Below, in pieces: positions 1-42,784 of a stretch of DNA of 42,784 nt (within the stretch, counting starts at the first letter, position 1; each line of letters starts with the position of its first letter). This DNA is from Chloroflexia bacterium (GTDB lineage: Bacteria > Chloroflexota > Chloroflexia > Thermomicrobiales > CFX8): the NCBI GenBank assembly GCA_030431755.1, contig JAUIIK010000032.1:1-42784 (forward strand). The letters are read 5' to 3'. The position numbers were made by a program, and so were the translations under genes. Under the pieces are notes generated by a model. It had not been told where the DNA came from, did not search any database, and worked only from the letters and a program-made list of their open reading frames with translations.

Positions 1-7
1 GCAAGTG

Positions 8-2032
8 ATGCTGCGACGTCTCCGACTGATCGTACTGGCGGGTCTGCTGGTTGGGCTGCTGCCCGTGGTATCAACAAGCGTGGTCCAGGCGGCGGGCGTC
101 GTTGGCGACGGCACAGCAGGCAGCTGCACCGAAGCAGCACTCGATACAGCCCTCGCCGGAGGCGGGCTCGTGACCTTCAACTGCGGCGCTGCGCCGCACT
201 CGATCGGCCTGACGAGCGAGAAGGTCATCAGTGTCGACACGCAGATCGACGGCGGCGGGCTGATCACACTCGACGGCCAGGACAATGTTCGGATCCTCTC
301 CATCAACGGCGGCATTGCCCTGGTCCTGACTGGTATCAGCCTGACCAACGGCAACGCCAACGGGTCAGGGCTCGCAGGAACTGGCGGCGCAATCTACAAC
401 ACGGGCTCTCTCACCATCACCGACAGCACCATCAGCAGCGGCACGGCCGTTAACAGCGGCGGCGGCATCTACAACGCCGGCATGGTCACCGTGTCCAACA
501 GCACCGTCAGCGGCAACACAGCTACGAGCGCCGGAGGGCTGCACAACAACGGCAACGCTGTTGTGACCAGCAGCACCTTCACTGCCAACACAGCGAATCT
601 AGGCAGCGGTGGTGGGATCGTAAACGATTTCAGCAGCACATTCTCATTGACCGACAGCACAATCACTGGCAATGCAGCGCTCGGCAACGGCGGCGGGATC
701 TTCAACTATGTGCTCAGTACCGCAACCCTGACCGACAGCACCGTCAGCGATAACACAGCCCAGGTTAACGGTGGCGGAATCTACGCGTTCGGAGCGAGCT
801 TCACCCTGCTCAACAGCACGCTCAGCGGGAACATGGTCGGGCTCGATGACAGAAGTAGCGGCGGAGGCTTCTACAACGACAATAGCACCATGGTCGTGAC
901 CGCCAGCACAATCAGCGGCAACACCGCCTCTGGCGGGAGCTTCGGCTATGGCGGCGGCTTCTACAACGAGAGTGGCACCATCGAGGTAAACGCCAGCACA
1001 ATCAGCGGCAACACCGCCGGCGTCGGGATTTTTGGTTTTGGCGGCGGCTTCTACAACTTCGAAGGCACGATCACCGTGACGGATAGCACCGTGCGTGACA
1101 ACGCGATCGGCACGGACGGCGGCGGTGGCGCGGGCGGCGGCTTCTACAACGGCGCAACAAGCACAACAAAGCTCGTCAACAGCACATTGAGCGGCAATGA
1201 CGCGGGCAGCGCTGGTTCCAGCGGCTTCGGCGGCGGCTTCTACAATGACAACATCGTTGAATTGGTCAACAGCACTCTCAGCGGCAATTCGGCGCTCAAC
1301 CTTGGTGGGGGTTTCTTCGCCAATGTGGGCCCCGTCACACTGACCAGCAGCACGCTCAGCAACAATCGCGCCATTATGGGGGGCGGGCTCTACGTCGGCA
1401 CCGGCACGGTCGCGCTCCTGAATACGCTCATCGCCAACAGTTCCGACGGCGGCAACTGTGGAGGCGCAAACGTCGCGTCTCAGGGCGGCAACCTGAGCGA
1501 CGACGACACCTGTTTCCTCGACCAGCCCAGTGATTTCCCCGATACTGCGGCAGACCTCGGCCCGCTCGCGAACAATGGCGGCCCCACGCAGACGCACCTG
1601 CCCCAGGACGGTAGCCTCGCTATTGACAACGCCCTCAACGCTGGCTGCCCGGCCGAGGATCAACGTGGCGTCAGCCGGCCGCGAGGCGCCGGCTGCGACA
1701 TCGGGGCCGTCGAGATCACCGGCGGCCCGACCTATGCGCTCTGCGCCAACTACTACACCGGCGCAGTCACCAGCCCACTCTCCGGCGACTGCGGAGGTGG
1801 AACCGTCGCGCTCGAGCCCTTTGGCCAAACCTTCTGTATCAATCCCTGGACCGGCCGGGTGACCTTCAGCTTCAGCGGCACTTGCACGCCGCCGCGCTTC
1901 GCCCACACGCTGCCGGACGACGGCGATCTGCTGACCTGCGTCAGCCTCTACACCGGAGCCAACCGCTGGGTCACAAATCATAGCCAGTGCAACGCTTACG
2001 AGGTGGCGAACACGATTCCGGCGACGCCGTAG
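8..2032 (+). CDS. Secreted beta-helix (Pmp-like) protein with choice-of-anchor-Q-like region and six-Cys C-terminus
   Basis: Predicted secreted protein of about 674 aa. Residues 1-28 form a signal peptide (basic MLRRLR, hydrophobic core, VQAA cleavage region). A cap follows with CTEAALDTAL and VTFNCG. From about 60 to 490 there are roughly 20-residue repeats of the Pmp type (GG-G-[IF]-[YF]-N then S-T-[IFLV]-S-x-N), expected to fold as a right-handed parallel beta-helix. Residues about 495-569 carry NLSDDD, GPLANNGGPTQT, DQRGVSRP and CDIGAVE, as in choice-of-anchor-Q proteins. Residues about 575-674 hold three Cys modules (CANYYTG, CINPWTG, CVSLYTG). Several repeats near residues 300-420 contain unusual GGGFYN spacers. 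ATG at 8 is preferred to GTG at 5, but the upstream region lies outside the window, so no ribosome binding site can be judged and the true start could lie earlier. Role inferred: surface or extracellular structural protein; no enzyme motif seen. Confidence 0.85.
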   Translation: MLRRLRLIVLAGLLVGLLPVVSTSVVQAAGVVGDGTAGSCTEAALDTALAGGGLVTFNCGAAPHSIGLTSEKVISVDTQIDGGGLITLDGQDNVRILSINGGIALVLTGISLTNGNANGSGLAGTGGAIYNTGSLTITDSTISSGTAVNSGGGIYNAGMVTVSNSTVSGNTATSAGGLHNNGNAVVTSSTFTANTANLGSGGGIVNDFSSTFSLTDSTITGNAALGNGGGIFNYVLSTATLTDSTVSDNTAQVNGGGIYAFGASFTLLNSTLSGNMVGLDDRSSGGGFYNDNSTMVVTASTISGNTASGGSFGYGGGFYNESGTIEVNASTISGNTAGVGIFGFGGGFYNFEGTITVTDSTVRDNAIGTDGGGGAGGGFYNGATSTTKLVNSTLSGNDAGSAGSSGFGGGFYNDNIVELVNSTLSGNSALNLGGGFFANVGPVTLTSSTLSNNRAIMGGGLYVGTGTVALLNTLIANSSDGGNCGGANVASQGGNLSDDDTCFLDQPSDFPDTAADLGPLANNGGPTQTHLPQDGSLAIDNALNAGCPAEDQRGVSRPRGAGCDIGAVEITGGPTYALCANYYTGAVTSPLSGDCGGGTVALEPFGQTFCINPWTGRVTFSFSGTCTPPRFAHTLPDDGDLLTCVSLYTGANRWVTNHSQCNAYEVANTIPATP

Positions 2033-2104
2033 GTAGCCGCAGCGGAGATAGGATAGCCAAGAGCTCCGCAGCCGACCGCAAGCGGTTGGCCTCTACACGC
2101 GGGT

Positions 2105-2136
2105 CGTCGGGGGTGGAGATGAACTCCACCCCGACG
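2105..2136. terminator. Strong hairpin between convergent genes, probable bidirectional terminator
   Basis: An inverted repeat with a 13-nt right arm (2124-2136) pairs with 2105-2118, leaving one bulged G, around a 5-nt loop (ATGAA). It lies between the stop of the plus-strand beta-helix gene (2032) and the stop of the minus-strand gene (2274), where a bidirectional terminator would be expected. No T-tract follows on either strand, so factor-independent termination is only a possibility. Confidence 0.45.
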
Positions 2137-2156
2137 AGGTCATCCGCGACTCCTTT

Positions 2157-2199
2157 GCGCTGATTGACCCAGCGCTGGGCGCTCTGGCCCAATCAGCGC
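2157..2199. repeat. Long inverted repeat enclosing a second palindrome
   Basis: Ten-base arms GCGCTGATTG (2157-2166) and CAATCAGCGC (2190-2199) are perfectly complementary. Between them lies a 12-nt perfect palindrome, CCCAGCGCTGGG (2168-2179). It sits in the same convergent intergenic gap as the hairpin at 2105-2136. It could be a second terminator stem, or a leftover end of a small mobile or repetitive element. No coding sequence was seen in 2033-2273. Confidence 0.5.
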
Positions 2200-2273
2200 A
2201 CACATTGCTCTGACGCCCTCAAGAGCGGTCAGCAAACATGGGTGGCAATGCCGGGACGAGCAGGGAAGTCGCT

Positions 2274-3035
2274 CTACTCATCCTCGAACAGCGTGCCGGC
2301 GACCCAATCGTTCGATGTGCTCGCCGTGCGGTTCGCACCGCCACTCACGGTGGCCCAGTCACCGCTCGCCTGATTGGCAAAGCCGCCGCCTACGCTGGAG
2401 TATTCACCGCTCGCGGTGTTCCCGTTGCCACCGTTGATACTTGACGCGACACCGCTGGCTTCATTGTCCGCCCCGCCCGTGATGCTGGCGAAATCGCCGG
2501 TGATGCGGTTCTGAACGCCTGCGACGAGGCCTCCGGAACTGCTGTAGCCGTGCAATTCGCCAATGATGACGTTGTGCGAGCCGCTGCGGTCATAGTCAAA
2601 CGGATTCTCGTTGTAGCCAACGATCAGGTTGCCGGTCCCGTTGAGCGCCCCGTCGGTCTCCCCGGAGCCACTCACGATCTGCACGTTGCAGCCGGTGAAG
2701 AGCGCCGTGCCGTCGTCGTCCGAGAGACACGTGGGCACCTGATTTTCGAGGGCGCTCAGGCGGGCCTCCATGTCGGTCGCCACCGCGCCGCTGCCCAGCA
2801 CAACCGGGAACTCGCTGCCATTGCAGTTGGGCTCACGTCCCGGATACATGAAACGCGCTTGCCCGGTATAGAGACTGACACAGGCGGCGACGTTACCGCT
2901 GACCTGTGCCTGGGCCGGCGTGCTCTCCCGAACCACCGTCGCCAGTAGAAATCCGACAGCGATCAACGCCGCCGTTGTGCCAACGCCAAGTAGAAACGCA
3001 CGTGGTTGACCCACGGCCAGGCGGACGATTTCCAT
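2274..3035 (-). CDS. Secreted or membrane-anchored protein with YadA-head-like repeats and one Cys-YTG module
   Basis: Protein of about 253 aa, one of the few minus-strand genes. A hydrophobic segment near residues 14-35 (FLLGVGTTAALIAVGFLLA) is a signal peptide or N-terminal anchor. It is followed by one copy of the Cys module (ACVSLYTG ... R ... NCNGSEF), the same motif found three times at the C-termini of the beta-helix proteins. Next come a short heptad-like stretch (METRLSALENQ-like, read here as MEARLSALENQ) and a Cys pair (PTCLSDDDG, TGCNV). The second half carries about 14-residue Gly/Ser/Ala repeats such as NxASGxxSSIxGG, resembling YadA head repeats. No C-terminal beta-barrel anchor is present, as expected if there is no typical outer membrane. 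ATG at 3035 is chosen over GTG at 3044 because AGAGGTG lies 6 nt upstream. Function unknown; trimeric stalk-like surface protein is a guess. Confidence 0.75.
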   Translation of the reverse strand: MEIVRLAVGQPRAFLLGVGTTAALIAVGFLLATVVRESTPAQAQVSGNVAACVSLYTGQARFMYPGREPNCNGSEFPVVLGSGAVATDMEARLSALENQVPTCLSDDDGTALFTGCNVQIVSGSGETDGALNGTGNLIVGYNENPFDYDRSGSHNVIIGELHGYSSSGGLVAGVQNRITGDFASITGGADNEASGVASSINGGNGNTASGEYSSVGGGFANQASGDWATVSGGANRTASTSNDWVAGTLFEDE

Positions 3036-3156
3036 GTCTCGCACCTCTCGTAGAATGTTCGGCGTGTCTCTAACTACGGACTATAGAGCAGAACGTCATC
3101 CACACACTCGCCGGGGCGCTGCCAGGTCGCATTCGAGGGGGACAGGCTGGACCGCA

Positions 3157-3192
3157 GCGCGGCCACATGATCCGACAGCTGTGTGGCCGCGC
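3157..3192. promoter_or_regulatory. Perfect 11-bp inverted repeat in the divergent promoter region
   Basis: Arms GCGCGGCCACA (3157-3167) and TGTGGCCGCGC (3182-3192) are perfectly complementary around a 14-nt loop. The element lies between two divergent genes (minus 2274-3035, plus 3263-5635), so it terminates neither of them. It could be an operator for the regulator's own control, or a structured 5' leader. A TATAGT hexamer at 3205-3210 on the plus strand, and one read on the minus strand near 3079-3084, could be -10 elements, but no convincing -35 accompanies either. Confidence 0.4.
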
Positions 3193-3262
3193 CAAGTAAT
3201 GCGCTATAGTTCTCTCAGCCTGTTACGACGTGTTTCGACATGTTTTCTGTAGGCGGGTCTCA

Positions 3263-5635
3263 ATGCTACAGCACACTGGCCGGTTCCTGACCTTACCCGA
3301 GCCTCGGACGGCGCTTATCGGCCGCGAGCATGATCTGGCCATGCTCAGAGACATGCTCCATGAACCCGAGACGCGACTACTGACCCTGAGCGGCGTCGGT
3401 GGCTGCGGCAAGACGCGCCTGGCGCTTCAGCTAACCAGAGATCTCGCCGCCGACTATCGCGATCGCACGTGGGTCGTCGAACTCGCCGCCAGCCACGATC
3501 CCGAGCTGATTCCCACCGTCGTAGCTCAGGCGCTGGGACTGCAAGAGTCTGGGCCGGCGTCGCTGCCCGTCGCGCTGGCCAGGTTTCTCGGGCCAGCGCC
3601 GGCGCTCCTCGTGCTTGACAACTGCGAGCACCTTGTCGACGCGTGCGCAATGTTCGTCGACACACTACTCGCGAGCTGCCCTGAGCTGCGGGTGATCGTC
3701 ACCAGTCGTGAACCGCTGCACATTCCCGGAGAGCGGCAATACCGCGTGCCGCCGCTCGATATACCTGCTACCCAGGACTTGGATGAAGTTGCAGCCGTCG
3801 CAGCGTCGCCCGCCGTGCAACTGTTTGTGACGCGCGCGCAAGCCGTCCTGCCTGCCTTTGAGCTGACGCCGGACAATGCCAGTGTGGTTGCCCGCATCTG
3901 CGTGCGGCTCGAAGGCATCCCGTTGGCACTGGAACTGGCAGCGGCGCGAGTGCATCTCCTGGGGCTAGAGGAGCTCCTGGCGCGGCTGTCCGATGCCTTT
4001 CAGCTGCTGATCGGCGGGAGCCGTGTCGCGCCGACGCGGCATCAAACCTTGCGCGCCACGCTGGCATGGAGCGACAACCTGCTCACCGCGAGTGAACGCA
4101 CGGTGTTTCGCCGCCTCGCGGTCTTCGGCGGGGAGTTCCGGCTCGATGCCGTTGAGGACGTCTGCACGGACGACGAAATCACCCCGGAGGCGGTGCTCGA
4201 CCTCGTATCGGGCCTGGCCGACAAGTCGCTCATCGTCTCTGCGGCCGGCGAGCAGACGGCGACCTATCGGTTGCTCGTGCCGGTCCGCCAGTATGCGCTG
4301 GACCTGCTCGAGGCGCGCGACGAAGCAGCGGCCATGCGCTCACGGCACGCAGCGTTCTACCTCGCTCTGGCGGAGCGCGCAGCCACCGAGCTACGCGGGC
4401 CGGACCAGGCACAGTGGCGCGACAGGCTGGAATTCGAGCGGGACAATTTGCGGGCAGCGCTGGAGTGGGCGCGGGAGACGGAGCCAGTGATCGAGCTACG
4501 GCTGGCGCTCGCGCTCGCGCCGTTCTGGGAGATCCACGGGCAGATCAGTGAGAGCTTGCAGCGGCTGCAAGGGGCGCTGGAACGCAGCAAGCAGACGGTC
4601 GCCCCCCGGCTGCGCATGCGGGCGTTGGCGGTGATCAGCCTGGAGCAGCACTACGTCGACCAACTCGCGGGCCGACCCGCCAGCACAGCCGACCAGTTCG
4701 GCCAGGAGAGTCTGACGCTGGCCAGACAGTTGGGCGATGCGCCAGCGGAGGCGGCGGCGCTCAGCAACCTCGGAATGATCTACCGCGAATGGGGCGACTA
4801 TCCACGTGCGATCGACTGCCTCGAGCAGGCATTGAGCACCCTCATAGGTATGGATGATGAAGCAGGCACGGCACGGACCCTACTCCAGCTCGGGCTGACA
4901 ATCTATCGCGCCGAACAGAGCCCCGGAGATCGCGCACGAGCTATACCCATGTTTGAGGAGGGTCTGAAACGCCTGAGCGCACTGGGGGATCTGCGCTCCG
5001 TGGGCATGGTCAAGGTAATGCTCGGCCAAACAGCCCGGGATCGCGGCGACATAGCAACGGCAGCTCGCCACATCGCCGAAGGAATGTCGGACCACCTGAG
5101 CCTGAATGATCTGGTGCTCGTCACGCTGGATCTGTTCGCTCTCGGCGAAGTCCTGCTCGACGCGGGCAAGTTTCAGCATGCGGTCCGGTTCGTTGGCGCG
5201 GCGCAGGCGTTGGCAGAGCGGATGGACATGGCGGGAGAGCAAGCACTGTTTGTGAACATCGCGGACGTCAGCCGGCGCGTTGACGAGCTACAGCATGAAC
5301 AGTGGTTCGAGGCGGAGTGGGCAGCAGGCTCTGCCTGGGACGCTGCCGACGCGACAGCCGCGGCGCACGGACTCGTTGAGACACTCGACGAGCCAGACCA
5401 ACCGACGGTGCCTGAGATTCCCGGCCAGGGTCCACTGACGCCTAGAGAAGTCGAGGTCGCCGGCTACCTTGCCGAAGGTTTCAGCGATCGGCAAATTGCC
5501 GAAGCGCTCTTCATCGCGCAGAGCACGGTCGGCACGCATGTCCACCACATTCTCCAGAAACTCGATCTGAAATCGCGCGTGCAGGTCGCGGACTGGCTGG
5601 CGGCTCAGCCAGAGCAGCACGGCGACTCTGCCTGA
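3263..5635 (+). CDS. ATPase-TPR-LuxR transcriptional regulator, copy 1
   Basis: Large cytoplasmic transcription regulator of about 790 aa. Residues 44-51 are a Walker A (GVGGCGKT), 114-120 a Walker B (ALLVLDN, followed by CEHLVDAC), and TSREPL near 147 is the sensor-like motif typical of STAND/NB-ARC-type ATPases. GIPLALELAAARV is also present. The middle (about 430-700) is helical and TPR-like. Residues 725-784 are a LuxR/NarL helix-turn-helix (LTPREVEVAGYLAEG, SDRQIAEALFIAQSTV). Such proteins are thought to act as ATP-dependent signal switches that bind DNA through the C-terminus; the ligand is unknown. ATG at 3263 is chosen because AGGCGG lies 6 nt upstream and this start aligns with copy 2 (24755-27124); an in-frame GTG at 3230 adds 11 unlikely residues. 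It is followed by a small gene whose upstream palindrome is conserved at the second locus, suggesting local regulation. Confidence 0.9.
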   Translation: MLQHTGRFLTLPEPRTALIGREHDLAMLRDMLHEPETRLLTLSGVGGCGKTRLALQLTRDLAADYRDRTWVVELAASHDPELIPTVVAQALGLQESGPASLPVALARFLGPAPALLVLDNCEHLVDACAMFVDTLLASCPELRVIVTSREPLHIPGERQYRVPPLDIPATQDLDEVAAVAASPAVQLFVTRAQAVLPAFELTPDNASVVARICVRLEGIPLALELAAARVHLLGLEELLARLSDAFQLLIGGSRVAPTRHQTLRATLAWSDNLLTASERTVFRRLAVFGGEFRLDAVEDVCTDDEITPEAVLDLVSGLADKSLIVSAAGEQTATYRLLVPVRQYALDLLEARDEAAAMRSRHAAFYLALAERAATELRGPDQAQWRDRLEFERDNLRAALEWARETEPVIELRLALALAPFWEIHGQISESLQRLQGALERSKQTVAPRLRMRALAVISLEQHYVDQLAGRPASTADQFGQESLTLARQLGDAPAEAAALSNLGMIYREWGDYPRAIDCLEQALSTLIGMDDEAGTARTLLQLGLTIYRAEQSPGDRARAIPMFEEGLKRLSALGDLRSVGMVKVMLGQTARDRGDIATAARHIAEGMSDHLSLNDLVLVTLDLFALGEVLLDAGKFQHAVRFVGAAQALAERMDMAGEQALFVNIADVSRRVDELQHEQWFEAEWAAGSAWDAADATAAAHGLVETLDEPDQPTVPEIPGQGPLTPREVEVAGYLAEGFSDRQIAEALFIAQSTVGTHVHHILQKLDLKSRVQVADWLAAQPEQHGDSA

Positions 5636-5684
5636 GCCGCCACCCTCCGGGCATAGCAGCAACACTATCTAGATATCCAGATCG

Positions 5685-5720
5685 CCAGAAATCCATAGTC
5701 CATCTCCATAGTCTCTGGAT
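5685..5720. promoter_or_regulatory. Conserved palindromic element upstream of small protein, copy 1
   Basis: The 15-nt near-palindrome TCCATAG-T-CTCTGGA (5705-5719, one mismatch) is preceded by a CCAGAAATCCATAG block. The same layout occurs at 27173-27210. The palindrome begins 131 nt before the small gene's ATG here and 130 nt before it at the second locus, while most of the surrounding non-coding sequence has diverged. Likely an operator or activator site, possibly for the adjacent LuxR-type regulator (inference). Confidence 0.5.
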
Positions 5721-5835
5721 GCGCTAGCCAGGCAGCACTTCCATACTGAATTGCAAGCAGCGCCATCGCACGGTCGCGCCCGTGAGGACCGCGGCGTCGC
5801 CCACGGGCATGCGCCTCTCACGCGGGAGGGGGATT

Positions 5836-6189
5836 ATGCACGCATCGATGTTTCACCTTGATCTGGGAGATCATCTGACAACCCGCGAGCGTGCGCAACG
5901 CGGCCGAGCCCTGGCAGCGGCACTCGCCGGCCTGCCGGGGTTCGTGGCGTTCATAGCAATCGAAGCAGAGGACGGCAAGGCAGCCGGCTTCTGCATCTGT
6001 GTGGATGCGCCTGCGCTTGAAAGCGCTCGTCTGAAAGTAGAGCAGTGGCAACGCGATGAAGGTGGAGATGACAGCCGACCTCCGGACCAACCCCAAAGCG
6101 AACCGACGCTCCAGATACAGGACTCCGCGCCTCCTATCACGATAGAGGCGCTCGCCAGCGGCGAGGTCATCGTCCAGCGCGGTTTCTAG
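5836..6189 (+). CDS. Small dimeric alpha/beta-barrel-like (ABM-like) protein, copy 1
   Basis: Protein of 117 aa without signal peptide, so probably cytoplasmic. The order GRALAAALAGLPGF - VAFIAIEAEDG - AGFCICVD - ALESARLKVEQW, ending in a separate GEVIVQRGF strand, resembles small dimeric alpha/beta-barrel proteins related to antibiotic-biosynthesis monooxygenases (a PGF turn, then strand, hairpin and an E-S-...-W helix). Between helix and last strand is a Pro/Gln/Asp-rich spacer that is shorter in copy 2. No catalytic residues can be assigned. ATG 5836 is chosen because it follows a GGGAGGGGG purine tract and because copy 2 begins with the same MHAS residues; an in-frame upstream start at 5782 is not supported by that comparison. 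It sits directly downstream of a LuxR-type regulator, as copy 2 does, and may sense or process a small ligand for it (inference). Confidence 0.8.
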   Translation: MHASMFHLDLGDHLTTRERAQRGRALAAALAGLPGFVAFIAIEAEDGKAAGFCICVDAPALESARLKVEQWQRDEGGDDSRPPDQPQSEPTLQIQDSAPPITIEALASGEVIVQRGF

Positions 6190-6228
6190 ATGCCAGATGA
6201 GATGCAGCACAGAGAAGGGAAGCGACAG

Positions 6229-7203
6229 ATGAGCACACAGCCAGTGAATCGAGCCGGACTTCGGAGCAGTGGCAGATTGGCAGTCATATTTCTGATCCTC
6301 CTGGTCAGCTTGACCAGCGGCGTCGCCAGCGCTCAGACCGACGAGACGCCGGACGACGGCAACGGCAGCGACGCGGGCGGCGCCCGCCTCTCAATCGAGA
6401 TCAGCGTCACGGAGATCACCGATCCCGGCGCGCTTTCCGTCAACACACACAGTCTGCAAATCCACGACTTGACCGGCCAGGCTGCTGTTAGCGGCGACAT
6501 CTCCGGCGCGGCGACGACGGATACGAATATCACCTGGAGCGGCCCCTGCAACCCGGAAACACTGGCCTGCCGCGGTGTCCAGGTGTCACGCCAACAGCTA
6601 ACGATCACCGACGACAGCGGCGAGTGGCATGGCCACCTCCAGCTGACGCTCGATCCTGCTGCGGGGGGTGACGCCATCTCCGGAGTCCTGGTCGGCCGGC
6701 GCGGCCACACGGGCGAGGTCATCTTCATCGACACAGTCACAGCCCGCACCGACTCCAGCCTCACGGTAACGGGCAACATGGCCGGTCGGGCCGGCGCGCG
6801 CGTGCAGGGGATCAACTTGCGGAGCCAGGTCTGCCTCAACGAGGACCTGACGGGTTCCGGCGTCTTCCTGAGCAACTCGGCAACGATCGCGGGCGGCACG
6901 GTCGACGTGGCCGTGACCGGCGCGCTCGACGCGAACGGCATGCTGGACGCCATGGCCGGAATCAGTGTGACGGCGACCTTCATGAATGCGGACGGCACGC
7001 TTGCGGGTCAGGCCATGGAGAACTCGACTGCGGCCGGTTTCTCGGGCCGTTTCGCGATCCACAGCGGTGACGGCGCGTACGCCGGCGTACAGGGCTACGG
7101 ACGCACCGGCAGCCAGCTGATCAGTGACGCGAACTGCGGCAGCGGCTATGCGCTGAGCAGCTTCTGGATCGGCGAGCTCTACACGGACAGCGCGGACAGC
7201 TAG
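6229..7203 (+). CDS. Secreted protein of unknown function (domain A), copy 1
   Basis: Protein of 324 aa. Signal peptide within residues 1-36 (hydrophobic VIFLILLVSLTSG, then ASAQ), then an acidic linker, then one domain of about 270 aa that also forms the C-terminus of the gene at 14467-17301 and all of the gene at 36605-37558. Shared marks are SGDISG, PCNxETLxCRG, a TITDxSGEWxG strand, ISGVLVGRRG, a second Cys in VCLNEDL, GAYAGVQGYGRTGSQL, and a final C-x-x-GYALSSFWIGE. The G-x-Y-x-G motifs and repeated short strands recall dirigent/allene-oxide-cyclase-like barrels, but this resemblance is weak. ATG 6229 has AGAAGGGA 8 nt upstream; an earlier in-frame ATG at 6190 directly abuts the previous stop and would give no proper signal peptide. 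The gene heads the cluster of FG-GAP genes, only 33 nt before the next start. Confidence 0.75.
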   Translation: MSTQPVNRAGLRSSGRLAVIFLILLVSLTSGVASAQTDETPDDGNGSDAGGARLSIEISVTEITDPGALSVNTHSLQIHDLTGQAAVSGDISGAATTDTNITWSGPCNPETLACRGVQVSRQQLTITDDSGEWHGHLQLTLDPAAGGDAISGVLVGRRGHTGEVIFIDTVTARTDSSLTVTGNMAGRAGARVQGINLRSQVCLNEDLTGSGVFLSNSATIAGGTVDVAVTGALDANGMLDAMAGISVTATFMNADGTLAGQAMENSTAAGFSGRFAIHSGDGAYAGVQGYGRTGSQLISDANCGSGYALSSFWIGELYTDSADS

Positions 7204-7236
7204 CGGCTGGTCCAGCGAGGGATGGAGATACACACC

Positions 7237-9597
7237 ATGACACACCAACGACGCAGAGCGTCACGACGACGCCTGACCATCGGAGCAGTCCTGCTGCTGC
7301 TCGTCAGCCTGGGGAGCGGGCTGGCCGGCGCGCAGGCGGCGGACGAGCGTGAGGTAGAGCTGGCGGCCACGTCGGCCGACAACGACTACGCGACATGCGA
7401 GTCAACCAGTGACACGCTGGTGACCTGCTCACTCAAAGTTGTCAGCAACCAGTCGTCGCTGGACCTCACGACCGATCTCCTGCCACTCGCGCAGCAGATC
7501 AACGCTGACGTTCATTCGAACACGGTTATGTGGGTCTCTGCCTGGGGTGGAAAGGGAGGAAAGGGATACTCCACTGGCTGGACGCCCGCCGGCGGCTGGG
7601 GTGGTTCCGGAGGCTACGCCCAGACGATCACGACGATCGATGACTATCAGAGCACCTACGGCACGCCCACGCTCTATTACTACTTTGGCGCGCATGGCCA
7701 AGATGGCTGGGTAGATGGCTCGGTCTATCCCGGCGGGGGCGGCGCATCGACGATTGTCGCCTCAGTAGCCGAAGGTGCGGTCGTCAACGGATTCAATGCG
7801 AGCACGGTGCTGCTGATCGCCGGTGGCGGTGGCGGCGGAAACTACGCCGTGGTTGGAGCCGAGGGTCAGGAAGGCGGGCACGGCGGCACCGCGATCGCAT
7901 GGTCGGAAGCAGCGGCCTATGGCGCCGGCCAGGATCTCAAGGGCAACACGGATACGGTCAGAGGCGGGAGCTACTCCGGGCCGGGAGCAGGCAGTCCGGT
8001 CGTCAATCCCCTCAACTCCCAGGATCCCGGGGGAAACGGCTTCGGCGGTTGGGGCGGATCTCCGGATGGCGACGATGACAATCGGACGTTCTGGCTGAAT
8101 GGCGATCCGAACACCGACCAGGGGCATGGCGTCTCATCCAACGATGGCGATGGTAGCCCTTCTGGTGGCGGTTACGGTGGCGGCGGGATGAACGCGTGTG
8201 GCGATAGTGCCCACCACGACTGCGCCGGCCCTGGCGGCGGCAGCTTCGCCGCCGGCCTCACCCAGTACGATGAGGATGCGCCGACGGAACGACCGACCGA
8301 TGAGCCCAGCAACGCCGAAATCACCATCGTCTTCAATATCTCTCCAGTCTCCTATGCCTTCACGACCCCAGCCGCCAACCCCTTCGGCATCACGACCTCG
8401 ACCTCCTCAGCCGTCTACCCCGCCTTCGTCGATATCAACGGCGACGGCACACAGGACCTCTTCATCGGCAGCGCCACCTCACTCGACTATCTCGAAAACA
8501 CCGGCACCGCATCCAAGCCAGCCTTCGCCAGTCCGGTCTCGCAGGACTTCATGGTCGCCGACAGCTACGGCCGGCCAACCTTCGTCGACATCGACAGCGA
8601 TGGCGACTTCGACCTCAACCTCGGCACCGATGCCGGGACGCTGGCCTATTATGAGAACAGAGGCACCGCCACCGCGCCCGACTTCACCTTCATCGGCTTC
8701 GGCACCAGTCTGGGTGGACTCCCGCTTCCCGAGCCCGCCTCACTAGCCTTCGGCGACCTCACCGGTGATGGTCTCGTCGACATCATCATCAGCGGCAACT
8801 CGAGTGGCGATGTCTACTTCTACGAGAATCAGGGCACGGCGACGAACGGATCTTTCGCCGCGCCACAGATCAACCCCTTCGGGATCAACCCGCTCGATGC
8901 CAGCGGACCGATTCCAGCGCTGGTCGATATTCACGGCAACGGCGTGCTCGACCTCTTTGTCGGTGGGCCCAACGGCAGCACGAGCATCTACCAGAATGTC
9001 GGCACGGCTACCGAGCCAGACTTCCTGCCGCGTGTCTTCAATCCCTACGGCTTGAAGAACCTCGGCACTGATGCGTCGCCCGCCTTCGTCGACATCGACA
9101 ACAACGGCCATCCTGACGCTTTCATCGGCTCGGGCAGCGGCACGATCTGGGCTTTCGGCAACTTCGCGTTCTTCAACGACAGCGAGCCGCCCAGCCTGTT
9201 CGCGGCTAACTCGCTCGGCAACGAAGCTGGCGGGGTTGAGTCCGAACCGGTCCTCCGCTACGAGACGACGCCCGAAGTCGAGATCACGGTCCTCGGCGAC
9301 GGCAGCCAGATCACAGCCACGATCTATGGCAGCGAGAGCTTCGATGCCAGCCAGGTCCATCGCGACATCCTCGACCTCGAGGACTGGCTCGGCAACGAGC
9401 TGGCCGAGGTCGTGCGCACCTTCTGGAGCGCCGCGGTCAGCGATGTCAATGGCGACGGCTACCTCGACCAGACGATGCTCTTCTACAGCGACGATCCTGC
9501 CGCGATCCACTACCACGTCTACCACGGCAAGGAACTCTGCCTGCGTGGCGTCACGGCGGGTGGAATGGAGTATGAGGCTTGCAACTTCGCGGAGTAG
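7237..9597 (+). CDS. Secreted Gly-rich / FG-GAP (VCBS) repeat protein, copy 1
   Basis: Protein of 786 aa. Signal peptide (RRRLTIGAVLLLLVSLGSG, then GAQA), then a conserved TSADNDYATC segment with two Cys. Residues about 100-368 are Gly-rich (GGKGGKG, YYYFGAHGQDG, LLIAGGGGGGNY) and resemble the bacterial and ALK-type glycine-rich domain (PF12810-like). Residues about 378-641 contain FG-GAP/VCBS-type beta-propeller repeats with Ca-binding-like loops (DINGDGTQD, DIDSDGDFD, DLTGDGLVD, DIDNNGHPD), each followed by a YxENxGTA strand. Residues about 700-786 are a tail domain with QVHRDIL, DWLGNELAEVVRTFWSAA, another loop (DVNGDGYLD), and two Cys in LCLRGV and EACNF. The start at 7237 follows GGAG by 9 nt. 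Role inferred: Ca-stabilised extracellular adhesion or coat protein. First of three tandem copies. Confidence 0.85.
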   Translation: MTHQRRRASRRRLTIGAVLLLLVSLGSGLAGAQAADEREVELAATSADNDYATCESTSDTLVTCSLKVVSNQSSLDLTTDLLPLAQQINADVHSNTVMWVSAWGGKGGKGYSTGWTPAGGWGGSGGYAQTITTIDDYQSTYGTPTLYYYFGAHGQDGWVDGSVYPGGGGASTIVASVAEGAVVNGFNASTVLLIAGGGGGGNYAVVGAEGQEGGHGGTAIAWSEAAAYGAGQDLKGNTDTVRGGSYSGPGAGSPVVNPLNSQDPGGNGFGGWGGSPDGDDDNRTFWLNGDPNTDQGHGVSSNDGDGSPSGGGYGGGGMNACGDSAHHDCAGPGGGSFAAGLTQYDEDAPTERPTDEPSNAEITIVFNISPVSYAFTTPAANPFGITTSTSSAVYPAFVDINGDGTQDLFIGSATSLDYLENTGTASKPAFASPVSQDFMVADSYGRPTFVDIDSDGDFDLNLGTDAGTLAYYENRGTATAPDFTFIGFGTSLGGLPLPEPASLAFGDLTGDGLVDIIISGNSSGDVYFYENQGTATNGSFAAPQINPFGINPLDASGPIPALVDIHGNGVLDLFVGGPNGSTSIYQNVGTATEPDFLPRVFNPYGLKNLGTDASPAFVDIDNNGHPDAFIGSGSGTIWAFGNFAFFNDSEPPSLFAANSLGNEAGGVESEPVLRYETTPEVEITVLGDGSQITATIYGSESFDASQVHRDILDLEDWLGNELAEVVRTFWSAAVSDVNGDGYLDQTMLFYSDDPAAIHYHVYHGKELCLRGVTAGGMEYEACNFAE

Positions 9598-9648
9598 CAG
9601 CGCGCTGATAGCGACGAACTCGGGCTAGTGGGACGGATGGATGCGAAC

Positions 9649-12009
9649 ATGCCGAGGCATCAACGACGCCATACGCCAGGAAAACACCTAAGCCTCATGT
9701 CGATCTTCCTCCTGTTCATCGGCATGAGCGGCGGGCTGGCCGGCGCGCAGGCGGCGGACGAGCGCGAGACGGAGCTGGCGGCCACCTCGGCCGACAACGA
9801 CTACGCAACCTGCACGGAAACCAGTTCGACGCTGGTGACCTGCTCGCTCAAGATTGTCGACGACCAGTTTGCGGTGGATCTGGCGACGGATCTCCTGCCG
9901 CTCGCGCAGCAGGTCAACGCCGACGTTCGCACGGATACCGTCATGTGGGTTCAAGCCTGGGGCGGAAAAGGCGGGAAGGGGACCACTGACGCCCTAGACC
10001 CCGGCGTAGGTGGCTACGGCGGCTACGCCCAAACGATCACGACGATCGATGACTATCAGAGCACCTACGGCTGGACGATGCTCTACTACTACTTCGGTGA
10101 GAATGGGGTGTCGGGTGCAGGGGAGTCGGACGGTTCGGTTGATCCCGGTGGGGGGGCCGCATCGACGATTGTCGCCTCGGCACCATATGACAGCGGAGAC
10201 TACAGTCTTAACGCGAACACGGTGCTGCTGATCGCCGGTGGTGGTGGCGGCGGCAACTACGGCATGGCCTTCTATGTCGGTCAGGATGGTGGAAGCGGCG
10301 GCACCGCAATCGCAGCCTCAGAGACGGCAGCCTACGGCGCCGGCCAGAGTCTCAGCGGAAACAACGATACGGTCAGAGGTGGAAGTTATTACGGGCCGGG
10401 CCTGGGTAGTCCGGTCGTCAACCCCCTCGATTGGACCAACGCCGGAGGAGACGGGTTCGGCGGCTGGGGCGGATCTCCGGATGATGCTGATTACGACCTG
10501 GCCCTCTGGCTGAATGGCAACCCGGTTACCGACCAGGGGCATGGCATCACGTCTTTCAATAAGGACGGTGGACCCTCGGGCGGCGGCTACGGCGGCGGCG
10601 GGATGAACGCCTGTGACAACCATGCCCACCACAAATGTGCCGGACCAGGCGGTGGCAGCTATGCCGCCGGCAACACCCAGCTCGATACATCCGCGCCGGC
10701 GTCGCGTCCTAGCAGTCAACCCGGCGACGCCGAGATCACCATCGTCTTCAATACCGCCCCGGCGTCCTACGCCTTCACCACGCCGGCCGCCAACCCCTTC
10801 GGCATCGAGACCTCGGGATCCTCAGCCGTCTACCCCACCTTCGTCGACATCGACGCCGACGGCACGCAGGATCTCTTCATCGGCAGCGCCACTTCGCTCG
10901 ACTATCTCGAAAACACCGGCACCGCCAGCGACCCGGCCTTCGCCAGTCCCGTCTCGCAGAACTTCATGGTCGCCGACAGCTACGGACGACCAACCTTCGT
11001 CGACATCGACAGCGATGGCGACTTCGACCTCTACCTCGGCACCGATGCCGGGACGTTGGCCTACTACGAGAACAGAGGCACCGCATCCAGCCCCGACTTC
11101 ACCTTCATCGGCTTCGGCACCACCCTGGGTGGACTCCCGCTTCCCGAGCCCGCCTCGCTAGCCTTCGGCGATCTCACTGGCGATGGTTTGACGGACATCA
11201 TCATCAGCGGCAACTCTGGTGGCGATGTCTACTTCTACGAGAACCTGGGCACGGCGACACAAGGGTCCTTCGCCGCGCCGCAGATCAACCCCTTCGGGAT
11301 CAATCCGCTCGATGCCAGCGGCCCGATCCCGGCGCTGGCCGATGCCAACGGCGACGGGGTGCTCGACCTCTTTGTCGGCGGACCCAACGGCAGCACCAGC
11401 ATCTACCAGAATGTGGGCACGGCCACGAAGCCCGAGTTCTTGGAGCGGGTCTTCAACCCCTATGGTTTGGAGAACCTCGGCACCGATGCGTCGCCCGCCT
11501 TCGTCGACATTAACGATGACGGTCGACCTGATGCCTTTATCGGGTCCGGCAGCGGCACGATCTGGGCCTTCGGAAATGGCTCGTTCTTGACCGACGGGCC
11601 CATTGGCCTACCCACGTCGGCCCTGTTCGGCGCCGAGTCCAACAGCAGCGAGTCCGAACCGGTCAAGCGCTACGAGACGACACCTGACGTGACGTTCGCG
11701 GTTTCGGACGACGCGACACGGATCACGGCCACGATCTATGGCAGCGAAGGCTTCGATGCCAGTCAGGTGCATCGCGACATCCTCCACTTCGAGGACTGGC
11801 TCGGCAACGAGCTAGCCGAGGCCGTGCGCACCTTCTGGAGCGCCGCGGTCAACGATGTTAACGGCGACGGCTACCTCGATCAGATGCTGCTCTTCCACGC
11901 GGCCGACCCGGCGGCAATCCAAGACGACATCTACCACGGCCAGGAACTCTGCCTGCGTGGCGTCACCACCGATGGCGTGCGCTACGAAGCCTGCGACTTC
12001 GTGGAGTAG
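9649..12009 (+). CDS. Secreted Gly-rich / FG-GAP repeat protein, copy 2
   Basis: Protein of 786 aa with the same domain order and length as copy 1. Signal peptide (LSLMSIFLLFIGMSGGLAG, then AQA), TSADNDYATC, Gly-rich region, FG-GAP repeats (DIDADGTQD, DIDSDGDFD, DLTGDGLTD, DANGDGVLD, DINDDGRPD), and the tail starting near residue 700 (FDASQVHRDILHFEDWLGNEL, final EACDFVE). Its signal-peptide core differs from copies 1 and 3 (GMSGG rather than RRLTIGA), so the N-terminus has diverged while the repeats have stayed alike, which suggests gene conversion over the repeat part. The start is taken at ATG 9649, matching the MxHQRR-type start of copy 1 and the constant 51-nt spacer. In-frame upstream starts at 9628 and 9637 cannot be excluded, because the GGACGG/GGATGG tract is a mediocre ribosome binding site for any of them. 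Confidence 0.83.
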   Translation: MPRHQRRHTPGKHLSLMSIFLLFIGMSGGLAGAQAADERETELAATSADNDYATCTETSSTLVTCSLKIVDDQFAVDLATDLLPLAQQVNADVRTDTVMWVQAWGGKGGKGTTDALDPGVGGYGGYAQTITTIDDYQSTYGWTMLYYYFGENGVSGAGESDGSVDPGGGAASTIVASAPYDSGDYSLNANTVLLIAGGGGGGNYGMAFYVGQDGGSGGTAIAASETAAYGAGQSLSGNNDTVRGGSYYGPGLGSPVVNPLDWTNAGGDGFGGWGGSPDDADYDLALWLNGNPVTDQGHGITSFNKDGGPSGGGYGGGGMNACDNHAHHKCAGPGGGSYAAGNTQLDTSAPASRPSSQPGDAEITIVFNTAPASYAFTTPAANPFGIETSGSSAVYPTFVDIDADGTQDLFIGSATSLDYLENTGTASDPAFASPVSQNFMVADSYGRPTFVDIDSDGDFDLYLGTDAGTLAYYENRGTASSPDFTFIGFGTTLGGLPLPEPASLAFGDLTGDGLTDIIISGNSGGDVYFYENLGTATQGSFAAPQINPFGINPLDASGPIPALADANGDGVLDLFVGGPNGSTSIYQNVGTATKPEFLERVFNPYGLENLGTDASPAFVDINDDGRPDAFIGSGSGTIWAFGNGSFLTDGPIGLPTSALFGAESNSSESEPVKRYETTPDVTFAVSDDATRITATIYGSEGFDASQVHRDILHFEDWLGNELAEAVRTFWSAAVNDVNGDGYLDQMLLFHAADPAAIQDDIYHGQELCLRGVTTDGVRYEACDFVE

Positions 12010-12060
12010 CGAACGCGAACTTCACGGGATCGACGAGAACGATGAATGGAGACTCGTACA

Positions 12061-14415
12061 ATGTTGGCTAGTCACACGGCAAGAATGTCCCGGCGGCTGA
12101 CCCTTGGAGCAATCCTCGTGCTGCTCGTCAGCCTGGGCAGCGGACTGGTCAGCGCGCAGCCTGACGATGATGGCCAGACGGCCCTGGCGGCCACCTCGGC
12201 CGACAACAAGTATGCAACCTGCACGGAGACTAGTTCTACGCAGGTAACGTGCTCGCTCAACTATATCTACAGAGCCGACAGACTGTCGTCGATCAACCTC
12301 ACGACCCATCTCCTGCCGCTCGCCCAGCAGATCAATGCCGACATTAGCTCAGACACTGTCATGTGGATCTCAGCCCTGGGCGGCCAGGGCGGCGAAGGGT
12401 GGAGCTGCACGATTTGCTCGGACGGCGGCTCGGGTGGTTTTGGTGGCTACGCGCAGACGGTCACCACAATCGATGACTACGAGAGCACTTACGGCACGAC
12501 CACACTCCACTATTTCCTTGGTGGGACTGGCAATGATGCCTGGAAAGCAGACACGAGCCTGCCCGGCGGTGGCGGCGCATCGACGCTTGTCGCCTCAGTC
12601 GCCAGTGGCTTCGCCGCGGACAATGTGCTGCTGGTTGCTGGTGGCGGCGGTGGCGGCAACTACGGTGTGTTTGGAGCCTCCGGCCAGGATGGCGGGCAGG
12701 GCGGCACCGCGATCGCGACAATCGCGACGGCGACCTATGGGGCCGGCCAGAGTCTCAGCGGCAACACGGATACAGCCAGAGGTGGGAGCTACTCCGGGCC
12801 GGGAGAAGGCAGTCCGGTCGTCAACCCCCTCAACTCCCAGGACCCCGGAGGAAACGGCTTCGGCGGTTGGGGTGGATCTCTAACTGGCGAGGACAAATAC
12901 CAGACGACCTGGATAAACGGCAACCCAAACACCGACCAGGGACATGGCGTCTCGTCCAACGATGCCTACGGCAGTCCCTCTGGTGGCGGCTACGGCGGCG
13001 GCGGGATGAACGCCTGTGGCAATAGTACCCACCACAACTGTGCCGGTCCTGGGGGCGGCAGCTATGCGGCTGGGATCACGAAGCTCGATACCTCCGCGCC
13101 GACGTCACGTCCCACCGCCAAATCCGAACTGGCCAGTGTCACAATCGTCTTCAATACCGAGCCGGTCTCCTACGCCTTCACGTCACCGGCCGCCAATCCC
13201 TTCGGCATCACGACCTCGGCCTCCTCAGCCGTTTATCCTGCCTTCGTCGACATCGACGCCGACGGTACCCAGGATCTCTTCATCGGCAGCGCCACTTCGC
13301 TCGAATATCTTGAAAACACCGGCACCGCCAGCAACCCGGCCTTCGCAGGTCCCGTCTCGCAGGACTTCATGGTCGCCGACAGCTACGGCCGGCCAACCTT
13401 CGTCGATATCGACAGCGATGGCGACTACGATCTCTACCTCGGCACTGATGCTGGGACGTTGGCCTACTACGAGAACACCGGCACCGCCACCGCACCCGAC
13501 TTCACGTTCATCGGCTTCGGCACCACCCTGGGTGGACTCCCGCTTCCCGAGCCCGCCTCGCTAGCCTTTGGCGATCTCACCGGTGATGGTCTCGTCGACA
13601 TCATCATCAGCGGCAACTCGGGCGGCGACGTCTACTTCTACGAGAACCAGGGCACGGCGACGAACGGATCTTTCGCTGCGCCACAGATCAATCCCTTCGG
13701 CATCAACCCGCTCGATGCCAGCGGACCGATCCCGGCGCTGGCCGATGCCGACGGCAACGGGGTGCTCGACCTCTTCGTAGGCGGTCCCGGCGGTAGCACG
13801 AGCATCTACCAGAACGTTGGGACAGCCACCGAGCCGCAGTTCTTGGAGCGGGTCTTCAATCCCTATGGTCTGAAGAACCTCGGCACGGATGCGTCGCCTG
13901 CCTTCGTCGACATTGACGACAATGGCACGCTCGACGCCTTCATCGGCTCGGGTAGCGGCATGATCTGGGCCTTCGGGAACAACAGGATCTTCCCTGGCAT
14001 CAACCCACCCAGCCTGTTCGCGGCGACCCCGCTCGGCGCTGAGCCCGGTGAGGCTGAGTCCGCACCAGTCAAGCGCTACGAAACGACGCCTGATGTGATG
14101 TTCGCCGTCTCGGACGACGCAAGCCAGATCACCGCCACGATCTACGGCAGCGAAGGCTTCGACGCCGGTCAGGTCCACCGCGACATCCTCCACTTCGAGG
14201 ACTGGCATGGCAACGAGCTGGCCGAGGTCGTGCGCGCCTTCTGGAGCGCGGCGACCAGTGACGTTAACGGCGACGGCTACCTCGACCAGACGGTGCTTTT
14301 CTACAGCGACGTTCCAGCAGAGATCGCGGACGACATCTACCACGGCAAGGAACTCTGCGTCCGTGGCGTCACGGCGGGCGGAGTGGAGTTCGAGGCCTGC
14401 AACTTCGTCGATTAG
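12061..14415 (+). CDS. Secreted Gly-rich / FG-GAP repeat protein, copy 3
   Basis: Protein of 784 aa. Signal peptide (SRRLTLGAILVLLVSLGSG, then VSAQ), TSADNKYATC, and a small N-terminal insertion relative to the other copies (NYIYRADRLSS) with an extra Cys pair (CTICSDGG) at the start of the Gly-rich region. FG-GAP repeats (DIDADGTQD, DIDSDGDYD, DLTGDGLVD, DADGNGVLD, DIDDNGTLD) follow, then the tail with QVHRDILHFEDWHGNELAEV, DVNGDGYLD and EACNFVD. The start at 12061 has GGAG 9 nt upstream and agrees with copy 1; an in-frame ATG at 12046 overlaps the purine tract. Expected location is outside the membrane. The shared FG-GAP segment suggests the same Ca-dependent binding role as its siblings, with the variable Gly-rich part possibly setting specificity (inference). 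Confidence 0.85.
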   Translation: MLASHTARMSRRLTLGAILVLLVSLGSGLVSAQPDDDGQTALAATSADNKYATCTETSSTQVTCSLNYIYRADRLSSINLTTHLLPLAQQINADISSDTVMWISALGGQGGEGWSCTICSDGGSGGFGGYAQTVTTIDDYESTYGTTTLHYFLGGTGNDAWKADTSLPGGGGASTLVASVASGFAADNVLLVAGGGGGGNYGVFGASGQDGGQGGTAIATIATATYGAGQSLSGNTDTARGGSYSGPGEGSPVVNPLNSQDPGGNGFGGWGGSLTGEDKYQTTWINGNPNTDQGHGVSSNDAYGSPSGGGYGGGGMNACGNSTHHNCAGPGGGSYAAGITKLDTSAPTSRPTAKSELASVTIVFNTEPVSYAFTSPAANPFGITTSASSAVYPAFVDIDADGTQDLFIGSATSLEYLENTGTASNPAFAGPVSQDFMVADSYGRPTFVDIDSDGDYDLYLGTDAGTLAYYENTGTATAPDFTFIGFGTTLGGLPLPEPASLAFGDLTGDGLVDIIISGNSGGDVYFYENQGTATNGSFAAPQINPFGINPLDASGPIPALADADGNGVLDLFVGGPGGSTSIYQNVGTATEPQFLERVFNPYGLKNLGTDASPAFVDIDDNGTLDAFIGSGSGMIWAFGNNRIFPGINPPSLFAATPLGAEPGEAESAPVKRYETTPDVMFAVSDDASQITATIYGSEGFDAGQVHRDILHFEDWHGNELAEVVRAFWSAATSDVNGDGYLDQTVLFYSDVPAEIADDIYHGKELCVRGVTAGGVEFEACNFVD

Positions 14416-14466
14416 CCGAACGCAGCCTGACGGGATGAAAGCGAGCGACGGATGGAGAAGCGTGCA

Positions 14467-17301
14467 ATGTCAGCTAGCCACAACGTGAAGATGGCCCGCC
14501 GATTGACCATCGGCGCAGTCCTGTTGTTACTTACCAGCCTCGGCAGCAGGCTGGTTGGCGCGCAGACTGAACCCTGGTCCTGGCAGAATCCGGAGCTCGC
14601 GCCCAACCCAAACAACAACATCCACAACGACGCCTGGTTCACCGACACCTACACGCACGCCGGCCCGGCGGCGCATGAGCGCGCCGAGACGACACTGATC
14701 TCGGAGTTCACCTTCGCCGATCCCGAGTCAGGGGCCATGCGCACGCTGATCCTCGGTGAGTGCGCCGCGCACACCTACGATGCCGCTGGCAATCTCCTCA
14801 CCGTCTGCGGCGGTCTACCCGACCCAAGCACGAACGAGTTCCTGCGGAGCGTCGCCGCGATAAGTCCCGCTGGAGAGTTGCTGGCGTGGACAGGCTTCAC
14901 CTATCCATACACAAACATCCAGGAAGCGCTCACCTCCTTCGGCGGCGCGGGCTACTTCTTCCTGGACAGCCAGGAACGCATCGTCCTGGGCATGCCCGAC
15001 GGGCATGTCGTTGCCTGGGAACGCCAGGCCTCGGCGGTGAGCGACGTCGACAGCTTCACAGCAGTCCGCGATATCAACATCACCGGCACGGACGGCGCGC
15101 TCGCCCCGGACCTCGGCGACCTCTACGCGCTGCTGCCCGCCGAAAACGGCTACACCTGGTTCACCACCACCGGTGGCGGGGTTGGCACGATCGCGCCGGA
15201 TTCCTGCGAGAGCGACTGCGTCAAGTGGCTCGATATCAACGATCCTGATGGCGACGGCACGCGCGATCCACAGCCGGACGGCAACATGCAGCGCATCTCC
15301 GAGTCGCACGCGGTCAACGGCAACGCGACGTTCCAGCAGTCCAACTACTCCATGTTCCGTTTCGATATGGAAGAAGACGGCGCGCCGGTCATCTCCTGGC
15401 AAGAAACCTACGACCGGGGCACGGTGACCAAGCCGGGGCAGACAAGCCAGGGCTCGGGCACGTCGCCAAGCTACTTCGAGCTCGACGGCCGCGGCTTCGT
15501 CACGATCATGGACAATGCGACGACCCCGCACATCAACGTCTACCGCGCCGAAGCGACGTTGGAGTCAGGCGAATCACGGCTCTTTGCCACAGCCGCGCCA
15601 TTTGGCGCTGAGACCCAGGCTGCCGGTGAGAATTCGCTCATCGTCTTCCCCGGCTCAACCTCCGACAGCATCCGCATCTATGCCGAGAACAACTGGGGCA
15701 ACTCCAGGATCATCAACACCATCGGCCCGCTCGCGGAAACCCAGCCGGGCTTTGGCGGCATCGAGGTGTACCGCGACGGCGCCGTCGAGGTTCTGGCGGT
15801 CAATACCGAGATTCGTGTGCCCTCCGTCGTCTCCAAGGGCAACAGCGCCTCGAATGAGCTTTATACCTACGAAAAGCGCGCGACCGGCTGGTATCTGACG
15901 GCGCTGAACCCGAGCGATCCACGCGCGGTCGAGTGGTCAGTCCGTGTCGGCGGCGGCGCGCCCCGGTACAACAACTGGTACGCCCAGCTATCGCTCACGC
16001 CCGACGGGCAATCCTTCAACATCGGGACGCTGGAAGGCGTCATCAACGTCAAGCCGGTCGACGGTCCGGCGAACGTCGATGTCTGCTTCGCGTTCCTCGA
16101 AGCCAAGGACTTCATCGACAAGCTGGGGGCTGTCGCGAACTGGGAGACTGGCCCCACCTACCATGGCGACTATCTGGAAGCGGCTCTCGCCGCCTGGGCG
16201 CACGACATCGCGCTCTTCTCCGCCATGCTCCAGGGCGGCACGAGCATCGACGCGCTGCCAGCGGACGTCCAGGCGGAATTGCAGCGCATCGAGGAGCTCG
16301 TGGCCGATGTGACGACGGCCAGTCAGATTCTGGCGTCAGTCGGGCACGACGTGACCATGCTCACCGCGGAACAGCGCGCGACACTGCTCGCGATCGCCGC
16401 CCGCCATGCCGATCTGATCGACGCCGCATTCACCGCCTATGCCTTGCTCTGCACCACACCGGACAGCGCGCCGGGCCTGCCGATATCCAGCAACGCGACC
16501 CCGATCTCGCTGGAGTTCTCAGTCAGCGAAGTCGACGCGCCGGACCGCCTTTGGGTTGACGAGCGCGGGCTGCACATCCGCAACCTCGCCGGCATCGATA
16601 TCGTGAGCGGCGACATCAGCGGCACGGCGACGTCATCGACGAACATCGGCTGGACCGCGCCCTGCAACGCCGAGACGCTGACCTGCCGAGGCGCGCAGAT
16701 CTCGTTCCAGGAGCTCACCATCACCGACGAGAGCGGCGAGTGGACCGGCTACGTGCAGCTGCTGATCGAGCCGGGGGCAGGCGCGGACAGGCTGACCGGC
16801 ATCCTCGTCGGGCGGCGCGGCAACACCAAACAGGTGCTCTACCTCAACGAAGTCGTCGAGCGCAGCGACACCAGCCTGGCGGTGGCCGGCTACCGCATTG
16901 ACCGGGCCAAACCGGTCGGCGGCGTCAACCTGACCTTCGAGGCCTGTCTCCACGACGCCACGACCGCCACCGGCGGCTTCCTCGCCAGCCACCCCGCCGA
17001 CGATAGTGGCCCGCTCCAGATGACGCTCACGCGTGGCATCGATTCCGCGCTGGGCCTGGCCGTCTCCGCGCGCTTCGAGGGCCAGCACGGAACCATGGAG
17101 GGCGTCGCGCTCGAACACGAGACAACGGCTGACGGCTCGTCGGGCCACTTTGTGCTGCTCGGCGGCAATAGCGCCTACAGCGGCTATCTGGGCTTCGGGC
17201 GCACCGGCAGCCAGCTCGTCGAGAGCGACAGCTGTGCCGGCGGCTACGCGCTGCACAGCTTCTGGATCGGCGAGGTCTACCTCGGCGGCGCTGCGAGCTA
17301 G
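14467..17301 (+). CDS. Secreted chimera: beta-propeller-like core fused to domain A
   Basis: Protein of 944 aa. The leader and signal peptide (ARRLTIGAVLLLLTSLGSR) closely match FG-GAP copy 3, and the 51-nt spacer and ribosome binding site are also of that type. Residues about 35-535 look like a beta-propeller from a different family: NNNIHNDAWFTDTY at the front, then recurring strands around DPSTNEFLRSV, GHVVAWERQ, YTWFTTTGGGVGT and LDINDPDGDGTRD, and later DNATTPHINVYRAE and YAENNWGNSRI. I do not recognise its enzyme family. About 538-665 is helical with several Ala/Leu-rich stretches (ELQRIEELVADVTTASQIL). Residues about 680-944 are a full domain A, nearly the same at DNA level as 36605-37558. 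It looks like a gene assembled from an FG-GAP 5' end, an unrelated core and a domain A 3' end. Substrate or partner unknown. Confidence 0.8.
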   Translation: MSASHNVKMARRLTIGAVLLLLTSLGSRLVGAQTEPWSWQNPELAPNPNNNIHNDAWFTDTYTHAGPAAHERAETTLISEFTFADPESGAMRTLILGECAAHTYDAAGNLLTVCGGLPDPSTNEFLRSVAAISPAGELLAWTGFTYPYTNIQEALTSFGGAGYFFLDSQERIVLGMPDGHVVAWERQASAVSDVDSFTAVRDINITGTDGALAPDLGDLYALLPAENGYTWFTTTGGGVGTIAPDSCESDCVKWLDINDPDGDGTRDPQPDGNMQRISESHAVNGNATFQQSNYSMFRFDMEEDGAPVISWQETYDRGTVTKPGQTSQGSGTSPSYFELDGRGFVTIMDNATTPHINVYRAEATLESGESRLFATAAPFGAETQAAGENSLIVFPGSTSDSIRIYAENNWGNSRIINTIGPLAETQPGFGGIEVYRDGAVEVLAVNTEIRVPSVVSKGNSASNELYTYEKRATGWYLTALNPSDPRAVEWSVRVGGGAPRYNNWYAQLSLTPDGQSFNIGTLEGVINVKPVDGPANVDVCFAFLEAKDFIDKLGAVANWETGPTYHGDYLEAALAAWAHDIALFSAMLQGGTSIDALPADVQAELQRIEELVADVTTASQILASVGHDVTMLTAEQRATLLAIAARHADLIDAAFTAYALLCTTPDSAPGLPISSNATPISLEFSVSEVDAPDRLWVDERGLHIRNLAGIDIVSGDISGTATSSTNIGWTAPCNAETLTCRGAQISFQELTITDESGEWTGYVQLLIEPGAGADRLTGILVGRRGNTKQVLYLNEVVERSDTSLAVAGYRIDRAKPVGGVNLTFEACLHDATTATGGFLASHPADDSGPLQMTLTRGIDSALGLAVSARFEGQHGTMEGVALEHETTADGSSGHFVLLGGNSAYSGYLGFGRTGSQLVESDSCAGGYALHSFWIGEVYLGGAAS
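16510..17291 (+). repeat. Domain A duplicate, partner of 36767-37548
   Basis: A 782-nt stretch that aligns without gaps (constant offset 20257) to 36767-37548, with few differences by eye, mostly third-position. It covers the whole domain A of this chimeric gene up to just before the stop. The flanks on both sides do not match, so the duplication or conversion tract coincides with the domain boundary. Confidence 0.85.
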
Positions 17302-17331
17302 CAGAAACGATAGAGTGAAAGGTCCGTGCAA

Positions 17332-17696
17332 ATGCACGCACACCGAATAGCTGGAAACCGCGTCTTTGCCGTCGCCTTGAGCGTGGCGCTCCTGATGAGC
17401 CTGAGCGCCGGTATGGCCAGCTCCCAGACATTCGACGCCAACCAGGTGCACCGCGACATCCTGCGCTTCAAGGATTGGCTCAGCAACGAGCTGGCCGAGG
17501 CCGTGCGCGCCTTCTGGAGCGCCGCAATCAGCGATGCCAACGCGACGACTATCTCGACCGGACCGTGATCTTTCATACGAGCGATACGAGCGATGCGGCG
17601 GTGATCCAGAACGATATTTGCGACGGCAGGGAGTTGTGTATGCGCGGCGTCACGACGGGCGGCGTCGCATACGAAGCCTGCAACTTTGCCGAATAG
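17332..17696 (+). pseudogene. Stand-alone FG-GAP tail-domain gene, broken by a 1-nt deletion
   Basis: An intact signal peptide (VFAVALSVALLMSLSAGMASSQ) leads straight into the tail domain that ends the FG-GAP proteins (FDANQVHRDILRFKDWLSNELAEAVRAFWSAAISDAN). At about 17540 the frame is lost. Homologues have the codons for D-V-N-G-D-G-Y-L-D, while here one G of the first Gly codon is missing, and the frame ends at a TGA at about 17566. One base later the frame resumes as DDYLDRTVIF and continues through LCMRGVTTGGVAYEACNFAE to the stop at 17696. Repaired, the product would be 121 aa. ATG 17332 follows GAAAGG at a normal distance. It may be a real frameshift, a sequencing error, or a programmed slip, although no slippery run is seen. 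Confidence 0.8.
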
Positions 17697-17778
17697 ATGG
17701 GGCGCCCGACCGCCCAAGCTGTAGCGACAGTGGTCGCTGGAAGACGATACCGCAACGAGACGGCGAATTGAGGAAGAG

Positions 17779-19683
17779 ATGAACGGAAGACTACGCGGTC
17801 TCCTGGCCGTGCTGCTCCTTGCCGGTCTATTTAACCCCATGTCAAGCGCGCCAGCTGAGGCGGCCGAGGTGGTCGGCGACGGAACGCCGGAGAGTTGCAC
17901 CGAAGCGGCATTCGACGCAGCACTGGCGCCTGGTGGGCTGGTGACGTTCAACTGTGGGCCAGCGAACCACACGATCACACTGACGAATCAGAAGACCCTC
18001 ACCGACGACGTCGAGATCAAAGGCGGTGGACTGATCACGCTTGATGGGGCCAACAGTTCCAGGCTATTCAACGTCAGTTTCGGCCCAACACTCGAGTTGC
18101 GAAACATCACGCTAGCCAATGGATCAGGTCCAGGCGGGGCGGTGCTGGTGGGTAGCGTAAGCACATTGCGAGCCATAGACACTACGTTCGTCAGCAACAG
18201 CAGCAGCAGTGGTGGCGGCGCCATCGACAACAACGGTGGCGACGTTGAGGTGATGAACTCCACCTTCTCCGGCAACTCGGCTGAAGATGGGGGCGCGATC
18301 CTCAACGACGGCGCCATGTTAATCACGGCGAGCACGTTCACCGGCAACAGCACGGTCAGTTCCGGAGGAGCGATTTACAACACCGGCACGCTCGTGCTGA
18401 CGGCGACGACGATCAGCGGCAATAGCTCCGGCATCAATGGAGGCGGAGTCCGCAATGTCAACGGAGCCATCATAATCGCCAGTTCGATCGTCGCCCTCAA
18501 CACTGCGCCCGAGACCGCCCACCAGAATTGTTCCAATAACGGCGGCACGATCGTCTCATCGGGCTCGAATCTGAGTAATGATGCGAGTTGCCCCTTTACC
18601 GATACGGGCGACATCCGCGACAGCGCCAACGTCGACCTCGGGCCACTCCAAGACAATGGCGGCCCCACGCAGACGATGGCGCCCGCCTCAACATCCGCCG
18701 CCATCAACGTCGCCGACTGCACGCTCTCCACGACAGAGGACCAGCGCGGCGTTGCCCGGCCAACGTCCGGGACAAGCTGCGACATCGGCGCCGTCGAGGT
18801 GCGGGGTCCGGATGTATTTGCGCCCTTCGTATTTCCTTCACCGTCCGACGAAGGGCAATCTATCAACCTCTCCACAATGTTCTTCCCTACGCCCGGTGGT
18901 GAGGGGCCCTACACCTGTACCATCGACTACGGCGACGGAACCGACCCCGAACCCGGGCTTGTCATTGACGACTCACTCTGCGACGGGCTCGGTCACGTGT
19001 ACGTCGACGACGATCCGAGCGGCACGCCGAGCGACGACTACACGATCACCGTCACCGTCTATGACAGCACCGGCAGCGGCAGCGCGAGCACGTTTCACAC
19101 GGTCTTCAACGTCGCGCCCATGATCACCGCCATCACGACTGACGGACCGGTCCCTCAGGGGCTGCCCGTCACCATAACCGTCACGGCCACCGATGCCGGC
19201 GTCAACGACACACTGACCTACAGCTTTGATTGCGACAACGACGGCTCCTACGAGACACCGGGCGCCGGCAACAGAGGCCAGTGCGCCCTCGATCCTGGCG
19301 CGGCGACATCCACCGTCGGCGTCAAGGTCGAAGACGACGACCTCGGCGTCACCACCGGCACCGTCGTCGTCGGCCAGACGCTGACGCTCTGCCTGAACTA
19401 CAGCACCGGAGCCGTCAGTGAACCCGGCATGAGCGGCTGTAGCGCGGGAACAATCGCGCTGACCATGCCGGGCATCACGCCGGTGACCTTCTGCATCAAC
19501 CCCTACACGGGCCGGCTGACCTGGGCAGCGCGCGGAACCTGCGCTGGCAGCTACTGGCCGCACATGGTGCCGGACGATGGACCGCTGCACTACTGCCGCA
19601 GTCTCTGGACCGGACAGTTGCGCGAGCCATCGACACCGGGTCAGTGCAACGCCTACGAAACACCCGGCGTCATTCCGGGCTAG
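17779..19683 (+). CDS. Secreted beta-helix protein with PKD-like domains and six-Cys C-terminus
   Basis: Protein of 634 aa. Signal peptide (RLRGLLAVLLLAGLF, then AEAA), cap CTEAAFDAALAPGG, and Pmp-like repeats to about residue 260 (GGAIDNNGG, STFSGNSA). A choice-of-anchor-Q-like part follows (NLSNDASC, PLQDNGGPTQT, DQRGVARP), ending in CDIGAVE at about 334-340. Unlike most siblings, about 185 residues of PKD/Ig-like sequence come next (CTIDYGDGTDPEPG, HVYVDDDPSG, YSFDCDNDGSYET). The Cys modules occupy about 536-634 as CLNYSTG, CINPYTG and CRSLWTG, with an unusual GMSGCSAG spacing. ATG 17779 follows GAGGAAGAG. This longer architecture is shared only with 31725-34955. The PKD-like domains probably act as spacers that lift the helix off the surface (inference). 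First of four beta-helix genes in a row. Confidence 0.85.
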   Translation: MNGRLRGLLAVLLLAGLFNPMSSAPAEAAEVVGDGTPESCTEAAFDAALAPGGLVTFNCGPANHTITLTNQKTLTDDVEIKGGGLITLDGANSSRLFNVSFGPTLELRNITLANGSGPGGAVLVGSVSTLRAIDTTFVSNSSSSGGGAIDNNGGDVEVMNSTFSGNSAEDGGAILNDGAMLITASTFTGNSTVSSGGAIYNTGTLVLTATTISGNSSGINGGGVRNVNGAIIIASSIVALNTAPETAHQNCSNNGGTIVSSGSNLSNDASCPFTDTGDIRDSANVDLGPLQDNGGPTQTMAPASTSAAINVADCTLSTTEDQRGVARPTSGTSCDIGAVEVRGPDVFAPFVFPSPSDEGQSINLSTMFFPTPGGEGPYTCTIDYGDGTDPEPGLVIDDSLCDGLGHVYVDDDPSGTPSDDYTITVTVYDSTGSGSASTFHTVFNVAPMITAITTDGPVPQGLPVTITVTATDAGVNDTLTYSFDCDNDGSYETPGAGNRGQCALDPGAATSTVGVKVEDDDLGVTTGTVVVGQTLTLCLNYSTGAVSEPGMSGCSAGTIALTMPGITPVTFCINPYTGRLTWAARGTCAGSYWPHMVPDDGPLHYCRSLWTGQLREPSTPGQCNAYETPGVIPG

Positions 19684-19747
19684 ACGCTCCGGGAACGCGG
19701 AGCAAATAAGACCACCTGGAACTCTGGAAGAGGGAGAGGAACTACGG

Positions 19748-21160
19748 ATGAACCGAGGAATCTGGCGCGTCGCCTTCGCGCTCAACCTGTTGATGGCGGT
19801 GGTCCCGCTCACGCGGGTGAACATCGCCGTCGCGGACGACGCGGTTGTCGCAATCTGTGACGAAACGAGTTTCGATGCGGCGCTGGCAAGCGCGTTGAGC
19901 GGCGGAGGGACGATCAGCTTCAGTTGTAGCGGCACGCTCACCTTCACCGGCCAGAAGGCGATCAACGCACCGAACGTCGTCGTGATCGACGGGGCGAACC
20001 AGATCACCTTCGACGGCGGCGGCGCAACCCGGCTGTTCCAAGTCGACGACGGCGCGACGTTGGAGCTACACAACCTGACGCTCAGCAATGGGACAGGCCA
20101 GGGCGGCGCTGTGCACGTGAGTAGTGATGGAACGTTGCGGGCGGTTGGCAGCACCTTCAGCGACAACGGAAATCTAGAGGTCTTTGAGGGCGGAGCGATC
20201 GACAACGACGGTGGCGTGATCGAGGTGACTAACAGCACGTTCAACGACAACATGGCCGCATATGGTGGCGCGATCGACAATGATCCGGGCACGCTGACCG
20301 TAGCCAACAGCACATTCAACGACAACAGTGCAAAGTTCAATGCCGGAGCAATCTACAATGGCGGGGGGCTGACGGTGACGGCCAGCACCTTCACCGGAAA
20401 CAACGCCAATGACCGTGGCGGCGCGATCTACAACGAAGACTCGCTGTCAGTGATGGCGAGCACCCTCACCGGAAACAGCGCCGGAGACCGCGGCGGGGCG
20501 ATTCGCAATCTCGAAGGCACGACGACGATTGCCAGCTCGATCGTAGCGCTCAACACAGCCTCGACTGGGAACAACTGCCACAACTTTGACGGCTCCATCA
20601 CCTCTCAAGGCAGCAATCTCATCGACGATGGCGGCTGCAACTTCACCGCTAGCGACGACATCCGGCATAGCGAGAACATCGACCTCGAACCGCTCCAGGA
20701 CAACGGCGGCCCCACGCGAACAATGGTTCCAGCCAGCACCTCCGACGCCATCGACAACGCCGATTGCACGCTGTCGACAAGCGCCGACCAGCGTGGCGTC
20801 AACCGGCCCCAGGGCTCCGGCTGCGACATCGGCGCGGTCGAACGCATCCAGACCGGAACCTACCTGCTCTGCGCCAGCTACTACACCGGCGCTGTCTCAA
20901 GTCCGCTCTCCGGTGACTGCGGCAGCGGCACTGTCGAAATCACGCCCTTCGACTCCAGCTTCTGCATCGACCTCTACACCGGCAAGCTGCTCTACCGCTT
21001 CGGACGCGCCTGCAACCCTCCACGCGTCGCTCACACCATGCCTGACGACGGCGACCTGCTGACCTGCGTCAGCCTCTACACCGGGGCGAACCGCTGGGTC
21101 AACAACCATAGCCAATGCAGCGCCTACGAAGTCCCGAACACGATCCCAGCCACACCGTAG
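19748..21160 (+). CDS. Secreted beta-helix protein with six-Cys C-terminus
   Basis: Protein of 470 aa. Signal peptide MNRGIWRVAFALNLLMAVV, cleaved probably before the ADDAVV segment. The cap is the CDETSFDAAL variant with FSCSGTLTF, shared only with the next two genes. Compact Pmp-like repeats run from about 100 to 270 (GGAIDNDGG, STFNDNSA, GGAIYNEDS). The anchor-Q-like segment ends in CDIGAVE at about 358, followed by the three Cys modules at about 375-470 (CASYYTG, CIDLYTG, CVSLYTG). ATG 19748 is preceded by an AGGGAGAGG tract. An in-frame start at 19577 would lie inside the upstream gene, so it is not used. The very similar neighbours at 21267 and 22738 indicate a local triplication of this cap type. 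Confidence 0.85.
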   Translation: MNRGIWRVAFALNLLMAVVPLTRVNIAVADDAVVAICDETSFDAALASALSGGGTISFSCSGTLTFTGQKAINAPNVVVIDGANQITFDGGGATRLFQVDDGATLELHNLTLSNGTGQGGAVHVSSDGTLRAVGSTFSDNGNLEVFEGGAIDNDGGVIEVTNSTFNDNMAAYGGAIDNDPGTLTVANSTFNDNSAKFNAGAIYNGGGLTVTASTFTGNNANDRGGAIYNEDSLSVMASTLTGNSAGDRGGAIRNLEGTTTIASSIVALNTASTGNNCHNFDGSITSQGSNLIDDGGCNFTASDDIRHSENIDLEPLQDNGGPTRTMVPASTSDAIDNADCTLSTSADQRGVNRPQGSGCDIGAVERIQTGTYLLCASYYTGAVSSPLSGDCGSGTVEITPFDSSFCIDLYTGKLLYRFGRACNPPRVAHTMPDDGDLLTCVSLYTGANRWVNNHSQCSAYEVPNTIPATP

Positions 21161-21266
21161 CAATGGCTACGAGGGCGGCCAGACTTCGGGCGCGGATGCG
21201 GCCCAGTAGTTCTAACGAGTCGGATTAGCAAGACGTCGACCAACACGATGCACGAAGGGACTTGAT

Positions 21267-22673
21267 GTGAGGGAGTTCTGGCGAGGGCTGCTTACACTGT
21301 CGTTGCTGGCCGGGATGCTGGCGCTATCACCGTCTAACCCAGTGACTGCGGATGACTCAGTTGTCTCGACCTGTGACGAAGCGAGCTTCGACGCCGCTCT
21401 GGCGACGGCGCTGAGCGGTGGCGGCACGATCACTTTCAGCTGTAGCGGCACGATCACCTTCACCAGCCAGAAGGTGATCACTGCTCCGAACGTCGTTGTG
21501 ATTGATGGCGGGGGTCAGATCGCATTCGATGGCAACGACGCGACGCGCCTGTTCGTCGTCAATGGCAACGCAACAATGGAAGTGCACAACCTGGAGCTCA
21601 ACAATGGGAGTGGCGACGGCGGGGCCGTCAGGATCCGAAGTGGCGCTACATTGCGGGTGGTCAACAGCAGTTTCGATAGCAATGGCGGGGGGTTTGAGGG
21701 CGGAGCACTGGACAACGACGGTGGAGTGATCGAGGTCGTCGACAGCACCTTCAGCAGCAATGTCGCGGACAATGGCGGCGCAATCGACAACGATCCGGGC
21801 ACATTGACCGTGACCAACAGCACCTTTCGCAACAACAGCGCAGACTTTGGTGCGGTGATCTACAACGACGACTCGCTGACGATAGTAGCCAGCACGATCA
21901 GCGGCAACAACGCGGGCAGCAGCGGCGGGGCGGTAACCAACTCTAGATCTGGCACGCTGACGATTGCAGCTAGCACGATTAGCGGGAACAGTGCGAATAG
22001 CGTTGGTGGAGGCATTCGTAACTTTGGAAGTACGACGATAATCGCCAGTTCGATCGTGGCGCTCAACACCGCGCCGACTGGAGCCAACTGCAACAACTTC
22101 GATGGCTCTATCATCTCTCAGGGCAGCAATCTCAGCGACGATGACAGCTGCAACTTCACTGCAAGCGACGACATCGAGAATAGCGCCAATGTCGACCTCG
22201 GGCCGCTCCAGAACAATGGTGGCCCCACTAAGACCATTCTGCCCTCTGGCACCTCCGATGCCGTCGACAATGCCGATTGCAGCCTGTCAACCTCCGCAGA
22301 TCAGCGTGACATCAGCCGTCCGCAAGGCGCAACCTGTGATATCGGCGCGGTCGAACGGGTGCTGGGCGCGACCTACACCCTCTGCGCCTCGTACTACACC
22401 GGCGCCGTCACCAGCCCGCTCTCCGGCGAGTGTCGCAACGGCACCGTTGAAGTCACACCATTCGACAAGACGTTCTGCATCGACGTCTACACCGGCAAGC
22501 TGCTCTACCAGTTTGGTCGCCCCTGCAACCCGCCACGCGTCGGTCACACGATGCCCGACGACGGCGACCTGCTGACCTGCGTCAGTCTTTACACCGGCGC
22601 GAACCGCTGGGTCACGAGCCATAGCCAATGCAGCGCTTACGAACTGCCGAACACGATCCCGGCCACGCCATAG
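21267..22673 (+). CDS. Secreted beta-helix protein with six-Cys C-terminus, GTG start
   Basis: Protein of 468 aa. GTG 21267 is the likely start: AAGGGA lies about 6 nt upstream and it gives the signal peptide MREFWRGLLTLSLLAGMLAL. The overlapping ATG at 21265 is out of frame and meets a stop at once. The cap CDEASFDAAL with FSCSGTITF matches the preceding and following genes. Repeats include FDSNGGGFEGGALDNDGG and STISGNSANSVGGGI, with AIDNDPGTLTV shared word for word with the neighbour upstream. The anchor-Q-like part ends CDIGAVE at about 357. The Cys modules (CASYYTG, CIDVYTG, CVSLYTG) run from about 372 to 468. A 69-nt block here (22341-22409) is identical to the next paralogue at 24127-24195. 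Surface localisation is inferred. Confidence 0.85.
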   Translation: MREFWRGLLTLSLLAGMLALSPSNPVTADDSVVSTCDEASFDAALATALSGGGTITFSCSGTITFTSQKVITAPNVVVIDGGGQIAFDGNDATRLFVVNGNATMEVHNLELNNGSGDGGAVRIRSGATLRVVNSSFDSNGGGFEGGALDNDGGVIEVVDSTFSSNVADNGGAIDNDPGTLTVTNSTFRNNSADFGAVIYNDDSLTIVASTISGNNAGSSGGAVTNSRSGTLTIAASTISGNSANSVGGGIRNFGSTTIIASSIVALNTAPTGANCNNFDGSIISQGSNLSDDDSCNFTASDDIENSANVDLGPLQNNGGPTKTILPSGTSDAVDNADCSLSTSADQRDISRPQGATCDIGAVERVLGATYTLCASYYTGAVTSPLSGECRNGTVEVTPFDKTFCIDVYTGKLLYQFGRPCNPPRVGHTMPDDGDLLTCVSLYTGANRWVTSHSQCSAYELPNTIPATP

Positions 22674-22737
22674 CCGCGACGGACCGGATGAGATGAGAAC
22701 TGGCCGGAGAACGGCTGTCCGAAAGGAATCAGAAATA

Positions 22738-24459
22738 ATGCGACGAATCTGGCGGACATTGATCACGATCAGCCTGGTGGTTGGGATATTGCCCGTTGCG
22801 GCAGCCGGCGTTGCCGTGGCTGGCGATGCGGTCGTGACGACCTGTGACGAGACGAGCTTCGACACCGCCCTGGCGACGGCGCTGAGCGGCGGCGGCACGA
22901 TCACCTTCAGCTGTAGCGGGACGATCACCTTCACCAGCGTCAAGACGATCACGGCCGGGAACCCGGTCGTCATCGATGGCGGCGGGACGGTCACGCTCGA
23001 CGGCGGCGACGCCACACGCATGTTCAACGTGGAAGCGGGCGCGACCCTCGAATTGCGCGAGATCGCGATCAACAACGGCAACGACGGGTCTGATGTCGAT
23101 ATCCCCGACCCCGGCGGAGCAATCCATGTGCTTGGGACGCTACGCACGTTCGACAGCAGCTTCGACAGCAACGAAGGCGGTTCCGAGGGTGGCGCGATTG
23201 ACAACGACGGTGGAACCATCGAGATCGCCCGAACCAGCTTCACGAACAACACCGCCGCCTTCAGCGGCGCGATCGATAACGACCCCGGCGTGCTCACAAT
23301 CACTGGCAGCACATTCAGCGGCAACAGCGCAACCATTGCGGGTGGCGTGGCCTACAACAGTGGCAACGTGAGAATTTCGGCGAGCAACTTTAGTGGCAAT
23401 ACCGCTCAGTTTGCAGGCGCCATAGCCAACGACCCCGCCGGCGACGTGACAGTCGAGGCGACCACATTCATCGGCAATAGTGCAATCGACTTTGGCGGCG
23501 CAATCGATAGCGGCGGCTATGTGATGGTCTCGACCAGCACATTCATCGACAACTCAGCTCGCTTCGCCGGCGCGATCGGCTCCGGCGGCGAGCTGATCGT
23601 CGCAGGCAGCACCTTCATCGGCAATAGCGCCGAACTCAACGGCGGCGCAATCGGCAATCAGCCGGGCACGACGACGGTCTCCACCAGCACCTTCTACGAC
23701 AACTCAGCCCAGTTTGGCGGGGGGATCTACAGCGACGACGACCTGTCGGTAACGGCAAGCACGCTCATCAACAATAGCGCCAGCCTCGGCGGGGGCGGCA
23801 TCCGCAACTCCGGCGGCGACGCCACCATCGCCAGTTCCATCGTAGCGGCGAACACCTCGCCTTCCGGCCCGAATTGCGGCATCAACGGCGGCACGACGAC
23901 ATCGCTCGGCTCCAATCTCAGCGACGATGACTCCTGCCCGTTCACTGCCAGCGGTGACATCCAGAACAGCACGAACATCGACGTCGCCGCGCCGGCCGAC
24001 AACGGTGGCCCGACCGAGACGATGCTGCCCGCCCTCAGCTCCGACGCTGTCGATAACGCCGCCTGCGGAGTGTCGTCGGCTGCGGACCAGCGCGGCATCA
24101 GCCGACCTCAGGGACCGGCCTGCGACATCGGCGCGGTCGAACGGGTGCTGGGCGCGACCTACACCCTCTGCGCCTCGTACTACACCGGCGCCGTCTCCAG
24201 CCCGCTCTCCGGCGGCTGCGGCAATGGCACGGTGGAAATCACACCCTTCGACAAAACGTTCTGCATCGACTCCTACACTGGCAAGCTGCTCTATCAGTTT
24301 GGCCGGCCCTGCGCTGCGCCGCGTATCAGTCACACGCTGCCGGACGACGGCGACCTCCTGACCTGCGTCAGCCTCTACACCGGCGCCAACCGCTGGGTCA
24401 GCAATCACAGTCAGTGCAACGCGTACGAGCTGGCGAACACGATTCCAGCCAGTCCGTAG
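22738..24459 (+). CDS. Secreted beta-helix protein with six-Cys C-terminus, longer helix
   Basis: Protein of 573 aa. Signal peptide MRRIWRTLITISLVVGILPV. Cap CDETSFDTAL and FSCSGTITF. The helix is extended by about five extra rungs compared with its two upstream neighbours (repeats such as STFIDNSARFAGAIGSGG and STFIGNSAELNGGAIGNQ), showing rung-number change within otherwise very similar proteins. CDIGAVE is at about 461, and the Cys modules at about 478-573 are CASYYTG, CIDSYTG and CVSLYTG. The start at ATG 22738 is supported by AAAGGAA about 10 nt upstream; an upstream in-frame ATG at 22693 would put a basic tail ahead of the signal peptide. It is the last gene before the second regulatory cassette. 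Confidence 0.85.
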   Translation: MRRIWRTLITISLVVGILPVAAAGVAVAGDAVVTTCDETSFDTALATALSGGGTITFSCSGTITFTSVKTITAGNPVVIDGGGTVTLDGGDATRMFNVEAGATLELREIAINNGNDGSDVDIPDPGGAIHVLGTLRTFDSSFDSNEGGSEGGAIDNDGGTIEIARTSFTNNTAAFSGAIDNDPGVLTITGSTFSGNSATIAGGVAYNSGNVRISASNFSGNTAQFAGAIANDPAGDVTVEATTFIGNSAIDFGGAIDSGGYVMVSTSTFIDNSARFAGAIGSGGELIVAGSTFIGNSAELNGGAIGNQPGTTTVSTSTFYDNSAQFGGGIYSDDDLSVTASTLINNSASLGGGGIRNSGGDATIASSIVAANTSPSGPNCGINGGTTTSLGSNLSDDDSCPFTASGDIQNSTNIDVAAPADNGGPTETMLPALSSDAVDNAACGVSSAADQRGISRPQGPACDIGAVERVLGATYTLCASYYTGAVSSPLSGGCGNGTVEITPFDKTFCIDSYTGKLLYQFGRPCAAPRISHTLPDDGDLLTCVSLYTGANRWVSNHSQCNAYELANTIPASP

Positions 24460-24754
24460 CTGACGCGGAAGCCGCATTAAGGCGCGTTCGTCGCGCAGTG
24501 CTTGAGGCGATGTACCAGCACAGATAATGGGTCGCGCACTACGCGTGTCAGAGCGGGCTTGTAGCCACAACTCAATATGCCCCCCGGGGTTCGCAGAAGC
24601 CCCCGGCAAGCACCTCGACCGTTTCGCCATAGTATCGTTAGCGGCGAACCGTATGCCCGTTCGACGCCTAAACGCGAGGCGACATATCGAGGGACAATCG
24701 GTACGCATGCATGGGTGGAACGCATCGTCATGCTCGCGCTAAGCGGATCGTATC
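24460..24754. other. Intergenic region ahead of regulator copy 2
   Basis: No convincing gene. It holds C-rich and G-rich patches near 24580-24606 and several weak inverted repeats only: TTCGCC/GGCGAA around 24628-24656, and CGCCT/AGGCG near 24665-24685. It probably contains the promoter of the regulator that follows, but no clear -35/-10 pair could be picked. The strong 11-bp inverted repeat found ahead of regulator copy 1 is absent. Confidence 0.5.
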
Positions 24755-27124
24755 GTGCATCAGGCTAACCGCTCCTCCGCATTGCCAGCGCCACGCACCG
24801 CGCTCATTGGCCGTGAGCGGGATCTTGCCGCTATCTGGAAAATCCTCGGCGACGATGAGACGCGGCTGTTGACCCTCAGCGGTGTCGGGGGTTGCGGCAA
24901 AACGCGTCTGGCGCTCCAGCTAGCGGGCGACCTCGCTGCGAATTATCCTCAACGGAACTGGGTAGTCGAGCTTTCCGCTGTCGCAGAGCCGGAGCTGTTA
25001 CCTAGCGTCGTAGCGGAAGCGCTCGGCTTACAAGAATCAGGCTCGACGTCCTCCACAACCGCACTGATCGCGCAGCTTCAGTCCGCGCCGGCCCTCCTGC
25101 TAATCGACAATTGCGAACACCTCGTCGACGCCTGCGCCCTCTTCATCAACACGCTGCTCGCCGCTTGTCCGGCGCTGCGCGTGATCGCCACCAGCCGCGA
25201 GCCGTTGCACATCGCCGGCGAACGCCAATATCGCGTGCCGCCGCTCGACATCCCGAATCTCGACCCTCCGGTGGATGTCGACGCAATCGCGGCGTCGCCG
25301 GCTGTGCAGCTCTTCACGAGCCGGGCACAGGCTGTCTTGCCGTCATTTGAGTTGGCGCGGGACAACGCCGAGTCGGTCGGCCGCATCTGCGTGCGCTTGG
25401 AAGGCATCCCGCTGGCGCTGGAGCTTGCGGCCGCGCGGGTACATGTGCTCGGCATCCAGCAGATCCTTCGACGGCTCGACGACAGTTTTCGCTTACTCAT
25501 CGGCGGCAACCGGGTAGCGCCAACGCGCCATCAGACCTTGCGCGCCACACTCGAGTGGAGCGACGGGCTGCTGACCAGCGATGAACGCGCCGTGTTTCGC
25601 CGCCTCGCCGTCTTCAATGGGGAGTTTCGACTTGCAGCAGCGGAAGCGGTCTGCGCGGATGCTGAGATTCCTTCCGTTGCGGTGCTGGACATCCTCGCCG
25701 GGCTGGCCGACAAGTCGCTCGTCGTGACAGAAAGCAGCACACGGTCAGCATGGTATCGACTGCTGGAGCCATTGCGCCAGTATGCCCTCGAACTGCTCGA
25801 TGCAAGCGGCGAATCGTCAGCGATCAGAACCCTCCACGCGGCTTTCTATCTCGACCTCGCGCAGCGTGCCGCGGACAAGCTCCGGGGGCCGGAGCAAGAA
25901 CAGTGGCTGCGACGCCTGGAGCGCGAGCAAGCCAACCTGCGCGCGGCGCTGACGTGGACGCGGCAGACGGATCCCGCACTCGAACTGCGATTCGTCGTAG
26001 CGCTTGCGCCCTTCTGGGAGATCCACGGGCATCTGCGAGAGGGTATGCGAAGACTACGCGGCGCGCTGGAGCGCAGTGAGTCGAAAGATGACAATACATT
26101 GCGTGCGCAAGCGCTGACCGGCGCGGGCCGGCTGGCCCTGTACTTCGACCAGACATCGACGGCGCACGAGACCGATGCCGTCTGGTTCACCAGAGAGAGT
26201 CTCCAACTCGCACGGGAATTGGGAGACGCGCCGGCCATCGCGTCCGCGCTCCGGGATCTTGGGATGATCTATCGGGTGCAGCGCGCTTACGCGCGCGCGA
26301 TTGAGTGCCTGGAGGAGGCGTTAGCTATCGTCGAGGCCCTTGACGACGAGCCCGGCGCGATGCGGGTTCAGTTGCATCTTGGGCTTGCAATGTACCGCGC
26401 TGAACGCACGCCTGACGACCGTCCACAAGCCACGCGCATGTTCCAGGAGAGCCTCAAACGCCTGCGCGAGTTCGGCGACATGCGGATCGTCGGGATCGCC
26501 CAGGTCCTGCTCGGTCTGGCGACACAGGACCGTGGGGATCTAAGCGCATCAATCCGCCAGATCGCCGACGGCATGTCGACACATCATCGCTTGGAGGACG
26601 AGTGGCTCGTCGCCTCCGATCTTCTCGTTCTGAGCGAAGTGCTGCTCGACGCGGGGCGTCCGCGACAGGCGGTGCTGTTTGTCGGCGCGGCCCAGGCATT
26701 GTCTGACCGGCTCGGGGGATCGCTCGACCAGACGTCGTTTGCAGACATTGCGAAAATCACGAATCAGATCAATGCCCTGCGGCGGGAGGAGTGGTTCGAC
26801 GGCGTTTGGACGGAAAGCCACGCACTCGGAGCCGAAGAGGCGGTGCTGGCGGCGCATGCGCTCCTGGACGAGCAGGATGCCCGCGCCCCGTCAGTCACGT
26901 CCGATACGCTTACGCCGGAGCCGCTGACACGCCGGCAGCTTCAGGTGGCCCGCTTGCTGGCCGAGGAGTACAGTGATCGACAGATCGCCGATGCGCTCTT
27001 CATCGCACCCAGCACGGTCGCCTCCCATGTCCACCAAATCCTTCAGAAGCTGGAGCTGCGGTCGCGGGTCCAGGTCGCGGAGTGGCTCGCGACGCAGGAG
27101 CAATCGCCCGGCGATACCGCCTGA
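24755..27124 (+). CDS. ATPase-TPR-LuxR transcriptional regulator, copy 2
   Basis: Protein of 789 aa, alignable with copy 1 (3263-5635) over its whole length. Walker A GVGGCGKT at 43-50, Walker B-like ALLLIDN followed by CEHLVDAC, TSREPLHIAGERQYRVPPLDIP (with a shorter TSREPL core also in copy 1), and GIPLALELAAARVHVLG. A helical TPR-like middle includes RAYARAIECLEEAL. The C-terminal LuxR helix-turn-helix is at 724-783 (LTRRQLQVARLLAEEY, SDRQIADALFIAPSTV). The start is a GTG at 24755, chosen by alignment with copy 1; the upstream AGCGGA is a weak ribosome binding site, so expression may be low. The recognition helix differs at a few positions (APSTVASHVHQ against AQSTVGTHVHH), so the two copies may bind related but not identical sites. 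Followed at 199 nt by its small partner gene. Confidence 0.9.
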   Translation: MHQANRSSALPAPRTALIGRERDLAAIWKILGDDETRLLTLSGVGGCGKTRLALQLAGDLAANYPQRNWVVELSAVAEPELLPSVVAEALGLQESGSTSSTTALIAQLQSAPALLLIDNCEHLVDACALFINTLLAACPALRVIATSREPLHIAGERQYRVPPLDIPNLDPPVDVDAIAASPAVQLFTSRAQAVLPSFELARDNAESVGRICVRLEGIPLALELAAARVHVLGIQQILRRLDDSFRLLIGGNRVAPTRHQTLRATLEWSDGLLTSDERAVFRRLAVFNGEFRLAAAEAVCADAEIPSVAVLDILAGLADKSLVVTESSTRSAWYRLLEPLRQYALELLDASGESSAIRTLHAAFYLDLAQRAADKLRGPEQEQWLRRLEREQANLRAALTWTRQTDPALELRFVVALAPFWEIHGHLREGMRRLRGALERSESKDDNTLRAQALTGAGRLALYFDQTSTAHETDAVWFTRESLQLARELGDAPAIASALRDLGMIYRVQRAYARAIECLEEALAIVEALDDEPGAMRVQLHLGLAMYRAERTPDDRPQATRMFQESLKRLREFGDMRIVGIAQVLLGLATQDRGDLSASIRQIADGMSTHHRLEDEWLVASDLLVLSEVLLDAGRPRQAVLFVGAAQALSDRLGGSLDQTSFADIAKITNQINALRREEWFDGVWTESHALGAEEAVLAAHALLDEQDARAPSVTSDTLTPEPLTRRQLQVARLLAEEYSDRQIADALFIAPSTVASHVHQILQKLELRSRVQVAEWLATQEQSPGDTA

Positions 27125-27172
27125 GCACGCGCTCGTCAGAATTGGCTCACCACTCCAGGAGATCGTCCAATT

Positions 27173-27210
27173 CCAGAAATTCCATAACCGAACTCCACAG
27201 TCTGTGGATG
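27173..27210. promoter_or_regulatory. Conserved palindromic element upstream of small protein, copy 2
   Basis: A perfect 15-nt palindrome, TCCACAG-T-CTGTGGA (27194-27208), is preceded by CCAGAAATTCCATAA. It is the counterpart of the element at 5685-5720, with nearly the same distance to the small gene's ATG. The palindromic core keeps its symmetry even where bases differ between copies, which favours a dimeric DNA-binding protein as the reader. Confidence 0.55.
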
Positions 27211-27323
27211 TGTCATTACGGCAACGGCTCCACACTGACGGCGGAAGCGCGGGGTTCGCATGGCGAGGCCGTAGTAATCACGGCGGCCCATACCTGCGCA
27301 CGTCCGTCCGGCGGAGGGAGTCT

Positions 27324-27641
27324 ATGCACGCATCGCTCTTCAATCTCGACCTGGGAAGCTGTGCGACCACCAGCGACCGGGCACGGCACGGCCGCGCGCT
27401 TGGGGCGGCACTGGCCACATCGCCCGGCTTCGTCGCATTTATCGCGCTGGAAGCCAAAGATGGCACCGCAACCGGACTCTGCGTCTGTGTAGACGAACAG
27501 GCCCTGGAAAGCGTTCGCCAGGTGGTAGCGGAGTGGCAGCGCGGTCGCAGCGCACAAGTGACTCGCGGCGAGGAAGCAGTCCTCAGCCCTGAGCTGCAAG
27601 CCCTCGTCACCGGCGAAGTGATCGTGCAGCGCGGGTTCTAG
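27324..27641 (+). CDS. Small dimeric alpha/beta-barrel-like (ABM-like) protein, copy 2
   Basis: Protein of 105 aa, no signal peptide. It matches copy 1 (5836-6189) through MHAS-FNLDLG, GRALGAALATSPGF, VAFIALEAKDG, GLCVCVDEQALES, and the end TGEVIVQRGF. Copy 2 lacks about 12 residues of the variable Pro/Gln spacer before the last strand. The invariant parts are those expected to form the barrel. ATG 27324 has GGAGGGAG 3 nt upstream and agrees with copy 1. The reading frame stays open upstream to 26973 across the end of the regulator, but that part is not conserved. A second regulator/small-protein pairing in the same order makes a functional link likely. Alternative: a stand-alone enzyme of the monooxygenase-like superfamily. 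Confidence 0.8.
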   Translation: MHASLFNLDLGSCATTSDRARHGRALGAALATSPGFVAFIALEAKDGTATGLCVCVDEQALESVRQVVAEWQRGRSAQVTRGEEAVLSPELQALVTGEVIVQRGF

Positions 27642-27644
27642 CTG

Positions 27645-27671
27645 GGCGCTGCACGCGGCTGTCGCAGCGCC
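27645..27671 (+). terminator. GC-rich hairpin right after the small gene
   Basis: Perfect 8-bp arms GGCGCTGC (27645-27652) and GCAGCGCC (27664-27671) with an 11-nt loop, starting 4 nt after the stop codon. No T-tract follows. It may separate the regulatory cassette from the beta-helix genes, or only attenuate read-through. No equivalent exists after copy 1, where the next start is 39 nt away. Confidence 0.35.
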
Positions 27672-27742
27672 GCGCGAAGCGTACAGCCGTAAGGCTTGCG
27701 GCCACCCCAATGCAATCAGAGATCGAAAGGGAAGACCAACAA

Positions 27743-29623
27743 ATGCAGAGATGGTGGCACATCGCAGCGACATTCATGCTGCTCGCGAGCGCCGAGTTCG
27801 GCGTCGGAGTCCAACCAGTCCTTGCAGCTGGCGTCGTTGGGACCGGCACACCGGGCAGTTGCGACGAGACGGCGCTCGACACAGCGCTCGCCGGAGGCGG
27901 ACTCGTGACCTTCAATTGCGGCGCGGCGCCGCACACGATCCCGCTGACGAGCGAGAAGGTGCTCGTCCTGGACACCCAGATCGACGGGGGCGGGCTCATC
28001 ACCCTCGATGGACAGAATCAAACGCGGCTCTTCTATGTGAACGACAGTATCCGCGTCGACCTGATCGGGATCACGCTCACCGGCGGCAACGGCGCGGGCA
28101 TTTCCGCCGGCGCTGGCGGCGCGATCGTCAACAACGGCCTTCTCGTGTTGACCAGCACGGCCATCACCGAGAACTCCGCGAACCTCGGTGGCGCGATTAA
28201 CAACGAAGGCGAATTGACGCTCGACGGCAGCAGCGTCACGAACAATGCGGCGGCTGTCGACGGTGGCGGCATCTACAATCGCGACAGGGTTGGCGGCCGC
28301 GGTATCTTGACGGCAACCGACAGCGACTTCAGTGGCAACTCCGCCGGTGAGGATGGCGGGGCAATCTTCAACTCCTCCGGTGATGTCACGCTTGCAGGCA
28401 GCACGGTGGACAGCAACAGCACCGTCTCAAGACACGGCGGAGCGATCTTCAGCAGCAGTGGCACGCTTGCGGTCACCGCTAGCGCCCTCAATGACAATTA
28501 CGCGGGTGTCTTCGGCGGCGCGCTCTACTTCGACGGCGGGACGGCCGAGTTCACGCACAGCACCCTCAGCAACAATAGCTCGGGCGCAGGCGGGGCGATC
28601 TACCACGACACCGGCGTGTTGGAGATCGCCGGCAGCACGTTCACCGGCAACAGTTCCAGCGAAGCTGGGGCAATCCGCAACACCGGCGTGGTGGAGATCA
28701 CCGACAGCACCTTCAGCGGCAACAGCGCTGAACACTCCAGTGGCGCGATCACCAACAATGGCACGCTGGAGATCAGCAACAGCACCCTCAGCGACAACAC
28801 TGCGGCTGCCGGTGGCGCGCTGCTCAATGCAGGCAACTTGGAAATCACGAATAGCACCCTGAGCGGCAACAGCGGGGAATTCGGCGGCGGCGCACTCTAC
28901 AACTACACCGGGACGATGGCGGTTACGAGCAGCACCATCAGCAACAACAGCGGCGAGCTCGGCGGCGCGATCCTCAACGATGGCGCAACCTTCCTGACCA
29001 GTTCCATCGTGGCGGGCAATACGGCGACCGGACCAAACTGCGACGTGCACGGCGGCACGATCACCTCGCTCGGGCACAACCTTAGCGACGACGACTCCTG
29101 CCTTTTGACCCAGACCGGTGACATCCAGAACAGCGCCAGCGTGAATCTCGGGACGCTCCAAGACAACGGCGGTCTGACCGAGACGATGCTGCCGGGCGCG
29201 AGCTCCGACGCCGTCGACACGAGCGATTGCAGCCTGACAACAGCCGCGGACCAACGCGGCGTTGCCCGGCCGGTTGGCGCGAGCTGCGACATCGGTGCGG
29301 TCGAACGGGTCCAGGGCGCAACCTACCGGCTTTGCGCCAACTACTACACCGGCGCCGTCACCAGCCCACTCAACGGCAATTGCGCCACGGGCACAGTCGA
29401 AGTCACGCCCTTCGACAAGTCCTTCTGCATCGACCTCTATACCGGCAAGCTGCTCTACCAGTTCGGACGCGCCTGCAACCCGCCGCGCGTCGCGCACACC
29501 ATGCCGGCCGACGGTGATCTCCTGACCTGCGTCAGCCTATACACCGGGATCAACCGCTGGGTCGCGAACCATAGCCAGTGCAGCGCCTACGAGCTGGCGA
29601 ACACGCTCCCGGCAAGCCCGTAG
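27743..29623 (+). CDS. Secreted beta-helix protein with six-Cys C-terminus
   Basis: Protein of 626 aa. Signal peptide (MQRWWHIAATFMLLAS ... VLAAG), then GVVGTGTPGSCDETALDTAL, VTFNCGAAPHTI and TQIDGGGLITLDG, a cap nearly the same as in the genes at 29684 and 40022. About fifteen rungs follow (GGAINNEGE, STFSGNSA, STISNNSGELGGAILNDG). The anchor-Q-like part (NLSDDDSC, DNGGLTETMLP, DQRGVARP) ends in CDIGAVE at about 514. Cys modules at about 530-626 are CANYYTG, CIDLYTG and CVSLYTG, the last followed by INRWVANHSQC. ATG 27743 is preceded by GAAAGGGAAG; the in-frame ATG at 27710 lacks one. First secreted gene after the second regulatory cassette and so a candidate target of it (inference). Confidence 0.87.
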   Translation: MQRWWHIAATFMLLASAEFGVGVQPVLAAGVVGTGTPGSCDETALDTALAGGGLVTFNCGAAPHTIPLTSEKVLVLDTQIDGGGLITLDGQNQTRLFYVNDSIRVDLIGITLTGGNGAGISAGAGGAIVNNGLLVLTSTAITENSANLGGAINNEGELTLDGSSVTNNAAAVDGGGIYNRDRVGGRGILTATDSDFSGNSAGEDGGAIFNSSGDVTLAGSTVDSNSTVSRHGGAIFSSSGTLAVTASALNDNYAGVFGGALYFDGGTAEFTHSTLSNNSSGAGGAIYHDTGVLEIAGSTFTGNSSSEAGAIRNTGVVEITDSTFSGNSAEHSSGAITNNGTLEISNSTLSDNTAAAGGALLNAGNLEITNSTLSGNSGEFGGGALYNYTGTMAVTSSTISNNSGELGGAILNDGATFLTSSIVAGNTATGPNCDVHGGTITSLGHNLSDDDSCLLTQTGDIQNSASVNLGTLQDNGGLTETMLPGASSDAVDTSDCSLTTAADQRGVARPVGASCDIGAVERVQGATYRLCANYYTGAVTSPLNGNCATGTVEVTPFDKSFCIDLYTGKLLYQFGRACNPPRVAHTMPADGDLLTCVSLYTGINRWVANHSQCSAYELANTLPASP

Positions 29624-29683
29624 CCATCAAGCGTCTGCCATAGGCACATGTTGACTGTTTAGGATGAGAGAAGGAACCCACCG

Positions 29684-31624
29684 ATGAACCGACGTTGGCG
29701 CAGCTTGAGCATCTTGCTACTCCTGGCCGGACTCGTTTCGGTCGCCCCAAGCAACCCGGCGCAAGCGGCCGGCGTCGTTGGGACCGGCACACCGGGCAGC
29801 TGTGACGAGCCGGCGCTGGAGACGGCGCTCGCCGGCGGCGGACTCGTGACCTTCAACTGCGGGGCGGCGCAACACACGATTGGGCTGACGAGCGAGAAGA
29901 TCATCAGCGTCGACACGCAGATCAATGGCGGCGGATTGATCACACTCGATGGGCAGGATCAGACGCGCATCTTCTATATCAACACCGATATCGCGTTGGA
30001 ACTCACCGCCCTCACACTTACCGGTGGCGACAATAGTGGCCCGCCCCCATCCAACGGTGGCGGCGCGATCCACAACGCAGGCGGAATCCTCACGATCACC
30101 GACAGTAGCCTGAACAACAACAGCGCAGACTACGGCGGCGCAATCTTGAACGGCGCCGGCGCAACACTCAACCTCACCGGGAGCGTAGTCAGTGAAAACG
30201 ATGGGCGTGAAGGCGGCGCGCTCTACAGTCTCAACGATTCGACGACAACGATCATCGACAGCACGCTTTCCGGCAACCATGCCGAAACCAATGCTGGCGC
30301 GATATACGGCCTGGCAGGCGCGACAACCATCACCAATAGCGCCATCAGCGACAACACCAGCGAGATTGTAGGCGCGATTGCTAACGCAGGCGGCACACTC
30401 ACGATTACCGGCAGCACCATCAGTGGCAACGTCAGCGTGGGTAGCCACGCTGGCGGGATCTATAGCAGATCGAACGGCATTGTTACGATCGTAGATAGCG
30501 ACATTGCCGCCAACGAGGCGGGAGCCTCCGGCGGCGGGATCTATGCCGCTGACAGCACGGTCACCATCACGCATAGCACCGTCAACAACAACCAGGCGCG
30601 CAATTCCGGCGGCGGGGTCTTTAGTAGCGGCGACAACACCAACGTCTTCATCGCCGACAGCACGATCGACGGCAACCAGACGACCTCCGCCGGCGCCGGG
30701 ATCTACGTATCGTCCGGGTTCCTCACAATGACCAACAGCACCGCCAGCAACAACGTCATGGTCCCAGCTTCCGGTGGAGTTATCGGCAGTGGCGGCGGGC
30801 TCTACAACCTCTTCGGAACGACCACCGTTTCCAACAGCACCTTCAGCGGAAACAGCGCGAGGACGGGCGGCGGGATCTACAACTATGAGTCAGGCATCCT
30901 GACGGTGATCAACAGCACCGTCAGCGACAATACCGGCATGCCCGATAGCTTCGTTCCGGTAGTCGCGGATGGGATCGGCAATGCCGGCGACATCACCCTG
31001 ACGAACACGCTCGTTGCGAACAATAGAGATTTCGACAATTGCGTCAATCTCGGCGGCTCGTTCACCTCCGCAGGCGGTAATCTCAGCGACGACGACAGCT
31101 GCCTCCTCGACCAGCCCAGCGACCTGCCCGACACCGCGACCGGCCTCGGGCCATTGACAGACAACGGCGGGCCGACGCTGACCCACCTGCCAGAGCCTGA
31201 TAGCCCAGCCATCGATAGCGGCCTCATCATCGCCTGCCCCGACGCAGATCAACGGAACATCGAGCGCCCGCAAGGGGCAGGCTGCGACATTGGCGCGGTC
31301 GAAGTCCGGCAGGGCGCAACCTACGCTATCTGCGCTTCCTACTACACCGGAGCCGTCTCCAGCCCGCTCTCCGGAGGCTGCGGCCCAGGTGCGATCGAGC
31401 TCAACGTACCCGGCAACCTGAGCTTCTGCGTCAATGGCTGGACCGGCCAGCTCACCTATTCGTTCGGCCGTACCTGTACGCCACCTCGCATCGTCCACAC
31501 GATGCCCGACGACGGCGACCTGCTGACCTGTGTCAATCTCTACACCGGCGCCAACCGCTGGGTCACGAACCACAGCCAGTGCGGAGCCTACGACGTGCCG
31601 AATACGATCCCGGCAGCGCCGTAG
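29684..31624 (+). CDS. Secreted beta-helix protein with six-Cys C-terminus
   Basis: Protein of 646 aa. Signal peptide MNRRWRSLSILLLLAGLVSV, then AQAAGVVGTGTPGSCDEPAL and GGLITLDGQDQTRIF. Rungs include SSLNNNSADYGGAILNG, STISGNVSVGSHAGGIYS and STVNNNQARNSGGGVFS. Compared with the preceding gene, the anchor-Q-like region is the longer 'LDQPSDLPDTA' type also seen in 8-2032, so this protein is a mix of the two subtypes. CDIGAVE is at about 533 and the Cys modules at about 549-646 (CASYYTG, CVNGWTG, CVNLYTG). The middle module reads NGWTG instead of the usual DLYTG or NPWTG. ATG 29684 follows GAGAGAAGGAA. Predicted extracellular and structural; no catalytic motif seen. Confidence 0.87.
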   Translation: MNRRWRSLSILLLLAGLVSVAPSNPAQAAGVVGTGTPGSCDEPALETALAGGGLVTFNCGAAQHTIGLTSEKIISVDTQINGGGLITLDGQDQTRIFYINTDIALELTALTLTGGDNSGPPPSNGGGAIHNAGGILTITDSSLNNNSADYGGAILNGAGATLNLTGSVVSENDGREGGALYSLNDSTTTIIDSTLSGNHAETNAGAIYGLAGATTITNSAISDNTSEIVGAIANAGGTLTITGSTISGNVSVGSHAGGIYSRSNGIVTIVDSDIAANEAGASGGGIYAADSTVTITHSTVNNNQARNSGGGVFSSGDNTNVFIADSTIDGNQTTSAGAGIYVSSGFLTMTNSTASNNVMVPASGGVIGSGGGLYNLFGTTTVSNSTFSGNSARTGGGIYNYESGILTVINSTVSDNTGMPDSFVPVVADGIGNAGDITLTNTLVANNRDFDNCVNLGGSFTSAGGNLSDDDSCLLDQPSDLPDTATGLGPLTDNGGPTLTHLPEPDSPAIDSGLIIACPDADQRNIERPQGAGCDIGAVEVRQGATYAICASYYTGAVSSPLSGGCGPGAIELNVPGNLSFCVNGWTGQLTYSFGRTCTPPRIVHTMPDDGDLLTCVNLYTGANRWVTNHSQCGAYDVPNTIPAAP

Positions 31625-31636
31625 TGGGAAGCAGCC

Positions 31637-31724
31637 AGGGGTACCTCGTTGCGGGGTGTCCTGCACATTACTTCTGCGCTACCCTGCCTCTATCAAACAC
31701 ACAGACTCGAGAGGGAGTCGACAC
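31637..31724 (+). promoter_or_regulatory. 5' leader conserved with the leader at 41292-41384
   Basis: The blocks GGGGT-x-CCTCGTTG and TCTGCGCTAC are shared with the leader of the pseudogene at 41385, with exactly 21 nt between them in both. TACCCT here and TACACT there sit where a -10 hexamer could be, but no good -35 is visible. The conservation may only reflect recent duplication of gene plus promoter. Confidence 0.3.
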
Positions 31725-34700
31725 ATGAGCACCTTGTGGCGCGGCCTGGCGACCTTTGCCTTGCTGACCGGATTATTGGTACTCGCACCGGTGCAACCGG
31801 CGACAGCTGCCGGGACCGTCGGGACCGGTACGGCGGATAGCTGTACCGAGACGGCGCTGGAGACAGCACTGAGCAACGGCGGCTCGGTCACCTTCGACTG
31901 CGGATCCAGCGCCGTAACGATCAGCGTGACAAGCCAGAAGACGATTGCCGCCGACACGCAGGTCGATGGTGGCGGGTTGGTGACCATTAGTGGGAGTAGC
32001 GCAACCGGGATCTTTTATCTGGACGCAGGAGTGCGTCTGAATATCGCGGATCTCAACCTCGCCCAGGGCAGCGCGGACAACGGCGCGGCGCTCTACAACG
32101 ACGGCGGCACGCTGACGATGAGCGGGGCCACCCTGAGCGGCAACTATGCCAACCTGCAGGGCGGCGCGATCTACAACACCAACGGCGGCGAACTGTCGAT
32201 CACGAACAGCGCCTTCAGTAACAACAGCGGAGGAGAATACGCGGGCGGCGCGATCTATAGCGTCGGCGGTGGTGAGATCGACATCACCAACAGCACCTTC
32301 AGCAACAACTTCGGAAACGGCAATGGTGGCGCGATCTACAGCACCGGCGACGAGAGCGTCACCGTCACCGGCGGTACCTTCAGTAAGAATGAAGGCGTCG
32401 GCGGCGCCGGCAGTATCTACAGTGATGGCACGCTTGCCGTCTCAGGCACGACCTTTGACACCAACTACGGCGATACCGGCAGCGCGATCCAGCAGGACGC
32501 CGGCACACTGGTCGTCGTGAACGGAACATTCACCAACAACTGGCCCTCTCAAGGAGGGCTCGGTAACGGCGGGTCGATCTACATCAACGCTGCTACCGTC
32601 ACAGTTGCGGATTCGACGTTCAACAGCAACACGAACTACAACGGCGGCGCGCTCTACAACGCCGGTGGCACATTGACTGTCCTGAACAGCACAGTCAACG
32701 GCAACACGGCTACTGTCAACGGCGGCGCACTCTACAATAGAGGAACGACATCCTTCTTTGACTCCAGCATCAATAGCAACGGCACCCAAGCCGATGACTC
32801 CGGCGCGGGCGGGGGAATCTACAACGACGGCGGGACGCTGACCGTCACCGACAGCACGCTCAACAACAACGGCTTCGCCAATCATGGCAGCGCTCTTTAC
32901 AACACAAACAGTGGAAGCGCGACGCTCATCGCCAGCACGTTGAATGGCAGTGTTGCGAATCAGGGCGGTGCCATCTACAACGTCTCCGGCACGGTCAACC
33001 TCATGGCCAGCACCGTCGACCGCAACATTGCTGCCGGCTGGGCCGGCGGCATCTACAACAACGACACGATGACGATCGAGAGCAGCGTCATCAGCCGCAA
33101 CCAGGCTGATCAGGGGGCCGGGATCAATCACAATGCAGGCGTCCTGACGATAACCGGCAGCCTGCTCACCGGTAATGCCCCTTCGAGTCTTGGGCAAGGC
33201 GGCGCGCTCTATATCAAGACGGACACCGTCAACATCACAAGCTCGACATTGACCGGCAATAACAACCCCAGCGGGGGCGGGATCTACATTGCCGGCGGTA
33301 CGCTGACGCTGCTCGGCAGCACGCTCAGCGCCAACGATGCCAACTCCGGCGGCGCGCTCTACGCAGCCGGCGGGACGACCTCGATCACAAGCTCGATTGT
33401 TGCCGGCAACACGGTGGTTCCCGGAAGCTCCGTCATGAACTGTCAGATCGATGGCGGGACTGTCACATCCGGGGGTTACAACCTCAGCGACGACGACAGC
33501 TGCGCACTCAGCGGCACGGGCGACATTCAGGACAGCGCGAACGTGAGCCTCGGTTCTCTTAGCGACAATGGAGGACCGACCGAGACGATGCAGCCCGACA
33601 CAAGCTCCGCTGCCGTCGGCGCTGTTGACTGCTCGGTCACTCCATCAGAGGACCAGCGCGGCGCGGTCCGGGATGCGAGCGGCACGACCTGCGTTATTGG
33701 GGCGGTCGAGGTCGCTGCACAGGCGCCGGTGCAACTCATTACCGTCTACAACGACACTGGACCGATCGCCGAAGGCTCTACGGCGACGATCAACGTGGTC
33801 GCGACCGGCCCAGCCGGTATCAGCTACGACTACGGTTTCGATTGCGACGACAGCGGCGACTACGAGACGTCCGACAGCGGCGCGGGCGACTCCGGTTCGG
33901 CCGACTGCACATTCGAGAGCGACGGCACATTCACCGTTCCAGTGCGTGTCTGCGCCACTTCCGACAGCAGCAACTGCGATACCGGCTCAACGACTATCGT
34001 CGTCACCAACACCGCGCCAGTCGTCAGCACGCCGACGGTGACGCCTTCGAACACAAACCAGACCGGACGGACAACGCTCGGGAACCCGGCGGAGGAGTTC
34101 TCGTCGTCGGATGAGGGGGCAAGCGTCGTCGCCAGCGCCACCTTCTATGACCCCGGAATACCGGACTATCACACCTGCACCGTCGACTACGGTGATGGCA
34201 GCGGACCACAGGCGGGCACGGTCATCGTCAACAACGACGGCGATATGGATACCTGCGTCGGACCGCACCACATCTACATCGACGACAACCCGTCCGGCAC
34301 CGACCGCGATCCCTACGCCGTCACCATCGAAGTGATCGATGACGTCGGACATCCTGGCGACAACTTCACCATCCATTACGTCAACAACGTCCCGCCAACG
34401 ATCGACGCAGTTGAGGCAGACACCGCAGGCGACATCGTGACCATTACGGTCGACGCCAGCGATGTAGGGGTCGAGGACATCCTGACCTACAGCTTCGATT
34501 GCGACAATGACGGTAGCTACGAAACGGAAGGAACCGGGAACCAGGGCGAATGCAGCGCCGACGCCGGCGCAACCATCAACGTCCAGGTTATGGACGATGA
34601 TCTGGGCGAGGCGACAAGCGCCGTGACGCTCGAGCAGCCTGCCAGCGTCGAGCTGTGTGTGGACTACCTGACCAGTGTCGTGCGTGCCGCAGGCGAGATT

Positions 34701-34955
34701 GGGTGCGGAACAGCGAGTTTCTTGCTGGCACTGCCGGACGACGCGCCGACGGCCTTCTGCATCAGCGCTGGGCTCGGCAAGCTGCGCTGGTCGAGCGACA
34801 GTCAGTGCCCGCCCAATCAGGAACTCCACATCGTACCGGACAACGGACCGATTCACGCTTGCTATACCCCGTATCTGGGACTGCTGCGCGTCGTGGAAGC
34901 GTTAAGTCAGTGCAGCGCCTACGAGGTGGCGAATGCTATCTCGGCAACGCCGTAG
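31725..34955 (+). CDS. Large secreted beta-helix protein with three PKD-like domains
   Basis: Protein of 1076 aa, the largest of the family here. Signal peptide MSTLWRGLATFALLTGLLVL, cap CTETALETALSNGG with TFDCGSS, then more than twenty rungs to about residue 610 (GGAIYNTNGG, STFSNNFGNGNGGAIYS, STLNNNGFANHGSALYN). An anchor-Q-like part ends in the variant CVIGAVE at about 656. About 665-965 holds three PKD-like segments (IAEGSTATINV; CTVDYGDGSGPQAG; YSFDCDNDGSYET). The C-terminal 100 residues keep the six Cys of the module region, but the T-G is degraded in all three (CVDYLTSVV, CISAGLGKL, CYTPYLGLL), unlike every sibling. ATG 31725 follows GAGGGAGT. The DNA of the second PKD-like segment (34003-34218) has a near-copy in the pseudogene at 41782-41997. 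Confidence 0.87.
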   Translation: MSTLWRGLATFALLTGLLVLAPVQPATAAGTVGTGTADSCTETALETALSNGGSVTFDCGSSAVTISVTSQKTIAADTQVDGGGLVTISGSSATGIFYLDAGVRLNIADLNLAQGSADNGAALYNDGGTLTMSGATLSGNYANLQGGAIYNTNGGELSITNSAFSNNSGGEYAGGAIYSVGGGEIDITNSTFSNNFGNGNGGAIYSTGDESVTVTGGTFSKNEGVGGAGSIYSDGTLAVSGTTFDTNYGDTGSAIQQDAGTLVVVNGTFTNNWPSQGGLGNGGSIYINAATVTVADSTFNSNTNYNGGALYNAGGTLTVLNSTVNGNTATVNGGALYNRGTTSFFDSSINSNGTQADDSGAGGGIYNDGGTLTVTDSTLNNNGFANHGSALYNTNSGSATLIASTLNGSVANQGGAIYNVSGTVNLMASTVDRNIAAGWAGGIYNNDTMTIESSVISRNQADQGAGINHNAGVLTITGSLLTGNAPSSLGQGGALYIKTDTVNITSSTLTGNNNPSGGGIYIAGGTLTLLGSTLSANDANSGGALYAAGGTTSITSSIVAGNTVVPGSSVMNCQIDGGTVTSGGYNLSDDDSCALSGTGDIQDSANVSLGSLSDNGGPTETMQPDTSSAAVGAVDCSVTPSEDQRGAVRDASGTTCVIGAVEVAAQAPVQLITVYNDTGPIAEGSTATINVVATGPAGISYDYGFDCDDSGDYETSDSGAGDSGSADCTFESDGTFTVPVRVCATSDSSNCDTGSTTIVVTNTAPVVSTPTVTPSNTNQTGRTTLGNPAEEFSSSDEGASVVASATFYDPGIPDYHTCTVDYGDGSGPQAGTVIVNNDGDMDTCVGPHHIYIDDNPSGTDRDPYAVTIEVIDDVGHPGDNFTIHYVNNVPPTIDAVEADTAGDIVTITVDASDVGVEDILTYSFDCDNDGSYETEGTGNQGECSADAGATINVQVMDDDLGEATSAVTLEQPASVELCVDYLTSVVRAAGEIGCGTASFLLALPDDAPTAFCISAGLGKLRWSSDSQCPPNQELHIVPDNGPIHACYTPYLGLLRVVEALSQCSAYEVANAISATP
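34003..34218 (+). repeat. PKD-like segment duplicated at 41782-41997
   Basis: 216 nt that align without gaps to 41782-41997, with about 13 differences counted by eye (roughly 94% identity). The encoded start is TNTAPVVSTPTVTPSNT. The copy is out of its normal context in the downstream pseudogene, joined there directly to an early beta-helix rung. Confidence 0.85.
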
Positions 34956-35057
34956 GTTCACGCACCGCTGGCGCGCCCGACATGGTGCGTCAGCAGTGCG
35001 GACTATGATCAACACAGACGCGAGCGTGTCTCCTACAGAATCGAAAGAGAACCGCAC

Positions 35058-36539
35058 ATGAGTACCCTGTGGCGCGGCTTTGTTGTCGCCTTTGTGCTAG
35101 CAGGCACATTTGTCGTGCATGCGTCCCGCCCGGCGAGCGCTGCCGGTGTCGTCGGCAACGGCACACCGGGCAGTTGCTCCGAAGCGGCGCTGGATACCGC
35201 GCTCTCCGGTGGCGGCCTGGTGACCTTCAACTGTGACGCGGGTGACCTGCCGATCGTGCTGACGAATGAGAAGATGATCAACGCCGACACTCGAATTGAG
35301 GGCGGCGGGGTGACACTCAGCACCGACGGCAACAACCGGCACTTCACGGTCAACAACGGCTTCACCCTGGAGCTAGAGGGCATCACGTTGCGCGATGGCA
35401 ATGTCGGAGGCAACTCGGGTGGCGCGATCGTCAACTACGGCACGCTTTTGATCTCCAATAGCACGCTTACCAGCAACGTTGCGGGAAATCTCGGTGGCGC
35501 AATTGTCAACGACGGAGGCACGTTAGAGATCGCAGGCAGCACGTTGGCCGAGAACAACGGAGGCCTCGGTGGCGGGATCTACATCGCCGAAGGCATCGTG
35601 ACGATCACCTCCAGCACCCTCAATGACAACGATGCAGGAAACGCCGGCGGCGGGATCTACGCGAGTACCGGCACGCTGGAGCTCACAAGCAGCACACTAA
35701 GCGGCAACAGCGCCCTCAACGGTGGTGGAGTGTTCGTACTCGTGGCAACAGTCACGCTCACGAATAGCACGCTAAGCGGCAACAGCGTCGGAGCCCGCGG
35801 CGGTGGATTCCAGAATGCCATTGGCAGCATGACGGTCTCCAACACCACAATCACTAACAACATCTCGACTTCGGATGTAGCCGGCGCATACCAGAGTGAC
35901 GGTAGCCTGACCTTCCAAAACACCATCATCGCGAACAACGGCTTCCTTAGCTGCTTCAATGTTAGCGTGCCGACTTCGCTGGGCGGCAACCTGACAGATG
36001 ACGACACCAGCTGTACAACGGCGTTCAATCAACCCACAGACCTTTATGTAGACGACGCCCTGCTCGGCCCGCTGGCGGACAATGGCGGTCCAACGCTCAC
36101 GCATCTGCCTCAGACCGGCAGCCCGGTCATCGACAACGGTCTCAACGGCGGCTGCCCCGCTGAGGACCAGCGCGGCGTCAGCCGACCGCGGGGTTCTGCA
36201 TGCGACATCGGCGCCGTCGAAGTTTCCGGTGGCGCAACCTTTGGCCTCTGTGTCTCCTTCTACACCGGCGCCGTCACGAGTCCACTCTCCGGTAGCTGTG
36301 GCGCAGGCACCGTGGCGATTGAGCCCTACGGCCAGACGTTCTGCATCAACCCCTGGACCGGCCGGCTGACATTCAGCTCCAGCGGCACCTGCGCGCCGCC
36401 GCGCTTCGCCCACACGCTGCCCGACGACGGCGACCTGCTGACCTGCGTGAGTCTCTACACCGGCGCCAACCGGTGGGTGACACATCACAGCCAGTGCACG
36501 CCCTATGAGCTACCAAACACAATTTCGGCCCTGCCATAA
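35058..36539 (+). CDS. Secreted beta-helix protein with six-Cys C-terminus
   Basis: Protein of 493 aa. Signal peptide MSTLWRGFVVAFVLAGTFVV, sharing its first seven residues with 31725-34955. Cap CSEAALDTALSGGG with VTFNCDAGDL; rungs include STLTSNVAGNLGGAIVNDGG, STLSGNSALNGGGVF and STLSGNSVGARGGGF. The anchor-Q-like part has an expanded loop (CTTAFNQPTDLYVDD) and ends CDIGAVE at about 381. Cys modules at about 397-493 are CVSFYTG, CINPWTG and CVSLYTG, and with the YGQTFCINPWTG form it is closest to the first gene of the window. ATG 35058 follows GAAAGAGAA. A fragment of a close relative of its early helix (35300-35385) occurs in the pseudogene near 42010-42075. Confidence 0.87.
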   Translation: MSTLWRGFVVAFVLAGTFVVHASRPASAAGVVGNGTPGSCSEAALDTALSGGGLVTFNCDAGDLPIVLTNEKMINADTRIEGGGVTLSTDGNNRHFTVNNGFTLELEGITLRDGNVGGNSGGAIVNYGTLLISNSTLTSNVAGNLGGAIVNDGGTLEIAGSTLAENNGGLGGGIYIAEGIVTITSSTLNDNDAGNAGGGIYASTGTLELTSSTLSGNSALNGGGVFVLVATVTLTNSTLSGNSVGARGGGFQNAIGSMTVSNTTITNNISTSDVAGAYQSDGSLTFQNTIIANNGFLSCFNVSVPTSLGGNLTDDDTSCTTAFNQPTDLYVDDALLGPLADNGGPTLTHLPQTGSPVIDNGLNGGCPAEDQRGVSRPRGSACDIGAVEVSGGATFGLCVSFYTGAVTSPLSGSCGAGTVAIEPYGQTFCINPWTGRLTFSSSGTCAPPRFAHTLPDDGDLLTCVSLYTGANRWVTHHSQCTPYELPNTISALP

Positions 36540-36604
36540 GTCGCGACATCTGCCGGCTACGGCCCCTTGCACGAGGCTTGACGGCTTGAGAGGAGTCGAG
36601 CGGG

Positions 36605-37558
36605 ATGCTTGACGTTCCAACGCGACGCTACTGGAGTGGCCGGATGGCGTTCGTGGTACTGATTCTCACAACCATCAGCAGCGGTGGAGTCGCCACTGCT
36701 CAATTCGCTGCTGAGCCAGAGGCAAGCGACGACCTGGAAGTGCCCGGCAATGCTAGCCCGATTGCCCTGGAGTTCTCAGTCAGCGAAGTCGCCGCGCCGG
36801 ACCGCCTCTGGGTTGACGAGCGCGGGCTGCACATCCGCAACCTCGCCGGCATCGATATCGTGAGCGGCGACATCACCGGCACGGCGACGTCATCAACGAA
36901 CATCGGTTGGACCGCGCCCTGCAACGCCGAGACGCTGACCTGCCGCGGCGCGCAGCTCTCGTTCCAGGAGCTCACGATCACCGACGACACCGGCGAGTGG
37001 ACCGGCTACGTGCAGCTGCTGATCGAGCCGGGGGCAGGCGCGGACAGGTTGACCGGGATCCTGGTCGGGCGGCGCGGCAACACCGGGCAGGTGCTCTACC
37101 TCAACAAAGTCGTTGAGCGCAGCGACACCAGCCTGGCGGTAGTCGGCTACCGCATTGACCGGGCCAAACCGGTCGGCGGCGTCAACCTGACCTCCGAGGC
37201 CTGTCTCCACGACGCCACGACCGCCACCGGCGGCTTCCTCGCCAGCCATCCCGCAGACGATAGCGGCCCGCTCCAGCTGACGCTCACGCGTGGCATCGAC
37301 GCCGCGCTGGGCTTGGCCGTGGCAGCGCGCTTCGAGGGCCAGCACGGAACCATGGAAGGCGTCGCGCTCGAGCGCGAGACAACGGCCGGAGGCTCGTCGG
37401 GCCACTTTGTGCTGCTCGGCGGCAACAGCAGCTACAGCGGCTATCTGGGCTTCGGGCGCACCGGCAGCCAGCTCGTCGAGAGCGACAGCTGCATCGGCGG
37501 CTACGCGCTGCACAGCTTCTGGATCGGCGAGGTCTACCTCGGCGGCGCGGGACACTAA
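36605..37558 (+). CDS. Secreted protein of unknown function (domain A), copy 3
   Basis: Protein of 317 aa. Signal peptide (RMAFVVLILTTISSGGVATAQ), a short acidic linker, and then domain A alone from about residue 50. That domain is nearly identical to the C-terminus of 14467-17301 (PCNAETLTCRG, GEWTGYVQLLIEPGAGADRL, CLHDATTATGGF, GRTGSQLVESDSC, GYALHSFWIGEVYLGG) and more distantly related to 6229-7203. The near-identity stops abruptly at both domain borders, so the domain either broke away from the chimeric gene or was donated to it. ATG 36605 follows AGGAG at about 10 nt. It is followed after 29 nt by an FG-GAP gene, the same pairing as 6229/7237, suggesting that domain A proteins and FG-GAP proteins work together (inference). 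Six Cys suggest disulfide stabilisation. Confidence 0.8.
   Translation: MLDVPTRRYWSGRMAFVVLILTTISSGGVATAQFAAEPEASDDLEVPGNASPIALEFSVSEVAAPDRLWVDERGLHIRNLAGIDIVSGDITGTATSSTNIGWTAPCNAETLTCRGAQLSFQELTITDDTGEWTGYVQLLIEPGAGADRLTGILVGRRGNTGQVLYLNKVVERSDTSLAVVGYRIDRAKPVGGVNLTSEACLHDATTATGGFLASHPADDSGPLQLTLTRGIDAALGLAVAARFEGQHGTMEGVALERETTAGGSSGHFVLLGGNSSYSGYLGFGRTGSQLVESDSCIGGYALHSFWIGEVYLGGAGH
36767..37548 (+). repeat. Domain A duplicate, partner of 16510-17291
   Basis: Ungapped 782-nt counterpart of 16510-17291 (offset 20257). Sequence outside the domain, including both signal peptides and the bases after the stop, is unrelated apart from a short GTGAAAGG/ATGAAAGG-like patch that acts as ribosome binding site of the following gene in both places. 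Confidence 0.85.
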
Positions 37559-37587
37559 TTTCAGCGTCAATGAAAGGGTCGAACAAC

Positions 37588-39945
37588 ATGTCCATCTCGA
37601 ACGCCCTCCAGAAACGAAACACTGCTGTCCCACTCCTGGTACTGCTACTGCTGAGCTTGAGTGGTGGGCTAACCGGCGCACAGACGACGGACCATGGCGA
37701 GACGGTCCTGGCGGCCACCTCGGCCGACAATGACTACGCGACATGCGAGGCAACCAGTGACACGCTGGTGACCTGCTCACTCAAGGTTGTCGACGACCAG
37801 TCGTCGCTTAGCCTGGTGACCGATCTCCTACCACTCGCGCAGTCGATCAATGCCGATGTTCAGTCCTATACCGTCATGTGGGTCCAGGCCTGGGGCGGCA
37901 AGGGCGGCAAGGGCCACAACTACAGCAGCACGAATACTGGCGGTTGGGGCGGTGTCGGGGGCTACGCTCAGACGATCACGACGATCGAGGACTACCAGAG
38001 CACCTACGGCACAACCACACTCCACTACTACTTTGGGGCACACGGGCAAGACGAAGCGATAAATCTGGGGAATGGCGCGGGTCTGGGGAGCGGCGCGGGC
38101 GGCACATCGACGATTGTCGCCGCGGTCGCCAGCGGATTTGCTGCGAGCAATGTGCTGCTCATTGCCGGTGGTGGCGGTGGCGGCAACTACGGCGTTCTTC
38201 TCCACGACGGTCAGGAGGGTGGCCATGGCGGGACCGCGATCGCAACATCAGAGACAGCAACCTACGGCGCAGGCCAGGATCTCAGCGGAAACAACGGAAC
38301 GGTCAGAGGCGGGAGCTACTCCGGGCCAGGGCAAGGTAGCCCGGTCATCAATCCCGACGGCTTTACCACCGGAAGTGGGGACGGCTTCGGCGGCTGGGGC
38401 GGAACGCAGTATGCCACTGCTGACAGCCCTGCCTTCTGGCTGAACGGCTTTCCGAACACCAACCAGGGACATGGCGTCTCGGCTGGCAATGCGACGGGTA
38501 GCCCCTCTGGTGGCGGGTACGGCGGCGGCGGGATGAACGCCTGCGGTGGCAGTGTTAATGATAGTGATAGCATCCACCACGATTGTGGCGGTCCTGGCGG
38601 CGGCAGCTACGCCACCGGCAACACGCAGATCGATGGGGATGCGCCGACGTCACTTCCCACCAGCCAACCCAGCAATGCTGAAATCACTATCGTTTTCAAC
38701 GTCGACCCGGAGTCCTACACGTTCGCGACGCCGGTCGCCAACCCGTACGGCATCGAGACCTCGACGTCCTCCGCCGTCTATCCCACCTTCGTCGACATCG
38801 ACGGCAACGGCACGCAGGATCTCTTCATCGGCGGCGCCACATCACTCGACTATCTCGAGAACACCGGCACCGCCACCATACCGGCCTTCGCCAGCCCCGT
38901 CTCACAGACATTCATGGTCGCCGACAGCTATGGCCGGCCGACCTTCGTCGATATCGACAGCGATGGCGACTTCGACCTCTATCTCGGCACCGATGCCGGG
39001 ACGCTGGCCTACTACGAGCACACCGGCACGGCCACCGCGCCCGACTTTTACTTCATCGGCTTCGGCACCGCCCTGGGCGGCGTCGCGCTTCCGCAGCCCG
39101 CTTCGCTAGCCTTCGGCGATCTCACTGGCGACGGTTTGACGGACATCATCATCAGCGGCAACTCGGGCGGCGATGTCTACTTCTACGAAAATCAGGGTTC
39201 GGCGACGCAAGGCTCCTTTGCCGCGCCGCAGATCAACCCCTTCGGGATCAACCCGCTCGACGCCAGCGGTCCCATCCCGGCGCTGGCCGATGCCAACGGC
39301 GACGGGGTGCTCGACCTCTTTGTCGGCGGTCCAGGCGGCAGCACCAGCATCTACAAGAATGTCGGTACGACCACCGAGCCCAGCTTCCTGCCGCGCGTCT
39401 TCAATCCCTATGGCCTGGAGAATCTCGGCACGGATGCGTCGCCCGCCTTCGTTGACATCGACAATAGCGGCACACCCGACGCTTTCATCGGGTCGGGCAG
39501 CGGCACGATCTGGTTCTTCGCGAATGATGCTGCCCCCACTTCTCAGTCCAGCCTGTTCGGCTCCGGGGCTGATGGGATAGAGGCTGAACCTGTCCTGCGC
39601 TACCAGACGAGGCCTGACGTGACGATCACGGTCACCGGGGATGGTAGCCAGCTAAAGGCGGTCCTCTATGGCAGCGAGAGCTTCGACGCCAGTCAAGTCC
39701 ATCGCGACATCCTCCGCTTCGAGGACTGGCTCGGCAACGAGCTGGCCGAGGTCGTGCGCACCTTCTGGAGCGCCGCCGTCAGCGATGTCAACGGCGACGG
39801 CTATCCCGACCAGACGCTGCTCTTCTACAGCGGCAACCCGGCCGCGATCCAACACGACATCTACCACGGCAAGGAGCTCTGCCTGCGTGGCGTCACGGCC
39901 AACGGCAACGAGTTCGAGGCCTGCAATTTCGCGGACGACACTTGA
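37588..39945 (+). CDS. Secreted Gly-rich / FG-GAP repeat protein, copy 4
   Basis: Protein of 785 aa. Signal peptide (TAVPLLVLLLLSLSGGLTGAQ), then LAATSADNDYATC. The Gly-rich part has its own variable stretches (GLGSGAGGTST, and CGGSVNDSDSIHHDC in place of the shorter Cys loop of the tandem copies). FG-GAP repeats DIDGNGTQD, DIDSDGDFD, DLTGDGLTD, DANGDGVLD and DIDNSGTPD follow, then the tail from about residue 700 (FDASQVHRDILRFEDWLGNEL, DVNGDGYPD, EACNFADDT). ATG 37588 follows AAAGGG by 9 nt; an in-frame ATG at 37570 overlaps that site. It differs from the tandem copies in signal peptide and 5' leader but is almost the same in the repeat part, which fits gene conversion or a moved copy that received a new front end. 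Confidence 0.85.
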   Translation: MSISNALQKRNTAVPLLVLLLLSLSGGLTGAQTTDHGETVLAATSADNDYATCEATSDTLVTCSLKVVDDQSSLSLVTDLLPLAQSINADVQSYTVMWVQAWGGKGGKGHNYSSTNTGGWGGVGGYAQTITTIEDYQSTYGTTTLHYYFGAHGQDEAINLGNGAGLGSGAGGTSTIVAAVASGFAASNVLLIAGGGGGGNYGVLLHDGQEGGHGGTAIATSETATYGAGQDLSGNNGTVRGGSYSGPGQGSPVINPDGFTTGSGDGFGGWGGTQYATADSPAFWLNGFPNTNQGHGVSAGNATGSPSGGGYGGGGMNACGGSVNDSDSIHHDCGGPGGGSYATGNTQIDGDAPTSLPTSQPSNAEITIVFNVDPESYTFATPVANPYGIETSTSSAVYPTFVDIDGNGTQDLFIGGATSLDYLENTGTATIPAFASPVSQTFMVADSYGRPTFVDIDSDGDFDLYLGTDAGTLAYYEHTGTATAPDFYFIGFGTALGGVALPQPASLAFGDLTGDGLTDIIISGNSGGDVYFYENQGSATQGSFAAPQINPFGINPLDASGPIPALADANGDGVLDLFVGGPGGSTSIYKNVGTTTEPSFLPRVFNPYGLENLGTDASPAFVDIDNSGTPDAFIGSGSGTIWFFANDAAPTSQSSLFGSGADGIEAEPVLRYQTRPDVTITVTGDGSQLKAVLYGSESFDASQVHRDILRFEDWLGNELAEVVRTFWSAAVSDVNGDGYPDQTLLFYSGNPAAIQHDIYHGKELCLRGVTANGNEFEACNFADDT

Positions 39946-40021
39946 CGGGAATCTGACGCACCACGGCTGATGATTCTGCCTCTGTGTAGATGTGAACGCA
40001 ACACCGAAGATTGAGGGTGAA

Positions 40022-41281
40022 ATGAACAGATATGTGCGTAGCGTCATAGCGTTCGTCGTACTGGCCGGGTTGGTCACGACGATGCCGCTCAACCCAGCCC
40101 GGGCGGCTGGTGTCGTCGGGACGGGGACACCGGGCAGCTGCGACGAAACAGCGCTGGACACGGCCCTGGCCGGTGGAGGGGCGGTGACCTTCGACTGTGG
40201 CGCCGCTCCACATACGATCGAGCTAACGACCACGAAGACGATCAGTATCGACACACAAATCGACGGTGGTGGATTGATCACACTCGACGGCGGAGACAAT
40301 ATCGGCATTCTCCGCGTCGACGTTGACGTCAACCTTGACGTGACCGCAATCACCTTGGCAAGGGGCGCCACTACCTTCGGTGGCGGGATCAACAATCAGG
40401 GCGGGACGGTCAGTCTAACCAACAGTACCGTGAGCAACAGCCGGGTGTTCATCGTCGTCGTTACCGGCGGCTTTGGCGGTGGGATTTACAACACGGGTAC
40501 GCTGACCATCTCGAACAGCACAATCAGCGGCAACAGAGCCCCCAACAACAGATCTGGTGGTGGCATCTACAACGATAGCGGCACGGTCGTCGTGGCCAAC
40601 AGCACGGTCAGCGGCAATAGAGCCGGAAATGGCGCTGCGATTCGCAATGCTGATGGGACCGTCCAACTTTCGAATACGATCGTCGCCAACAGTAACCTCG
40701 GTAACAACTGTTCTGGCACGATCACGTCTGAAGGTGGCAACCTCAGCGACGACAATAGCTGCAACTTGACCGAGTTAAGCGATCTATCAAACACTGAGGA
40801 CAACCTTGGGCCGCTGGCTGACAACGGCAGCCCGACGCAGACGCATCTGCCGCAAGCCGGTAGTCCAGCCATTGACAATGGCCTCGCTATCCACTGTCTT
40901 GCCGTAGACCAGCGGGGCATCAGCCGGCCGCAAGGTCCGGCCTGCGACATCGGGGCAGTCGAGGTCCGCCAGGACGCAACCTACCTGCTCTGTGCCAGCT
41001 ACTACACCGGGGCGGTGACCAGCCCCCGCAGTGGCACGTGCGGCAATAGTACGGTGGAGATTACCCCCTTCGACACGAGTTTCTGCATCGACGTCTACAC
41101 CAGCAAGCTGCTCTACCTTTTCGGGCGTGCGTGTAATCCACCTCGACGGACGCACACGATGGCCGACGATGGCGACCTGCTGACCTGTGTCAGTCTCTAC
41201 ACCGGAGCGAACCGCTGGGTCATGAGCCACAACCAGTGTATGGCTTACGAACTGGCGAACACGATCCCGGCGACGCCGTAG
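40022..41281 (+). CDS. Secreted beta-helix protein with six-Cys C-terminus, shortest intact member
   Basis: Protein of 419 aa. Signal peptide (YVRSVIAFVVLAGLVTT, then ARAAG), cap GVVGTGTPGSCDETALDTAL with VTFDCGAAPHTIEL, and only about five rungs (GGGINNQGG, STISGNRAPNNRSGGGIYN). CDIGAVE at about 307. Cys modules at about 323-419: CASYYTG, CIDVYTS (the G of the usual TG is replaced by S) and CVSLYTG; the first module has SPRSGTC instead of SPLSGxC. ATG 40022 follows GAGGGTGA. An in-frame GTG at 39992 has no better site. It shows the minimum set the family keeps: cap, a few rungs, anchor-Q-like part, three modules. Confidence 0.86.
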   Translation: MNRYVRSVIAFVVLAGLVTTMPLNPARAAGVVGTGTPGSCDETALDTALAGGGAVTFDCGAAPHTIELTTTKTISIDTQIDGGGLITLDGGDNIGILRVDVDVNLDVTAITLARGATTFGGGINNQGGTVSLTNSTVSNSRVFIVVVTGGFGGGIYNTGTLTISNSTISGNRAPNNRSGGGIYNDSGTVVVANSTVSGNRAGNGAAIRNADGTVQLSNTIVANSNLGNNCSGTITSEGGNLSDDNSCNLTELSDLSNTEDNLGPLADNGSPTQTHLPQAGSPAIDNGLAIHCLAVDQRGISRPQGPACDIGAVEVRQDATYLLCASYYTGAVTSPRSGTCGNSTVEITPFDTSFCIDVYTSKLLYLFGRACNPPRRTHTMADDGDLLTCVSLYTGANRWVMSHNQCMAYELANTIPATP

Positions 41282-41384
41282 GAATCAACCGTCCGGGGTG
41301 CCTCGTTGTTGGCGGGCCCGGCCAAAATCTCTGCGCTACACTGGCTCCGACAATCCCGACCGAGCAGCGAAAGAGATTCGACAG

Positions 41385-42080
41385 ATGACAATTCCGTGGC
41401 GCGTCCTTGCGCTCGTTGTTCTGTTAGCCGGGATTCTGACGATCACGCCGGCTCGGCCGGCCACCGCAGCTGGCGCCGTTGGAAGCGGAACGGCGAACAG
41501 TTGCACGGAGACAGCGCTGGAATCGGCGCTGGCCGGTGGCGGTCGAGTCACCTTTGATTGCGGAAATACCGCCGTCACGATCAGACTCACCGGTGAGAAG
41601 ACGATCGCGGCCAATACCTAGATCGACGGCGATGGTGCGGTGACGCTCAGCGGCAGGAACACGACGCGCATCTTCACCGTCAACGCGGGCATTACCCTGG
41701 AGTTGGACAACATCACCTTGAGCGACGGGGACGCCGATGGCTCAGGCGGGGCGATACTCAACAACGACGGTATCGTCACGATCACCAACACCGCGCCGGT
41801 TGTCAGCACGCCGACGGTGACGCCTTCGAACACAAGCCAGACCGGACGGACCACGCTCGGGGCCCCGGCAGAGGAGTTCTCGTCGTCGGATGAGGGGGCA
41901 AGCGTCGTCGCCAGCGCCACCTTCTATGACCCCGGAATACCGGACTACCACACCCGCACCGTCGACTACGGCGATGGCAGCGGACCGCAGACTGGCATAG
42001 TCGAATCAATGGCGGCGGCGTGGTCACACTCAGCACCGGCTTCACCCTGGAGCTAGAAGGCAGCACGTTGACCGACGAGC
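41385..42080 (+). pseudogene. Decayed mosaic beta-helix gene
   Basis: It begins with a normal ribosome binding site region, signal peptide (MTIPWRVLALVVLLAGIL) and cap (CTETALESALAGGG, VTFDCGNTAV). At 41619-41621 a TAG replaces the CAG found in intact siblings (DTQ-[IV]-DG). After it the frame continues as IDGDGAVTLSGRNTTRIF and one rung (GGAILNNDG), then jumps directly into a PKD-like segment copied from, or shared with, 34003-34218. That ends near 41997 and is followed out of frame by another early-helix fragment (INGGGVVTLST, then GFTLELEGSTLTD, lacking about 33 nt present at 35335-35367). The rest of the helix, the anchor-Q-like part and the Cys modules are missing. At least two deletions or recombinations, one nonsense change and one frameshift are therefore visible. 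Confidence 0.85.
41782..41997 (+). repeat. Copy of the PKD-like segment of 34003-34218
   Basis: Roughly 94% identical, ungapped, 216 nt. In the pseudogene it follows a single helix rung rather than the anchor-Q-like region, so the join must have come from a deletion or recombination event. The Cys of CTVDYGDG is changed to Arg (RTVDYGDG) here. Confidence 0.85.
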
Positions 42081-42211
42081 GTGCCGGCGGCGATGTTGCC
42101 GACGAACATCCCGGCTCCGATGCCAATGAGCAAGCCAGCCGGAAGTGCCAAGCCGGTGACGCCCGTGCGTTCTCTCGATTGTTCTGACGGCGCAGCCATG
42201 GGATTTCCCAT
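42053..42211 (-). CDS. Small membrane protein, probably 3'-truncated remnant
   Basis: Frame of 52 aa: MGNPMAAPSEQ, then a basic/polar stretch, then a Gly/Ala-rich hydrophobic segment (GLALPAGLLIGIGAGMFVGN, followed by IAAGTLVGQ) typical of small glycine-zipper membrane proteins. In proteins of that look a second hydrophobic stretch usually follows, whereas here the frame runs after GTLVGQ into the beta-helix pseudogene fragment and stops (RAAF). The junction is therefore near 42070-42080, and the gene has probably lost its 3' end. GGAGGG is present 13 nt before the ATG, which is long; a TTG one codon upstream would be 10 nt away. Likely non-functional; membrane topology cannot be tested here. 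Confidence 0.45.
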   Translation of the reverse strand: MGNPMAAPSEQSRERTGVTGLALPAGLLIGIGAGMFVGNIAAGTLVGQRAAF

Positions 42212-42230
42212 CAACCACAACGTTCCCTCC

Positions 42231-42494
42231 TCACAGCCTAGCGCCGTCGTCATAGCAAAGGCACAACAGCAGCGCCCCGCAGGTGACAGAAGGGTTGCAC
42301 AGCCCTGGCAGCGCTCCGAGTGCGCCCCAGATGATCGCCCAGCGCATGCACTCGACAGCCCCGGCGGTTAGCGTCCACCTGGCATAGACAGCGCCATACG
42401 AAGCGCTCCTCAGGCGCCACCAGCCGCAGTGTGCCCGCTGAGAGACGTGTAGCTGGAAGCTCTGCGCCTCTCCTCCAACGGCGCTCCGGCGCAC
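42231..42494 (-). other. Possible small membrane-protein gene or remnant
   Basis: An 87-codon frame with two hydrophobic stretches near its end (MRWAIIWGALGALPG and VTCGALLLCLC). Its TGA at 42231-42233 is immediately followed by GGAGGG, the likely ribosome binding site of the next minus-strand frame, an arrangement usual in operons. The N-terminal half is Arg/Trp-rich and looks like no family I know, and a rival frame overlaps it. I cannot decide between a real gene, a decayed one, and chance. Confidence 0.25.
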
Positions 42495-42695
42495 TTTGCA
42501 GCACGATTCCAGAGCATCACCAGACCAGGGTCATGAGGCCGTCTACGTAGGCCGGCGCCGGCTGGGTGGGCGGGGCTCGCACTCTGCATAGGTAGTCACA
42601 CCGATGCGACCAGGTAGGCCGCCGCCATACCCTGATCACATCGCCGCTGCAGACGGGCAGTGGACGTGCTGTCTATACCGAACGTGGAGTGTGAG
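42495..42695. other. Intergenic region with adjacent palindromes, ahead of the last gene
   Basis: No gene seen. Two perfect palindromes lie side by side: CTACGTAG (42543-42550) and GCCGGCGCCGGC (42551-42562). Towards its end it should hold the promoter of the gene starting at 42696; a TCTATA at about 42672 could be part of a -10 box, without a clear -35. Confidence 0.35.
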
Positions 42696-42784
42696 ATGCG
42701 ACCTATGTGGCGAATCCTGATCGTGACTGTTCTGTTGGCAGCGCTCACGGTCGCACAGCCAGCCAGCCCGGCGGTTGCCGCCGG
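42696..42784 (+). CDS. Beta-helix family protein, 5' end only
   Basis: ATG 42696 with GGAG 6 nt upstream opens a frame that runs off the window. The 29 complete codons encode a signal peptide of the family type: MRPMWR, a hydrophobic core (ILIVTVLLAALTV), and a PASPAVAAG cleavage region as in the intact siblings. It shows that the array continues beyond the window. Nothing can be said about its domains. Confidence 0.7.
   Translation, partial: MRPMWRILIVTVLLAALTVAQPASPAVAA

Follow-up and report, generated by a model that had tools for sequence, protein, structure and literature searches.

Results

A cysteine-rich terminus of three units

What is the cysteine-rich end shared by the exported beta-helix proteins of this locus, and why does it come in three similar parts? 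The DNA analysed here (the window, 42,784 nucleotides) spans the whole of contig C219, one of 272 in a genome of 5.1 Mb that is 97 percent complete, and it encodes ten exported proteins of beta-helix type, most of those scanned carrying a choice_anch_Q domain. In all ten the last ~103 residues consist of three homologous units of ~34 residues each, with the pattern C-x3-[YW]-T-G-x(8-10)-C followed by a strand. The ~100-residue end of frame 2..2032 holds its six Cys in the units CANYYTGAVTSPLSGDC, CINPWTGRVTFSFSGTC and CVSLYTGANRWVTNHSQC (motif Cys codons at nt 1742, 1835 and 1937, respectively), after which comes NAYEV. Its upstream choice_anch_Q match (NF041518) scores 81.8 bits against a cut-off of 25.

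The earlier note had read this end as three tandem repeats of one unit, and the counts bear this out. The strict form C-x3-[YW]-[TS]-G-x(8,14)-C occurs three times in seven of the ten copies and twice in two more, while 20,000 shuffled modules never reached two matches. The remaining, diverged copy (34641-34952) has none, having lost YTG and retained its six Cys, which are present in all ten frames. An alignment of the ten (A1, 107 columns) has 16 invariant columns, all six Cys included, and pairwise alignment of units within three sample proteins mostly exceeded shuffles (Z 2.5 to 5.8, with one pair at 0.9). Three homologous units within one chain, as seen in these sequences, are a defining property of the beta-trefoil fold.

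The module has no match in Pfam even at E 10, the SLH and CWB2 wall-binding repeats among the families sought, and a sequence search of solved structures returned nothing credible. No relatives were found in PHROGs, phage records or IMG/VR, an Rfam scan of the window returned nothing, and inspection of the module sequences for a membrane segment or basic tail revealed neither.

Table 1. Module copies and associated domains in the window.
Feature	Position	Strand	Evidence or remark
Three-unit module, reported copy	1733..2029	+	units start near nt 1733, 1826, 1928; AF2 model pLDDT 86.7
choice_anch_Q domain directly 5' of reported module	1553..1717	+	NF041518
Single unit of module family, in exported beta-roll protein 2274-3044 (-)	2787..2900	-	profile E 1e-16; unit HMM
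Three-unit module after PKD-like domains, protein 17779-19683	19372..19680	+	alignment A1, module profile
Three-unit module, protein 19577-21160	20852..21157	+	alignment A1, module profile
Three-unit module, protein 21267-22673	22365..22670	+	alignment A1, module profile
Three-unit module, protein 22693-24459	24151..24456	+	alignment A1, module profile
Three-unit module, protein 27710-29623	29312..29620	+	alignment A1, module profile
Three-unit module, protein 29684-31624	31310..31621	+	alignment A1, module profile
Diverged three-unit module after PKD-like domains; six Cys kept, YTG lost	34641..34952	+	alignment A1, module profile
Three-unit module, protein 35058-36539	36231..36536	+	alignment A1, module profile
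Three-unit module, protein 39992-41281	40970..41278	+	alignment A1, module profile

Other genes of the window also encode exported proteins. Four paralogues of ~790 residues (7222-9597, 9628-12009, 12046-14415 and 37570-39945, all +) lack the module and share the terminal motif ELC(L/V)RGVT...ACNF; FG-GAP repeats were found in 7222-9597, the one scanned. An apparently related exported domain with no Pfam match is encoded by 6190-7203, 36605-37558 and the C-terminal part of 14452-17301 (all +), where it looks fused downstream of another exported protein. Two large LuxR-type regulators with NB-ARC/AAA and TPR domains (3230-5635 and 24755-27124, both +) lie amid these genes.

Three units or one across the genome

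The DNA form of the motif matched 109 times genome-wide (34 for the reversed control), and a search with the module profile returned 59 places. Units were counted with an iterated single-unit HMM run on all fetched frames of the genome, which gave exactly three units in 48 frames and one in 17, and no frame with two, four or more. The 48 triplets share ancestry and so do not count as 48 independent events. Of their 144 units, 142 retain both Cys; one exception lost the two together and the other is a late-starting match. Units are as a rule spaced 34 residues apart.

Forty of the 48 triplets are C-terminal, mostly 0 to 4 residues before the stop. The other eight lie near the N-terminus of exported proteins (in C19 cut by the contig end), most of them close after the signal peptide and ahead of Ig/cadherin-like or other domains. 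The hydrophobic N-terminal segment in nearly all frames with a complete N-terminus indicates that module proteins are exported, which agrees with the extracellular rather than mostly cytoplasmic location assumed in the earlier note. Its placement of the module after choice_anch_Q or PKD-like domains likewise holds here, a module match standing, by position, just downstream of 34 of the 35 choice_anch_Q (NF041518) matches in the genome. The profile search and domain survey also extended the range of contexts to collagen, beta-roll and C1q/BclA-type proteins, across phyla. The module is common to the beta-helix family, as had been proposed, but a C-terminal anchor particular to that family is too narrow a reading of a general extracellular unit: eight triplets are N-terminal, and single units precede other tails in non-beta-helix exported proteins.

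The 17 one-unit frames include three decayed or contig-edge fragments (L086, L089 and L106); without these, and with the separately read C167 and C213, there are 16 intact single-unit proteins. Three decayed short frames with one unit (G000:C98:13122-13208, C209:43950-44093 and C60:8007-8108) appear to be remnants of triplet modules, and the first adjoins an intact copy.

Intact single-unit proteins run from a hydrophobic N-terminal segment through the unit (for example VTIRACINYYTGNMRILRTGSCNPAGEYMVEWNQQG in C221) to a tail, except for C161, a helical protein with its unit at the C-terminus. The tail consists of collagen repeats in six, one of which ends in a BclA/C1q tail, and of a beta-roll in four, including window protein 2274-3044 (-). 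Five more have a small C-terminal domain that in other members comes after collagen. Collagen thus occurs in 6/16 intact single-unit proteins vs 0/48 triplet proteins (Fisher p 1e-4). A long glycine-rich stretch of GGX type in one triplet protein was not scored as collagen. Trimer-associated tails follow single units, and triplets sit in solenoid or multi-domain proteins; against a trimeric setting for every single unit stand the four beta-roll tails, which may not be trimeric, and C161.

The small C-terminal domain common to collagen-like and collagen-free single-unit proteins is unnamed, has the pattern C-x-x-G-x-x-x-x-x-GGG ... W ... AxC, and is carried by L096, L184 (C167), L160, L172, L077, L081, L099, L101 and L183 (C213).

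Single and triplet units are homologous. A profile built mainly from single units (A5) matched the third units of triplets at E 1e-12 to 1e-15, and single units score best against unit 3. A tree of units, which has 36 columns and few supported forks, groups the single units with unit 3 and most N-terminal units with units 1 and 2, and is compatible with one triplication or with several. Module units also show the profile C-x4-[ST]-G-x-x-R-x(n)-C-x3-E of a Cys unit found in bacterial collagen-like proteins.

A predicted three-fold domain

The structure was modelled with AF2 from window sequences only (the ten window modules). The window module was predicted with pLDDT 86.7 and pTM 0.74 as nine strands in three sets of three, the fold of three similar units that the earlier note had put forward for checking by structure prediction. 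Of the five models from this first prediction, two were good and three poor. With the divergent PKD-type copy 19369-19680 as query the strand order was similar, but because pLDDT reached only 57 the fold is not independently replicated.

With this model, neither plain Foldseek nor a BFVD fold search gave a significant match. VIA-align, which re-ranks Foldseek candidates only, returned a top 50 made up almost entirely of beta-trefoils, aligned along the whole module at Z-scores no higher than 4.8, in a range (below 8) where by the tool's own note a match may reflect a mere common arrangement. The matches included Symfoil (Z 4.8, rmsd 3.4 A, 86 residues), actinohivin, FGF1, fascin, R-type lectins and CBM92. 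Their agreement is suggestive of a beta-trefoil-like fold for the modelled module, and is not proof of one; other folds would also be compatible with these search results. A known trefoil leaf has 42 residues and four strands, and the complete fold is a six-stranded barrel closed by a hairpin triplet; the units described here have 31-35 residues and three predicted strands (AF2).

Occurrence outside the genome

All 23 proteins with the unit found outside this genome (Chloroflexota, Actinomycetota and other records) have a single one. Gly-X-Y runs of 7 or more are present in 18 of the 23, and one protein has a heptad-like repeat. Collagen is favoured in this sample, since one of the searches used collagen-flanked units as its starting point. 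One Chloroflexota protein (L155 1154-2065, +) is oddly composed, its single unit and collagen repeats being joined to an Hcp-type domain at the C-terminus (T6SS_HCP, E 1e-20).

No triplet was found among the best candidates scored per genome in 60 relatives and 400 genomes sampled from the phylum, nor by one narrow pattern scan of the species collection. Two other genera of the same family have single units only, ahead of collagen or a heptad-like repeat, and the choice_anch_Q proteins of relatives run on into other domains. The simplest order of events is that the single unit came first and the triplet later, in this genus.

Discussion

The reading favoured here, to which we give slightly less than an even chance, is that the module comprises three fused beta units arranged round a pseudo-three-fold axis in one compact, probably beta-trefoil-like domain. 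The Cys pair probably staples each unit by a disulphide. A closed three-fold domain would demand just such a copy number, three or one. Single units would form homotrimers at the head of collagen-like proteins, each chain contributing one leaf, and triplication of such a unit could have produced the triplet, so that in non-trimeric proteins such as monomeric solenoids one chain would bear the whole head. Where it stands at the free end of an exported protein, this head may be a binding domain, perhaps lectin-like, that attaches or targets the protein to polymers of the envelope or matrix; we infer such binding to be its likeliest role, and a plausible one. The anchor proposed in the earlier note persists as one form of this putative role.

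The module could instead be a dedicated surface-attachment domain of the beta-helix family, which binds cell-wall polymers without a covalent link, as SLH or CWB2 triplets do, the fold being incidental. Its three repeats, its occurrence at one or the other terminus of exported proteins and its place after choice_anch_Q, a domain named for variable anchors, speak for this, and placement at both termini would equally fit any non-covalent binding module. We nevertheless consider it unlikely, as in many bacteria a lone unit stands ahead of tails of collagen, beta-roll or C1q type, and no wall-binding family matches the module. The many triplets that end just before the stop would suit a C-terminal sorting signal, cleaved and serving a dedicated machine for secretion or anchoring, but this reading is rejected as highly improbable because eight triplets lie near N-termini; single units are N-terminal too, and neither a membrane segment nor a basic tail is visible in module sequences.

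The low structural Z-scores, the poor AF2 model for the divergent query and the existence of units on their own would also be expected if the module were an open array of three independent small disulphide knots on a string, their number reflecting descent rather than fold. This we regard as improbable, given that C-terminal and N-terminal groups alike have only three units or one, and that the confident AF2 model is a single compact domain (pTM 0.74).

If the compact three-fold domain is correct, the locus may further record the natural birth of a beta-trefoil, in which a homotrimeric leaf on collagen-like proteins was fused into a triplet that spread in one genus to about fifty exported proteins, leaving both ends of the route in one genome. 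This wider proposal is tentative, and the balance is clearly against it. As described in PMC8880906 and PMC9062101, the ancestral trefoil was a trimerising single motif, which has been demonstrated with a designed 42-residue peptide. A self-assembling single-motif ancestor of a symmetric protein has been called a missing link, then unobserved in nature (PMC4735018). This reading of three units or one matches the conserved-architecture model of trefoil origin (PMC9062101, PMC8880906). A single genome here contains the natural unit in both states, one copy per chain where proteins are trimer-associated and three copies in others, so natural sequences can serve to test the idea. If true, a long-debated route of protein-fold evolution would become testable in nature. 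The unit further points to a domain not yet charted, which is widespread among the collagen-like proteins of bacteria and may act as their head for trimerisation or binding.

Comparison with known systems

The closest sequence parallel is a Cys unit, as yet unnamed, at the N-terminus of bacterial collagen-like proteins (G-x-I-x-x-C-x-N-x-x-[ST]-G-x-x-R-x-V-x(n)-C-x3-E-x-x-[IL]-x-W-N-Q), for which Pfam has no model. By profile it shares with the module unit the first Cys, TG, R, second Cys and E, but it occurs once per chain ahead of collagen, whereas the module mostly has three copies, which follow beta-helix or PKD-like domains or precede nothing. Choice-of-anchor Q proteins (NF041518) resemble those described here in domain order, the domain preceding the module in nearly all cases in this genome; in relatives it precedes other domains.

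Beta-trefoils (Symfoil, actinohivin, R-type lectins, FGF and fascin) likewise have three pseudo-symmetric beta units and match the modelled module over its full length. The module differs in its Z-scores below 5 and in its smaller units, each with a Cys pair, ~34 residues and three strands in the prediction instead of ~42 residues and four strands. As in the designed trimerising single-motif trefoil of Lee and Blaber (2011), as described in PMC8880906 and PMC9062101, one leaf per chain is proposed, but the unit here is a natural sequence and its trimerisation is inferred. Propeller motifs (PMC4735018) offer a parallel at the level of the genome, since one genome contains both lone motifs attached to other domains and symmetric sets in fused form; the module, unlike the propellers, is three-fold, and its single unit is found in trimer-associated proteins.
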